Of a stretch of DNA of 38,630 nucleotides, positions 1 through 38,630 are shown in pieces. A program made the position numbers and the translations under genes. The stretch comes from a virus, in the IMG/VR virus record IMGVR_UViG_3300049728_000110, positions 1-38,630 of that record; one strand, given 5' to 3'. The first letter of the stretch is position 1; every line of letters starts with the position of its first letter. The notes beneath the pieces are model-generated. The model was not told where the DNA came from and searched no databases. It worked only from the letters and a program-made list of their open reading frames with translations.

Positions 1-11
1 GGAAGCCGTGC
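1..11. other. Contig-end fold-back artefact
   Basis: Bases 1-13 are the exact reverse complement of bases 34-46. In the other copy of this locus (38490-38504) different sequence precedes the shared 126 bp, and that version continues the coat-protein reading frame. The first 11 bases are therefore most simply a chimeric or fold-back end of the assembly and not phage sequence. Confidence 0.75.
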
Positions 12-137
12 CGCAGGTTGCGTCTGCCACCATCGGCACGGCTTCCGGCGCGACTTCCACCAGCGCGGCTTTCACGGTCGGACAAACGGTTATCCCCCTC
101 GCCACCGCTGGCACCGGCCTGATTGTGGCTGGCGATG
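12..137. repeat. Terminal overlap, left copy (circular contig)
   Basis: Identical over 126 bp to 38505-38630. Both copies sit in the same codon phase of the coat-protein gene, so joining them gives one uninterrupted gene of 391 codons. This is the signature of a circular assembly graph (overlap close to a k-mer length), not of a biological terminal repeat, although a circularly permuted virion genome would give the same result. Confidence 0.9.
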
Positions 138-535
138 TTATCACATTCGCCAACGACACGAACAAGTACGTTGTGGCGTCGGCCACCATTGCCGGATCGA
201 ATCCGGCAACGGGCGATCAAATCGTGCTTGCGGCTCCTGGCTTGCGCAAGGCTCAGGGCGCGGCCACCCGCGCCATTACTGTCATTGGCACCAGCACATT
301 GCTGACCGCCAACTTGGCTTTCACGCAGAACGCTTTCTGCTACGGTTTCCGCCTGCCGACGGTTCCGGCTGAGGGAGACCTTGCCATCGCCCGCGAGATC
401 GTGCAAGACCCGCGCAGCGGCATCGCGTTCGAGTTGGCGGTTTACCCCGGCCACCGGATGAACCGATACGAGCTTTCTTGTGCCTACGGTTCGACGCTGG
501 TGAAGCCGGAACACGCGGCCCTGTTGGTTTACTGA
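12..535 (+). CDS. Major capsid protein, C-terminal part (P22 coat-like)
   Basis: This is the 3' part of the coat gene that starts at 37853; across the circular join the protein is 391 residues. The segment is rich in Gly, Ala, Thr and Val and contains AGDVITFANDTNKYVV, which resembles the beta-rich inserted (I-) domain of P22-type coat proteins. It ends in a conserved-looking C-terminus. It directly follows the protease/scaffold gene in the circular order, the usual place for a coat gene, and is followed by a strong terminator. The P22-coat family assignment rests on overall pattern and context. The exact domain limits are inference. Confidence 0.85.
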
Positions 536-568
536 TCTCGGTTCGCTCATTGGTCTGTCCTTTGTTTC

Positions 569-608
569 CCCGCCGCGCTGGCTTAACTAGCGCGGCGGGT
601 TTCGATTT
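569..608 (+). terminator. Rho-independent terminator after the coat gene
   Basis: A perfect 11-bp stem, CCCGCCGCGCT (569-579) with AGCGCGGCGGG (589-599), encloses a 9-nt loop and is followed by TTTCGATTT. It lies 34 bp after the coat stop codon. A terminator here would let the coat message accumulate separately from the downstream gene. The T-run is imperfect, so termination may be partial. Confidence 0.75.
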
Positions 609-947
609 ATGGCTGATTCAGATTACATCCTCGGCGGCTTCCGCGAAATGACGGCCAGCGACGTGCAGGGCGGTAGCGCCGTCTATGCCGGCGAAACGCT
701 CGATTGCACGGTAGGCGTGTTTGAACTGGAAAACCCGCTGCTTGCTGCCGGCGGTGGACATTCCCCCCGCCTGATGGGATTGATTGAGATTGCCGTTGAG
801 GACTTCCCCGCGAAGGCCGCGCTTGCCACCGGCCAGCCCATTGACGTAACCAGCATGGGCATTCTGCGCCACTGCAAGGTTGCGTCATGGGCCAACCTCG
901 GCCCCCTCTGGCAGATTACGGTTGTCGATCTGAACCAGGGCGCGTGA
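609..947 (+). CDS. Small structural protein after the coat gene (putative head completion)
   Basis: 112 residues, beginning MADSDYILGGF. It starts nine bases after the terminator hairpin with the context GATTTATGG, shared with other structural genes here (TTTATG). No signal peptide or membrane segment is seen. Its position between the coat gene and the tail cluster suggests a decoration or head-completion (stopper/connector) protein; this is inference from synteny, as no family motif is recognised. Its last 32 bases overlap, tail to tail, the end of the minus-strand accessory operon, and two TTCCCC motifs of the array (761, 804) fall inside it. Confidence 0.7.
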   Translation: MADSDYILGGFREMTASDVQGGSAVYAGETLDCTVGVFELENPLLAAGGGHSPRLMGLIEIAVEDFPAKAALATGQPIDVTSMGILRHCKVASWANLGPLWQITVVDLNQGA

Positions 948-1204
948 TTTCCCCCTGAGCCATCACGGCCAGCCGTTGCGGCACGAATTTCCCCCTACGC
1001 ACGCGGGCAGCGACTTCCTCACGCGCAAGCTCGCGCAGTCCCTGGCGCAAGGCCGCAACCCCCACGTCGGCCAGACTTCCCCGCATTGACCCCGCCAGGT
1101 AGCGCACGGCCAGGTATTCCCCCTGCGACCAGGGGACGATGAAGGGGTATTTGCTGGGTGTCCTCGTATTCCCCGCGCATGGGCGGGCTTTGTGGTGTGT
1201 TCAT
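916..1204 (-). pseudogene. Small accessory gene with a frameshift, downstream of the ligase
   Basis: An ATG at 1204 opens MNTPQSPPMRGEYEDTQQIP and then runs out of frame. The next frame continues immediately with FIVPWSQGEYLAVRYLAG and reads through to a stop at 916. Removing one base from the four-G run at 1144-1147 would give a continuous protein of 95 residues, largely helical and rich in Arg, Leu and Ala. The gene starts 4 nt after the ligase stop, so it is the last gene of the minus operon. The shift may be a homopolymer error, a true mutation or a programmed event. Function is not recognised. Confidence 0.55.
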
Positions 1205-1208
1205 AATC

Positions 1209-1850
1209 TCAATAGCTAACCAACCAACTGCCCGGAAAATCGGAGTCCAGCCGCGCCTCGCGCAACATTCCCCGCGCGGTCAGGCCAAAAGCCTCGACTT
1301 TGAGGACCGAGCCGACCCGCACATGGTCAAACCTGCTACGCAAGGCCAATTTCCCCCTATCCTCGCCCGTGGCTGCGTCGCAAAGCTTGACGCTTCCCCG
1401 CATAGGGTCAATACCGGCGACAACCACCCTGAACGTCTGGACGCGCTTACACTTGAGCCAGCCAGCGCCGAATGTGCCGGCCAGCGGCTTGGCAACCACA
1501 CCCTCCCCGCCTTCCCGGAGCAGGTGCTCCAGGAATTCCCCGCCCTGCCCCACGCGGCAAAGGCGGATATTCCCCGCGAGCGGTAGCGCAACACCCTGTA
1601 ACGCGGCCCAACGGTTCCAAGTGGATTCCCCGCGCATATCCTGCCCTTGAAGCGTGATTAGGTCGTTAACGACTAGCCGCCCGTCGCGCATCCGCTCGGC
1701 GTTGACGCTGGTAAAGTTCCCCAGGTCCGCGAATTCGTGCCGCCCGTCTGACTTCTCTTGGAACATGAAGCCCGAGTAATTCCCCCCGCGCCAGCGCAGG
1801 CCGGCGGCGAGGGGAACTGATTCGAGCTTGGGTTTGAGCAGGGCGGTCAT
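1209..1850 (-). CDS. Compact ATP-dependent DNA ligase
   Basis: 213 residues from ATG 1850. Nucleotidyltransferase motif I is EKSDGR, with the AMP-accepting lysine at about residue 33. A motif III-like VNDLI lies near 61-65. Motif IV EGVVAK is at 116-121 and a motif V-like KCKR at 133-136. The remaining ~75 residues, with VGSVLKVEAFGLT, fit a minimal C-terminal OB-fold. It would seal nicks in the phage or host DNA. It is much shorter than cellular ligases and lacks an N-terminal DNA-binding domain, as in small phage/Lig E-type enzymes. A TTG codon 24 bases upstream could extend it. It follows the KGG gene by 7 nt and is saturated with GGGGAA motifs. Confidence 0.85.
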   Translation of the reverse strand: MTALLKPKLESVPLAAGLRWRGGNYSGFMFQEKSDGRHEFADLGNFTSVNAERMRDGRLVVNDLITLQGQDMRGESTWNRWAALQGVALPLAGNIRLCRVGQGGEFLEHLLREGGEGVVAKPLAGTFGAGWLKCKRVQTFRVVVAGIDPMRGSVKLCDAATGEDRGKLALRSRFDHVRVGSVLKVEAFGLTARGMLREARLDSDFPGSWLVSY

Positions 1851-1857
1851 ATCTTTT

Positions 1858-1995
1858 TTAGCTAACGGTCTCAACTGGTTTCGGCTTCTTCGGCCGGCCG
1901 CCCAATTTCCCGTTTTTTCTCGCAGCTGCGGTTTTCGCGGCCGACTTCGATTTTCCCCCGACCCGTCCGAGTGCGACTGCTGCGGGGTTTTTCAT
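1858..1995 (-). CDS. Small KGG-motif basic protein
   Basis: 45 residues, beginning MKNPAAVALGRVGGKSKS and ending in a Lys/Pro-rich tail. The G-x-x-G-G-K ... A-A-A-R-x-N-G-K-x-G-G-R-P pattern is the short basic repeat (KGG-like) found in stress-response-type and many small phage proteins; nucleic-acid binding is a plausible but unproven role. AGAAG sits 5 nt before the ATG, and the ATG overlaps the stop of the upstream gene (ATGA), indicating translational coupling. It is easily missed because of its size. Confidence 0.75.
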   Translation of the reverse strand: MKNPAAVALGRVGGKSKSAAKTAAARKNGKLGGRPKKPKPVETVS

Positions 1996-2228
1996 ACGCT
2001 TCTCAGAACTTCGACGGTATCCTCGCTCCCCAACATTCGAGCAACAGGGTCCAGCTTACGCGACTCCTTCACTATCGTCCACGCGCGTCCAGTTTGGAGA
2101 TATACCGACCCGCAGCACGCATGAAAATGGATCAACGTCATTTGCTGACAAAGTTCGGGGTGACCAGGGACGCGAAGAATCGGGGTCTGCGGTGCAGTAA
2201 ATTCGTGGCCGCTCGGTGGGCAGATCAT
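1992..2228 (-). CDS. Unrecognised 78-residue protein of the accessory operon
   Basis: This frame is chosen because it has ATGA overlaps with both neighbours: its ATG overlaps the stop of the gene at 2225 and its stop overlaps the ATG of the KGG gene. The protein begins MICPPSGHEFTAP, has scattered Cys and His (Cys3, His8 and a central HFHACC) that could bind metal, and ends in an acidic, Leu-rich tail. No family is recognised. A competing frame at 2056-2280 looks protein-like too, so confidence is limited. Confidence 0.5.
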   Translation of the reverse strand: MICPPSGHEFTAPQTPILRVPGHPELCQQMTLIHFHACCGSVYLQTGRAWTIVKESRKLDPVARMLGSEDTVEVLRSV

Positions 2229-2650
2229 ATTTGGGGAGATTGTCCGGCACAGCTAGTCCAAGAGTTGTCCACGCCGACACGGTTTCCGAGGCCGTTGCGG
2301 GTTTCGCCGGTCTCGGTTATTCTCCACACCGGGCGAGCGGTGCGACTCGGCTTTTCGCTGCCTAAAAGGCAGGCATTGTGTCGGCGTTTGAGCCGGTCAC
2401 TGAGCGCGGAGGCCGTTGTACCGAGCTCGTCGGCTAGGTCGTTGAGCAGTTGCATGACCGCCGTTTCCGCCGCCGATTTGATTTTGTTTTCCACCGCCGC
2501 CGAAATTTCAGGGTTTGCGATTACGAGTTCCACGCCGCCGGTCGGCGTGCTCGGCAGCCAGTGATATTTCCAGCCTTTTGACGCGTCCATTTCGCGGACG
2601 GGGAATGTCGGTTGGTTTTTTGTTACCTCTACGGTTGTGCGTGTTTTCAT
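2225..2650 (-). CDS. Unrecognised 141-residue accessory protein
   Basis: Starts at MKTRTTVEVTKNQ (ATG 2650); an in-frame ATG 24 bases upstream (MTSQKEN) is possible. The middle, about residues 45-85, is a predicted amphipathic helix with ENKIKSAAETAVMQLLNDLA. The C-terminus is basic and then polar. There is no signal peptide or membrane segment. It is the third gene of the minus-strand operon and ends with an ATGA overlap to the next gene. Nothing in it identifies a function. Confidence 0.6.
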   Translation of the reverse strand: MKTRTTVEVTKNQPTFPVREMDASKGWKYHWLPSTPTGGVELVIANPEISAAVENKIKSAAETAVMQLLNDLADELGTTASALSDRLKRRHNACLLGSEKPSRTARPVWRITETGETRNGLGNRVGVDNSWTSCAGQSPQI

Positions 2651-2709
2651 ATTTTCTTTTTGGCTAGTCATAGCTCTTTGTTCGGTCTCAGTCGAGACCA
2701 TGTACCCAT

Positions 2710-2964
2710 CTAGCCTGCGGTTTGAACGGTGAAATTGTAGTTGTGGCCCTGTGTGGTGTGCGGCTCGCCTTTCGGAGTATAGCCGATGAACGCGGAAAAT
2801 TCTGCTAGCGTACCATCCTGTGAATATGCGCCCATATTGCATGTCCTCGCGTAGCCTGATTTCCCAAACTCCCGACGAGCGGCGCGGCCAGCGAACAATT
2901 CAGCCGCCGCCGTCATCGAATCAGCTATCACTGAGTTAAAAGTTTTGCATGTGTATCGCTCCAT
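2710..2964 (-). CDS. Small conserved-type phage protein (MERYTCK)
   Basis: 84 residues from ATG 2964, preceded by GGAG. The core ADSMTAAAELFAGRAARREFG followed by a short beta-rich tail resembles small accessory proteins common in environmental phages, where an N-terminal strand is followed by an A-x-x-F-A-x-R-x-A-R helix. Two upstream in-frame ATGs (3006 and 3030) exist. The latter overlaps the stop of the preceding gene as ATGA, so the true start could give up to 106 residues. Function is unknown. Confidence 0.6.
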   Translation of the reverse strand: MERYTCKTFNSVIADSMTAAAELFAGRAARREFGKSGYARTCNMGAYSQDGTLAEFSAFIGYTPKGEPHTTQGHNYNFTVQTAG

Positions 2965-3026
2965 TGTCGTTTCTCCACGGATTGCGAATTTTTCAGTCGT
3001 TTTCATTTTCGTTCTTTCTTTGGCGG

Positions 3027-3218
3027 TCATTTCGCGGCGGAGTTGAGTTTTTCCTGTTGGTCGGCGATGCATGAGTCGAGCGGGCGGAAGTCACCGCAAC
3101 CCTGGCATTGGCAATATCCGACGTCCAAGACATACCGGGTATTTCCGGAGTGACCCTTTTCGCAGCGCAGCAGTTTCACGTATCCCTCTTTATCGATTTT
3201 TAGTTTTGCAGTTGTCAT
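3027..3218 (-). CDS. Small zinc-ribbon-like protein, first gene of the minus operon
   Basis: 63 residues from ATG 3218 ([19 protein letters not shown]). Cys19, the following His and the cluster CQCQGCGDF near residues 40-48, plus a later Cys, are arranged like a treble-clef or zinc-ribbon metal site. The leader AAAGAACGAAAATG is repeated almost exactly at 3006, upstream of the next gene. As the promoter-proximal gene of an accessory operon it may be a regulator or an inhibitor protein; that is inference. Confidence 0.6.
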
Positions 3219-3372
3219 TTTCGTTCTTTCGTTTTCGAACAACCTTACTGGGGTCGCTCTCTTTATCTACCCACACAATAACCTATCCGCTTGGGTATGC
3301 AACAACTTTCTTCTCAGTACTTATACGGATGCCAATCGCCACAAGTTTATCGATACGAATTTATCGAAACGC
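3219..3372. promoter_or_regulatory. Intergenic region likely driving the minus operon
   Basis: A 154-bp non-coding stretch, AT-richer than its surroundings, precedes the first minus-strand gene. No strong -35/-10 pair is clear; a weak candidate on the minus strand is TTGCAT with a 16-bp spacer before TATTGT. It contains CACACAATA at 3273-3281, matched in inverted orientation by TATTGTGTG at 4443-4451 on the other side of the host-gene patchwork. Confidence 0.35.
3346..3371 (+). repeat. Tandem TTTATCGAWACG repeat at the edge of the host-gene insert
   Basis: TTTATCGATACG (3346-3357) is followed after 2 nt by TTTATCGAAACG (3360-3371), one mismatch in 12. The next base but one is the ATG of the atpD fragment. 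The tandem could be a binding site or the scar of an insertion. Confidence 0.6.
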
Positions 3373-4035
3373 ATGAATACAGGCAAAATCGTTCAAGTCA
3401 TCGGTCCGGTGGTGGACGTCGAGTTCCCCGATCAACTCCCCGCCATCTACAACGCCGTGACTATCGAATACGACCTTCCGCTCCAGGGGAAGGCCAAGCT
3501 GACGCTCGAAGTCCAGCAGCACCTCGGCGACCATTGGGTTCGCACCGTGGCCATGTCCACGACCGACGGCCTCAAGCGCGGCAAGGAATCGGTGCTCATC
3601 ATTGACGAAGCGCAAGACCTGACGGACGAATTGCTCGAACAGATCCGGCTGCTGTCGAACCTGGAGACGGACAACCGCAAGCTGCTGCAAATCGTATTGC
3701 TGGGCCAGCCCGAGCTGCGCGGCCGGCTCAACAATCCGCGACTGCGCCAACTGCGCCAGCGCATCACCGTCCGCTACCATTTGCCGCCGCTCAAACGCTT
3801 CGAGGTCACCCAATATGTGCAGCACCGGCTGCACGTCTCGGGCGGGAATGGCACGCCCTATTTCACCCGCCCTGCCCTGTGGCGAGTCCATCACTATAGC
3901 CAGGGCATTCCACGGCTCGTAAACGCGGTTTGCGACAAGGCCCTCCTGGCGGGGTTCGTTCAGCAAAGCGAGCGGATTGACTTTCGGATGGTCGGCCAGG
4001 CCGTTCGCGAACTCGAAGGACAAATCAACGCATGA
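3373..4035 (+). pseudogene. Chimeric ORF: AtpD N-terminus fused to ExeA/GspA-like ATPase C-terminus
   Basis: 220 residues. Residues 1-71 match the start of F-type ATP synthase beta ([20 protein letters not shown], then a TTDGLKRG-type segment). From about residue 72 the protein is the C-terminal half of an ExeA/MshM-type secretion ATPase: Walker [11 protein letters not shown], then [18 protein letters not shown] and the C-terminal helical lid. The frame is preserved across the junction near 3583. Both parents are cut before or after their Walker A loop, so no P-loop remains and ATPase activity is unlikely. It is followed, overlapping by 4 nt, by a GspB-like gene, the natural neighbour of ExeA. 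It may be captured host DNA or an assembly chimera. Confidence 0.75.
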
Positions 4036-4433
4036 GCTTAATCAACGATGCCTTAAGGCGGGCCAAAGAGACGCAGCAGCAAGCCTCTCCTCCGCCCCCA
4101 TCACCGATGCAATTCCGGCCGATCGAACCGGCGCGGCACGCCCGGTATGACTTCGGCCTGTTGATGCCCGCCGCATTGGCCGTGGTCGGGCTCCTCGCGC
4201 TCTTCTTCGCCTGGCAGTGGGCCCAGGGGCGCAAGTCAACGGAGCCGCGACAGGTGCGGGCGCTCGCCCCAGCGGCTGCGCAGGCGACAATCGCTCCTCA
4301 ACCGGTTTCCCCTTCGGTAGCGGCAACCGCCCCGGCACCAGCTCCGGCCGCCCAACCAACCCCGCCCTCGCAACCGCATCCATACAAAAACCACAACATA
4401 TTGTGTCCACACATAGGACACCGCAACATATAG
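4032..4433 (+). pseudogene. Truncated GspB-like membrane protein
   Basis: 133 codons, beginning [17 protein letters not shown], the hallmark N-terminus of GspB/ExeB-like partners of ExeA ATPases. A single membrane segment (about residues 39-58, LLMPAALAVVGLLALFFAW) follows, then an Ala/Pro-rich periplasmic linker. The natural protein should continue into a folded periplasmic domain. Here the reading frame degenerates near 4385, where composition changes abruptly to AT-rich sequence, so the right junction of the host-derived block lies about there. ATGA overlap with the upstream gene is preserved from the host operon. Confidence 0.7.
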
Positions 4434-4480
4434 CACACTACCTATTGTGTGTCTAATAGCTGGACACACTATATGGACCC
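4391..4480. promoter_or_regulatory. Cluster of GTGTC/GACAC dyads upstream of the tail operon
   Basis: Two inverted repeats lie here: GTGTCC-7 nt-GGACAC (4403-4421) and GTGTGTC-9 nt-GACACAC (4447-4469). A third overlapping dyad is CACAC-8 nt-GTGTG (about 4434-4451), and a direct repeat GCAACATAT-like element occurs at 4393 and 4423. The stretch is AT-rich and sits between the host-gene block and the first tail gene, so it is a good candidate for an operator/promoter of the tail operon. No convincing -35/-10 pair was identified. Confidence 0.5.
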
Positions 4481-4500
4481 CCAATAAGGAATCTATTGAG

Positions 4501-4516
4501 CCTTTAACGTTAAAGG
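4501..4516. promoter_or_regulatory. Perfect 16-bp palindrome
   Basis: CCTTTAACGTTAAAGG is a perfect palindrome without a loop, better suited to a dimeric DNA-binding protein than to an RNA hairpin. It lies 112 bp upstream of the first tail gene. The remaining bases 4517-4627 hold no gene that can be supported. Confidence 0.5.
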
Positions 4517-4627
4517 ACGGGTTACCGAACCGCCTAATCTGCGCATGAGAGGCTTGCCAATTTCCTTTTACACGTTAGCCGACGACATTTCGTAGTCGGA
4601 TGCTGGTTTTGACTGCCCGCATTGGTG

Positions 4628-5476
4628 ATGGCTGGAATCGAACTTAAACTGGACACGTCATCGCTGGATCGGGCGATGGATTTAGCGGAGTCGTGGTCGG
4701 AGTCTACGCCAGCCTTTCTGGTAATCCTCACAGCGCAAAGGATCACGAGCAAAGTCAAAGAGTACACGCCGTTTGTTTCCCAAGAAACGATAGACACCGA
4801 GCTTGAGGTTGTTTTCGCACCAGGCAAGACGCCGACCGGAAGACTGTCAAAGCAGAAGAAATACACAGTCCCAATGTTTGGGGCCGAACAGGATGCCGGC
4901 TCCGGTAGGTCGCTGGCCTACATGATCCAACTTGCACGAATGGCTCCAGGCTCAGAATACAACAGGCTGACAAACAACCGCTGGAGGCTTCCCGCGGGCT
5001 TCGAGATGCTGAAAGGGATGGATAAGGCAGGCCGAACTACCGTCTTGCAGGCGCTTGCGGATCGTATGTTAAAGGCCCGCCACTCATCAACGCACTTCCT
5101 GGTTGCCGGCTGGGCATCGGCTGCGAAGAAGATTTTTAACCTGCGCGGATTCATCGAGCGAATTGAGGGTGGAGAGAATGGCGGATCATCGCTGGATGAG
5201 GGCTTTTCAGAGCAAAAGGTATCACCGAAGCCGAATATGTCGGAGGTCAATTTTACCACAAGCAAGAACTCCGCCACGATAACAGTTGAAAATAGGATTG
5301 GCCTGGAGGATTCAAGGGTCAATGGAAGCAACGCAGTGAACTACCACGAGGCGCTTATCAAATACGGCACCCAGCCATTACAGCGGGCGATAGACGAGGT
5401 TGCGGCGGAGATGACAGAGCATTACATGGCGAAGGACATGCGCGAGATGGCCGCTGCCTTCAACGCGATTCGTTGA
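4628..5476 (+). CDS. Unrecognised virion protein at the head-tail boundary
   Basis: 282 residues from ATG 4628 (MAGIELKLDTSSLDRAMD). It has an amphipathic N-terminal helix, a central region with TPFVSQETIDTELEV, and a C-terminal helix that ends AAAFNAIR. N-terminal helix plus KVKEYTPF resembles neck or tail-completion proteins (HK97 gp10-like), which usually open the tail cassette, but the protein is about twice their length. The assignment rests on gene order. It is the first gene after the minus-strand and host-derived interruption of the structural cluster. Confidence 0.6.
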   Translation: MAGIELKLDTSSLDRAMDLAESWSESTPAFLVILTAQRITSKVKEYTPFVSQETIDTELEVVFAPGKTPTGRLSKQKKYTVPMFGAEQDAGSGRSLAYMIQLARMAPGSEYNRLTNNRWRLPAGFEMLKGMDKAGRTTVLQALADRMLKARHSSTHFLVAGWASAAKKIFNLRGFIERIEGGENGGSSLDEGFSEQKVSPKPNMSEVNFTTSKNSATITVENRIGLEDSRVNGSNAVNYHEALIKYGTQPLQRAIDEVAAEMTEHYMAKDMREMAAAFNAIR

Positions 5477-5492
5477 CTTTCGGCTTAGGCTG

Positions 5493-6041
5493 ATGGCTTT
5501 CGTCAATCCAAGTTCAAAGATCGAGCGAGCGGTAATGGCGTTCCTGATACTACAAAGTAGGGCCGACCCCACCGCAACGTTCATTTCCAATGACGTTCGC
5601 GTTCGCTCCTTTCCAAACCGCACCATCCTGGCCACTGGATTCAACCCGAGCGTTCCGCATCGGCAAGATGGCGTGGTTTACTTCGGTATCCAGCATCATT
5701 TCAGCGTTGCACAAGACTCCAGCAATCCAGACGTCGGTGCGCTGCGTAAGGCAATAGATGACTTTGTGAGCGCGACGGTGGATACCATGACGATCAGTGA
5801 TGGCAACTCACTGAGTACGGTTGCTGATGGGATTACGAGAGCCGGCCGTTGGCTGGCACAAACGGATGGAACCGATGATGGAGACGCGATAGCCGCCAAC
5901 AATGCCGACATGGTAGATTTTCGATGCGATTGGATCAAGATGGAAACTCCGTTTCTCGTCAGGGGTAAGGCAGACGAGAAAGGCGACTACTGGGTTGAGA
6001 TTCTCAATTTCAGCGCATTCGTCAGCCAGGCATCAAACTGA
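5493..6041 (+). CDS. Unrecognised protein, putative tail terminator position
   Basis: 182 residues (MAFVNPSSKIERAVMAFLI). The N-terminal helix is followed by beta-rich sequence with NVR-like FISNDVRVRSF and VPHRQDGVVYFG, then DNSSNPDV-type loops. The size, the place (second tail gene, upstream of a tube-like protein) and the mix of a helix packed on strands fit tail terminator proteins. No sequence motif proves it. Its stop is followed by exactly TTT and the next ATG. Confidence 0.55.
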   Translation: MAFVNPSSKIERAVMAFLILQSRADPTATFISNDVRVRSFPNRTILATGFNPSVPHRQDGVVYFGIQHHFSVAQDSSNPDVGALRKAIDDFVSATVDTMTISDGNSLSTVADGITRAGRWLAQTDGTDDGDAIAANNADMVDFRCDWIKMETPFLVRGKADEKGDYWVEILNFSAFVSQASN

Positions 6042-6044
6042 TTT

Positions 6045-6344
6045 ATGGACAAAAAAGCATTCGCAAACATGCCGTTACCCACCGAACCCAAACAGCTTGT
6101 CAGGGCCTCGATTAATGGCATCACGGACAATATTGCGGATCTGAAATCCGCCGTTGACTCAATGGATTTGAACGAACATTTGAAGGCCTACATTGCAAGT
6201 GAACTTGACGAGATAACCACGAACGCCGCCGAGATTCTCCTGCATGACATTGAAAGGCCGTATGGTGGGTTCGACCTGCATATTTGCGTCAAGGCTGTGA
6301 GTCTCGGCGCCGCTGCGGAATCTGTATTCGTGCGCGGAAGTTGA
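6045..6344 (+). CDS. Small unrecognised tail-cluster protein
   Basis: 99 residues, acidic and mostly helical (DIADLKSAVDSMDLNEHLK). It starts in the recurrent context TGA-TTT-ATG directly after the previous stop. No signal peptide, membrane segment or metal site is seen. Role unknown. Confidence 0.55.
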   Translation: MDKKAFANMPLPTEPKQLVRASINGITDNIADLKSAVDSMDLNEHLKAYIASELDEITTNAAEILLHDIERPYGGFDLHICVKAVSLGAAAESVFVRGS

Positions 6345-6362
6345 CTATCAGCAATCTACGAT

Positions 6363-6743
6363 ATGAAGAAACTACTCTTTGCGGCCTGCGTGGCGATTGC
6401 CTCAATTGCGGTCAGCGCAGCGCCAGTCCTCTTGGTTGGCTCGCTTCAGGCGGTCAACAATACCACGTTCACCAGTAACACCAATATCCTGTCCCAAAAC
6501 TTTCCGACGCCTCAACAGCTTTCGGTTACGCATGGGGCACTGGCGAGCACCAACGATGTGGTGATAAGGCAACAGGTATCCGTTGACAATACAAACTGGA
6601 TCACGTTCGCAACACTGACGATGCCGAGCACCAACTCCACAACGGAAGTGATTCAGGGCTACACCTACCCGCTAACCAATTACTACCGAGTCCAGATCGT
6701 TACTACCAATTCCCAGAATGTTGGAGTCAGTTATGGAAATTAA
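6363..6743 (+). CDS. Secreted beta-rich protein encoded inside the tail operon
   Basis: 126 residues. Residues 1-19 (MKKLLFAACVAIASIAVSA) form a classic Sec signal peptide with an A-x-A-type cleavage site. The mature part is rich in Asn, Thr, Ser and Val, without Cys, and looks like a single beta-sandwich domain. A Sec-exported protein between tail genes is unusual. It may decorate the virion surface, act in the periplasm, or be a moron. It overlaps the next gene by 11 bases. Confidence 0.65.
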   Translation: MKKLLFAACVAIASIAVSAAPVLLVGSLQAVNNTTFTSNTNILSQNFPTPQQLSVTHGALASTNDVVIRQQVSVDNTNWITFATLTMPSTNSTTEVIQGYTYPLTNYYRVQIVTTNSQNVGVSYGN

Positions 6744-6906
6744 ATCACTCGAAGAAAAGGTGAAGGAATTTCTGGCGCTAAAGACCCACGCCGAGAAGTG
6801 GGATTACTTCCATGCCAACCCGGAACTCGGCCGCATTTTCGGAGCGCATCACTACAGCAAACCGAAACCCGCGCCGGCGCCCGAAACAGTCACAAACCAC
6901 AAGTAA
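6733..6906 (+). CDS. Small charged protein of the tail operon
   Basis: 57 residues starting MEIKSLEEKVKEFLAL at ATG 6733, with TTGGAG 7 nt upstream; an ATG at 6718 in frame is less likely. The N-terminus is a charged helix and the C-terminus is Pro/Ala-rich. It overlaps the end of the secreted-protein gene, and its TAA is followed by TTT-ATG of the next gene. Function unknown. Confidence 0.55.
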   Translation: MEIKSLEEKVKEFLALKTHAEKWDYFHANPELGRIFGAHHYSKPKPAPAPETVTNHK

Positions 6907-6909
6907 TTT

Positions 6910-7374
6910 ATGCCTGGAACATTTGCCCCAATTCAGGAAACACAGATAGGCGCAGTTGCCTATCTGTTCGGAATCACGAACAGCGGGACTCCAATCGCCA
7001 TTACCGGAATTGCGTCGTTTGAAACCGAATCAGACGACCTGACGTACACGTGGACGGAGAAGAAAAACACCGACACGACCGGGAATACTCAGAACATCAC
7101 CCAGTATGAGTTCCTGTACGAGCGGACCATCAAGTTCAAGCCCTCTGGCGCTACTCGCGCAGCCGCAGCCGACGTCGCCGATAAAGTCGTAACGCTCATT
7201 AATCTTGTAGTTGCAAACTACAAGGTGGACGTCTTGAACGGAACTTGGCGCATCAAGCCGGGAACCAAGATCAGTCTTAAGATGGCCGACGACGCTTCGG
7301 TTGACATCTCCGCGGAGAAATACGTCAACCAGAGCCAGAATGCTGCACTGACCGGCGCTCCCATCACGGGCTAA
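6910..7374 (+). CDS. Putative major tail tube protein
   Basis: 154 residues (MPGTFAPIQETQIGAVAYL). It is beta-rich with a central helix (ATRAAAADVADKVVTLINLV) and a strand-rich C-terminus, the general makeup of tail tube subunits. It lies two genes upstream of the tape measure, where tube genes are normally found. The identification is from size, fold pattern and position, not from a diagnostic motif. Start context TAA-TTT-ATG. Confidence 0.55.
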   Translation: MPGTFAPIQETQIGAVAYLFGITNSGTPIAITGIASFETESDDLTYTWTEKKNTDTTGNTQNITQYEFLYERTIKFKPSGATRAAAADVADKVVTLINLVVANYKVDVLNGTWRIKPGTKISLKMADDASVDISAEKYVNQSQNAALTGAPITG

Positions 7375-7380
7375 ATCATC

Positions 7381-8058
7381 ATGCACGACGCGCTTTTTGC
7401 GGACGCCGTGCGTCCAGAAGGCGCGGTAGTTCTGAACTTGCTCATGCTCGAGTACTCAATCGGGCATGAGCTTCTTCTTTGGCGTCAGCGCAATCCGATG
7501 GTGACGCACAGCCGGGAAGGATTTGAGGTCTTGCCGGCTACTGACCGGCGTGAAGCTCTCATGCTTGCCGCCCTCGCCTGCCACCGCACCTGGGAAGGGA
7601 ATAAAGATCAGGCCGAGAATCTCAAACAGTGGGGTAAGTCCACGAAAAAGCTAAACCTCGAAACTGAGGTTGCCAAGTTCAGAGCATACCGCATTGACGG
7701 CTCGCACACGCTCCCGACGCGGGCCATGCCGAAAACGAGCGGTGTCCCGTTCCATTACTTCGGCTCGCCTGAAACGGCCATGTTGCTTCTTTTCGTCCAG
7801 CCCCTTTACCTGGACTTCGGCTGCGCAACTCCGTTTGACTTTCCGCTAGGTTTGGCCAGAACGCTCTATTTGGCCGATGCAGAGGCCAAGGGCAACGTGT
7901 GGGTAAAGAACCATCACGACATTGCGGACGAAGATCGAGCCGCCGCATTTGACCGAAGCAACCCCGAGCCGTCGCTTGCGTTGGGCGAGGATGCTGTTCA
8001 GGCCGCTGCCGAGAAATGGAACCGAGAGCATCCAGAAAGTCCGGTTCCGGTGAAATAA
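7381..8058 (+). CDS. Protein between tube and tape measure, putative tail assembly chaperone
   Basis: 225 residues (MHDALFADAVRPEGAVVLN). Mostly helical at the N-terminus, with an acidic C-terminal tail ending HPESPVPVK. Genes here usually encode tail assembly chaperones that bind the tape measure. No slippery sequence or out-of-frame extension was found, so if it is a chaperone it lacks the usual frameshift partner. Assignment is positional. Confidence 0.5.
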   Translation: MHDALFADAVRPEGAVVLNLLMLEYSIGHELLLWRQRNPMVTHSREGFEVLPATDRREALMLAALACHRTWEGNKDQAENLKQWGKSTKKLNLETEVAKFRAYRIDGSHTLPTRAMPKTSGVPFHYFGSPETAMLLLFVQPLYLDFGCATPFDFPLGLARTLYLADAEAKGNVWVKNHHDIADEDRAAAFDRSNPEPSLALGEDAVQAAAEKWNREHPESPVPVK

Positions 8059-8059
8059 C

Positions 8060-9844
8060 ATGGCTCAGAAACTAGAATTTGTTGTAATTGCAAATTCCAG
8101 CCAATATAAGGCTGAGATGGCCAAGGTGAAGGCCATTGCGCAGGGCATAGGAAACGGTGGCGGTGGAGGACACGAAGGCGATGGTGGGATTGTCGGAATG
8201 TCGTCAGGAGGTGGCCAGGCGGGGATGATTCGGGAATTCCTCGTGGTCTTGCGTGAGGCCGGTCGCGGAAACTGGGCGCGCATTCCGGGCTCGATTTCTC
8301 TGTTGGCTCAATACATGGGGGTCTTCTCAAAGATTCTCAAGGTAACGCATTCCGACCTTGCGCAACACGCTTTGGACCTTGAGAAAGAGGCGGCGGCTAT
8401 GGCCAAGGCTGCGGTGGCAGAATCGGTGCGCAATGGCACGAGCAAGCTACAGGTGGAAGCGGCCAAGGCTATAGCGGCGGCAGAGGCGGCAAGGGCTGCT
8501 GGAACTGCCGACGCAAGCGCCCTCACAATCATCGCCAAGCAGCGCGAGGCGGCGGCTTGTGCCGAGGCGGCAAAGATTGAGGGTGCGGCGACTACCATTG
8601 CGCTGGGTCCGATTGGATGGCTCATTGCCGCCGTCGTGGCGCTTGGGGTTGCGATCTATTTCACGTTCAACCATTTCACGCGCCTTGCCGACCGCCAGGA
8701 GAATTATGCCGATGCGATGGGGATGGGTGCGGACCAAACGGAACGCCAGACCAAGCGCATGAATGAGCAGGCGGATGCCGCTCGAAAACTGGCCGTTGAG
8801 ATTGGCAATCTACATAAGCATCAAAAGTCTCTGTCTGAAATCTCTGATGAGGCCGTTGAATCAATCAAGCGCAACGCCCAAGCGCAGATGGATCATGCCA
8901 AAGAGGCCAAGCAAATCCGGCTGGACGAAATAGACCTTGCGGAAAAGATGCACAAGATTTCAGCGCAGGACGCCACGCGGAAGCGCACAGAGATTGAGAT
9001 TGCGCACTTAAAGGAGGAACAGGAACTAAAGGTAAACGCGCTTACCGAGGAACAGAATCAGCGATTGAAGGACTACGCAGCCGCCAAGAAAGCCGCCGCT
9101 GAGTCCGAGGCCGATTACAAGGCCAAAGCCGAGAAAAGCACTGCGGCGGGCGGGCGTGGCGAAGCCTCAATCAACACCCTCGCGCAGCTTAAAAAGCAGG
9201 AAGAATTGCTATCCAAGCAGGCCGACGCAATAAATGCAGCGCGGGAAGCTCGGGGAGGCGGCGTATTTGGTGGCATGTTGGACACAGCAGTTCGGGGCAT
9301 GGCCTGGTTTAGTGGGACTAACCTAGAGGACACGCGCTACATGAATCCGGCTGTCACCGTGGATGGGAAAGAGCTTCCGCGTGAATCACTTGAGAGTGTT
9401 CAGGCAAAGCTTGCATCCGCGCGCGCAAATTTGGCTAAGGCATCGGCAACAATGTCAGGTTCAGACGTTGCCACCGCAACCGCGAAGGCAAAAGCTGAAT
9501 CAGACGCGCAAAGCAGGCTGCGCCTTGGGATCGCCACCGATAAAGGCGCGCAGGCCATAACAGACGCGATAAGAAACGGGCAGCAGTCGGTTGCCGATAA
9601 GACGCGGCAAGCGAAACTCAAGGAATCCGCCAAGCTATACGAGGAAGGCCAGCGCGGAGTAACTCAGGGCTTTAGCCTGAATAGCCAGCAGAAGGTTGGC
9701 GCGTATGCGGCCACGCCTCCCGACTTTAAGAGGCTGGTGGATGCTGCAATCCGCACCGCTCAAAACACCGACAATCTAAGGGGTGGGGTTTTTAATCCAG
9801 TCGGCTCCATTCCCGCGAAGTTTGGACCCGGAGGACATCATTGA
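8060..9844 (+). CDS. Tape measure protein
   Basis: 594 residues. The N-terminus MAQKLEFVVIANSSQYKAEM is typical of tape measures. Long Ala/Lys/Glu/Gln-rich coiled-coil stretches run through about 100-180 and 220-480. A hydrophobic segment at 179-203 (GPIGWLIAAVVALGVAIY) fits the membrane-inserting part, and the middle is rich in AAKKAAAE-type repeats. It sets tail length and takes part in DNA passage into the cell. By the usual relation of about 1.5 angstroms per residue the tail would be near 90 nm, a siphovirus. Confidence 0.85.
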   Translation: MAQKLEFVVIANSSQYKAEMAKVKAIAQGIGNGGGGGHEGDGGIVGMSSGGGQAGMIREFLVVLREAGRGNWARIPGSISLLAQYMGVFSKILKVTHSDLAQHALDLEKEAAAMAKAAVAESVRNGTSKLQVEAAKAIAAAEAARAAGTADASALTIIAKQREAAACAEAAKIEGAATTIALGPIGWLIAAVVALGVAIYFTFNHFTRLADRQENYADAMGMGADQTERQTKRMNEQADAARKLAVEIGNLHKHQKSLSEISDEAVESIKRNAQAQMDHAKEAKQIRLDEIDLAEKMHKISAQDATRKRTEIEIAHLKEEQELKVNALTEEQNQRLKDYAAAKKAAAESEADYKAKAEKSTAAGGRGEASINTLAQLKKQEELLSKQADAINAAREARGGGVFGGMLDTAVRGMAWFSGTNLEDTRYMNPAVTVDGKELPRESLESVQAKLASARANLAKASATMSGSDVATATAKAKAESDAQSRLRLGIATDKGAQAITDAIRNGQQSVADKTRQAKLKESAKLYEEGQRGVTQGFSLNSQQKVGAYAATPPDFKRLVDAAIRTAQNTDNLRGGVFNPVGSIPAKFGPGGHH

Positions 9845-9847
9845 TTT

Positions 9848-10732
9848 ATGGCTGGCACCCTACAATTCGTTGGATACGACCCCGAAACTCCACTGACGTT
9901 CAACTCCTTTGACGTGCGCAGCGGCCCAAAGGGTAGTGTCACTCATTTTCGCGTTACGTCTCCCAGCCTGGAGGCGCTGGTAACGTATTACAACTACCTA
10001 TTGACGTTCGGGGCGAGCGTTACGTTCAGGGGGGCTGATGGTGGGGCGGATCGGGAGCTAGAGGTGGAACTGCCCGGATTAAGCAGCACGACCGCCGGGA
10101 TATTGTCAGAACTGTTCTTCGATCAATGGGAACTGCTCACCAACGAAGCGAATGATACTATATTTGCAAACCCGCTCATTGTCGGTGGGGCTTCCCCAGT
10201 GCTGAACTATAACGACAAGACGGTGTTGAGCAAACTGGCGCTAAGTGGAGGAACACTGGTTGACGCCGTGAACATGTGCAATTCCGATCTGGATACAGCC
10301 GGGGGAAACCTTACAGCACCTCCTGGCGGGGCGTTTGTTGCTCCGTCTTCATCCGCCGCGAAGCAACTGACATTGGAAATTCTGAAGGGTCAGACAGAGT
10401 ACATGAAGCCGACGTACGTTCTGCGCCATACGAGCTATTGCAGCCCGGCCTCGGTTTACAACACGCGCATTGATGGCGAGATGAATATTTATGGCACGTC
10501 AGACCTGCTGAGTGAGGTTGGTTACGGGTGGACGTATAATTGCCCGATGCGTATCAGGTCAAAGATCGGTAGCATCCCGACACAGGTAGCCCCCGGAGAT
10601 GAATCGCTGTACTACTACTGGGGCTGGCTGAAGAAGATCACGCGCGAGCCTGTGCTGTCCAACTTTATGGTGGAGGTCTCGACCGAATACGAGTTGGCTC
10701 TATGGTCGCTGTTGCGCTACTGGCTACGATGA
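9848..10732 (+). CDS. Putative distal tail protein
   Basis: 294 residues (MAGTLQFVGYDPETPLTFN). It is a beta-rich, soluble protein with no signal peptide. It directly follows the tape measure, the position of distal tail (Dit-like) or minor tail proteins that cap the tube. No catalytic motif is seen. Start context TGA-TTT-ATG; it ends with an ATGA overlap to the next gene. Confidence 0.55.
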   Translation: MAGTLQFVGYDPETPLTFNSFDVRSGPKGSVTHFRVTSPSLEALVTYYNYLLTFGASVTFRGADGGADRELEVELPGLSSTTAGILSELFFDQWELLTNEANDTIFANPLIVGGASPVLNYNDKTVLSKLALSGGTLVDAVNMCNSDLDTAGGNLTAPPGGAFVAPSSSAAKQLTLEILKGQTEYMKPTYVLRHTSYCSPASVYNTRIDGEMNIYGTSDLLSEVGYGWTYNCPMRIRSKIGSIPTQVAPGDESLYYYWGWLKKITREPVLSNFMVEVSTEYELALWSLLRYWLR

Positions 10733-10941
10733 GAACGCGAACGCAAAATGGAGTAATTGGAACCACGCACGAGGCGTCATTTCATCGTGCGCAGCAAGAC
10801 CGCGTACAAAATGAACTTCAGTTCTTCGATTCGACGACGGTAAAATTTGAGCGGACAACGCGCGGCATTCGCGCCCATGCGAAGATTCAAGCATCCGCTT
10901 CGAGTGCCGACGGCGGCTACTTGATGCCATTATGGCTGTAA
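10729..10941 (+). CDS. Small basic tail-cluster protein
   Basis: 70 residues from the ATG that overlaps the upstream stop (ATGA at 10729). Basic first half (MRTRTQNGVIGTTHEASFHR), then a Ser/Ala linker and the terminal GGYLMPLWL. It overlaps the following large gene by 10 bases, so it is translated in a tightly coupled series. Probably a small tail-tip or assembly factor; no family recognised. Confidence 0.55.
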   Translation: MRTRTQNGVIGTTHEASFHRAQQDRVQNELQFFDSTTVKFERTTRGIRAHAKIQASASSADGGYLMPLWL

Positions 10942-13900
10942 TAAACTACCTGAATCCGGGCGACGAACTAAGCAGCGCCGACTGGCTGGCGCTATGGGAG
11001 GAGGCCGACTCGGTGCTCGCGCAGAAGCGTAATAACCAGGCCGCGTTTTTATTCCCGGAGTTCGTCTATGACCGGGTGTTTTTCTTCTGCGCGTCGGTGA
11101 ATCCGGCAGCGCCGGCTACAATGGCGCAGATGGCGATCTCGCTGTATGCCGACTCAGGCTTCAACAAGCGGGCGTACACGGATGCCGTGTTTGACAACTG
11201 GGTGATGGCGGCGGCGGTGGACTCGGGCGGGACGCCGCCTTACAAGGAGGACTGGCCGCCGTATTATGGGCGGGCTGGCGGCGTCATTCGACTGGTGGCA
11301 CCGAGTCAGGAGGAATGGGTTAACACTCTATCCCCCGCGATCTGGCCTGAATCGGCGCAGCCGGTGAGCGAGCAGCGTTCGAACTTGCTGAATCACTCGC
11401 TGAAGGTGCAAACGAAGGTGGTGGATGGGCTGGCCTACAACGTCTTTGTCAGTGGCGGGTCTGTCGCGGAGTATGTGCATTGGTGGGACCCTGCCGAGAT
11501 CGTGCTGGGCGACAACGTAGGGGCCGCATTTACATGGCCATTGGCCTACGACAAGTTCCGGCTCCTGCGGTTCAACAATTTGCAGCCGATTGAGGTGACG
11601 ATTACGCTGCCCACAATGGCCAACTGGGAGGAGTCCACGCCATTGACGGTCACGATTCCGCCGATGCAGTCGCAGTGCGTGCGCGCTACTGGCTATGGGC
11701 CGTCGCGGGGCTGGGTGATCTCCGGAAGGTACTTCCACCGGCCACTGGCTCTCGATCCGTGGTGGCTGAAGCGAGGGGCGAACTGCAACATCACCGACCC
11801 ACTTCGGGTTGCTGGCCAGCTATGCCCTGAAGTGGTCGGCCACCCCTATGACCATGAGCTGGTGGACTGGACGAAAGTATGGGATGTCAGCGGCATCTAT
11901 AATGGCGTCGAAGTGCCTGGGGACAGCCGGCATATTGCGGCGCCCGCGGGCGGCTGGTTTGGCGCCGTTAGTCAGAGCACGATGCTGGGCGACATGCTGT
12001 TTCACCGGGGGAAGTTGATGGCGGTCAATCCGGGGGATCAATTCAAGATTACGCGCACGCCGGCCCAGATGGTTACTGTGACATATCCGCCGACGGTCGT
12101 GCTTCTGAATAAAGCCGACGGCACGGCGGCGATGAGCGTGCAGGATGTGACGGTAACGCGAGTGCATGATGGCTTGGCTATCCCGCAGCAGGCGGACTCG
12201 GAGAACATCAACTGGGTGGCCACGTTGCGCGATCCTCCGGCCCAATCCGATATTGCGCTTTTCGTCAGGACAACCGGGCCGACTCCACGGCTGGCTGTCG
12301 GCGATGTCGTCAGTGTGGTATTCACTTACGCGGCGGAAGATAAGCGGTATCTGTTCGACTACACCGGCATTGAAAACCTTGCCAGTGCGCTTGGGGCTGT
12401 CGGGGCAACGATTGTGGAAACGACTACGTATGGAGTCTCGGGATGCCTTCAGATCACGACGCCGACTGAAATTGACCTAGTGGGGCTGACCACCAACCTG
12501 ATAACGCTGGCCTGTGGCGCTCCGGGGATCGACCTGAACGGGGGCAATGCCTTTATACCTCCATTTGCGCTCTACGACCAGCCGCTTTTCACACTCGCGC
12601 TGGCGGACGCTGTCCCAACGGACTACGGCTACTATGCATGGACGTTGACTGGCACAGACTTGAGCACGCTGGCGCTCGGGACCTGGACGACGGTGTCCAT
12701 AACGTCAATGCCTGGATATAACTACGCATCATTTCCCACAAACTGCGGCCCGTGGTCTATGTACAAGAACCTTGGGAACGTCATAGAAGACATTCAGGGT
12801 GCGGATTGGGGAAGCGGCGTAACGGTGAGTGTGCAGGTGATCTCGACTGTCTTTGGGCCGGGACTGCTGCTCACTCAACAGCTTCCTGTGACGTGGCCAG
12901 TTCCGGCGCTTGCCCCCGGCGGTTTTGACGGTTATGAGCGAGTTCGCGCTTGGCAATTTGTGACGCTCACTGGCGGCGCGGTGGTATTGCAGCGCACGAT
13001 ATTCCACCCATTGTCAGTCTATGTTGGAGTCACCCTCGACACGATCAATAGAACGGATTGGGCGGCATGGACTAACGCGTCTGGTGGGTCTCCGGAACGA
13101 ACGGACTTCCAGCCATTGCGATATTATCCGCGCACGCCCAAGGCGATTGGCCGACTGCGGTGTTGGAACCCGAACAACGACGCCAACGTGCTTGGTCTAT
13201 CCAAGCGATCAGTTCAGGCGTTCTTCCAGGAATACTTTGAGAGCAAGCCATTCGGGGAGAACCATCCGATTGCGATAAGCAGCCAGCCCCTGACAGGGAT
13301 TGGGGAGCAATTGATTGAAGGGATTGGCTTCCTTCAGGGCTTCGACATAAACCAGGTACCGGATATATGGCTGCGGCTTGCGGCCTGGGTGAATTACGGA
13401 AAGGTTTTTCGCTGCCCGCCATCGGGTGAGTTCATTGAGGACTTCTCGAAGGGCAGTGCGGCGCAAGAGGGGTATTGGGCATCGGCCGGCGGGGCAGTGC
13501 TCAGCGCGGGAAGCATGGCGCCGGGAGATGATGACTCGATGTCCGGGAGCGGCGCAGGGTCCGGCAAGGTGGCCGTCGCAATGCTGCCGATGGCGGTCGA
13601 ACATTTCAATGCGGTCGCCAGTCTGGTCAATGGGGTGGATAGATATTCGAGGGACGATGAGGAAACGAGTGCGCAGAGCGGCCTCCTGACGTATTTAGAG
13701 CGCAATATTGGCGCCGGGATCGGCTTTTCCCAATATCGCCCGAGGAACCAATTTGCAGGTTGGCAGGCCGGCGGTGAAAACGACGCCACCGCATGGGCGA
13801 CATCTATGGGCCTCACAGTGCTGACCGCAGCCAGTTTTCCGGGCGATTGGGCGGCATTGGCCACGACAAACGCACGATATTTTGACGGGGCGACCTATAC

Positions 13901-14687
13901 GGATTTAGACCCGCTATTCGATCAATGGGCTGGTTATTACGGCACCAGCCATCAGGAAGTGGACAATTATCGGTGGGTGACGATAGCCGATGCGCAGGCG
14001 CTCTACGCGCGTCTTGGCGCAAGGTTCCGAATGTGCGAGACGGTATGTCCGGGCACGTTTCTCATTCAGGATGCGACCGTAGAGCTCATCGGAGGCACCG
14101 CGGGTCTAGTCGGTTCTGAGGGGGGAAGATTTGAGACGCGGGCGATGGGCTGGTGGAACGACGCAAGTGGGGATTGGGTTTTCTCGCCGGATTCATGTTC
14201 CCAATATGGGCTGGTGGGCGACACGACGGGCATCATTATGAGGTCTAACGTGAGCCGCACAGACTATGCGCTGGGAGCGAATTTCGATTATGGCATCTTC
14301 CGGTTGTCGTTTGGGGCGGTAGGGTTGGACCAGCGCATGTATCAGGTCGGAGTTGGCGGCGGCGGTCCTCCGACCGGATTGATGCAGATGATTGTGGCAA
14401 ATCGCTTTGTGCTATATCGGCGCTACGGAATGGCTCCGGCCACGGCTGTGATTTGGCCGCGCAACTACTGCGACTGGGAACGCGACGTGAGCAGCCGGGC
14501 GGAGGATGCGGCGGCGCGCATGGTCCTGGACGGAGGCGGCTTCCGCACAATCCAGCGGATTGCGCGCAGCAATTTGGAGGGTGTGAATCCCGAGATGTAC
14601 GACTTAGAGGGTGACGAACAGGTCATCACGACCGGTTTGGGGAACGGGATGCTGGTGATCTGGCCGTTGAATAGCGTCGAAGCTTGA
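10932..14687 (+). CDS. Large tail-tip / central baseplate protein
   Basis: 1251 residues (MAVINYLNPGDELSSADWL). It is rich in Gly, Trp, Tyr and Pro with long beta-type stretches and no signal peptide or coiled coil. The length and the place after the distal tail protein and before the spike fit a central tail hub or receptor-binding scaffold. No peptidase or glycosidase motif was recognised. A Gly/Ser-rich loop (AGSMAPGDDDSMSGSGAGSG) near residue 860 probably links two domains. Confidence 0.6.
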   Translation: MAVINYLNPGDELSSADWLALWEEADSVLAQKRNNQAAFLFPEFVYDRVFFFCASVNPAAPATMAQMAISLYADSGFNKRAYTDAVFDNWVMAAAVDSGGTPPYKEDWPPYYGRAGGVIRLVAPSQEEWVNTLSPAIWPESAQPVSEQRSNLLNHSLKVQTKVVDGLAYNVFVSGGSVAEYVHWWDPAEIVLGDNVGAAFTWPLAYDKFRLLRFNNLQPIEVTITLPTMANWEESTPLTVTIPPMQSQCVRATGYGPSRGWVISGRYFHRPLALDPWWLKRGANCNITDPLRVAGQLCPEVVGHPYDHELVDWTKVWDVSGIYNGVEVPGDSRHIAAPAGGWFGAVSQSTMLGDMLFHRGKLMAVNPGDQFKITRTPAQMVTVTYPPTVVLLNKADGTAAMSVQDVTVTRVHDGLAIPQQADSENINWVATLRDPPAQSDIALFVRTTGPTPRLAVGDVVSVVFTYAAEDKRYLFDYTGIENLASALGAVGATIVETTTYGVSGCLQITTPTEIDLVGLTTNLITLACGAPGIDLNGGNAFIPPFALYDQPLFTLALADAVPTDYGYYAWTLTGTDLSTLALGTWTTVSITSMPGYNYASFPTNCGPWSMYKNLGNVIEDIQGADWGSGVTVSVQVISTVFGPGLLLTQQLPVTWPVPALAPGGFDGYERVRAWQFVTLTGGAVVLQRTIFHPLSVYVGVTLDTINRTDWAAWTNASGGSPERTDFQPLRYYPRTPKAIGRLRCWNPNNDANVLGLSKRSVQAFFQEYFESKPFGENHPIAISSQPLTGIGEQLIEGIGFLQGFDINQVPDIWLRLAAWVNYGKVFRCPPSGEFIEDFSKGSAAQEGYWASAGGAVLSAGSMAPGDDDSMSGSGAGSGKVAVAMLPMAVEHFNAVASLVNGVDRYSRDDEETSAQSGLLTYLERNIGAGIGFSQYRPRNQFAGWQAGGENDATAWATSMGLTVLTAASFPGDWAALATTNARYFDGATYTDLDPLFDQWAGYYGTSHQEVDNYRWVTIADAQALYARLGARFRMCETVCPGTFLIQDATVELIGGTAGLVGSEGGRFETRAMGWWNDASGDWVFSPDSCSQYGLVGDTTGIIMRSNVSRTDYALGANFDYGIFRLSFGAVGLDQRMYQVGVGGGGPPTGLMQMIVANRFVLYRRYGMAPATAVIWPRNYCDWERDVSSRAEDAAARMVLDGGGFRTIQRIARSNLEGVNPEMYDLEGDEQVITTGLGNGMLVIWPLNSVEA

Positions 14688-14766
14688 GTCCAGCAATCAC
14701 ATTGCGATATCCAAGGAACGCCGTTTTACTTAAGGAGCATATCGGTTGACAGCCCGCCTTTAGCGA

Positions 14767-17706
14767 ATGAACACGCGGCGATTCGTCTTTGCGCTGGCGC
14801 TTCTGTGCGCCTGCCTGTTTTCAGTTCAAGCAACGCCCGTCGTCGGGCATTCTGAGGATTGCATGGAACAGGGGTATGGGGGCCAGTTCGGATTAATCAA
14901 ATTCACTCCACTCTCCACACCGCAGCGGATCGGGACCAATACAATTTGGGACATTCCGCGTTTCGTCAATGTGACGAATGGCCTGTTCTCGGTCAATCTT
15001 GCTGGCGGCGTCTATACGGCCGACGCCGGCGCTCCCAACAAGACGATTCAGATTCTGGTCCCGCCAAATGATACCAACGTCTGGCAATTCAACGATTGTG
15101 CTATGCTCGCCAGCAACCTCGACCAGTTTGCTTATGGGAGCGTGTTCACATTTATTGTTACCAATGTCTCCGTGGCGGGCACCGGCGGCTCGTCGAGCAA
15201 TGCGGTCTATGCGTCGGTCGCAGGTGCACTGGCGGACGGAGCGAGCGCGGGCAGTATTACCTCGACGGGAACCATCACTGCAACGGAGTTCTCCGGCGAC
15301 CTGGCCGGCAATGCCAGCAGCGCTGACCTTGCGACGTGGTCCGACCGCGCGCTGTCGCTCTACGACGGATTATATGGAGATCCGGCGCTAACGGTGGTCC
15401 AGGGCACCAACATCACGGCTGCCGCCGGCGTCAGGTTTGCTGGCGACGGTTCCGGCCTCACCAACCTCGCGCTGGGCGTGCTGGGAACCGCCGACGCTTT
15501 GCCGTTCGTCACTCTCTACAGCAATAAGACGTTTGCGATAGCCGGCAATATGGTGAGCGTTCCCGCGAGTCAGACGGCGGGCATCCAGGAGGCGATCAAC
15601 GCCCTGGCGGCATCGTACGGGACCAATCGTTCGTCGGGCGGGACGATATTTTTCTCACCGGGTCAATACCTCGTAGTCACCAACATCTTCACGCCACCAC
15701 AACCCAGCAACGTATGGCATCTGGCGTTCCAGGGGAGCGGAGAAGTATCTAGCGGAATTACCTATGCCGGCAGTTCGAATCAGAACGTCATCACGATTGG
15801 GAGCAAGGTCGCCGCGGAGAAAATCGTGTTTTCGATGAGAGACATGTGGGTCTCGTCGCGGATGAACATGACCAACAGCCTGGTGCTGCTGAACGGCTCG
15901 ACGACCAACGGATTTGACATTCCGTGGTACTCGATCCCGAAGGCAAACGTCGACCGCTGCTGGTTCTACGCCGGGGACATGCCATTCTTCACGGGCCTAG
16001 ACTCCGTCACGAACGCCGGACTGATCGGCATCAATGTGGATTGCACGCTGGATGACAATATAGCCATAAGGAACTGCGAGTTTGCGAGTCTCGCGTGCGC
16101 CATTTCCCTGGCGGCGGACCACGCCGTTGTCGAGGCTAATGATTTTGAGCAGTGCGGGAATAATAAGGGGCCATCGCTGTGGCCCTCCAGCTCTCCGTAT
16201 TCGATGGGCGCGACGATACTCCTCAAAGAGCCGTCCACATCGGTCTTTTACAATGGAAACAAAGAGCTCGTGTTTGCATTCAACAACTTCATTGGCAGTG
16301 GTCTATTCTTCGCGTGCGTGTACCCGTTTGATGAAGCGACTGCGGGCGGTTGGCCATTCCAAAATGCAATCACGGTGTGGCAATGTAGTGATGAGGGGTC
16401 TGGGTACGAGACGGCAAACGGAATTTGGGCGGCCACGACAGGCCCACGCTTGTGCTTCGTCAATCACAAGGGATGGACGCATCCCTACGATCCCGTCCCC
16501 GCGTTTTTGATCACCAACACGGCAGATTACTCGACGTGGAAAACAGTGCCCGTGCCCACCAACCTGGTGACGAGCGTCAATTTTACGTGGGGCACAAACA
16601 GCGGACCGTTCGCGTTTGGAGGGAAGGTAACCTTCAACGGTGGTGCTGACTTTCCGAGTACCAACACCTTCGCTTCCCTGGTTATCACGAGTGCGGTGAT
16701 CCAGTCTATTTCAGGAGGACTAAGCGGCACGAATATCCAAGCGGGCACGCTCAGCAGCAATGCGTTTGACGCCGGCACGTCGCTAAGATTCTCCTCGACG
16801 AATACTGGTTATGCTAGCAACGCTGGTCACGCATCCACAGCGGACCTAGTGCTTGGTAATACGTGGATTGGAAAACTTGTCGGCACCGGCTCAGACTCTG
16901 GCAGAATCCCATACATCGGCGATTCGGCCCCCTGGACTCTGGCTGAGGATGCGGCCCTCTGGTATGATGACCAATCGCTGCGGCTGGTCGCTCCCGCGTT
17001 CGCCGGCGACGGTTCCGCACTGACTGCGCTGACCGCAGCTAACATAAAAACAGGCACGGCTCCAATCAGCATCACCGGAAGCGCAACCTACGCAACGACT
17101 GCGGGCACTGCGACGAATGTGATGGGCGGGACGGTAAGCGCAACGACCCTCACCGTTCTCAGCAACGGCGTGCCGGTTTTCACAGTCACCACGAATGGGC
17201 GGGTGCAGATTGGGCCGGGAACGAACATTTCGTTCAATGGGGCGAGTGGTGGTATTTCGGCGAGCAATATAACGCTCTATTACGGCGGGATCATTTCGGC
17301 GGCTGGTAATCTTTTTGTAAAGGCCGCTACTGCTAGTGTGTTGTATCTCGGGAATCCAGACGGAACCCCTTTAGCGGTTGGGAGTGGAAGTGCTGTGCTT
17401 ACGGGCTTTCTTACCGTCCAAAGCCCCGGCCCAACATTCGCTACATTGCAATTGAAACAATATGCCAATCAGACGGCCAATTTAATCGAATGGCAAAACC
17501 CATCTGGAACAGTCATGGGCTATGTCAGCTCAAACGTGAGTATTGTAGTGCCAGGCTCCATCACCGCCACCAACGGCTTTGGTGTTCTCGGAACGAATGC
17601 TGCACCAAGTAACGTCACCATTGGAGTAACGACGCCAGACAACTGGATCGCGTTCACCAATACTGATGGCGTGAAGATGTTTACGCCGGCGTGGAAAAAT
17701 CATTAA
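14767..17706 (+). CDS. Tail spike/fibre with beta-helix and Sec-like signal peptide
   Basis: 979 residues. Residues 1-22 (MNTRRFVFALALLCACLFSVQA) look like a Sec signal peptide. Residues about 270-560 contain AGIQEAINALAASYG and GGTIFFSPGQYLVV, the opening of a pectate-lyase-type right-handed beta-helix, as in phage spikes that bind or cut surface glycans. Motifs of the form AGDGSGLTNL recur near 225 and 745 and are typical of trimeric phage fibres. Asn/Thr-rich throughout. A purine-rich AAGGAGC lies about 30 nt upstream of the ATG, too far for a standard ribosome site. A signal peptide on a spike is unusual. Confidence 0.75.
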   Translation: MNTRRFVFALALLCACLFSVQATPVVGHSEDCMEQGYGGQFGLIKFTPLSTPQRIGTNTIWDIPRFVNVTNGLFSVNLAGGVYTADAGAPNKTIQILVPPNDTNVWQFNDCAMLASNLDQFAYGSVFTFIVTNVSVAGTGGSSSNAVYASVAGALADGASAGSITSTGTITATEFSGDLAGNASSADLATWSDRALSLYDGLYGDPALTVVQGTNITAAAGVRFAGDGSGLTNLALGVLGTADALPFVTLYSNKTFAIAGNMVSVPASQTAGIQEAINALAASYGTNRSSGGTIFFSPGQYLVVTNIFTPPQPSNVWHLAFQGSGEVSSGITYAGSSNQNVITIGSKVAAEKIVFSMRDMWVSSRMNMTNSLVLLNGSTTNGFDIPWYSIPKANVDRCWFYAGDMPFFTGLDSVTNAGLIGINVDCTLDDNIAIRNCEFASLACAISLAADHAVVEANDFEQCGNNKGPSLWPSSSPYSMGATILLKEPSTSVFYNGNKELVFAFNNFIGSGLFFACVYPFDEATAGGWPFQNAITVWQCSDEGSGYETANGIWAATTGPRLCFVNHKGWTHPYDPVPAFLITNTADYSTWKTVPVPTNLVTSVNFTWGTNSGPFAFGGKVTFNGGADFPSTNTFASLVITSAVIQSISGGLSGTNIQAGTLSSNAFDAGTSLRFSSTNTGYASNAGHASTADLVLGNTWIGKLVGTGSDSGRIPYIGDSAPWTLAEDAALWYDDQSLRLVAPAFAGDGSALTALTAANIKTGTAPISITGSATYATTAGTATNVMGGTVSATTLTVLSNGVPVFTVTTNGRVQIGPGTNISFNGASGGISASNITLYYGGIISAAGNLFVKAATASVLYLGNPDGTPLAVGSGSAVLTGFLTVQSPGPTFATLQLKQYANQTANLIEWQNPSGTVMGYVSSNVSIVVPGSITATNGFGVLGTNAAPSNVTIGVTTPDNWIAFTNTDGVKMFTPAWKNH

Positions 17707-17708
17707 GC

Positions 17709-17777
17709 ATGAAATCAATCCTCGCACTTCTGACGGCTGGGAACGCGGTGGTCCAGAGGCTGACTATTCAACAATGA
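17709..17777 (+). CDS. Tiny ORF, 22 residues
   Basis: MKSILALLTAGNAVVQRLTIQQ starts 2 nt after the spike stop. Its stop overlaps the next ATG as ATGA. Supported only by this coupling, and by filling an otherwise empty gap; it may serve to carry ribosomes into the lysis genes. Confidence 0.35.
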   Translation: MKSILALLTAGNAVVQRLTIQQ

Positions 17778-17821
17778 AAACAGATCACAAGACGACTCCA
17801 ATCGCACCATTGTTTCAATAG
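17774..17821 (+). CDS. Tiny ORF, 15 residues
   Basis: MKTDHKTTPIAPLFQ begins in the ATGA overlap with the preceding tiny ORF and ends 6 nt before the next gene. A coupling leader or chance ORF; no function can be stated. Confidence 0.3.
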   Translation: MKTDHKTTPIAPLFQ

Positions 17822-17827
17822 CGAATT

Positions 17828-18154
17828 ATGCACGAACAAAATCAGACTGAGCAAAAACCTAGCACGTTCAACGCGGATGAGGTTGCGCGCAAGATTCTCG
17901 ACGAGCGTCAGTTTGCGTCTATCGAAAGAAAAATCGATCGTTTAATAACGTTGACCGACGGGGACGGCGAGAACAGTCCCGGACTTGCTGGCAGATTGCA
18001 CAATGTTGAAAAGGTCATTTATGGAAATGGTCGGATGGGAATACAGACTCAGGTGCGATTACTTTGGAGCACGTGGGTTTGGTTTCTGTGTACGCTCAGT
18101 GCGGCTGCTGGGTTTGGAATACGAGAGGTTGTCAAAGTCCTCTGGCACGTCTAA
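17828..18154 (+). CDS. Membrane protein with coiled N-terminus, holin-like
   Basis: 108 residues. A charged helical N-terminus (about 15-65, including ERKIDRLITL and GRLHNVEKVI) precedes one membrane segment near 80-97 (STWVWFLCTLSAAAGFG) and a short basic tail. This layout resembles haemolysin XhlA-type or accessory holin proteins. It heads a run of four small membrane or lipid-anchored proteins ahead of a putative cell-wall peptidase, which supports a lysis role. Confidence 0.55.
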   Translation: MHEQNQTEQKPSTFNADEVARKILDERQFASIERKIDRLITLTDGDGENSPGLAGRLHNVEKVIYGNGRMGIQTQVRLLWSTWVWFLCTLSAAAGFGIREVVKVLWHV

Positions 18155-18167
18155 CGAAAGGAACGCA

Positions 18168-18404
18168 ATGACACCAATTCCGCAGGATGTTCTAAATTCA
18201 ATTCCATCGAAGTGGGTTGTCTATGCAACTACGGGATGGGTTGCACTACAAGCCGCAGGTCGTGTCTATCATGCTGTTGTCTCCGGCGGCGGTCTGATAA
18301 GCATCTGGCACGCATTGCTTTACGGAACGAACACACCAACAATGAAAGAATTTGTTACAGAAGCCGATAGACAGGCTGAAGTAACACAAAAGAAAGAGAG
18401 TTAA
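18168..18404 (+). CDS. Small membrane-associated protein, lysis cassette
   Basis: 78 residues (MTPIPQDVLNSIPSKWVVY), preceded by GAAAGGAA. It has two weakly hydrophobic segments (about 18-33 and 38-52, with VSGGGLISIWHALLYG) and a charged C-terminal tail rich in Glu, Lys and Gln. Holin or antiholin is possible from size and neighbours, without a diagnostic motif. Confidence 0.5.
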   Translation: MTPIPQDVLNSIPSKWVVYATTGWVALQAAGRVYHAVVSGGGLISIWHALLYGTNTPTMKEFVTEADRQAEVTQKKES

Positions 18405-18406
18405 TA

Positions 18407-18724
18407 GTGAAAATCAAAAATGCAGTTACAATCGCATCACTGTCAGCGCTGGTTGTTACCGGCTGCGTTAGTGCAGTCGCCACGAAGACCAGCTCTGACG
18501 GCACGACGGAATCCATCTCAGTCAAAGGATTCCTGGAGAACATCGCCAACGGCATCTACACCAATTCCGCCGGGATCAGCCTGAGCGTGAACAGCGCCAC
18601 GCCGGACGAGCAATCCATCGCGGTTTTGTCTGCCGGCGTCGTGGACCTCGGGAAAGCGTCTCTGCTGCTGGCCAGGCAGGGCCAGACTAACACGGCGACG
18701 ACCTCGACCAACTCGACGAAGTAA
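18407..18724 (+). CDS. Small lipoprotein
   Basis: 105 residues starting at GTG 18407, 2 nt after the upstream stop. Residues 1-20 form a lipoprotein signal with lipobox VVTGC, so the mature N-terminus would be a lipidated Cys. The rest is Ser/Thr/Gly-rich, ending in a low-complexity TNTATTSTNSTK tail. In a lysis cassette of a Gram-negative phage an outer-membrane lipoprotein could be an o-spanin-like component, but it is not Pro-rich as o-spanins often are. Confidence 0.6.
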   Translation: MKIKNAVTIASLSALVVTGCVSAVATKTSSDGTTESISVKGFLENIANGIYTNSAGISLSVNSATPDEQSIAVLSAGVVDLGKASLLLARQGQTNTATTSTNSTK

Positions 18725-18727
18725 GTT

Positions 18728-18859
18728 ATGCGCCCTCCATGGAAAGACTGGCAGGCCCCTCCGCGATGCGATTGGCGCCAGATTGCCTACATGGGCGTCA
18801 GTGCAACCGTGCTCGGATTTTGGGCTTGGATTGTGGTCAACCTCATCACGAAACAATAA
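18728..18859 (+). CDS. 43-residue single-pass membrane protein
   Basis: MRPPWKDWQAPPRCDWRQIA leads into one membrane helix (about residues 21-38, YMGVSATVLGFWAWIVVN) and ends LITKQ. The N-terminal Trp/Pro-rich segment is cationic. It lies 3 nt after the lipoprotein stop and 4 nt before the peptidase gene, so it belongs to the same unit. Holin or inner-membrane spanin partner are possible roles. Confidence 0.6.
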   Translation: MRPPWKDWQAPPRCDWRQIAYMGVSATVLGFWAWIVVNLITKQ

Positions 18860-18863
18860 GAAT

Positions 18864-19637
18864 ATGAACTTTCCCAATTACAAACTCGGTTGCAAGCGCA
18901 GCGTGTTCGACAGGCGCACGTTGATGCTGTCGAAATATCTGCCGTCTGTGGAACTGTCGCCGCCACCGGCGGAAGCGGACTTCACCGAGAAAGTGACCAA
19001 GCCGTGGGGCATGATGCTTAACGACCAGCTCGGTTGTTGCGTTATCGCGGCAATGGGCCACATTGAAATGACATTGACATTCAATGCCGATAATCCGTTT
19101 GTGCCCAGCGACCGTTCAATCATGGTTGCCTATGAGGATGTCGGGAAATACAGCCCATTCGAGCCGGATAGCGACCAAGGCTGCGATCCGCTAACGGCAC
19201 TAAATTACTGGCGCAACACGGGAATCGCGGGCCGCAAGTGCGATGGGTTTGCGCAGGTATCCAGCCACAACCAAGACCGCATCCGCCAGTCCATCGCAAT
19301 CTTCGAGTCCTCCGATATTGCGCTCATGTTACCCAATGCCGCGAAGAAATTCGAGGATGGCCAGCCGTGGGACATTCCCGCCGGACAAGCGCTTGATGGA
19401 GATTGGGAGCCGTATTCGTGGGGTGGCCACATGGTGATGTCCCCAAGATACGACGCGACATATTGCTATATTGTCACTTGGGGAAAACTCGTTCCGGTGA
19501 CGTGGCGATTCATGATGACGTACTGCGATGCGGTGTTTGCGGTCTGGTCAAAGGACATGCTAAACAAGCTCGGTAGGTCTGCGAGCGGGCTGGACGTGGC
19601 TACGCTGGCTGCCGACCTGGCAGCGATTGATGCCTGA
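18864..19637 (+). CDS. Papain-like cysteine peptidase, putative endolysin
   Basis: 257 residues. The segment NDQLGCCVIAAMGH (53-66) resembles the catalytic-Cys helix of papain/C39-type folds (consensus N-D-x-L-G-x-C-x-x-A-A-x-G-H), with Cys59 the likely nucleophile. WGGHMV (186-191) would supply the His at 189, followed by a beta-rich C-terminus. There is no signal peptide. It is the last gene of the lysis-like cassette and the only hydrolase there, so it is the best candidate for the cell-wall-cleaving lysin. Activity is inferred from motifs only. Confidence 0.6.
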   Translation: MNFPNYKLGCKRSVFDRRTLMLSKYLPSVELSPPPAEADFTEKVTKPWGMMLNDQLGCCVIAAMGHIEMTLTFNADNPFVPSDRSIMVAYEDVGKYSPFEPDSDQGCDPLTALNYWRNTGIAGRKCDGFAQVSSHNQDRIRQSIAIFESSDIALMLPNAAKKFEDGQPWDIPAGQALDGDWEPYSWGGHMVMSPRYDATYCYIVTWGKLVPVTWRFMMTYCDAVFAVWSKDMLNKLGRSASGLDVATLAADLAAIDA

Positions 19638-19728
19638 CTAAATCTCGCCCGCCTCTCACCCCGCCGACACGGTGACAACGTGAGCCTGCATTGTCACTGA
19701 AATTACATACCCGTCCACGCGCAAGTTT

Positions 19729-19893
19729 TTAGGACAGCCCCCGTCCAGTAATGTGACAAGGCGGCGGGCGGTGCGCATGACGAACCTTGTTGGCAATTTG
19801 CACGAACGGAAACCCCGCCTCCTGAGCGGTGGTTATCATCCGCGCGACATCTTCGTCGGCCTCAAACGTCTTAATGTTGCGAGTTGTTTTCAT
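19729..19893 (-). CDS. Ribbon-helix-helix-like regulator (leftward paralogue)
   Basis: 54 residues, MKTTRNIKTFEADEDVARMI, then TTAQEAGFPFVQIANKVRHAH and a short tail. Residues 4-31 align with the divergent gene at 20006 (shared RNIKTFEA, DV-RM, and V-I-N), a strand followed by two helices as in Arc/MetJ-type repressors. It is the only minus-strand gene in this half of the genome, and diverges from the early operon across 112 bp of dyad-rich DNA. The C-terminal helix is shorter and more Pro-rich than in the paralogue. The stretch 19638-19728 holds no gene. Confidence 0.6.
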   Translation of the reverse strand: MKTTRNIKTFEADEDVARMITTAQEAGFPFVQIANKVRHAHRPPPCHITGRGLS

Positions 19894-19930
19894 ACTCAGT
19901 TTTGAAATACCAACACGGCTACAATAGCAG

Positions 19931-19943
19931 TTTGTAATACAAA
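19931..19943. promoter_or_regulatory. Operator-like dyad 1, TTTGTA-A-TACAAA
   Basis: A perfect 6-1-6 inverted repeat. On the minus strand it falls in the 16-bp spacer of a possible promoter (TTGCGT ... TATTGT) for the leftward regulator. Half-site relatives (AAAATACAAA near 19952 and GAAATACC near 19904) lie on either side. Confidence 0.6.
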
Positions 19944-19980
19944 CGCAAGTCCAAAATACAAATTTATGTTGCGGGATAGC

Positions 19981-19996
19981 GTATTACTTGTAATAC
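19981..19996. promoter_or_regulatory. Operator-like dyad 2, GTATTAC-TT-GTAATAC
   Basis: A perfect 7-2-7 inverted repeat, ending 9 bp before the ATG of the rightward regulator. It shares the GTAATAC half-site with dyad 1. Binding here would block transcription of the early operon or translation of its first gene. Confidence 0.65.
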
Positions 19997-20005
19997 TCGC
20001 ATTGC

Positions 20006-20179
20006 ATGATACGGAACATCAAGACGTTTGAGGCGAAAGCCGACGTCAACAGGATGCTGAAGCGAGCGGAAAAGGACGGCATAAAGCTGGTGCACATTTG
20101 CAACGAGTCGCTTCGCGAATGGCTCACCAATAAAGGATACGCACGCAAGAAGGACCTTTGCGCTAACGAGGCCGCATGA
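20006..20179 (+). CDS. Ribbon-helix-helix-like regulator (rightward paralogue)
   Basis: 57 residues, MIRNIKTFEAKADVNRMLKR, then AEKDGIKLVHICNESLREWL and a basic tail. Strand (3-9), helix A (about 11-25) and helix B (about 28-42) match the Arc-type layout; the N-E-(S/A)-L/I-R-E-(W/Y)-L pattern of helix B is typical. It opens the rightward early operon, close to dyad 2, with no Shine-Dalgarno site. At DNA level AAGACGTTTGAGGC is identical in the two divergent paralogues, so they arose by an inverted duplication. Confidence 0.65.
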   Translation: MIRNIKTFEAKADVNRMLKRAEKDGIKLVHICNESLREWLTNKGYARKKDLCANEAA

Positions 20180-20208
20180 GCATACCAATCACCAGCGCGA
20201 ACACATGA
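20176..20208 (+). CDS. Tiny coupling ORF, 10 residues
   Basis: MSIPITSANT overlaps the stop of the regulator and the start of the next gene, both as ATGA. Same design as the 9-residue ORF at 25911. Probably acts as a translational bridge, if translated. Confidence 0.3.
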   Translation: MSIPITSANT

Positions 20209-20456
20209 GCACCACGACACAAAACCCCGACCACCTCACAATCTGGGACAAACCCAACGACCAGCTCAATACCCAGTACGGCCGCATTACGTACTTGGAC
20301 TGGTGCGAGCGCGAGGCCAGTCGGCTAACGGCATCGGGGACCAAGGCCCATGTGGCCAAAAGCACCACCGGCAAGGTGTGCGTGAAGAAAGTCAAGGCCA
20401 AGTGTTGCTGCGCCCCGGTTTGGGAATGCGACATAAATGGAAAGGCGATTAATTGA
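20205..20456 (+). CDS. Small early protein with Cys cluster
   Basis: 83 residues (MSTTTQNPDHLTIWDKPNDQ). The C-terminal third holds KCCCAPVWEC, a possible metal site, after a basic stretch (VCVKKVKAK). It is first in the coupled early operon; its stop overlaps the start of the ParB-like gene. No family recognised. Confidence 0.55.
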   Translation: MSTTTQNPDHLTIWDKPNDQLNTQYGRITYLDWCEREASRLTASGTKAHVAKSTTGKVCVKKVKAKCCCAPVWECDINGKAIN

Positions 20457-21220
20457 AAACCACGCTGCTGAAACTTGCCCAAATCATCACCACCGCAGGC
20501 ACCCAAATCCGCGCGCGCATAGACGGCGAGACTGTTGACCAGTACGCGGAAGCGATGCAGGACGCGGCCAACAAGTTCCCTACCGTTGTCGTGTTCCATG
20601 ACGGCTCTCAATACATCCTCGCGGACGGCTTCCACCGCGTCATGGCGGCGACCCGGAACGGATTCCTCGACATCGAAGCGGACGTGCGCAAAGGAACAAA
20701 GTCCGATGCGCTGAAGTTTGCCTTGAGTGCAAACACGTCTCACGGGCTGCGCCGGTCTAATCTCGACAAGCGCCGCTCAGTTGAACTGGCGTTGGCCGAG
20801 TGGCCGAAGCTGAGCGACCGGGAGCTTGCGAGGATTTGCGCGGTGTCCGACCACTTTGTTGGCGACGTGCGCCCAGTCTCAACTGCGATTCGTTCGCAGT
20901 TGCCCTCCACCCGCACCGGGGCCGATGGCAAAGAGCGCAGGATGCCAGCCCACGGCAAGGCAACAAGCTCCGCGCCAGAAACGGAACGCGAGGAAGAAAG
21001 GCCGCACGTCGTCTCCGGCCCGACGCCCGAACCCGAACCGGCGAAGCCTCGCGCAAAAGACAGTGAGTTTACTGCGGCAATCGGCGGCTCGAAGGCAATG
21101 CGCCTAATCTGCCAGTTCGACAACTGGCTGGAGTTCTACGTGCCGGACAAAAGCGAACGCAAGTGGGCGCTGAACCTGTTGGCAGATCATATTGAGGACC
21201 TGAAAGGAGCGCAGGTATGA
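20453..21220 (+). CDS. ParB/sulfiredoxin-fold protein
   Basis: 255 residues from TTG 20453, which overlaps the upstream stop (TTGA). Residues 45-75 contain YILADGFHRVMAATRNG, the D-G-x-H-R signature of the ParB-like nuclease/CTPase domain, followed by a conserved helical segment with LDKRRSVELAL and DRELARICAVS that looks like the ParB helix-turn-helix linker. The middle (about 160-205) is a disordered Pro/Glu/Arg linker, and the C-terminus is a small helical domain. Phage ParB-like proteins act as regulators or partition-like DNA-binding factors; which applies here is unknown. Confidence 0.75.
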   Translation: MKTTLLKLAQIITTAGTQIRARIDGETVDQYAEAMQDAANKFPTVVVFHDGSQYILADGFHRVMAATRNGFLDIEADVRKGTKSDALKFALSANTSHGLRRSNLDKRRSVELALAEWPKLSDRELARICAVSDHFVGDVRPVSTAIRSQLPSTRTGADGKERRMPAHGKATSSAPETEREEERPHVVSGPTPEPEPAKPRAKDSEFTAAIGGSKAMRLICQFDNWLEFYVPDKSERKWALNLLADHIEDLKGAQV

Positions 21221-21414
21221 ACTTCGATACTTACCTAGAAATTGCCGTCGAAGTTACATACAAGTGGGACCAAGACTCACTCGTGCTTGTTTCCGCGACG
21301 GTCAACGATTCTCCAGTCTGTTCGGACATTCTGCCGTTTCTCTCTGAAGCGCAGAGGGCCGGATTGGAAGACGAATGCCAGGAGCACTTCAAAAGGCAAC
21401 TGAAAGAGAATTAA
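21217..21414 (+). CDS. Small acidic protein
   Basis: 65 residues (MNFDTYLEIAVEVTYKWDQD), starting in the ATGA overlap with the ParB-like gene. Beta-hairpin-like N-terminus and a charged C-terminal helix (LSEAQRAGLEDECQEHF). No recognised function; early operon member. Confidence 0.55.
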   Translation: MNFDTYLEIAVEVTYKWDQDSLVLVSATVNDSPVCSDILPFLSEAQRAGLEDECQEHFKRQLKEN

Positions 21415-21416
21415 CT

Positions 21417-21623
21417 ATGAGTAGAATCCTAAGCGATCCCATCGTCTGTTTCATAATCGGCGTTATGACCCTATGGGCGATGCTCATGGTCCGGCTGGCT
21501 CGCGGAAAATCAGGTCCAGTTATCCCAAGCATTTCAAGTCCCGTCGCCCCGACTCTTAACCGTCGTCGTCACAGCCTAGCCCGTTGGCTGAGCGTGTCGC
21601 CGGCATTCCGAAAACAAAACTGA
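21417..21623 (+). CDS. Small membrane protein of the early operon
   Basis: 68 residues. One membrane helix near 9-27 (IVCFIIGVMTLWAMLMVRL) is followed by a basic, Ser/Pro/Arg-rich cytoplasmic tail. Early phage membrane proteins of this type often affect superinfection or host physiology; nothing specific is visible here. Confidence 0.5.
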   Translation: MSRILSDPIVCFIIGVMTLWAMLMVRLARGKSGPVIPSISSPVAPTLNRRRHSLARWLSVSPAFRKQN

Positions 21624-21627
21624 ACCC

Positions 21628-22014
21628 ATGAACACAAAACTCGAATCAATAGCCGCAGAAGCCGCCGACAACCTCAAGGCGTTAGTCAGAGAAAACGAGG
21701 ACAAGCTCTTGGAGGCGTGGTCCTCATGCGAGGCCGAAGCCCACGCCAACGAGTCTATGCCAAAGTTCAAACTCGGTCTGGGAGTCACCTTGGACCTCGA
21801 CGGAAACAAGATGACCACCGACCTGTCGTGGTGCGTGCGCTACAAGGCAACGGCGGAATGCGCGATACCGGACCCAGACCAAGGCAAGTTGCCGCTGGAC
21901 GAAAAGACAACGGTGACGATTAAGGCTGAGAGCGGCAATGAGGTTACGGTTCCAATGCCGGTATTTAGGGCAGCCGTCGCCGATTTGAAACGCCAGCGAA
22001 GGGCGAAGGTGTAA
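21628..22014 (+). CDS. Unrecognised protein upstream of recT
   Basis: 128 residues. A helical N-terminus (LESIAAEAADNLKALVREN) is followed by a beta-rich segment and a basic C-terminal AVADLKRQRRAKV. It lies 52 bp before recT, so it may belong to the recombination module. Single-strand-binding function was considered, but no OB-fold or aromatic signature is clear. Confidence 0.55.
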   Translation: MNTKLESIAAEAADNLKALVRENEDKLLEAWSSCEAEAHANESMPKFKLGLGVTLDLDGNKMTTDLSWCVRYKATAECAIPDPDQGKLPLDEKTTVTIKAESGNEVTVPMPVFRAAVADLKRQRRAKV

Positions 22015-22066
22015 CGCAAACCCGCAGTCAATCAAACACCAAACTAAGAAAACAAACGAGAACAAC

Positions 22067-23164
22067 ATGAGCATACAAACACAGGCAGTTCAAACCCGAG
22101 ACCCCGAGAAGGCAATCGAGTTCATTCCATATGGAGCGGCAGACAAAATCCGCCTCTCAGTCAAGATCATCCAAAACATGGTGGCCGTTCCCACCAAGAG
22201 CGGAAAGACGTGCAGCGAGCGAGACGCGCTGCGCTTCCTCATGCTCTGCCAGGCGCAACGGCTCAACCCGTTCGCCGGCGATGCCTTCCTTGTCGGATAC
22301 GATTCGCAGGACGGTCCTTCGTTCTCCCTCATCACCGCGCATCAGGCATTCTTGAAGCGCGCCGAGACGTGCGCTGATTTCGAGGGCATGGAATCGGGCA
22401 TCATCCTGCTAGGCGACGACGAGAATCCTACCATCAGTGAGCGCGAGGGTGACTTCCACCTGGAGAATGAGATCGTTGTAGGCGGCTGGGCGCGCGTTCA
22501 TCGCAAGGGCCGGCGCGACACCTACCGGCGAATCCGCATGGGTCGGTTCAACAAGGGCTTCGCGCAATGGAAGGCGGACGCAGCGGGCATGATCGTCAAG
22601 TGTGCGGAGGCAGACGCCCTGCGCAGCACGTTCCCGACGCTGCTGGGCGGCCTTTACATGCAGGGCGAACAGGACGGCGCTGCCGGGCGCATCGTGGCGG
22701 AAATGTCTATCAGCCGTCCAATCTTTGAAGCGCCAGCGAAGCTGATAGAAAGCAAGATGTCATCATCGGATCACTTCCACGCCAGCCAAGAATCGCAGGC
22801 GAGGATTGACGACGTCGAAGGCACAGACCTCGGCCCGCAGAAATCTCCCTCCACTGACACGGCAGCGGCTCAGTCAGAGCCGGAAAGGAATGTGCAACGC
22901 GCGGCTCAAGAGCCGCCGCCGCCGGAGGACCCAAGCGCAGCCGTCAAGCGTCAGGCGAAGGCGCTCAAATCCCTGCTGACGATGAAAGGGCACAGTGAGG
23001 TTGAGTTGATCCAGTTCCTTGTCGCTCAGAAGGGTCTGGATGACTCGCTCGGAACGCTGAACGAAATCAGCAAAGTGGCCGGAAAGTTCCTGGGCGAGAT
23101 TCACGACGGCTGGGCGAAGATCGAACCGGAGTTGCGCGCGTGGAAGGAGGAGCAGACCAAGTGA
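22067..23164 (+). CDS. recT: RecT/Bet-family single-strand annealing protein
   Basis: 365 residues. Residues about 30-200 show the family pattern: CSERDALRFLMLCQAQRLNPFAGDAF, then GPSFSLITAHQAFLKRA, a GGWARVHRKGRRDT strand and KADAAGMIVKCAEADALRSTFP. The remaining ~150 residues are a Ser/Pro/Glu-rich linker and a small helical C-terminal domain, longer than in typical RecT. It would anneal complementary single strands and promote recombination during phage replication. The nuclease gene immediately downstream is the expected exonuclease partner. Confidence 0.9.
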   Translation: MSIQTQAVQTRDPEKAIEFIPYGAADKIRLSVKIIQNMVAVPTKSGKTCSERDALRFLMLCQAQRLNPFAGDAFLVGYDSQDGPSFSLITAHQAFLKRAETCADFEGMESGIILLGDDENPTISEREGDFHLENEIVVGGWARVHRKGRRDTYRRIRMGRFNKGFAQWKADAAGMIVKCAEADALRSTFPTLLGGLYMQGEQDGAAGRIVAEMSISRPIFEAPAKLIESKMSSSDHFHASQESQARIDDVEGTDLGPQKSPSTDTAAAQSEPERNVQRAAQEPPPPEDPSAAVKRQAKALKSLLTMKGHSEVELIQFLVAQKGLDDSLGTLNEISKVAGKFLGEIHDGWAKIEPELRAWKEEQTK

Positions 23165-23221
23165 GTGCTGAAATCCTACAACTCCAAATTGGAAGGAAAC
23201 CGTTGCGGGGGTGATGAGAAC

Positions 23222-24643
23222 ATGACAACCCAACCCACAACACCAGACGAGCGCGGTGGCCACACTAGCGCCAGCAACGCCGAAGCTGACAGCCTCTGTC
23301 AAGGTCGGTTTCTCGCCCAGCGCGGCCTGCCAGAGCCGCCCGCAACCGATTACTCCGACTCGGGTGAGGTAATCCACTGTCTTTACACCGACAGCGAAAA
23401 GCCAAGTCGAGAACCGATGCCTGACGAAATCGACAAGGCCGACGAATTGCGCAATCGCGAGAACGAGGTGGCAGCCTTGGCGGGATTTGGACCGGAGTGC
23501 ATGCGGCTCGTGGAAAAGCGATTGTGGCACGATATTGGGGACGATCCTATCGTAGCCGACTGCAAACACTCAGGCCGCTTTGACGTGTGCCTTTACGACG
23601 TGCCGAAACGTCGGGCCTTGATTCTGGATGCCAAATCGGGATGGCTTCCAGTCCCGCCGCCGAATACCAATCTTCAACTCCGGGACCTGGCGGCACTGTT
23701 TTGGGCGGAATTCCAGCCGACGGAGATCCTGGTGAACATCCTCAAGCCGTTTGGTCGGCAGGACGCGTCCTGCCTCTACCTCGAAGGCGACCTGGAAGAG
23801 AGCCTGCGCCAAATGGAAGAACGGGTCCGCCGGTCGAATGACACGCAAGCGAAGCGGACGCCCGGGGAAGCGCAGTGCCGCTATTGTCGCGCGGCCTACT
23901 GGGGCCGATGCAAAGTGCATTCCGACTGGCTGGCAAGTTGCCTGCCGGTCCTCGCTCCACCGCTTCGGATGGTATCTGCGGCCGAGTGGACGCCGGAACA
24001 GCGCGCTGTGTTCTGTGAGCGCATGGGAACTGCGGCCAAGTGGCTGGAAGCCCGCAAGGATGAAATCAAAGCCCTGCTGAAAGCGGACCCTGCAAGCGTG
24101 CCTGGCTTCGGGTTGCGCGACGGGCGCAAGCTGGAAACCATAATCAATCCGCAAGCGGTCTTTGAGCGCTTTGTACTATCCGGGGGCAATACCGAAGCAT
24201 TCCTGCGCGCGGTTAAGGTTGGTAAGACCGCACTCAAAGACGAGGTGCGCGAAGTCTCTGGCAAGAAAGGAAAGGCGCTGGATACCGAACTGGCGCGGAT
24301 GATCGAAGGTTGCACGGAAACACGTCAGAGTGACCCGCAGATAGCGGCGTTCGTATTGGAGCCGCAGAACAGCGAAGTGAGCAGCGGCGCGAAAACACCG
24401 GACATGAATATGGACACCAACACACAAACAGAACCGGCTCCGCCGGTTCGCTCGACTGACGGGTTGGGCCAGTGGGACTGCAAGACGCCCGGATTCGACA
24501 GCGTAGAGGTAATCGAAATCAAAGACGCATACGTGAGGTTCAGAACCCGATGGGGAACAGTCACGCGCTCGCGCCGCGGCTTCATGAAAAACTATCGGCC
24601 CAACGTGGGAAATGAGCCACGCCCGACCAAAGACCATGAATAA
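23222..24643 (+). CDS. PD-(D/E)XK nuclease, partner of RecT
   Basis: 473 residues from ATG 23222; a GTG at 23165 directly after the recT stop would add 19 residues. SGEVIHCLY (47-55) is the N-terminal G-x-x-(I/V)-H motif. D121 in HSGRFDVC and DAK at 136-138 form the catalytic D ... D-x-K set. The Cys-rich CRYCRAAYWGRC near 220 recalls the iron-sulphur or zinc region of Cas4/AddB-type nucleases. It is likely the 5'-3' or 3'-5' resecting exonuclease that feeds RecT. The final ~80 residues (after TNTQTEPAPPV) form a small separate beta domain. Confidence 0.8.
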   Translation: MTTQPTTPDERGGHTSASNAEADSLCQGRFLAQRGLPEPPATDYSDSGEVIHCLYTDSEKPSREPMPDEIDKADELRNRENEVAALAGFGPECMRLVEKRLWHDIGDDPIVADCKHSGRFDVCLYDVPKRRALILDAKSGWLPVPPPNTNLQLRDLAALFWAEFQPTEILVNILKPFGRQDASCLYLEGDLEESLRQMEERVRRSNDTQAKRTPGEAQCRYCRAAYWGRCKVHSDWLASCLPVLAPPLRMVSAAEWTPEQRAVFCERMGTAAKWLEARKDEIKALLKADPASVPGFGLRDGRKLETIINPQAVFERFVLSGGNTEAFLRAVKVGKTALKDEVREVSGKKGKALDTELARMIEGCTETRQSDPQIAAFVLEPQNSEVSSGAKTPDMNMDTNTQTEPAPPVRSTDGLGQWDCKTPGFDSVEVIEIKDAYVRFRTRWGTVTRSRRGFMKNYRPNVGNEPRPTKDHE

Positions 24644-24920
24644 ACCTGCGATCCTTGCGGACAACGGACAGCGCCAACGGGCGTTGGCTCCGGTGACTTG
24701 TTCGGCGACGGTTGGGGGGTGGTGGGTGTTCCGCCTGGACAAGCACGACCATGCGAAAATCGGCGACTACTGGGCTGGCCCGTTCCTGCACAAATCTAAA
24801 GCGAATGAATGGGTGAAAAAGCAAACTTGGCCGAATCAGCTAATCGTCGGACGCCCAGCAATAATCTGCGACGAGTCGCCGAACGCTCCGGCTCAGCGAC
24901 CGCCGGCCACTGACGTATGA
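24636..24920 (+). CDS. Small unrecognised early protein
   Basis: 94 residues from ATG 24636 (MNKPAILADNGQRQRALAP), which overlaps the nuclease stop by 8 bases; an ATG at 24612 would give 102. A short folded core with GGWWVFRLDKHDHAKIGDYW looks like a small beta domain. No function recognised. Confidence 0.5.
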   Translation: MNKPAILADNGQRQRALAPVTCSATVGGWWVFRLDKHDHAKIGDYWAGPFLHKSKANEWVKKQTWPNQLIVGRPAIICDESPNAPAQRPPATDV

Positions 24921-25153
24921 ACACACCTGAAACGCAATCCGGCGGTTCGCTGAAGCCGGTTGGTTCGGAAAGATCGTGCTGGTTTACAGACGACTCCGAT
25001 CTACATCCCGAAACCGGATGCCCGTCCGCAGATGACTGGCTAACGGTCGCCACAAACGGTCGGGAGAGGTGGATAAATTGCAGCCAATGCAACGGAACGT
25101 GGATGCTTCCGAACACTGAGCTGAGGCACGGCGGCGATAACTCCAAAGCATGA
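24917..25153 (+). CDS. Small protein with a possible zinc knuckle
   Basis: 78 residues in ATGA overlap with both neighbours. It contains CSQCNGTW near residue 55 and two further Cys earlier (SCWFTDDSD, GCPSADDW), an arrangement compatible with one metal site. Position just upstream of the methyltransferase. Confidence 0.55.
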   Translation: MNTPETQSGGSLKPVGSERSCWFTDDSDLHPETGCPSADDWLTVATNGRERWINCSQCNGTWMLPNTELRHGGDNSKA

Positions 25154-25914
25154 GCATTGAGGCGACCATCCAAACCGCCAGCGAGCCCGCCGTTGTCCTC
25201 AAGCGATTTGTTAGGGGTCATTTGGTGGCGACGCTCTATCTAGGGGACTGCCTAGAGATGCTGCCGATAATGGCCGACGCGGTAATCAGCGACCCTCCCT
25301 ACGGGATGGACTGGGACACTGACAGCACGCGATTCAGTGGCGGGCAATCCTCTGGCATCAGGCGCAAGCCGCGAGGCGAAGGCCGCGGGCGCCAATCTCA
25401 ATATGGTGACTACGGGAAAATCGACGGCGACTGCGAACCCTTCGACCCCGCGCCGTGGATCGAGTATCCGCGCTGCGTTCTATTTGGAGCCAACCACTAC
25501 GCGCAACGCCTGCCCGTCGGCACAACGCTGGTGTGGCTCAAGAAAGGCCAGCACCTATGGGGCACGTTTCTGAGCGATGCGGAAATCGGATGGATGAAAG
25601 GCGGCTGCGGCGTCTATGCCATTCTGAAATCGTTCCCGCCGCCAGTGCGAGCCGTGGACGCGGGCGGCGACCCGTGCCGTCCGGTGGGAATCCACCCGAC
25701 GCAAAAGCCGGTGGCCCTAATGGCGTGGTGTATGGAGCGGGCAAAGGTGCCTGCAGGAGCGACCGTCCTAGACCCCTACATGGGCAGCGGAACTACGGGT
25801 ATCGCCTGCCTGCGGACTGGCCGCAACTTCATAGGCATCGAGAAAGACCCCAAGCATTTTGCAACCGCCGTCGCGCGTCTGGAACGCGAGATAAACCAAG
25901 GTGAGTTGCTATGA
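25150..25914 (+). CDS. Adenine-N6 DNA methyltransferase (beta-class order)
   Basis: 254 residues. Motif IV DPPY is at 48-51 (ISDPPYGMDW), HPTQKP at 182-187, and the SAM-binding motif VLDPYMGSGTTG at 206-217. Catalytic motif before SAM motif is the beta-group order, and DPPY indicates an N6-adenine target. No restriction endonuclease gene accompanies it, so it probably protects the phage genome or marks it for regulation. It is in ATGA coupling with both neighbours. Confidence 0.9.
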   Translation: MSIEATIQTASEPAVVLKRFVRGHLVATLYLGDCLEMLPIMADAVISDPPYGMDWDTDSTRFSGGQSSGIRRKPRGEGRGRQSQYGDYGKIDGDCEPFDPAPWIEYPRCVLFGANHYAQRLPVGTTLVWLKKGQHLWGTFLSDAEIGWMKGGCGVYAILKSFPPPVRAVDAGGDPCRPVGIHPTQKPVALMAWCMERAKVPAGATVLDPYMGSGTTGIACLRTGRNFIGIEKDPKHFATAVARLEREINQGELL

Positions 25915-25940
25915 CCCCTAACGACCAAGCTCACACATGA
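25911..25940 (+). CDS. Tiny coupling ORF, 9 residues
   Basis: MTPNDQAHT starts in the methyltransferase stop (ATGA) and ends in the next gene's start (ATGA). It exactly bridges the 22-bp gap. Same arrangement as at 20176. Confidence 0.3.
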   Translation: MTPNDQAHT

Positions 25941-26221
25941 GGGCCGCCCAACCAACTCCCGAATCGCCCACCAGCACAGCGCGGCCCTCATTGTGTGCAG
26001 CGCCTGGTTCGGAGTGGTCGCGGGCCGAAATCCACATGGAGATGGCCAACGCGGCATTCCGGCTGGCATCGCGAAATGAGCACGGCAAAGAGATGGTCAT
26101 AGAGCACCTAAAGAGGGCAATCCAAACTCTCGAAGCACAAACTCCGAACACCGAACTCAGGCGCGCGGGGCACCTGAGCAACGACAAACAGACAGGCGCA
26201 ACCCCGCGTCGCCTGGACTGA
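25937..26221 (+). CDS. Small helical early protein
   Basis: 94 residues. A Pro/Thr-rich N-terminus precedes a helical segment (SRAEIHMEMANAAFRLASRN) and a second helix (MVIEHLKRAIQTLEAQ), then a basic tail. Function unknown. Confidence 0.5.
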   Translation: MRAAQPTPESPTSTARPSLCAAPGSEWSRAEIHMEMANAAFRLASRNEHGKEMVIEHLKRAIQTLEAQTPNTELRRAGHLSNDKQTGATPRRLD

Positions 26222-26227
26222 CTGGTT

Positions 26228-26404
26228 ATGCTGACCGATACTGAAGCCATCGAAGCCGAGAAAACTGCATGGGAGTGGTTTGCCGAGGCACATCCGCACG
26301 AAGCGTATGCAAGCTGGCCGGACCGATTCTGGGAGTTCTTCCACCGCAAGTGTCCGAACCTCAAACGGGAAGAAATGGAAGCCCTCCTTGCTGCTGGTGA
26401 ATAG
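26228..26404 (+). CDS. 58-residue acidic protein
   Basis: MLTDTEAIEAEKTAWEWFAE followed by a Trp/Phe-rich centre (WPDRFWEFFHRKC) and an acidic helix ending EALLAAGE. Starts 6 nt after the previous stop. The high aromatic and acidic content and good codon structure favour a real gene; role unknown. Confidence 0.5.
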   Translation: MLTDTEAIEAEKTAWEWFAEAHPHEAYASWPDRFWEFFHRKCPNLKREEMEALLAAGE

Positions 26405-26434
26405 CATAACAAGTAATTAGGACAAACTGAGCAC

Positions 26435-26527
26435 ATGCCTAGGGACTGGAAAGGACCGTACAACAGGCGCTTGCAGCAACGCGCTTCGGAGCGCGGGAAG
26501 CGGATGGCGGCGAATTATCGTGATTGA
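26435..26527 (+). CDS. 30-residue basic protein
   Basis: MPRDWKGPYNRRLQQRASER followed by GKRMAANYRD. Very basic, probably helical. Its stop lies 17 nt before the rusA start. Too short for certainty, but it fills the gap in the operon. Confidence 0.35.
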   Translation: MPRDWKGPYNRRLQQRASERGKRMAANYRD

Positions 26528-26544
26528 TATGCAGAAATGCACCT

Positions 26545-27042
26545 ATGAGACCCACACTTGAATTCTTTGCTGCTGGCTATCCAGCCGGCCAGCCCCGCGT
26601 CAAGGCAAGAGCATTCGGCGGCCATGCCCGTGTTTACACGCCCACCACCGTCAAGAGCAGTGACGGCCTCAGGCATGAGCACCCGGCAACGTCGTGGAAG
26701 ATGATCGTCAGGAATGAGGCCGCAAAAGCGTGGATCAAAGAGCCAATACCGCAACTAATGCAATGGCAAGGCCCGCTCCGTGTTGACCTTACATTCTACT
26801 TTCCGAGGCCCAAGTCGCACTTCCGATCCAATGGAGAGTTGAAGCCGACTGCGCCCGTCTGGCACACGGCAAAACCGGACAGGGATAACAGCGACAAGGC
26901 GGTTCTCGATGCACTGACAGACCTGGGGCTTTGGGGCGATGACAAGCAGGTGTGCGACGGGAGAGTCCGCAAGCTGTATTGCCCGCCCGGGTGCTCCCCT
27001 GGGTGCGAGATTGTAATTCAGGAAGCGGGAGAAGCACAATGA
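26545..27042 (+). CDS. rusA: RusA-type Holliday junction resolvase
   Basis: 165 residues from ATG 26545 (MRPTLEFFAAGYPAGQPRVK). The diagnostic catalytic segment KPDRDNSDKAVLDALTDLG, with the Asp set and Lys, is near residues 112-130 and is followed by WGDDKQV, as in RusA. It cleaves four-way junctions, useful for resolving recombination and replication intermediates before packaging. It has ATGA coupling to the next gene. Confidence 0.9.
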   Translation: MRPTLEFFAAGYPAGQPRVKARAFGGHARVYTPTTVKSSDGLRHEHPATSWKMIVRNEAAKAWIKEPIPQLMQWQGPLRVDLTFYFPRPKSHFRSNGELKPTAPVWHTAKPDRDNSDKAVLDALTDLGLWGDDKQVCDGRVRKLYCPPGCSPGCEIVIQEAGEAQ

Positions 27043-27191
27043 CCCACTCGCAACTCGCCACCCTCTCTCGCCGAGTCTCTCGCCTAGAGCGAATCGTTGT
27101 TATCCTAAAAGCGATTTACAGCGTGCGATACAGCTCGGAATTGGATCGGCTGCAAGCGGAGTTGAAAGAGGAAACGGGAGGAAACACTTGA
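27039..27191 (+). CDS. 50-residue helical protein
   Basis: MTHSQLATLSRRVSRLERIV continues as one amphipathic helix and a second helix (SSELDRLQAELKEE), a likely coiled coil. Begins in the ATGA overlap with rusA. Function unknown. Confidence 0.5.
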   Translation: MTHSQLATLSRRVSRLERIVVILKAIYSVRYSSELDRLQAELKEETGGNT

Positions 27192-27449
27192 ATGACCAAG
27201 ACTCGCTTCCAACTCCTAAATCAAAAGCGCCTCTGTATGCAACGCCTCCGCGCCGAGAGACGCGGCCAATGCGTGGACGGCCTGCCGAAGCGCCTACGTG
27301 CGCTCCGGGGCGATGGGCAACGCGCGCCGATGCCGACAGGCCGCAGAGACAGGCTTGTGAGCAACGGGCTACTGTCGTGCTCATTTGATGCCATTGGAGG
27401 TCCCGTGCATGGAGATGCGTTGGAAAGGTTGGAGAAGATAACTAGGTGA
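27192..27449 (+). CDS. Small basic protein
   Basis: 85 residues (MTKTRFQLLNQKRLCMQRLR), starting immediately after the previous stop. Rich in Arg (over 15%), with GGPVHGDALERLEKITR at the end. A nucleic-acid-binding role is plausible. A competing frame (27188-27388) covers the same bases, so this call is moderate. Confidence 0.45.
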   Translation: MTKTRFQLLNQKRLCMQRLRAERRGQCVDGLPKRLRALRGDGQRAPMPTGRRDRLVSNGLLSCSFDAIGGPVHGDALERLEKITR

Positions 27450-27469
27450 ACCCGTTGACTCCAATCCAT

Positions 27470-27598
27470 ATGCGTGAACGTCAGCAAATCCGAAGATTCA
27501 ATCGCGCCACCGCGTGGGAACTCTCCCGCTTTCGAGCTGGCGTTCACGCCCGGGTTGGTGGCGCGATTGAGTTTTCAACCCATTGGGAGAGTGACTAA
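27470..27598 (+). CDS. 42-residue basic protein overlapping the interlocked repeat
   Basis: MRERQQIRRFNRATAWELSR, then FRAGVHARVGGAIEFSTHWE and SD. It ends directly before the ATG of the replication gene (TAA-ATG). Because the same bases form three pairs of inverted repeats, the reading frame may be a by-product of an RNA or DNA element. Confidence 0.45.
   Translation: MRERQQIRRFNRATAWELSRFRAGVHARVGGAIEFSTHWESD
27472..27592. repeat. Interlocked inverted repeats A-B-C-A'-B'-C'
   Basis: A, GCGTGAACGTCAGC (27472-27485), pairs with A' (27536-27549), 13 of 14 with the odd pair a G-U in RNA. B, TCAATCGCGCCACC (27498-27511), pairs perfectly with B' (27557-27570). C, ACTCTCCC (27520-27527), pairs perfectly with C' (27585-27592). 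The order means the three stems cross each other, as in a multiple pseudoknot or mutually exclusive hairpins. Start-to-start offsets are 64, 59 and 65. It lies immediately upstream of the replication-protein gene. Confidence 0.8.
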
Positions 27599-28513
27599 AT
27601 GCCACAGCGTTTTCTCAGACCTGGAATCACCAATAGCGATAGGTTCAACTCAGTTGACCTATTCTGCCAAAGCCTTTACATCCGCATCCTAACCAAGGTT
27701 GACGACTACGGGCGATACGATGCTCGCCCGTCAGTTTTGGCCGGTGAGTGCTTCTCTGTATGGAACGAAAAGCACCCCGAACAGCAAATAGATTCCGCTG
27801 CGGTTTCCTGCGGAATCCTGCGCCTTGCTGCGGAAAAACTGATAGCGCTATACGGCTGCGACGGCAAGAAAGTTCTGCAAGTCACGCAATGGCAGGAACG
27901 TGTGCGTGATGGGGCTAAGGAGAAATGGCCTATTTCCGGTAATCCGCTGCGGAATCCTGCGGAATCCTGCGGAATCCTGCCTCCCTCGTCCCCGTCCCCG
28001 CCCTCGTCCCCGCCCTCGTCCCCGCCCTCGTCCACGCCCTCGTCCACGCCCTCGTCCACGCCCTCGTCCACGCCCACGCCTTCGCCCTCGTCCACGCCCA
28101 CGCCTTCGCCCGTGCGCACGACGCCCGAACCCGAACCGGAAAGTGTGTGTGTGAATTTGCCATTGCAGAAGCAGAAGGCTGACTCCCAAGTGGACGCCCG
28201 CTTCAAGTGGCTCGAAGCCGAACTCTGCCGGATGTATAAACGCCCCCGCCCGACCGTTGGCCGCGGCGAGGAAGAGCACCTAGTTGCCGAAATCGCGCGG
28301 CGCCCAGACGTGAGGGCTGAGCTTGCGGAACTGAAAAGCGCCCGGGCCGAAATCGGAGAGCGGTATTTCCCGCAATCACTGTCTGCACTCTGCCGCGATT
28401 GGGACAAGACTCTGGATCGGGCCAGGAATCACGCACCGCCACCAAAGTCGTATAAGGAAAAGTCCATGACTGAGAAAGAGCTTGAGAGACTCGAAAGGAT
28501 GATAGGGACATGA
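27599..28513 (+). CDS. Phage replication protein with low-complexity linker
   Basis: 304 residues. The N-terminal domain (1-125: MPQRFLRPGITNSDRFNSVD, then VDDYGRYDARPSVLAGECF and an ALYGCDGKKVLQVTQWQE segment) resembles the winged-helix N-terminus of phage replisome-organiser/primosome proteins. A Ser/Pro/Thr tract (127-175) encoded by 12-bp repeats links it to a C-terminal helical domain (about 190-304). As in lambda O, the repeats inside the gene may form the origin. No helicase motifs are present. It ends with an ATGA overlap. Confidence 0.65.
   Translation: MPQRFLRPGITNSDRFNSVDLFCQSLYIRILTKVDDYGRYDARPSVLAGECFSVWNEKHPEQQIDSAAVSCGILRLAAEKLIALYGCDGKKVLQVTQWQERVRDGAKEKWPISGNPLRNPAESCGILPPSSPSPPSSPPSSPPSSTPSSTPSSTPSSTPTPSPSSTPTPSPVRTTPEPEPESVCVNLPLQKQKADSQVDARFKWLEAELCRMYKRPRPTVGRGEEEHLVAEIARRPDVRAELAELKSARAEIGERYFPQSLSALCRDWDKTLDRARNHAPPPKSYKEKSMTEKELERLERMIGT
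27951..27980 (+). repeat. Three tandem GGAATCCTGC repeats (possible iterons)
   Basis: Three exact tandem 10-bp copies lie inside the replication-protein gene. A fourth copy is at 27812-27821, flanked by CTGCGGTTTCC. In-gene iterons of the initiator are the lambda/P22 origin design. A 10-bp period equals about one helix turn, placing each site on the same DNA face. Confidence 0.65.
27982..28112 (+). repeat. 12-bp tandem repeats CCCTCGTCC(A/C)CG
   Basis: About ten imperfect copies encode the Ser-Pro/Ser-Thr-Pro linker. The strong C-rich strand asymmetry, continuing directly from the 10-bp iterons, may matter for melting or may simply be slippage-driven linker growth. Confidence 0.7.
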
Positions 28514-28926
28514 ACCACGCCACCAACTGCAAGTTCTGCAAAAAGCCGATCACTATTGAAATTGACGACGCCTACGCGGCGTTGGGTGATCCGCAGAAGC
28601 TCCTGCCTATTTCGACATGCGACCGCTGCGCAGACCTGCGCGTAGAACGCCGATGCGTTGAGGACCGAGTTAAAACGGCAGCCCTAACGCTGGCCAACGC
28701 GAAGGGCCACGCGCGCCAGGAAATGCAATCGAGATTCAGCGGCATCTTTGAGCGGCTCCTGCATGACTACGCACGGTTGATTGCCCGATGGCACTACCTG
28801 CAAGGCGAGTCGTGGGATGACGCGGCGCTGGAGACAATCCTAATCCACCCGGAAGCGTGGCACAGCGTGCTGGAGACCCTGTGGAAGGTGTTTAAGGACG
28901 CGAACAAGGAAAGGGAGTTGATATGA
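28510..28926 (+). CDS. Zinc-finger protein following the replication gene
   Basis: 138 residues. CKFCKKP (7-13) and CDRCADL near 37-43 supply two C-x-x-C pairs for a zinc ribbon; the C-terminal two thirds are helical (FERLLHDYARLIARWHYL). The pattern fits a helicase-loader, primase-accessory or DNA-binding partner of the replication protein; this is inference. ATGA overlap with both neighbours. Confidence 0.6.
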   Translation: MNHATNCKFCKKPITIEIDDAYAALGDPQKLLPISTCDRCADLRVERRCVEDRVKTAALTLANAKGHARQEMQSRFSGIFERLLHDYARLIARWHYLQGESWDDAALETILIHPEAWHSVLETLWKVFKDANKERELI

Positions 28927-29156
28927 GTAAAGATCAAACGAAAACCACAGACCCCGGTTCACTCGACCCGCTTGGTTGGGCTGCGACAGATCGCCCCTGT
29001 TACAACTGCGCCGGGACAGGCACCAACGGAGGGCGAGCGATTAACCAACGCGCCACAGGCCAGCCAGCGCACGCGCGGGGGCAGCGTGGCGGCGGGTCCT
29101 TCCTTCGAGAAATGCAACGGGCAGGTTGCCGAGCTGACAAAAATGGCTGCTCATAG
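28923..29156 (+). CDS. Small protein with CxxCxGxG motif
   Basis: 77 residues. PCYNCAGTGT near residue 26 is a DnaJ-like zinc knuckle half. After it the composition becomes Arg/Gly-rich and less protein-like, and another open frame (28972-29280) covers the same bases, so a frameshift here is possible. Bases 29157-29276 hold nothing I can support. Confidence 0.4.
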   Translation: MSKDQTKTTDPGSLDPLGWAATDRPCYNCAGTGTNGGRAINQRATGQPAHARGQRGGGSFLREMQRAGCRADKNGCS

Positions 29157-29276
29157 AATTTTCCAAGGCTGCAAGTTGCCACCGTCCGCTGCGACTGTGC
29201 CCTCGCAAGCCGTTGGAAGGTCCAGTCCTAGCGGAAGCGTGCCTCGACGCGGCTACGGGCTTGGAAAACCAATAAC

Positions 29277-29411
29277 ATGAAAACGATCACGCTCCTACTT
29301 TTGGGCGCCGGAATCGTGCTGGCCGTTCTCAAAGTGCACGTCATTGGATTTGAACTTCTCTTTGCCGCGATGGTCGCGGCTGTGCTTAACCAAAATGACG
29401 GCAAGAATTAA
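29277..29411 (+). CDS. 44-residue hydrophobic membrane protein
   Basis: MKTITLLLLGAGIVLAVLKV followed by HVIGFELLFAAMVAAVLNQN and DGKN. Two membrane helices or a signal-anchor hairpin. In the middle of replication genes, a small membrane protein could be an immunity or host-takeover factor; nothing specific is visible. Confidence 0.5.
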   Translation: MKTITLLLLGAGIVLAVLKVHVIGFELLFAAMVAAVLNQNDGKN

Positions 29412-29415
29412 GCCT

Positions 29416-29871
29416 ATGGGAAACCGCCTCGAACCAGTTGAAGAAGACTTGCAGCCGCTCAACAGCCCAGAGACCTCGATGCCTTCGGGTCACGATCCGC
29501 AAGTGTGCGATCCGCTGATGGACGAAGACGACGTTGCGGAAGACCAATACCGCAAGGGATACCAAGATGCGGCGCGCAAAGCAATAGACCATTGGCGTTG
29601 CACACTTCGGGCAATGCTGATTTTCAAAGGCAATGCCCTATTGGCGATTCAGTGCGCTGCGGTCGCGCACGGATTCTTGGACTTGGTATCCAAGAAAGAC
29701 CAGGTTGCGCTTGCGGACCACTTCAGATGCGAGCGGGCGAATGTGGCCAAGCTGGTAAAGATGATTCAGAAACGGCTCGAACTTCCGCCTGCGCTTGGGC
29801 AGCGCGGAAGCGATGGGTGTGAAAATATGAGCGCCACTCGAAAGAGCCAATTGCAACATGTAAAAGACTAA
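29416..29871 (+). CDS. Putative DNA-binding protein (helix-turn-helix-like C-terminus)
   Basis: 151 residues from ATG 29416 (MGNRLEPVEEDLQPLN); ATG 29395 is an alternative. The N-terminus is acidic and the centre helical (QYRKGYQDAARKAIDHW). KKDQVALADHFRCERANVAKLV near 105-125 reads like a helix-turn-helix in which the second helix would contact DNA. A regulator or terminase-adjacent factor is plausible. Confidence 0.5.
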   Translation: MGNRLEPVEEDLQPLNSPETSMPSGHDPQVCDPLMDEDDVAEDQYRKGYQDAARKAIDHWRCTLRAMLIFKGNALLAIQCAAVAHGFLDLVSKKDQVALADHFRCERANVAKLVKMIQKRLELPPALGQRGSDGCENMSATRKSQLQHVKD

Positions 29872-29880
29872 ACAACATTT

Positions 29881-30438
29881 ATGAGCGACAAACCATCCGT
29901 TACCGTCAAAGCCGCACTGATTAGGCAGTTCAATGAAGCGCATCGCATTTTCATGGATGCGTCAAACTCATCCGCGAGAGACATGGTGAGGTCTGTAAAT
30001 CAGACCAGAACTATGGGCATTCTCATCAAGGAATTGCTCGGGCGCGAGAACGTCACCGAGAATTGCTTGCGTGAATGGCTGCGCGACAATTCAGGCGCAC
30101 TTGCCGAGACTGAGGTTGCGTGGTTAATGAACTACGTTCGCATCTCAAACAAGATGCAGAACCAGCCGAAGCAGTTGAATGACATACCCAACTCTGTCAT
30201 GCAAATGACGTTTCAGTGTTCGGGTATAATCGAAATTCCAGGCGCGCGCGAACTAGCGCAGACCAGTCACGAACTGACCCCATCGGTGCAGTCATGGAAA
30301 TTCTATACCGACTTCAAGATAAGGTTTGAGGGGATGATAAAAGCAGCCCCGACGTGGAATGAGGAGCAGCGAGAGGCGGTGCGGGAGAACATCGAAAAGA
30401 CTCGCGCATTCCTGACTGAACTGGAAACAAGACTGTGA
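29881..30438 (+). CDS. Unrecognised helical protein upstream of the small terminase
   Basis: 185 residues (MSDKPSVTVKAALIRQFNEA), helical almost throughout. TFQCSGIIEIPGARELAQ is the only non-helical insert. Its stop overlaps the GTG of the next gene (GTGA). Position suggests a packaging or late-switch role, unproven. Confidence 0.5.
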   Translation: MSDKPSVTVKAALIRQFNEAHRIFMDASNSSARDMVRSVNQTRTMGILIKELLGRENVTENCLREWLRDNSGALAETEVAWLMNYVRISNKMQNQPKQLNDIPNSVMQMTFQCSGIIEIPGARELAQTSHELTPSVQSWKFYTDFKIRFEGMIKAAPTWNEEQREAVRENIEKTRAFLTELETRL

Positions 30439-31283
30439 GCGGCGAGAATCCAGAGAAAAAGCTATCCAAGCGCGAGGCCGCGGCGATACGGCTGGAAAAC
30501 CAGTACGCCAAGTGGCTCAAGGCGTCGGCATCGAAGCTGGACATTGAGGACTTGCTGCGTGCGGGAAAAATCAGTGCAGAGCAAGCCCTGGACTCTGAGC
30601 GGCGTGGCCAAATACCGGTAGAGGACATCCCGACGACAGTCTCAGGCATGGACGCGCTCGGCTCCCTCATCATGCGCAACTTCCCAAAGATTGGGCTGCA
30701 AGTTGGCCGGCAGACAATAAAGAATTGGCGCGCGCTGAAGTACGTCCCGAACGGTTGCAACGTGCCATTCCCGCCGCCGTCCAATGGAAACCGCTACAAG
30801 GTGTCCGATTGCTTCGCCTGGATTCAAACCTACTTCGGCCCGCGCATGGATACCGTTGGCCAGCCTGACCCGCTCTTTGGAGCTACGCAAGAGCTTGAAA
30901 ACAAGATCAAGGAACGCAAGTTGCGCCTGATGGATTTGGAGGTTGGAAAGGCGGAAGGAAAGTTGACCGACGCCAAGGTTGCTCAGAGCACCATTTCAGC
31001 CGCACTCAAGCGGTATCACGGCATCGTCAGAACGCAGTTGGAGCGAGTAGAGATAAAGGCCATCACAGACTTTCACGCCTCGCTTGGCCTGAGTGATGCG
31101 CACAGGTCCGCGTTGCGCGAATTCCACACCAGCTTGGCGCGGGCAACGATGGACAAGATTGAAGCGGTCTGCGAGTTGGTTGCGAAGGGTGAGGATGCCC
31201 CGGAAGTGCCGCAAGTAGAGATTCAACCCGAAACACTGAACACAGAACTCACCGACCGGCGCGGAGCCGGTTCGGTGAAGTGA
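30435..31283 (+). CDS. Terminase small subunit-like protein
   Basis: 282 residues from GTG 30435. The central part has VGRQTIKNWRALKYVPNG and NRYKVSDCFAWIQTYFG, a Nu1-like winged-helix recognition module, followed by a long charged helix (NKIKERKLRLMDLEVGKAEG) that is common to Nu1/DUF1441-type small subunits. These bind the packaging initiation site and load the large subunit. The large terminase lies three genes downstream. Confidence 0.65.
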   Translation: MSGENPEKKLSKREAAAIRLENQYAKWLKASASKLDIEDLLRAGKISAEQALDSERRGQIPVEDIPTTVSGMDALGSLIMRNFPKIGLQVGRQTIKNWRALKYVPNGCNVPFPPPSNGNRYKVSDCFAWIQTYFGPRMDTVGQPDPLFGATQELENKIKERKLRLMDLEVGKAEGKLTDAKVAQSTISAALKRYHGIVRTQLERVEIKAITDFHASLGLSDAHRSALREFHTSLARATMDKIEAVCELVAKGEDAPEVPQVEIQPETLNTELTDRRGAGSVK

Positions 31284-31323
31284 TTGGTTCGCCATCACCG
31301 AATGAAACACATCGTCAATTTTA

Positions 31324-32037
31324 GTGGGGGCGCAGCACGGCCTAAAGGACGTGACGCTGCTCTTTGCTGACGTGCTCATAGAGGATGAGGAACTGTATCG
31401 CTTCAACGAACAATGCTCGCAAAATATCGGGCTGCCAATCACGCGCATCTGCGTGGGGAAAACTCCGTGGCAACTCTTCCGCGAGCAAGGAATGATCGCC
31501 AACGCCAAATACCCAATCTGCTCGATCTACCTGAAGCGCGAGCCGCTGGACGCATGGCACCGGGCGAACTGCCTGGAGATGGACTCTATAATCTACGTGG
31601 GGATGGATGCCACTGAGTGGAACCGATTAAACGACATGCGCCAAGTAAAGGCCAACTGGCGTATCGAAGCGCCGATGACCGAGGCTCCGCTATGGGATAA
31701 GTGCCGGATGATAGAGGAAACGGAACGGCTCGGAATCCAAATCCCGCGACTCTACCGGATGGGGTTCCCGCACAACAACTGCGGGGGCAGGTGTGTCCGG
31801 GCCGGAATCTCCCACTTCGTCCACCTGTATCGAGTGCTGCCTGACAAATACCTCGAATGGGAGAATGAAGAACAGCAGACCATTGTAGAACTGACGGCAC
31901 GCGGAGTGTCCTCGGCGTGGTTTTCTATCCTGAAAGACCGCCGAGGAGGAACGAGCAGAACAATGACGCTAAAAGAACTTCGCGTCCGAATCGAGGCAGG
32001 CGAGAAATTTGCCCGCAATGCGGAAGGTGATTTATGA
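31324..32037 (+). CDS. PAPS-reductase-like protein with damaged PP-loop
   Basis: 237 residues from GTG 31324. The body is clearly of the PAPS reductase/PP-loop ATPase type: LKDVTLLFADVLIEDEELY at the start, and NNCGGRCVRAGISHF near 155-170 with the conserved Cys pair. The PP-loop itself, S-G-G-x-x-S, is present only in a different frame: ATG 31302 reads MKHIVNFSGGAARPK and then a stop at 31370. A short out-of-frame deletion near 31330-31336 apparently removed the rest of the ATP-binding helix. Without it, adenylation of substrate (sulfur or DNA-modification chemistry) is doubtful. Confidence 0.7.
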   Translation: MGAQHGLKDVTLLFADVLIEDEELYRFNEQCSQNIGLPITRICVGKTPWQLFREQGMIANAKYPICSIYLKREPLDAWHRANCLEMDSIIYVGMDATEWNRLNDMRQVKANWRIEAPMTEAPLWDKCRMIEETERLGIQIPRLYRMGFPHNNCGGRCVRAGISHFVHLYRVLPDKYLEWENEEQQTIVELTARGVSSAWFSILKDRRGGTSRTMTLKELRVRIEAGEKFARNAEGDL

Positions 32038-32261
32038 AGGTTGGAACCTGTTCATTCTGCGGTCACTGGGGCTTGCTGTGGGGCAAGTGGTGCAAGGCCC
32101 CGTTTCAGAACAAAGCCGGGGCGCGCAAGGCGCATTGGCGGCGATGGGTTCACGCCAAGAACAAAGTGGCCGACCCGCTGCCCGATACCGATTGGATTGA
32201 ACTGAATCTACAGGCAGGCGGATACCACTACGGGCGCAAGCGAAAGGTGCATGGCCTGTGA
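32034..32261 (+). CDS. Small zinc-finger protein between PAPS-like gene and terminase
   Basis: 75 residues (MKVGTCSFCGHWGLLWGKWC). Cys6, Cys9, Cys20 and nearby His make a compact zinc site. The remainder is basic and Trp-rich. ATGA overlap with the previous gene and GTGA overlap with the terminase gene. Confidence 0.6.
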   Translation: MKVGTCSFCGHWGLLWGKWCKAPFQNKAGARKAHWRRWVHAKNKVADPLPDTDWIELNLQAGGYHYGRKRKVHGL

Positions 32262-34303
32262 TTGCCGATTCGCAGATTGACGAGGGGCTAATGCGCCATG
32301 GCTTCGCCGCCGTTGGCCATACCTTTCGCGGCTCGATCATCGACAACGCCAAACGCTTTCGACTGACCGGACCGGCCTACAACTCAATGCCGCAAGAGCA
32401 GGACGGATATTTCTCAATCGAAACCGCCCGCCAACTCGCGGGGCCATTCGCCGCGCTGCTTGACGATGGGGTGCGCGAGGTTGGAATCGTAGGCGCAACT
32501 CAGGTTTTGAAATCGGTGTGCGGAAACGTCTGGCTGCCGTATGTGATGGAGCACGATCCGGGGGATGCGCTGGTAGTCTTTGAAGCTGACGACAAGGCGC
32601 TTTCGTTTGCTGACCGCCGTTTGATGCCGACCATCAAAGCTCACCCGACGCTGTTTGCTCGGATTGAGCAAGAGACTGGCACGCGGCATGACGTGACGAA
32701 AACCAAGATCGTCTCAAACAGCATGAGCCTGACGGTCGGGGGCCTGAACGATACGACGGTCTCCACGTTCAGCTATCGCTACGTGTGGGTTTCGGAAAGC
32801 TGGCAGCACGGTAGCGATGGGCTGCTGATGAAGGCCATCAAGCGGGCAGACCGCTTCCCTGATACCTGCAAGATTCTGATTGAGTCGCAAGCCGGATTGG
32901 CCGGCGAGGATTTGCACAATTGGGCAAAGGGCTGCCATCAAGTGCCCCTGACGTGGGAGTGTCCGCATTGCGACGGGCGGCAGACGTGGGAGTTTGCCCA
33001 ACTGCGCGGGGAAGACTTCAAGGCGCGGCCAGTGCTTCGCGGCCCGCAAGTGCCGCCCCCGGCCCCCGGCACTTACTCGGGCATGACGTTTGACGGGGCG
33101 GAAGCGATTGGCGCGGACGGCTCGCGGCGAGAGCGAACCATTGACGAGCGGGCAAGGTCCGCTTACTGGCAGTGCTATTGGTGCGGATATGCCATTCACG
33201 ACCGGCCAGAAATCCGCCAGGCTATCGCCAAGACCTATCGGCAGGACTATCGCGTTGAGATTAGTCCAGGTCGGTTTATCTCTCCCCGGTCGGTCGTCTT
33301 CTACCTGCCCAAAGAATCGAACGTTGACAACAGGTTTGAGGCGAGCGCCAAGAGCTACCTGACGGCCAAGGCGACAGAGAAATTCGGGAATGCGCAGCCG
33401 CTCATTGACTGGCACATTTCAGAGCGCGCGGTGTTCTACGAGGTTGGTTCTCAGTCCCGGCGAATCCCCATCATCACCGGAAGCTACAACGTAAAAGATG
33501 GCATTCCTAACGAAGTATGCCGAGTGGGCGCGGCGGATGCGCAACAGGATGATGACCTGACGGCCGAGGCTGGCAGCCCAAAGACGGGCAACTTTTGGGC
33601 CGTGGCGCGGGCGATTGATACTGCGGGGAACATGTACCAGCTTGACCGCGCGTTTGTCCGTAGCTGGGATGAACTCAAAGCATTTCAGGATCGGAACCAG
33701 ATCACTAACGAGAACTTTGGAATTGATTGCTCATTCTTCCGCAATGACATCATTGACATGGCTGCTCACGAAATCCGCGAGCAGAAATTCAAGCGGAAGA
33801 AACGCGGAAAATGGGTGGAGGCTTCGAAATGGTTCACATGGACCATGCTTGCAGGGGATACGACGGGGCGCAATTCGTGGTTGTGGCCAGATAAGACGTA
33901 TCGGCTTATGTCCCCAATGCAACCCCAGTCCCGGAACGTGACCATTCGCAGTCAGTCATTTTCAATCAAGGTGCCGCTCTACACTTGGAGCCAGCTTGGA
34001 ATCAAAGACATGCTGCACGCCCTGATTACTGGCGGAGGGCAGACAGTAAAATTCTACTCGCTCAAGCGCGAGCAACTGACTGGACCGCTCGCTGAATCCA
34101 CCCGGTTAAAGGAATCTGGCAACCTCACCTACGAGAACCAAATGCAAGCCGAATACCGAACGGTGAAAAAGAACGGGAAACCGTATTGGGAAAAGTACCG
34201 GCCGCAGAATCACTTTTGGGATGCGGAGTGCATGTGCTTGGTGCAATTTGGGCTTGGGGGTTATTTGGGAGTGGCGGCGCCAGCGGATGAAAGTGAAGAA
34301 TGA
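32258..34303 (+). CDS. Terminase large subunit (lambda GpA type)
   Basis: 681 residues from GTG 32258. The lambda-type Walker A variant GATQVLKS is at 79-86; Walker B-like ALVVFEADD follows. CPHCDGRQTWEF and CYWCGYAIHD form the GpA-type zinc-containing insert. The C-terminal nuclease has FGIDCSFFRND with Asp residues of the RNase H-like fold. This is the packaging motor and cutting enzyme. GpA relatives usually cut at cos-type sites, which would give unit-length genomes with cohesive ends. No such site was identified. Confidence 0.92.
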   Translation: MIADSQIDEGLMRHGFAAVGHTFRGSIIDNAKRFRLTGPAYNSMPQEQDGYFSIETARQLAGPFAALLDDGVREVGIVGATQVLKSVCGNVWLPYVMEHDPGDALVVFEADDKALSFADRRLMPTIKAHPTLFARIEQETGTRHDVTKTKIVSNSMSLTVGGLNDTTVSTFSYRYVWVSESWQHGSDGLLMKAIKRADRFPDTCKILIESQAGLAGEDLHNWAKGCHQVPLTWECPHCDGRQTWEFAQLRGEDFKARPVLRGPQVPPPAPGTYSGMTFDGAEAIGADGSRRERTIDERARSAYWQCYWCGYAIHDRPEIRQAIAKTYRQDYRVEISPGRFISPRSVVFYLPKESNVDNRFEASAKSYLTAKATEKFGNAQPLIDWHISERAVFYEVGSQSRRIPIITGSYNVKDGIPNEVCRVGAADAQQDDDLTAEAGSPKTGNFWAVARAIDTAGNMYQLDRAFVRSWDELKAFQDRNQITNENFGIDCSFFRNDIIDMAAHEIREQKFKRKKRGKWVEASKWFTWTMLAGDTTGRNSWLWPDKTYRLMSPMQPQSRNVTIRSQSFSIKVPLYTWSQLGIKDMLHALITGGGQTVKFYSLKREQLTGPLAESTRLKESGNLTYENQMQAEYRTVKKNGKPYWEKYRPQNHFWDAECMCLVQFGLGGYLGVAAPADESEE

Positions 34304-34306
34304 TTT

Positions 34307-34531
34307 ATGAGCACAGAAATAACACTACGAGACAGGATTGCAATTGCGGCACTTCCGGCGCTAATTGAACGACAAGAAATCGCAGGGCAAGCTCATTTAA
34401 CGATGGACGGCGGAGAGGTGCCAGAGGATACAACTGCGGGATGGGATGAACCAGACTTTTGGAAAGATGTTGCGTGCGGGGCTTATGCGCTGGCCGACGC
34501 AATGATTGCCGAGCGGGTTGAACCTGTTTGA
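34307..34531 (+). CDS. Small phage protein, ALPALIERQ type
   Basis: 74 residues (MSTEITLRDRIAIAALPALI), then a hinge and EPDFWKDVACGAYALADAM. The pattern (R-D-x-x-A-x-x-A-L-x-x-L, W-D-E, A-x-x-A-Y-x-x-A-D-x-M) is common in small phage proteins near terminase genes; function not established. Start context TGA-TTT-ATG. Confidence 0.6.
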   Translation: MSTEITLRDRIAIAALPALIERQEIAGQAHLTMDGGEVPEDTTAGWDEPDFWKDVACGAYALADAMIAERVEPV

Positions 34532-34539
34532 CTATGCGC

Positions 34540-34557
34540 CTCAGGTGAATGCCTGAG
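34540..34557 (+). promoter_or_regulatory. Hairpin enclosing the start codon of the next gene
   Basis: CTCAGG (34540-34545) and CCTGAG (34552-34557) can form a 6-bp stem whose loop TGAATG carries the ATG at 34549. Such a hairpin could restrain initiation until a ribosome arrives from upstream. A short stem, so low confidence. Confidence 0.35.
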
Positions 34558-34884
34558 CGGATTTTTAAATACCAGACGGTTGACGAGTTGGTTGCGCTTG
34601 CGAAGTCCATTTCGCAGGCGATTACTACCGGCTCAACTCAGGAGTTGCAAAACAGTCATACCGGCTGGAGAAAGAGGACTGGACCGCTCACCATAGTTGA
34701 GCTTCGCAATTCCATTCAGGCTGTTCGCTTTGAAATCTACACGCGCGGGCAGGCGGGGGATACCCAGTCGGACACGGCTCGCTGTCTTGCATACGAGCCG
34801 ACGAATCCGCTTCAGGAGCGGGTGATGCGAGTGGAATCCACTTACGCCCTGCCGTATTTTCTCACGTCGCCATACGGCGCGTAA
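34549..34884 (+). CDS. Head-tail joining protein, gpW-like
   Basis: 111 residues (MPERIFKYQTVDELVALAKS). The first helix and the following VELRNSIQAVRFEIYTRG fit the small helical gpW-like adaptor that sits between terminase and portal in lambda-type genomes. The gene is in that exact place, with 3 nt to the portal. The family call is from position and size. Confidence 0.55.
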   Translation: MPERIFKYQTVDELVALAKSISQAITTGSTQELQNSHTGWRKRTGPLTIVELRNSIQAVRFEIYTRGQAGDTQSDTARCLAYEPTNPLQERVMRVESTYALPYFLTSPYGA

Positions 34885-34887
34885 TTT

Positions 34888-36528
34888 ATGTCGTATTCAG
34901 GCTTCATTTACGGCCCGAGCGGTCAAGAAATCTATCCAACTCCGCGCGAATCCCCAGGCAAATACCGCCCCCGCCCGCTGCTCAACCGAGAGATCAAGCG
35001 GAGCATTTCGCAATACGACCATGCCGAGCTTGTATCCCTGTCAGCTTCCCTGTGCTGTCGGATTCCTTCCTTGCGCTCAGCGATCCGCGACAAGAATTCG
35101 TGGGCGTTCTGCAACTGGCTCCCGATTTACATGGGGGACAACGAGGGATGGGGCGAGGCGGCGGAGGAATACCTGACACATGAAGTGCTACCGCACGCAA
35201 TGTTTCGGGAGTTGCGCGAAGATTTCGCTTGGGGGATGCGCGTCTCTGGCATGGGGCTTGACATGCACGGTGATGACCTTGCCATTTTCACCGAAGATGA
35301 ACAGCACAATCCCAAGCTGGATTTCATTCCGGCTCCGCGGATCGGCAACGGCTATCCAGGCCTTGGCTGGGTATCAACAATGTTTACAGGCACCTACTCG
35401 GCGCCGATGCGGGCTGATGGTATGGGCATCGTGTGGGATGCAAGCAGCAAGTTTAACGGACTGCCGATCTACAACGGTGTAATCCGAAAGGACGGAAAGC
35501 CGATTGCTGTGCGTGTGCAAGGCTACACCACGGACGGACTGCCGATGTATTTTGACATTGAGCTGGGCGTTGCGGTGGGCAGTCACTACGCCTGCGAAAT
35601 GGAATTCTTTGGGCAGGGGCGCGGGCTTCCGCGCATAGCGGCAAGCGTGTTGCATTGGTGTAAAAAGGAAGAAATTGACGACCAGTTCTTGAAGGGTTTG
35701 GCCAACGCGGCGCAACGCGCTGTAGTTCACAAGCTCTCCCCGGGGCAGGACGCGCAATCCTCGCGCGGCAACGCACTTCAGATGACAATGGCCACGGAAG
35801 CCAACTCGGACGGCACGACGGAAGAAAGGGCTGTCTTCGTAGACTACTCACAAGACGGCAACGTGCAGTACATTGGGGCAGATGAGGAATTGGCCGGCAT
35901 CAACTTTGAGAATCCGCACCCGAATGCGGAGGCGTTCGCGGTTCGTATCCTTACGGAATGTCTTGCGGACTTGGGTTGGCCCTATGCCCTGCTGGACGCA
36001 AGTGCTACCGGTCGGGCACCTACACGCCTAGAAGCGCAGAAGGCCAACAACTCACTTTCTGAGCGTCAATCCATTGAGGAAATCAGAAGCGTGCGATTCT
36101 TCCAATACGCCATTGCCAAGGGCATGGAAAACGGGCGCATTCCCCGCAATGATGCGGGCATTGATCCGTTCAAGTGGGGTGTTGGGTTCCCGGCGCAGTT
36201 GAGTGTTGACCAAGGCAACGACGTTACCGCTGCGCTGAACCGGCTCCGCATGGGCTTAACCAACGAGCGGATTGAGGCGGCTAAGGACGGCTACATTGCC
36301 AAGCACATCCGCCGACAGCGCGAAAAGGAAGTGCGGGATTTGATGCTGGCGGCTTCTAATGCGCTGAAATTTGCCCGCACGCTGGCAGGCGGGGAAGATT
36401 TCACTTTCGATCAGGCAATGGCGCTGTTCTATCAGCCAAGCGTGAATCCCCCGACTCCCCATGTCCAAGAGCGGGACACGACGGAGAACGCGGAGAAGAA
36501 CGCAACCAAGCCGGCCCCCGGAGAATAG
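34888..36528 (+). CDS. Portal protein (lambda type)
   Basis: 546 residues. RSAIRDKNSWAFCNWLPIY and the MGLDMHGDDLAIFTEDEQHN segment, the clip-domain KFNGLPIYNGVIRKDGKPIA, and the C-terminal crown with RMGLTNERIEAAKDGYIAKH follow the lambda gpB portal layout. It forms the dodecameric ring for DNA passage. It lies between the gpW-like gene and the protease/scaffold gene. Start context TAA-TTT-ATG. Confidence 0.85.
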   Translation: MSYSGFIYGPSGQEIYPTPRESPGKYRPRPLLNREIKRSISQYDHAELVSLSASLCCRIPSLRSAIRDKNSWAFCNWLPIYMGDNEGWGEAAEEYLTHEVLPHAMFRELREDFAWGMRVSGMGLDMHGDDLAIFTEDEQHNPKLDFIPAPRIGNGYPGLGWVSTMFTGTYSAPMRADGMGIVWDASSKFNGLPIYNGVIRKDGKPIAVRVQGYTTDGLPMYFDIELGVAVGSHYACEMEFFGQGRGLPRIAASVLHWCKKEEIDDQFLKGLANAAQRAVVHKLSPGQDAQSSRGNALQMTMATEANSDGTTEERAVFVDYSQDGNVQYIGADEELAGINFENPHPNAEAFAVRILTECLADLGWPYALLDASATGRAPTRLEAQKANNSLSERQSIEEIRSVRFFQYAIAKGMENGRIPRNDAGIDPFKWGVGFPAQLSVDQGNDVTAALNRLRMGLTNERIEAAKDGYIAKHIRRQREKEVRDLMLAASNALKFARTLAGGEDFTFDQAMALFYQPSVNPPTPHVQERDTTENAEKNATKPAPGE

Positions 36529-36530
36529 CT

Positions 36531-36667
36531 ATGAGCGCGAAAAGCATTCGAGCACTTTTTGCCGGGGCTGCGTAGAGAAGGCCGCTAAATCGGAAGCCCC
36601 GGCGCAGCGAATGGCCGCGCAGCAATACTCAGTGTCCCGCTTTGATCGAGTGTTCATCCCGCAATAG
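36531..36667 (+). pseudogene. Small gene between portal and protease, frameshifted
   Basis: MSAKSIRALFAGAA ends at a TAG (36573-36575). The -1 frame continues VEKAAKSEAPAQRMAAQQYS and stops at 36667 after RVFIPQ. One missing base near 36573 would give a continuous 45-residue protein. The downstream piece has its own ATG at 36611. No slippery heptamer is in register at the shift, so an indel (real or sequencing) is more likely than programmed frameshifting. Confidence 0.5.
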
Positions 36668-36681
36668 TTGATTTTGTCAGG

Positions 36682-36735
36682 TGGCGCGCGGCGTCAGGTG
36701 AGGAACCTTGTTTTCCAGCCCCAAGCCGCGCGCCA
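36682..36735 (+). other. Long stable hairpin upstream of the protease gene
   Basis: TGGCGCGCGGC (36682-36692) pairs perfectly with GCCGCGCGCCA (36725-36735); CAGG and CCTG extend the stem past one bulged G. The 32-nt loop carries a small AGGT/ACCT inner stem. No T-run follows, so it is not a standard terminator. RNA-processing, attenuation or protein-binding roles are possible. It ends 35 bp before the protease ATG. Confidence 0.6.
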
Positions 36736-36769
36736 GCCTGCGCTAAGTTGACTGCCCGTAGTTGCTGAG

Positions 36770-37816
36770 ATGCTGCAATGCTTTTCAGCCATCGCCAAAA
36801 GTCAGGTTGACGCGGAAACCGGAGTAATCCGGCGCGTTGCCGTTTTGACCGAGGGCGAGGCAAAAGGGCATCCGGTTAAGATCGACGCGACAACGCTCGC
36901 GCAGGTCAAACAGCAGGCCGAAACCTTCACGGATGGCGTGCGGGTGAAGATGAATCACGGCACTGGGGTTGAATCAATCGCGGGAGTTCTGAGGAACTTT
37001 ACCATTGACCAGCTTCCCGAGAAGTCGATGGGAGATGCGAACGGGCAGTTAAGTTGCCTTCGGGCCGACCTTCATTTGCTCAAAACTGGAGAGTCTTACG
37101 CCAAGTTGATTGAGATGGCGCAGACAATTCCTGGCGCATTCGGGCTTTCTATTTCCTTCAATAACACCCCCGAGAAAATCGGGGAAACTTCGTTCGCTCG
37201 CTGCTCTGAGCTTTACAGCGCAGACCTTGTGGACTCGCCCGCCGCAAACCCTAGCGGCCTGTTCTCAGTTCCGAAAGTTGACTCACAACCATTCTCGAAA
37301 ACTATGCTGACCGAATTACAAGCTATCTGGAAATTGTTGGGCGAAAAAATCATGGCCTTGGTTGGCAAGCCGGAAGCCACTGAGCTTACCGCCGTAAAGT
37401 CGGATTTGACCGCACTGAGCGAGAAGATTGCCACCGAGCTTACCGCCGCACTGTCTGCCAAGACTGATTTGGAGACGAAGCTTAACGCGGCCAACACCAA
37501 TTTGAGCGTGGCCACGGAACAAATCACTTCCATCAAAACGTCGCTTACCGCCGCTGCGTCCGCGCTCAAACTCGATTTGAAGGCCGATGCCTCCCCGGTT
37601 GATACGGTCACTGCCCTTCAAAGCGCGGTCACTACCACGCTCGCCAAGCTGAGCGTTCCAGCCGGCAACATCCCCGCTCCGAAGCCCGGCGACAAGGCCG
37701 ACAAGTCGGCTGGCGGCAAGACCATGAGCATGACCGAGTTTCGCGCGCTTCCCGCACATCAAAAGAGCGCGTTCGCCAAGGAAGTGAACGCGGGCGCGGC
37801 CAAGCTCGTTGACTAA
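36770..37816 (+). CDS. Prohead protease fused to scaffold
   Basis: 348 residues. Residues 1-165 form the assemblin-like protease: KMNHGTG with His63 and PGAFGLSISF (121-130) with the likely Ser127/129, then the conserved DLVDSPAANPSGLF. Residues about 190-290 are an Ala/Thr/Leu/Lys coiled coil (TELTAVKSDLTALSEK), typical of scaffolds. The C-terminal MSMTEFRALPAHQKSAFAKE resembles a coat-binding peptide. It cleaves scaffold and coat during head maturation. Confidence 0.85.
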   Translation: MLQCFSAIAKSQVDAETGVIRRVAVLTEGEAKGHPVKIDATTLAQVKQQAETFTDGVRVKMNHGTGVESIAGVLRNFTIDQLPEKSMGDANGQLSCLRADLHLLKTGESYAKLIEMAQTIPGAFGLSISFNNTPEKIGETSFARCSELYSADLVDSPAANPSGLFSVPKVDSQPFSKTMLTELQAIWKLLGEKIMALVGKPEATELTAVKSDLTALSEKIATELTAALSAKTDLETKLNAANTNLSVATEQITSIKTSLTAAASALKLDLKADASPVDTVTALQSAVTTTLAKLSVPAGNIPAPKPGDKADKSAGGKTMSMTEFRALPAHQKSAFAKEVNAGAAKLVD

Positions 37817-37852
37817 TCCACCAACCAACAACACCACTCGAACTAAGTTTTT

Positions 37853-38630
37853 ATGGCAAACACCCTCACGAATCTAATCCCTGATGTTTACGCGGCCCTC
37901 GACGTAGTTTCGCGTGAACTGGTGGGCCTGATCCCCTCCGTCGCCCGCAATGCCACCGCCGACCGCGTGGCGGCGGGCCAAACGCTGCGCGTGTTCCAGA
38001 CGCCCGCCAACTCGGCGGGTGAGGACATTTCGCCGGGCATGGCACTGCCGGCTGCTGCCGACCAGACCATCACCAACAAGACGCTGACCATCGACAAATT
38101 CCGCACCTGGCCGTTCTCTTGGAGCGGCGAGGAACAGTACGCGATGAACACCGGACCAGGCTACCTGAATATCCGGCAGGATCAGATCGCGCAGTGTTTC
38201 CGCACCGCCATCAACGAAATCGAGCTGAGCGGCGTGGTCAAGCTCAAGGCGGGTGCCTCCCGCGCTTATGGAACGGCCAATACTATCCCATTCACCACGA
38301 ACACGGGCGAGGCCGCGCAGATGAAGAAAATCCTCGACGACAATGGCGCTCCGCTAACGGGTCGCTCGATGGTTATTGATACAACCACAGGTGCCCAGCT
38401 TCGCACCCTAACACAGTTGACCAAGGCGAACGAAGCCGGCACCACCATGACGCTGCGCGACGGCGAGATTCTGAACCTCTCAGGATTTTCTATCAAGGAA
38501 TCGGCGCAGGTTGCGTCTGCCACCATCGGCACGGCTTCCGGCGCGACTTCCACCAGCGCGGCTTTCACGGTCGGACAAACGGTTATCCCCCTCGCCACCG
38601 CTGGCACCGGCCTGATTGTGGCTGGCGATG
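37853..38630 (+). CDS. Major capsid protein, N-terminal part (P22 coat-like)
   Basis: First 259 codons of the 391-residue coat protein; the rest continues at position 138. The N-terminus MANTLTNLIPDVYAALDVVS and the following VSRELVGLIPSVARNATADR with GQTLRV match the opening of P22 gp5-type coat proteins. GYLNIRQDQIAQCFRTAINE is the long spine-like helix, and the segment from about residue 215 enters the beta-rich insert. The protein forms the icosahedral shell. It follows the protease/scaffold gene by 36 bp. Start context GTTTTTATGG without a Shine-Dalgarno site. Confidence 0.85.
   Translation, partial: MANTLTNLIPDVYAALDVVSRELVGLIPSVARNATADRVAAGQTLRVFQTPANSAGEDISPGMALPAAADQTITNKTLTIDKFRTWPFSWSGEEQYAMNTGPGYLNIRQDQIAQCFRTAINEIELSGVVKLKAGASRAYGTANTIPFTTNTGEAAQMKKILDDNGAPLTGRSMVIDTTTGAQLRTLTQLTKANEAGTTMTLRDGEILNLSGFSIKESAQVASATIGTASGATSTSAAFTVGQTVIPLATAGTGLIVAGD
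38505..38630. repeat. Terminal overlap, right copy (circular contig)
   Basis: Identical to 12-137. Joining the two ends restores the coat-protein frame (1176 bp in total from 37853 through 535). Confidence 0.9.

Follow-up and report, generated by a model that had tools for sequence, protein, structure and literature searches.

The window analysed here is the whole 38,630-nucleotide stretch of the IMG/VR virus record IMGVR_UViG_3300049728_000110, and the features that bear on its GGGGAA array are listed in Table 1. Positions 12-137 and 38505-38630 of the window both align to one 126-base stretch of a second contig, L001, which is 99.97 and 99.94% identical to the window over two blocks. L001 apparently bridges the end of the record to its start and supports reading the record as a circular map.

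Table 1. Features of the window in and around the array, with the array sites that fall in each.
Feature	Position	Strand	Sites	Basis
GGGGAA array	566..1958	-	17 copies	Motif count; pooled six-record consensus C-N-(not A)-GGGGAA-W-T
Major head protein, C-terminal part, P22-coat-like	8..535	+	0	phrog_283, E 1.5e-30
Terminator-like hairpin, 13 pairs, behind capsid gene, at left edge of array	569..599	+		Consensus match only
Convergent gene behind capsid gene	609..947	+	2, antisense	No family match
Short open frame 3' of ligase, gene status uncertain	919..1107	-	3	
Predicted small ATP-dependent DNA ligase, Lig E-like	1209..1862	-	8	KxDG and EGVVAK motifs, phrog_114, Foldseek
Small basic protein, 45 aa, GRPKK close to C-terminus; first gene of array part	1858..1995	-	1	
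Upstream small genes of the counter-oriented block	2056..3242	-	0 on sense strand	
ParB-like protein, RecT annealing protein, exonuclease, DNA methylase, RusA resolvase, replication initiation protein	20453-28510			Family match
Terminase, GpA-type	32258-34303			Family match

The ligase of the window gives a weak sequence match to phrog_114 (E 0.0014) and none in Pfam, and no relatives of it were found among 50,697 phage records. An AlphaFold2 model of the aligned ligase family, with the ligase of the related phage G011 as its first row, reached a pLDDT of 86.7, and the top Foldseek match of this model was Lig E (6gdr, E 2.6e-10); on this structural prediction the gene product is a small ATP-dependent DNA ligase. 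Three terminator-like hairpins were found against 4.2 expected in shuffles, so that at 569..599 counts as a mere consensus match. A 23-base near-repeat (91%) lies 5' of two small minus-strand genes, at 2999-3021 and 3211-3233, and is perhaps a shared leader. In the open frame at 3373-4433, an ATP synthase beta-subunit N-terminus is fused to an AAA domain that we take to resemble ExeA/MuB, and a presumably GspB-like frame follows. As the near-identical contig L001 stops at window position 3366, the 3373-4433 frame could come from a host fragment or from chimeric assembly.

The array is a real feature, beyond chance and composition. Read on the plus strand as TTCCCC, its 17 copies start at 566, 761, 804, 949, 989, 1077, 1117, 1169, 1268, 1351, 1394, 1536, 1570, 1626, 1717, 1780 and 1953, with 13 of the 17 starts within 949-1780, and a single plus-strand GGGGAA lies inside the block, at 1811. 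This recount is identical to that of an earlier sequence-only reading, which gave 17 copies at 566-1953, 13 of them within 840 bp, and the one plus-strand copy. Outside the array block, the remainder of the 38,630-base window holds four TTCCCC and 15 GGGGAA, and an unbiased hexamer search returned TTCCCC as the top-scoring strand-specific hexamer cluster of the window. The expectation of about 0.5 copies given earlier agrees with base composition alone; an order-2 Markov model of the array segment predicts 2.5. On the sense strand of the segment, one-mismatch neighbours of GGGGAA average 1.0 copies, and the two commonest, GGGGGA and GGGAAA, are GGGGAA shifted by one base and overlapping it. 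The intervals for the Markov and one-mismatch tests, and for the pooled flank consensus and the gap test described below, were drawn wholly or mostly from the motif itself. The sequence-only reading had also held that protein constraint was not the cause and had named codon-preserving shuffles as the check. Shuffling did not reproduce the count in the window ligase gene, which has 8 sites where 2000 shuffles averaged 1.58 and never exceeded 6, and sites occur in all three codon phases; the claim stands. Tandem repeats, composition and codon use were rejected as sources of the array on the distinct flanks of all 17 copies, the Markov model and the codon shuffles, respectively. Assembly error was rejected because the near-identical contig L001 has the same array.

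The array is not unique to the window and recurs in several phages that share its terminase and a small DNA ligase. Alignments yielded 16 loci for the ligase and 53 for the terminase, and 16 records, several of them fragments, were examined at their full extent. GGGGAA occurs 17 times on the sense strand and once on the opposite strand in the array of the window phage (G000), 20 times in 3.2 kb in G001 (L066; none opposite), 31 times in 6.5 kb in G011 (one opposite, with a second opposite copy just beyond the stretch), 22 times in 4.1 kb in G012 (L101; none opposite) and 11 times in 5.2 kb, or 13 in 10.6 kb, in G013 (one opposite). The fragment G018 has six copies in 1.4 kb at its end with none opposite, and G005 has a weak cluster of 6 in 1.2 kb, GGGGAA being absent from its eight top-scoring hexamers listed. 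The top words of G006, G008, G009, G010 and G014-G017 included no array of the GGGGAA or GGGAA type. Among 80 capsid relatives, the array was present only in G001, whose ligase is 35% identical to that of the window and alike in position and orientation, and in L003, the window phage's second contig.

Of the relatives with the ligase, G001, G011, G012 and G013 carry the array and G007 carries one in another spelling, and G006, G008, G009 and G010 possess a ligase and no array. In G012 the ligase is also ~20 kb distant from the array. An association with the ligase alone was rejected on these two observations, and they likewise disfavour a mobile cassette tied to the ligase. For 25 genes or frames from five phages, 2000 codon-preserving shuffles averaged 27.9 sites and reached 45 at most, against 78 observed, a total that includes one G012 gene in the wrong frame (21 stops) and becomes, by subtraction, 71 against ~26 without it. 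In its correct frame that gene has 8 sites against 2.96 (P 0.0005), and several individual genes are non-significant alone. The sense sites are distributed 33, 22 and 19 over the three codon phases, again with the wrong-frame G012 gene included.

The word itself varies between phages. An unbiased word search of G007 returned GTGGGAA at the corresponding place, with 12 copies in 2 kb around the ligase and none opposite; every one-mismatch neighbour of this word has two copies or fewer, and the G007 ligase gene contains 7 against 0.74 in codon shuffles. TGGGGAA is the preferred spelling in G012 and GGGGGAA in G011. In a flank pool of 109 sites from G000, G001, G005, G011, G012 and G013, position -3 is C in 52%, position -1 is A at only 2 of the 109 sites, the base after GGGGAA is A or T in 84% and the base following that is T in 54%. 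G012 also carries an identical 40-base element at 30322 and 31180, in which an 8-bp stem surrounds GGGGAA, apparently 5' of genes. Clusters of ACGAAC or CACGAAC occur in G006 (25.3-28.1 kb), G013 (55.6-57.7 kb) and G015 (12.5-15 kb), with copies restricted to two of three coordinate phases in G006 and G013; in contrast to the GGGGAA array, these are probably Thr-Asn codons.

The arrays are confined to one block of genes. This block is antiparallel to the plus-strand late genes in G000, G001, G011 and G013, and to the minus-strand late genes in G012. When hexamers were ranked by block sense versus late sense, with block edges set at gene edges, GGGGAA ranked 1 of 1528, 2 of 1792, 3 of 2289, 1 of 2162 and 2 of 2478 in G000, G001, G011, G012 and G013, respectively; for this gene-edge test the short G007 interval was converted by hand from locus coordinates. 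The array extends into the convergent gene in G000, G001 and G007. In the window its first site (566) abuts the terminator-like hairpin behind the capsid gene and the block's small upstream genes (2056-3242) are spared, and in G012 the array spans the entire block and the contig ends before the convergent junction. Aligned ligases have most of their sites at differing columns, the few shared columns being between G000 and G011, between G001 and G011, and among G000, G001 and G013. At several ligase sites the encoded residues differ too, one case being GE in place of the GA of relatives, and therefore the density of sites rather than their position appears to be kept across ligases.

Outside the block, the sense strands of the five GGGGAA phages together hold 25 copies against 44.1 expected, and none of 500 shuffles was as low. 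This pooled depletion comes mainly from G013 (1 against 12.1) and G012 (2 against 7.4), with 6 against 9.7 in G011 and 2 against 3.3 in G001; the window phage is not depleted (14 against 11.5). Taken together, the nine phages that lack a strong array are not depleted (113 against 122.8), G010 alone being low (2 against 6.6). Outside its block G007 has its own word once against 4.1 expected (P 0.07) and GGGGAA 14 times against 12.6. Sites outside the block in the same orientation as the array (antisense) are not enriched, at 12 against 19.3 summed over rows.

The array phages are uncultured and their hosts are probably Verrucomicrobia, a class-level guess. A search of the genome-contig collection returned one terminase relative, which lies in a MAG of Verrucomicrobia subdivision 3, and no ligase relatives; a relative of the ligase that lacks an array was seen in another genome of the same class. 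Neither 110 kb of coding DNA from the candidate-host MAG (16 against 19.6) nor 88 kb of coding DNA from a complete Verrucomicrobiae contig (24 against 31.8) is enriched in GGGGAA. A collection scan for three spaced GGGGAA scored at least 80 loci; most of the 12 viewed by context were tandem or intergenic repeats, and L135 and L182 have mild non-repeat clusters. The IMG/VR contigs L114, L155, L118, L179 and L190 share clusters of seven to nine GGGGAA, which in L114 and L155 read by context as repeats of the form AATCCTGGGGAA. Three spaced GGGGAA matched 50 of 384 Verrucomicrobiae genomes, many via tandem repeats, and no phage-like arrays were present among the 30 Verrucomicrobiae loci viewed.

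Stoperators offer the closest model for the interpretation that we favour. According to PMC9283540 and PMC6550527, they are asymmetric, aligned with transcription, inactive when reversed and genome-specific in motif; in the cluster A mycobacteriophages L5 and TipsytheTRex they are 13 bp long, genome-wide, mostly intergenic and bound by a known monomeric repressor. The present arrays resemble them in having many asymmetric sites in one orientation to transcription (17/1, 20/0, 31/1, 22/0 and 11/1, and 12/0 in G007) and in their phage-specific variants (GTGGGAA in G007, TGGGGAA in G012 and GGGGGAA in G011). Unlike stoperators, they have 6-7 bp cores packed densely into one block, mostly inside genes, and their reader is putative. 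We give a probability of roughly 0.35 to the reading that the arrays serve a dedicated factor, probably encoded by the phage, which recognises the sites in an orientation-dependent way and silences block transcription in the manner of stoperators. The short asymmetric sites would mark one transcription unit, the block antiparallel to the late genes, and the factor would read them in the orientation of transcription. It is probably phage-encoded because each phage spells its own word, either GGGGAA with varied flanks or GTGGGAA. Most likely, DNA-bound one-way roadblocks would stop or silence RNA polymerase heading through the block to the late structural genes, as repressor-bound stoperators do in cluster A mycobacteriophages. 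The sites, their single-strand orientation, their restriction to the block, their turnover at maintained density and their dialects are observed, whereas recognition by a protein, action on the DNA and arrest of transcription are inferred.

Such a roadblock fits the orientation, the dialects, the avoidance elsewhere and the location of the sites toward the convergent late genes. A bound protein would suit the scarcity of gaps shorter than 34 bp (7 against 17.8 by random placement in six arrays), a post hoc result on motif-defined intervals; site pairs 9-10 bp apart do occur in G001, G012 and G013, and helical phasing of the sites showed no consistent period. Against the roadblock, the promoter-proximal block genes at 2056-3242 are site-free, the window phage does not avoid the word outside the block, the G012 array takes up all of its block, and seventeen sites in 1.4 kb exceed what a roadblock should need. 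No repressor or binding protein for the sites was identified. We place the roadblock slightly ahead of recognition at the RNA level, its main rival.

In that alternative, which is possible though doubtful, a protein or nuclease would read GGGGAA or its dialect in the block mRNA and set its decay, protection or translation. Restriction to the sense strand, use of all codon phases, high density and a short core typical of RNA readers are all in keeping with it, as is the rarity of the word on the late sense strands of G012 and G013. However, antisense sites in the convergent late gene would need read-through RNA, and the scarcity of sites outside the block holds for both strands rather than for the sense strand alone. 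Folding points both ways: sites are unpaired a little more often than when their flanks are shuffled (0.514 against 0.465, standard error ~0.020) and the duplicated G012 element holds GGGGAA in a hairpin loop region, but presentation in hairpin loops follows no general rule. The core recognised by CsrA/Rsm proteins is ANGGA. The array word shares its GGA, but with A before GGGG at 2 of 109 sites the ANGGA core is nearly excluded, which with the lack of a hairpin rule disfavours the CsrA sites proposed in the sequence-only reading. A precedent is T4 RegB, which according to PMC3014915 targets GGAG, prefers early mRNAs and has its sites mainly in translation initiation regions between genes. Like GGAG, the array word is short, G-rich and on the sense strand, and in G012 and G013 it is restricted to one class of transcripts; the array sites, however, fall within coding sequence, in every phase and at far higher density.

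Less likely than either is biased mutation or word insertion by phage or host that keeps writing GGGGAA on one strand to no function. The fast turnover of sites, the tolerance of the proteins to changes and the position of some sites beside alignment gaps with extra residues would agree with this, but it does not account for flank preferences beyond the hexamer, the different exact word of G007 or the avoidance elsewhere in G012 and G013. Chi sites are short, G-rich, asymmetric words spread over host genomes, and their strand matters. The array word is likewise short, G-rich and confined to one strand, which would suit a Chi-like or other genome-oriented DNA signal for recombination, packaging, replication or strand-loading, and G007 sites often read TGGTGGGAA, recalling the E. 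coli Chi word. We nevertheless consider this origin, also proposed in the sequence-only reading, improbable: the word is limited to the block, same-orientation sites are unenriched outside it, the sampled Verrucomicrobia DNA is likewise unenriched, with the host itself a class-level guess, and RecT and an exonuclease are encoded by the phage itself. Among the earlier candidates, recognition by a DNA-binding protein survives, and Chi-like sites, CsrA and the ligase-tied cassette are disfavoured. Least probable of all is an ordinary cause in codon use, amino-acid content or a G-rich coding strand, since although purine-rich coding strands mildly favour GGGGAA (15 against 4 outside the window array) and the block is rich in GGGG runs, codon-preserving shuffles fall short of the observed counts, all three phases are used, the word is specific against its one-mismatch neighbours, sites lie antisense in the convergent gene, and ACGAAC in G006, at two of three phases only, offers the contrast of an apparent codon effect.

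The available extracts of the literature on short oriented words, Chi or strand bias in phages and Verrucomicrobia contain no description of such arrays, which have the look of densely packed one-way control sites that are new to the literature. We tentatively propose, at rather less than even odds, a new phage regulatory layer in which a short, one-way, phage-specific word would mark a transcription unit along its entire length and within its genes. Selection would keep the word at high density at the cost of the protein, and a putative factor separating block from late transcription would read it. If a phage factor does read the sites, no denser oriented arrays within phage genes would be known to us, and the sites would reveal either stoperator-like control beyond the mycobacteriophages or its counterpart at the RNA level. 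As the word differs between related phages, its change would then give a sequence handle for locating the reader protein. The sites also coincide with residue differences between homologous ligases, which suggests that a nucleotide word can shape a protein.

Follow-up and report, generated by a model that had tools for sequence, protein, structure and literature searches.

A covarying RNA element with crossed helices and a short open frame ahead of phage replication genes, probably a translation-coupled leader

What purpose is served by a set of interlocked inverted repeats directly upstream of a phage replication gene? In the stretch of DNA analysed here (38,630 nucleotides in all; hereafter, the window), an earlier note had described three inverted-repeat pairs in the order A-B-C-A'-B'-C', had held that chance could not explain them, and had proposed either a triple pseudoknot or a switch between alternative hairpins, acting as a regulatory RNA, a ribozyme-like fold, a replication-origin structure or a captured REP-like element. 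All three pairs are indeed present at the places and in the order described, with A and C matching as claimed (Table 1). The 14 of 14 matches reported for B (27498-27511 with 27557-27570, offset 59) also hold, but the real helix is longer, comprising 20 nt with 18 Watson-Crick and two G-U pairs. The C pairing reaches nine pairs with one G-U, and the spacers between the arms measure 6-8 nt. A fourth crossing pair, A1/A1', had been overlooked; it is weak on its own because it spans only 6 bp, and it is located where better-preserved copies of the element have the loop of a hairpin, P1 (see below). In minimum-energy folds, the local hairpin listed in Table 1 covers part of arm C once B has formed. 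The region is present once in the window.

Table 1. Arms of the element in the window and adjoining reading frames.
Feature	Positions	Strand	Remarks
Arm A1 (AACCCG)	27449-27454	+	partner 27551-27556; from crossing-helix scan
Arm A (A2 of the family)	27472-27485	+	partner 27536-27549; 13/14 paired
Arm B	27492-27511	+	partner 27557-27576; 20/20 including G-U
Local hairpin GTGGGA/TCCCGC	27514-27529	+	inside the B loop; minimum-energy folds
Arm C (ACTCTCCC)	27520-27527	+	complementary to rep Shine-Dalgarno region, 8/8
Arm A' (A2' of the family)	27536-27549	+	partner of arm A
Arm A1' (CGGGTT)	27551-27556	+	abuts B' directly
Arm B'	27557-27576	+	end 22 nt before rep ATG
Arm C' (GGGAGAGT)	27585-27592	+	overlaps rep Shine-Dalgarno-like sequence, 6 nt before ATG 27599
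Short leader ORF, 42 aa	27470-27598	+	ATG at the edge of arm A; stop abuts rep start (TAAATG)
Replication initiation protein gene rep, 304 aa, MPQRFL clade	27599-28513	+	phrog_5810, E 1.7e-10

The combination of A and B clearly exceeds chance, as its crossing-pair score is 25, whereas dinucleotide-preserving shuffling of all 38.6 kb, repeated 60 times, never gave more than 22, and no unrelated crossing pair in the window exceeds 18. An energy-based triple score for the upstream region gave a z of about -11. The argument from chance does not extend to the 8-bp C pair by itself, about 0.1 of which is expected per 120 nt by a rough estimate; what speaks for C is that its partner C' coincides with the Shine-Dalgarno region of rep and that a C pair occupies the same place in L018, L092, L011 and L021.

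We then asked whether related phages carry the same arrangement. A blastn search of the window region against phage records returned nothing, an exact search for the B arms recovered only a near-identical strain (L002/L010), which adds no information, and terminase searches gave no useful relatives. The productive route led through the downstream replication protein first and a sequence pattern second. A profile of the Rep N-terminus yielded 80 loci, a second profile of the MPQRFL clade yielded more, and the same architecture with a different sequence was found in 17 other distinct phage elements, every copy lying on a metagenomic phage contig. Crossing helices of different sequence are located upstream of rep in L011, L013, L017, L018, L021, L024, L092 and L094; in L018 and L092, A, B and C are all plain, with C' touching the ATG or 6 nt away from it. 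Equally high scores were reached by only 0.18% of the 3307 control windows taken from the first 79 loci. In L012, L020 and L032, the element precedes the gene before rep, at 4-11 nt from the start codon of that gene. A pattern built on the sequence common to L020, L032 and L024 uncovered L185 (also L201 and L211), L186, L195, L196, L207 and L215. Most of the 34 matches to the first DNA pattern were chance matches without helix B, and a stricter DNA pattern gave no further copy.

About half of the MPQRFL-clade Rep relatives are without the element, and Rep relatives outside this clade (from human-gut phages and Pseudoxanthomonas) showed no element upstream. A scan of whole contigs for dispersed copies usually found one per genome, and we therefore rejected the REP-like or dispersed repeat that had been suggested earlier. 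The first genes downstream encode MPQRFL-type Rep, another replication initiation protein (L196), HNH endonucleases (L020, L186, L207), a helicase-methyltransferase (L032) or proteins of unknown family; as these are of different kinds, the leader is modular. None of the 4227 covariance models in Rfam matched the element, ribozyme models included, so that a known ribozyme finds no support there, and the element of L032 had no blastn match in phage records.

Some other features of these genomes deserve mention. Compared with the window (26213-26231 and 26225-26410), the near-identical strain L002 has an extra segment of about 250 bp (1165-1415) that resembles an integron gene cassette. Its start codon is supplied by a GTTATGC core, and it contains a short ORF and an attC-like site of 92 nt, the bottom strand of which folds into a hairpin with bulges (-27.8 kcal/mol, z -6.6). 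The window retains the empty site, with a second GCATAAC at 26404-26410, which looks like the gain or loss of a cassette within a phage genome. Positions 38504-38630 of the window repeat positions 1-139 (from about position 11), so that the contig, at about 38.5 kb, is either circular or carries a terminal redundancy; bases 34-46 recur in reverse complement at 1-13, apparently a fold-back artefact of the assembly. A phosphoadenosine phosphosulfate reductase homologue (31324-32037; phrog_424, E 3.9e-29) is encoded between the replication region and the terminase. The rep gene itself contains iteron-like repeats (CTGCGGAATC; 27793-27835 and 27945-27980), a plausible lambda-O-style origin, and encodes a repeat-coded Ser/Pro/Thr linker (27985-28115) in which the window and L002 have different numbers of repeats. 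Tandem palindromes in L015 confused the first count of crossing pairs and were set aside; a long array of this type, in which CCCCGGTCATGGTGATGACCGGGG alternates with GGACGTGTCC-type units, occupies L161 250-1016 and L162 18886-19314 (L015 contig) in a related phage. L102 (158-277) carries a near-perfect 30-nt inverted repeat, GCCTTCCTGAGCACTCACCCGCGTTTCCGG / CCGGGAGCGCGGATGAGTTTTCAGGAAGGC.

The arms of the element follow the order A1-A2-B-(C)-A2'-A1'-B'-(C'). In the better-preserved copies, the first hairpin is preceded by promoter-like hexamers, in most cases at a distance of 33-39 nt (combined P 4e-6). Hairpin P0 has a stem of at least 4 bp, capped in most copies by a GNRA or near-GNRA tetraloop, and P1 is a hairpin with a 7-8-nt loop (TYGGAAG) that pairs with A1' (CTTCCAA), which directly abuts B'. 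A2 is positioned between P1 and B, with its partner strand just 5' of A1', such that A2'-A1'-B' form a nearly continuous 3' strand while A1 and A2 cross B. Helix B comprises about 24 bp, its loop contains GCGCAANCGGT or a variant, and the end of B' is separated from the next start codon by 0-27 nt across the family. In nine copies, the segments GGAAG, GCGCAANCGGT and CCGCTTCCAAC are invariant and either unpaired or kissing; L012 retains the whole anatomy with a compensated A1 (TTGAGAC/GTCTCAA).

A covariance model built from nine copies finds L012 and L021, both outside the model, and misses the window copy. A promoter, the GNRA hairpin P0 and a P1 with its loop were not recognisable in the window copy, which is a divergent one or has lost them. 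It belongs to the family by architecture and position, not by sequence: A2 crosses B, B' ends less than 30 nt from a start codon, and a leader ORF runs through the structure. The relatives repeat both the position of the arm A pairing and its overlap with the leader start codon.

The helices covary strongly in related phages, where the earlier note had proposed a covariation search. Across the concatenated arms of ten copies, 92.1% of the cells are paired and both sides have changed in 32 of 47 pairs. The covariation score is 0.659, compared to 0.224 for shuffled and at most 0.143 for slid arms, a gap that overstates the evidence for the short helices because the arms were hand-picked. We therefore tested A2 separately against shuffled linkers, which gave a Fisher P of 5e-8, with no convincing A2 in L207. 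Pairs of the G-U type are much more frequent than A-C mismatches (49 to 13), so the + strand is selected as RNA; among divergent copies whose arms were found by Watson-Crick scoring only, the ratio is 20 to 6 (P 0.009). The repeats are thus a structured, covarying RNA element of the + strand, in line with the regulatory RNA proposed for this place. The earlier note had also reasoned that homologues conserving the 42-residue protein, with synonymous changes that break the pairings, would point to selection on coding. We observed the opposite, in that the relatives keep the pairings and change both sequence and peptide.

An open frame is nevertheless maintained through the element, while its peptide is not. 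Counting leader starts in the 32 nt before B or the first 8 nt of B, 17 of 18 copies have a frame from ATG or GTG that stays open as far as the next gene or beyond its start, compared with 6.5 expected from shuffles (P 2e-7, an optimistic value because the copies are partly related); the start in L032 falls one nucleotide outside the cut-off. In about 15 of the 18 copies, the leader start overlaps A2 or lies at most 4 nt from it. The junctions with the next gene are typical of coupling, with TAAATG in the window, TGAATG in L020 and ATGA overlaps in L012, L185, L186, L207 and L215. Leader peptides are not conserved across the set; closely related copies have PLPTSGDA-like stretches in common, and two different reading frames cross the RNA in related copies. 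In the window, too, a second open frame passes over the structure, from a GTG at 27474 to 27692, continuing into rep.

We suggest, as a rather likely interpretation, that the element is an mRNA leader that heads a phage replication operon, adopts alternative folds and lets translation of the leader gate the first replication protein. An alternative that we regard as unlikely is control of transcription, in which the element would open the replication operon as an antitermination or attenuation RNA, comparable to HK022 put or a termination switch, and the nearness of a start codon would be secondary. The promoter-like sites, which put the transcript start at the first hairpin, and the different first genes of the operons headed by the element would both fit such a role, but a U-run after B' is missing in the window and most copies, and this role would not explain why the leader ORF stays open or why a start codon follows at a short, constant distance. 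HK022 put RNA is likewise a folded RNA that heads an early operon of a phage, but it consists of two simple hairpins that act on RNA polymerase, and it involves neither a leader ORF nor crossing helices.

It is distinctly unlikely that the element is a ligand- or protein-sensing riboswitch, in which the three segments that stay invariant and unpaired or kissing in nine copies would form a binding pocket, with the helices reporting on its state. The divergent copies, the window included, do not retain these segments, and replication modules or endonucleases rather than a metabolic pathway lie downstream.

Action as a DNA site, be it a replication origin as envisaged earlier, a single-strand initiation site or a recombination site with the repeats as cruciforms or protein sites, appears improbable. 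A single copy per genome beside replication genes is compatible with such a site, as are the different genes directly after the element, as if inserted at its edge. Against it stand the strand-specific excess of G-U over A-C, a covarying hairpin capped by GNRA tetraloops, the leader ORF with its tight start-codon spacing, crossed arms that cannot all extrude, and the location of the iteron-like repeats inside rep. An integron attC site, with nested R''-L''...L'-R' arms and a GTTRRRY end, was rejected, given the crossed arms and the missing core motif, and an invertible DNA segment was considered and dropped. Finally, a short protein-coding gene that pairs with itself by accident or codon bias would account for the open frame and the peptide stretches common to close relatives, but is scarcely credible given covarying helices, otherwise dissimilar peptides and the use of two frames.

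Returning to the translation-coupled leader, we read A and B as alternatives, because two long helices joined by 6 nt would be hard to form together; of the two folds proposed in the earlier note, the strained geometry thus makes alternation likelier than a simultaneous triple pseudoknot. When growing transcripts were folded, A2 belonged to the optimal fold of 13 of 18 copies as long as B' was absent, and B formed after B' in most or nearly all of the 18, window included, although such folds show only that B is more stable, because the program cannot draw A and B together. B is the predicted final stable hairpin in the window. During transcription, A2:A2' would form first and hide the leader start; upon emergence of B', B:B' would displace A2:A2' and free it. 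In the window, the B state may also hold the anti-Shine-Dalgarno arm C in the local hairpin. A ribosome translating the leader would open the structure, end at the replication gene and re-initiate there, such that the first replication protein would be made only as leader translation permits. The A1 loop may still pair with A1' and thereby tune the balance between A and B or, alternatively, may serve as a target for a trans-acting RNA or protein. The Shine-Dalgarno masking step is tentative, because masking by a ribosome had no consistent effect, from copy to copy, on how accessible the ribosome site was predicted to be.

We conclude that the element is an apparently undescribed structured RNA leader, probably a translation-coupled one, that probably decides when a ribosome starts the first replication protein. 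More tentatively, one may see in these copies a new phage RNA leader family that combines mutually exclusive long helices, a kissing loop and sometimes a Shine-Dalgarno mask, all interlocked within an ORF of about 40 codons, and that constitutes a ribosome-gated bistable switch, re-used before several different replication modules as a phage counterpart of plasmid copy-number leaders. This conserved, structured RNA is missing from Rfam, has an unusual, fully crossed topology and heads the replication modules of phages whose replication proteins differ. Should the mechanism hold, these phages would resemble some plasmids in controlling replication via an RNA switch coupled to a leader ORF. At about 155 nt, the element is short enough for direct probing and for reporter fusions, and antisense or superinfection control could readily act on its exposed loop.

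How does the element compare with known leaders? Translation attenuators such as ermC also employ alternative hairpins, which lie in or behind a leader ORF and mask a ribosome site. In erm leaders, adjacent segments 1-4 pair either as 1:2/3:4 or as 2:3 and the peptide stalls the ribosome, whereas the phage element has fully crossed arms and no conserved peptide. In plasmid R1 (IncFII), tap resembles the phage leader as a small ORF ahead of the initiator gene, and its translation is required for translation of repA behind it, a coupling that Blomberg reportedly addressed in 1992 (title listed in PMC10724649); R1 differs in having no interlocked helices and in its control by the antisense RNA CopA.

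The closest working analogue appears to be the repY/repZ leader of ColIb-P9 (IncI-alpha), which, like the related IncB and IncL/M rep leaders, couples a short leader ORF to the gene of the replication initiator. We know of no sequence kinship between this leader and the phage element, and a blastn search with the L032 element against 72,556 plasmid records revealed no homology to plasmid leaders. Translation of ColIb-P9 repZ depends on a pseudoknot upstream of the ribosome site, which an antisense RNA blocks (PMC8383071); titles of primary studies on leaders of this type are listed in PMC10724649. The likeness extends to two features of repY/repZ, since the phage leader frame is coupled to the next gene (open in 17 of 18 copies) and a hairpin loop pairs far downstream, near the ribosome site of the initiator gene (TYGGAAG with CTTCCAA, compensated in L012), although the counterpart in the window has only 6 bp and no clear P1 stem. 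Because sequence kinship is lacking and the antisense block is one described for ColIb-P9, we do not file the phage element as a repY/repZ-type member. Unlike the ColIb-P9 leader, it is phage-carried and stands before several kinds of replication genes, its two long helices cross with A2 on the leader start codon, its pairing loop engages a strand that abuts B', and it bears a GNRA hairpin at the 5' end.
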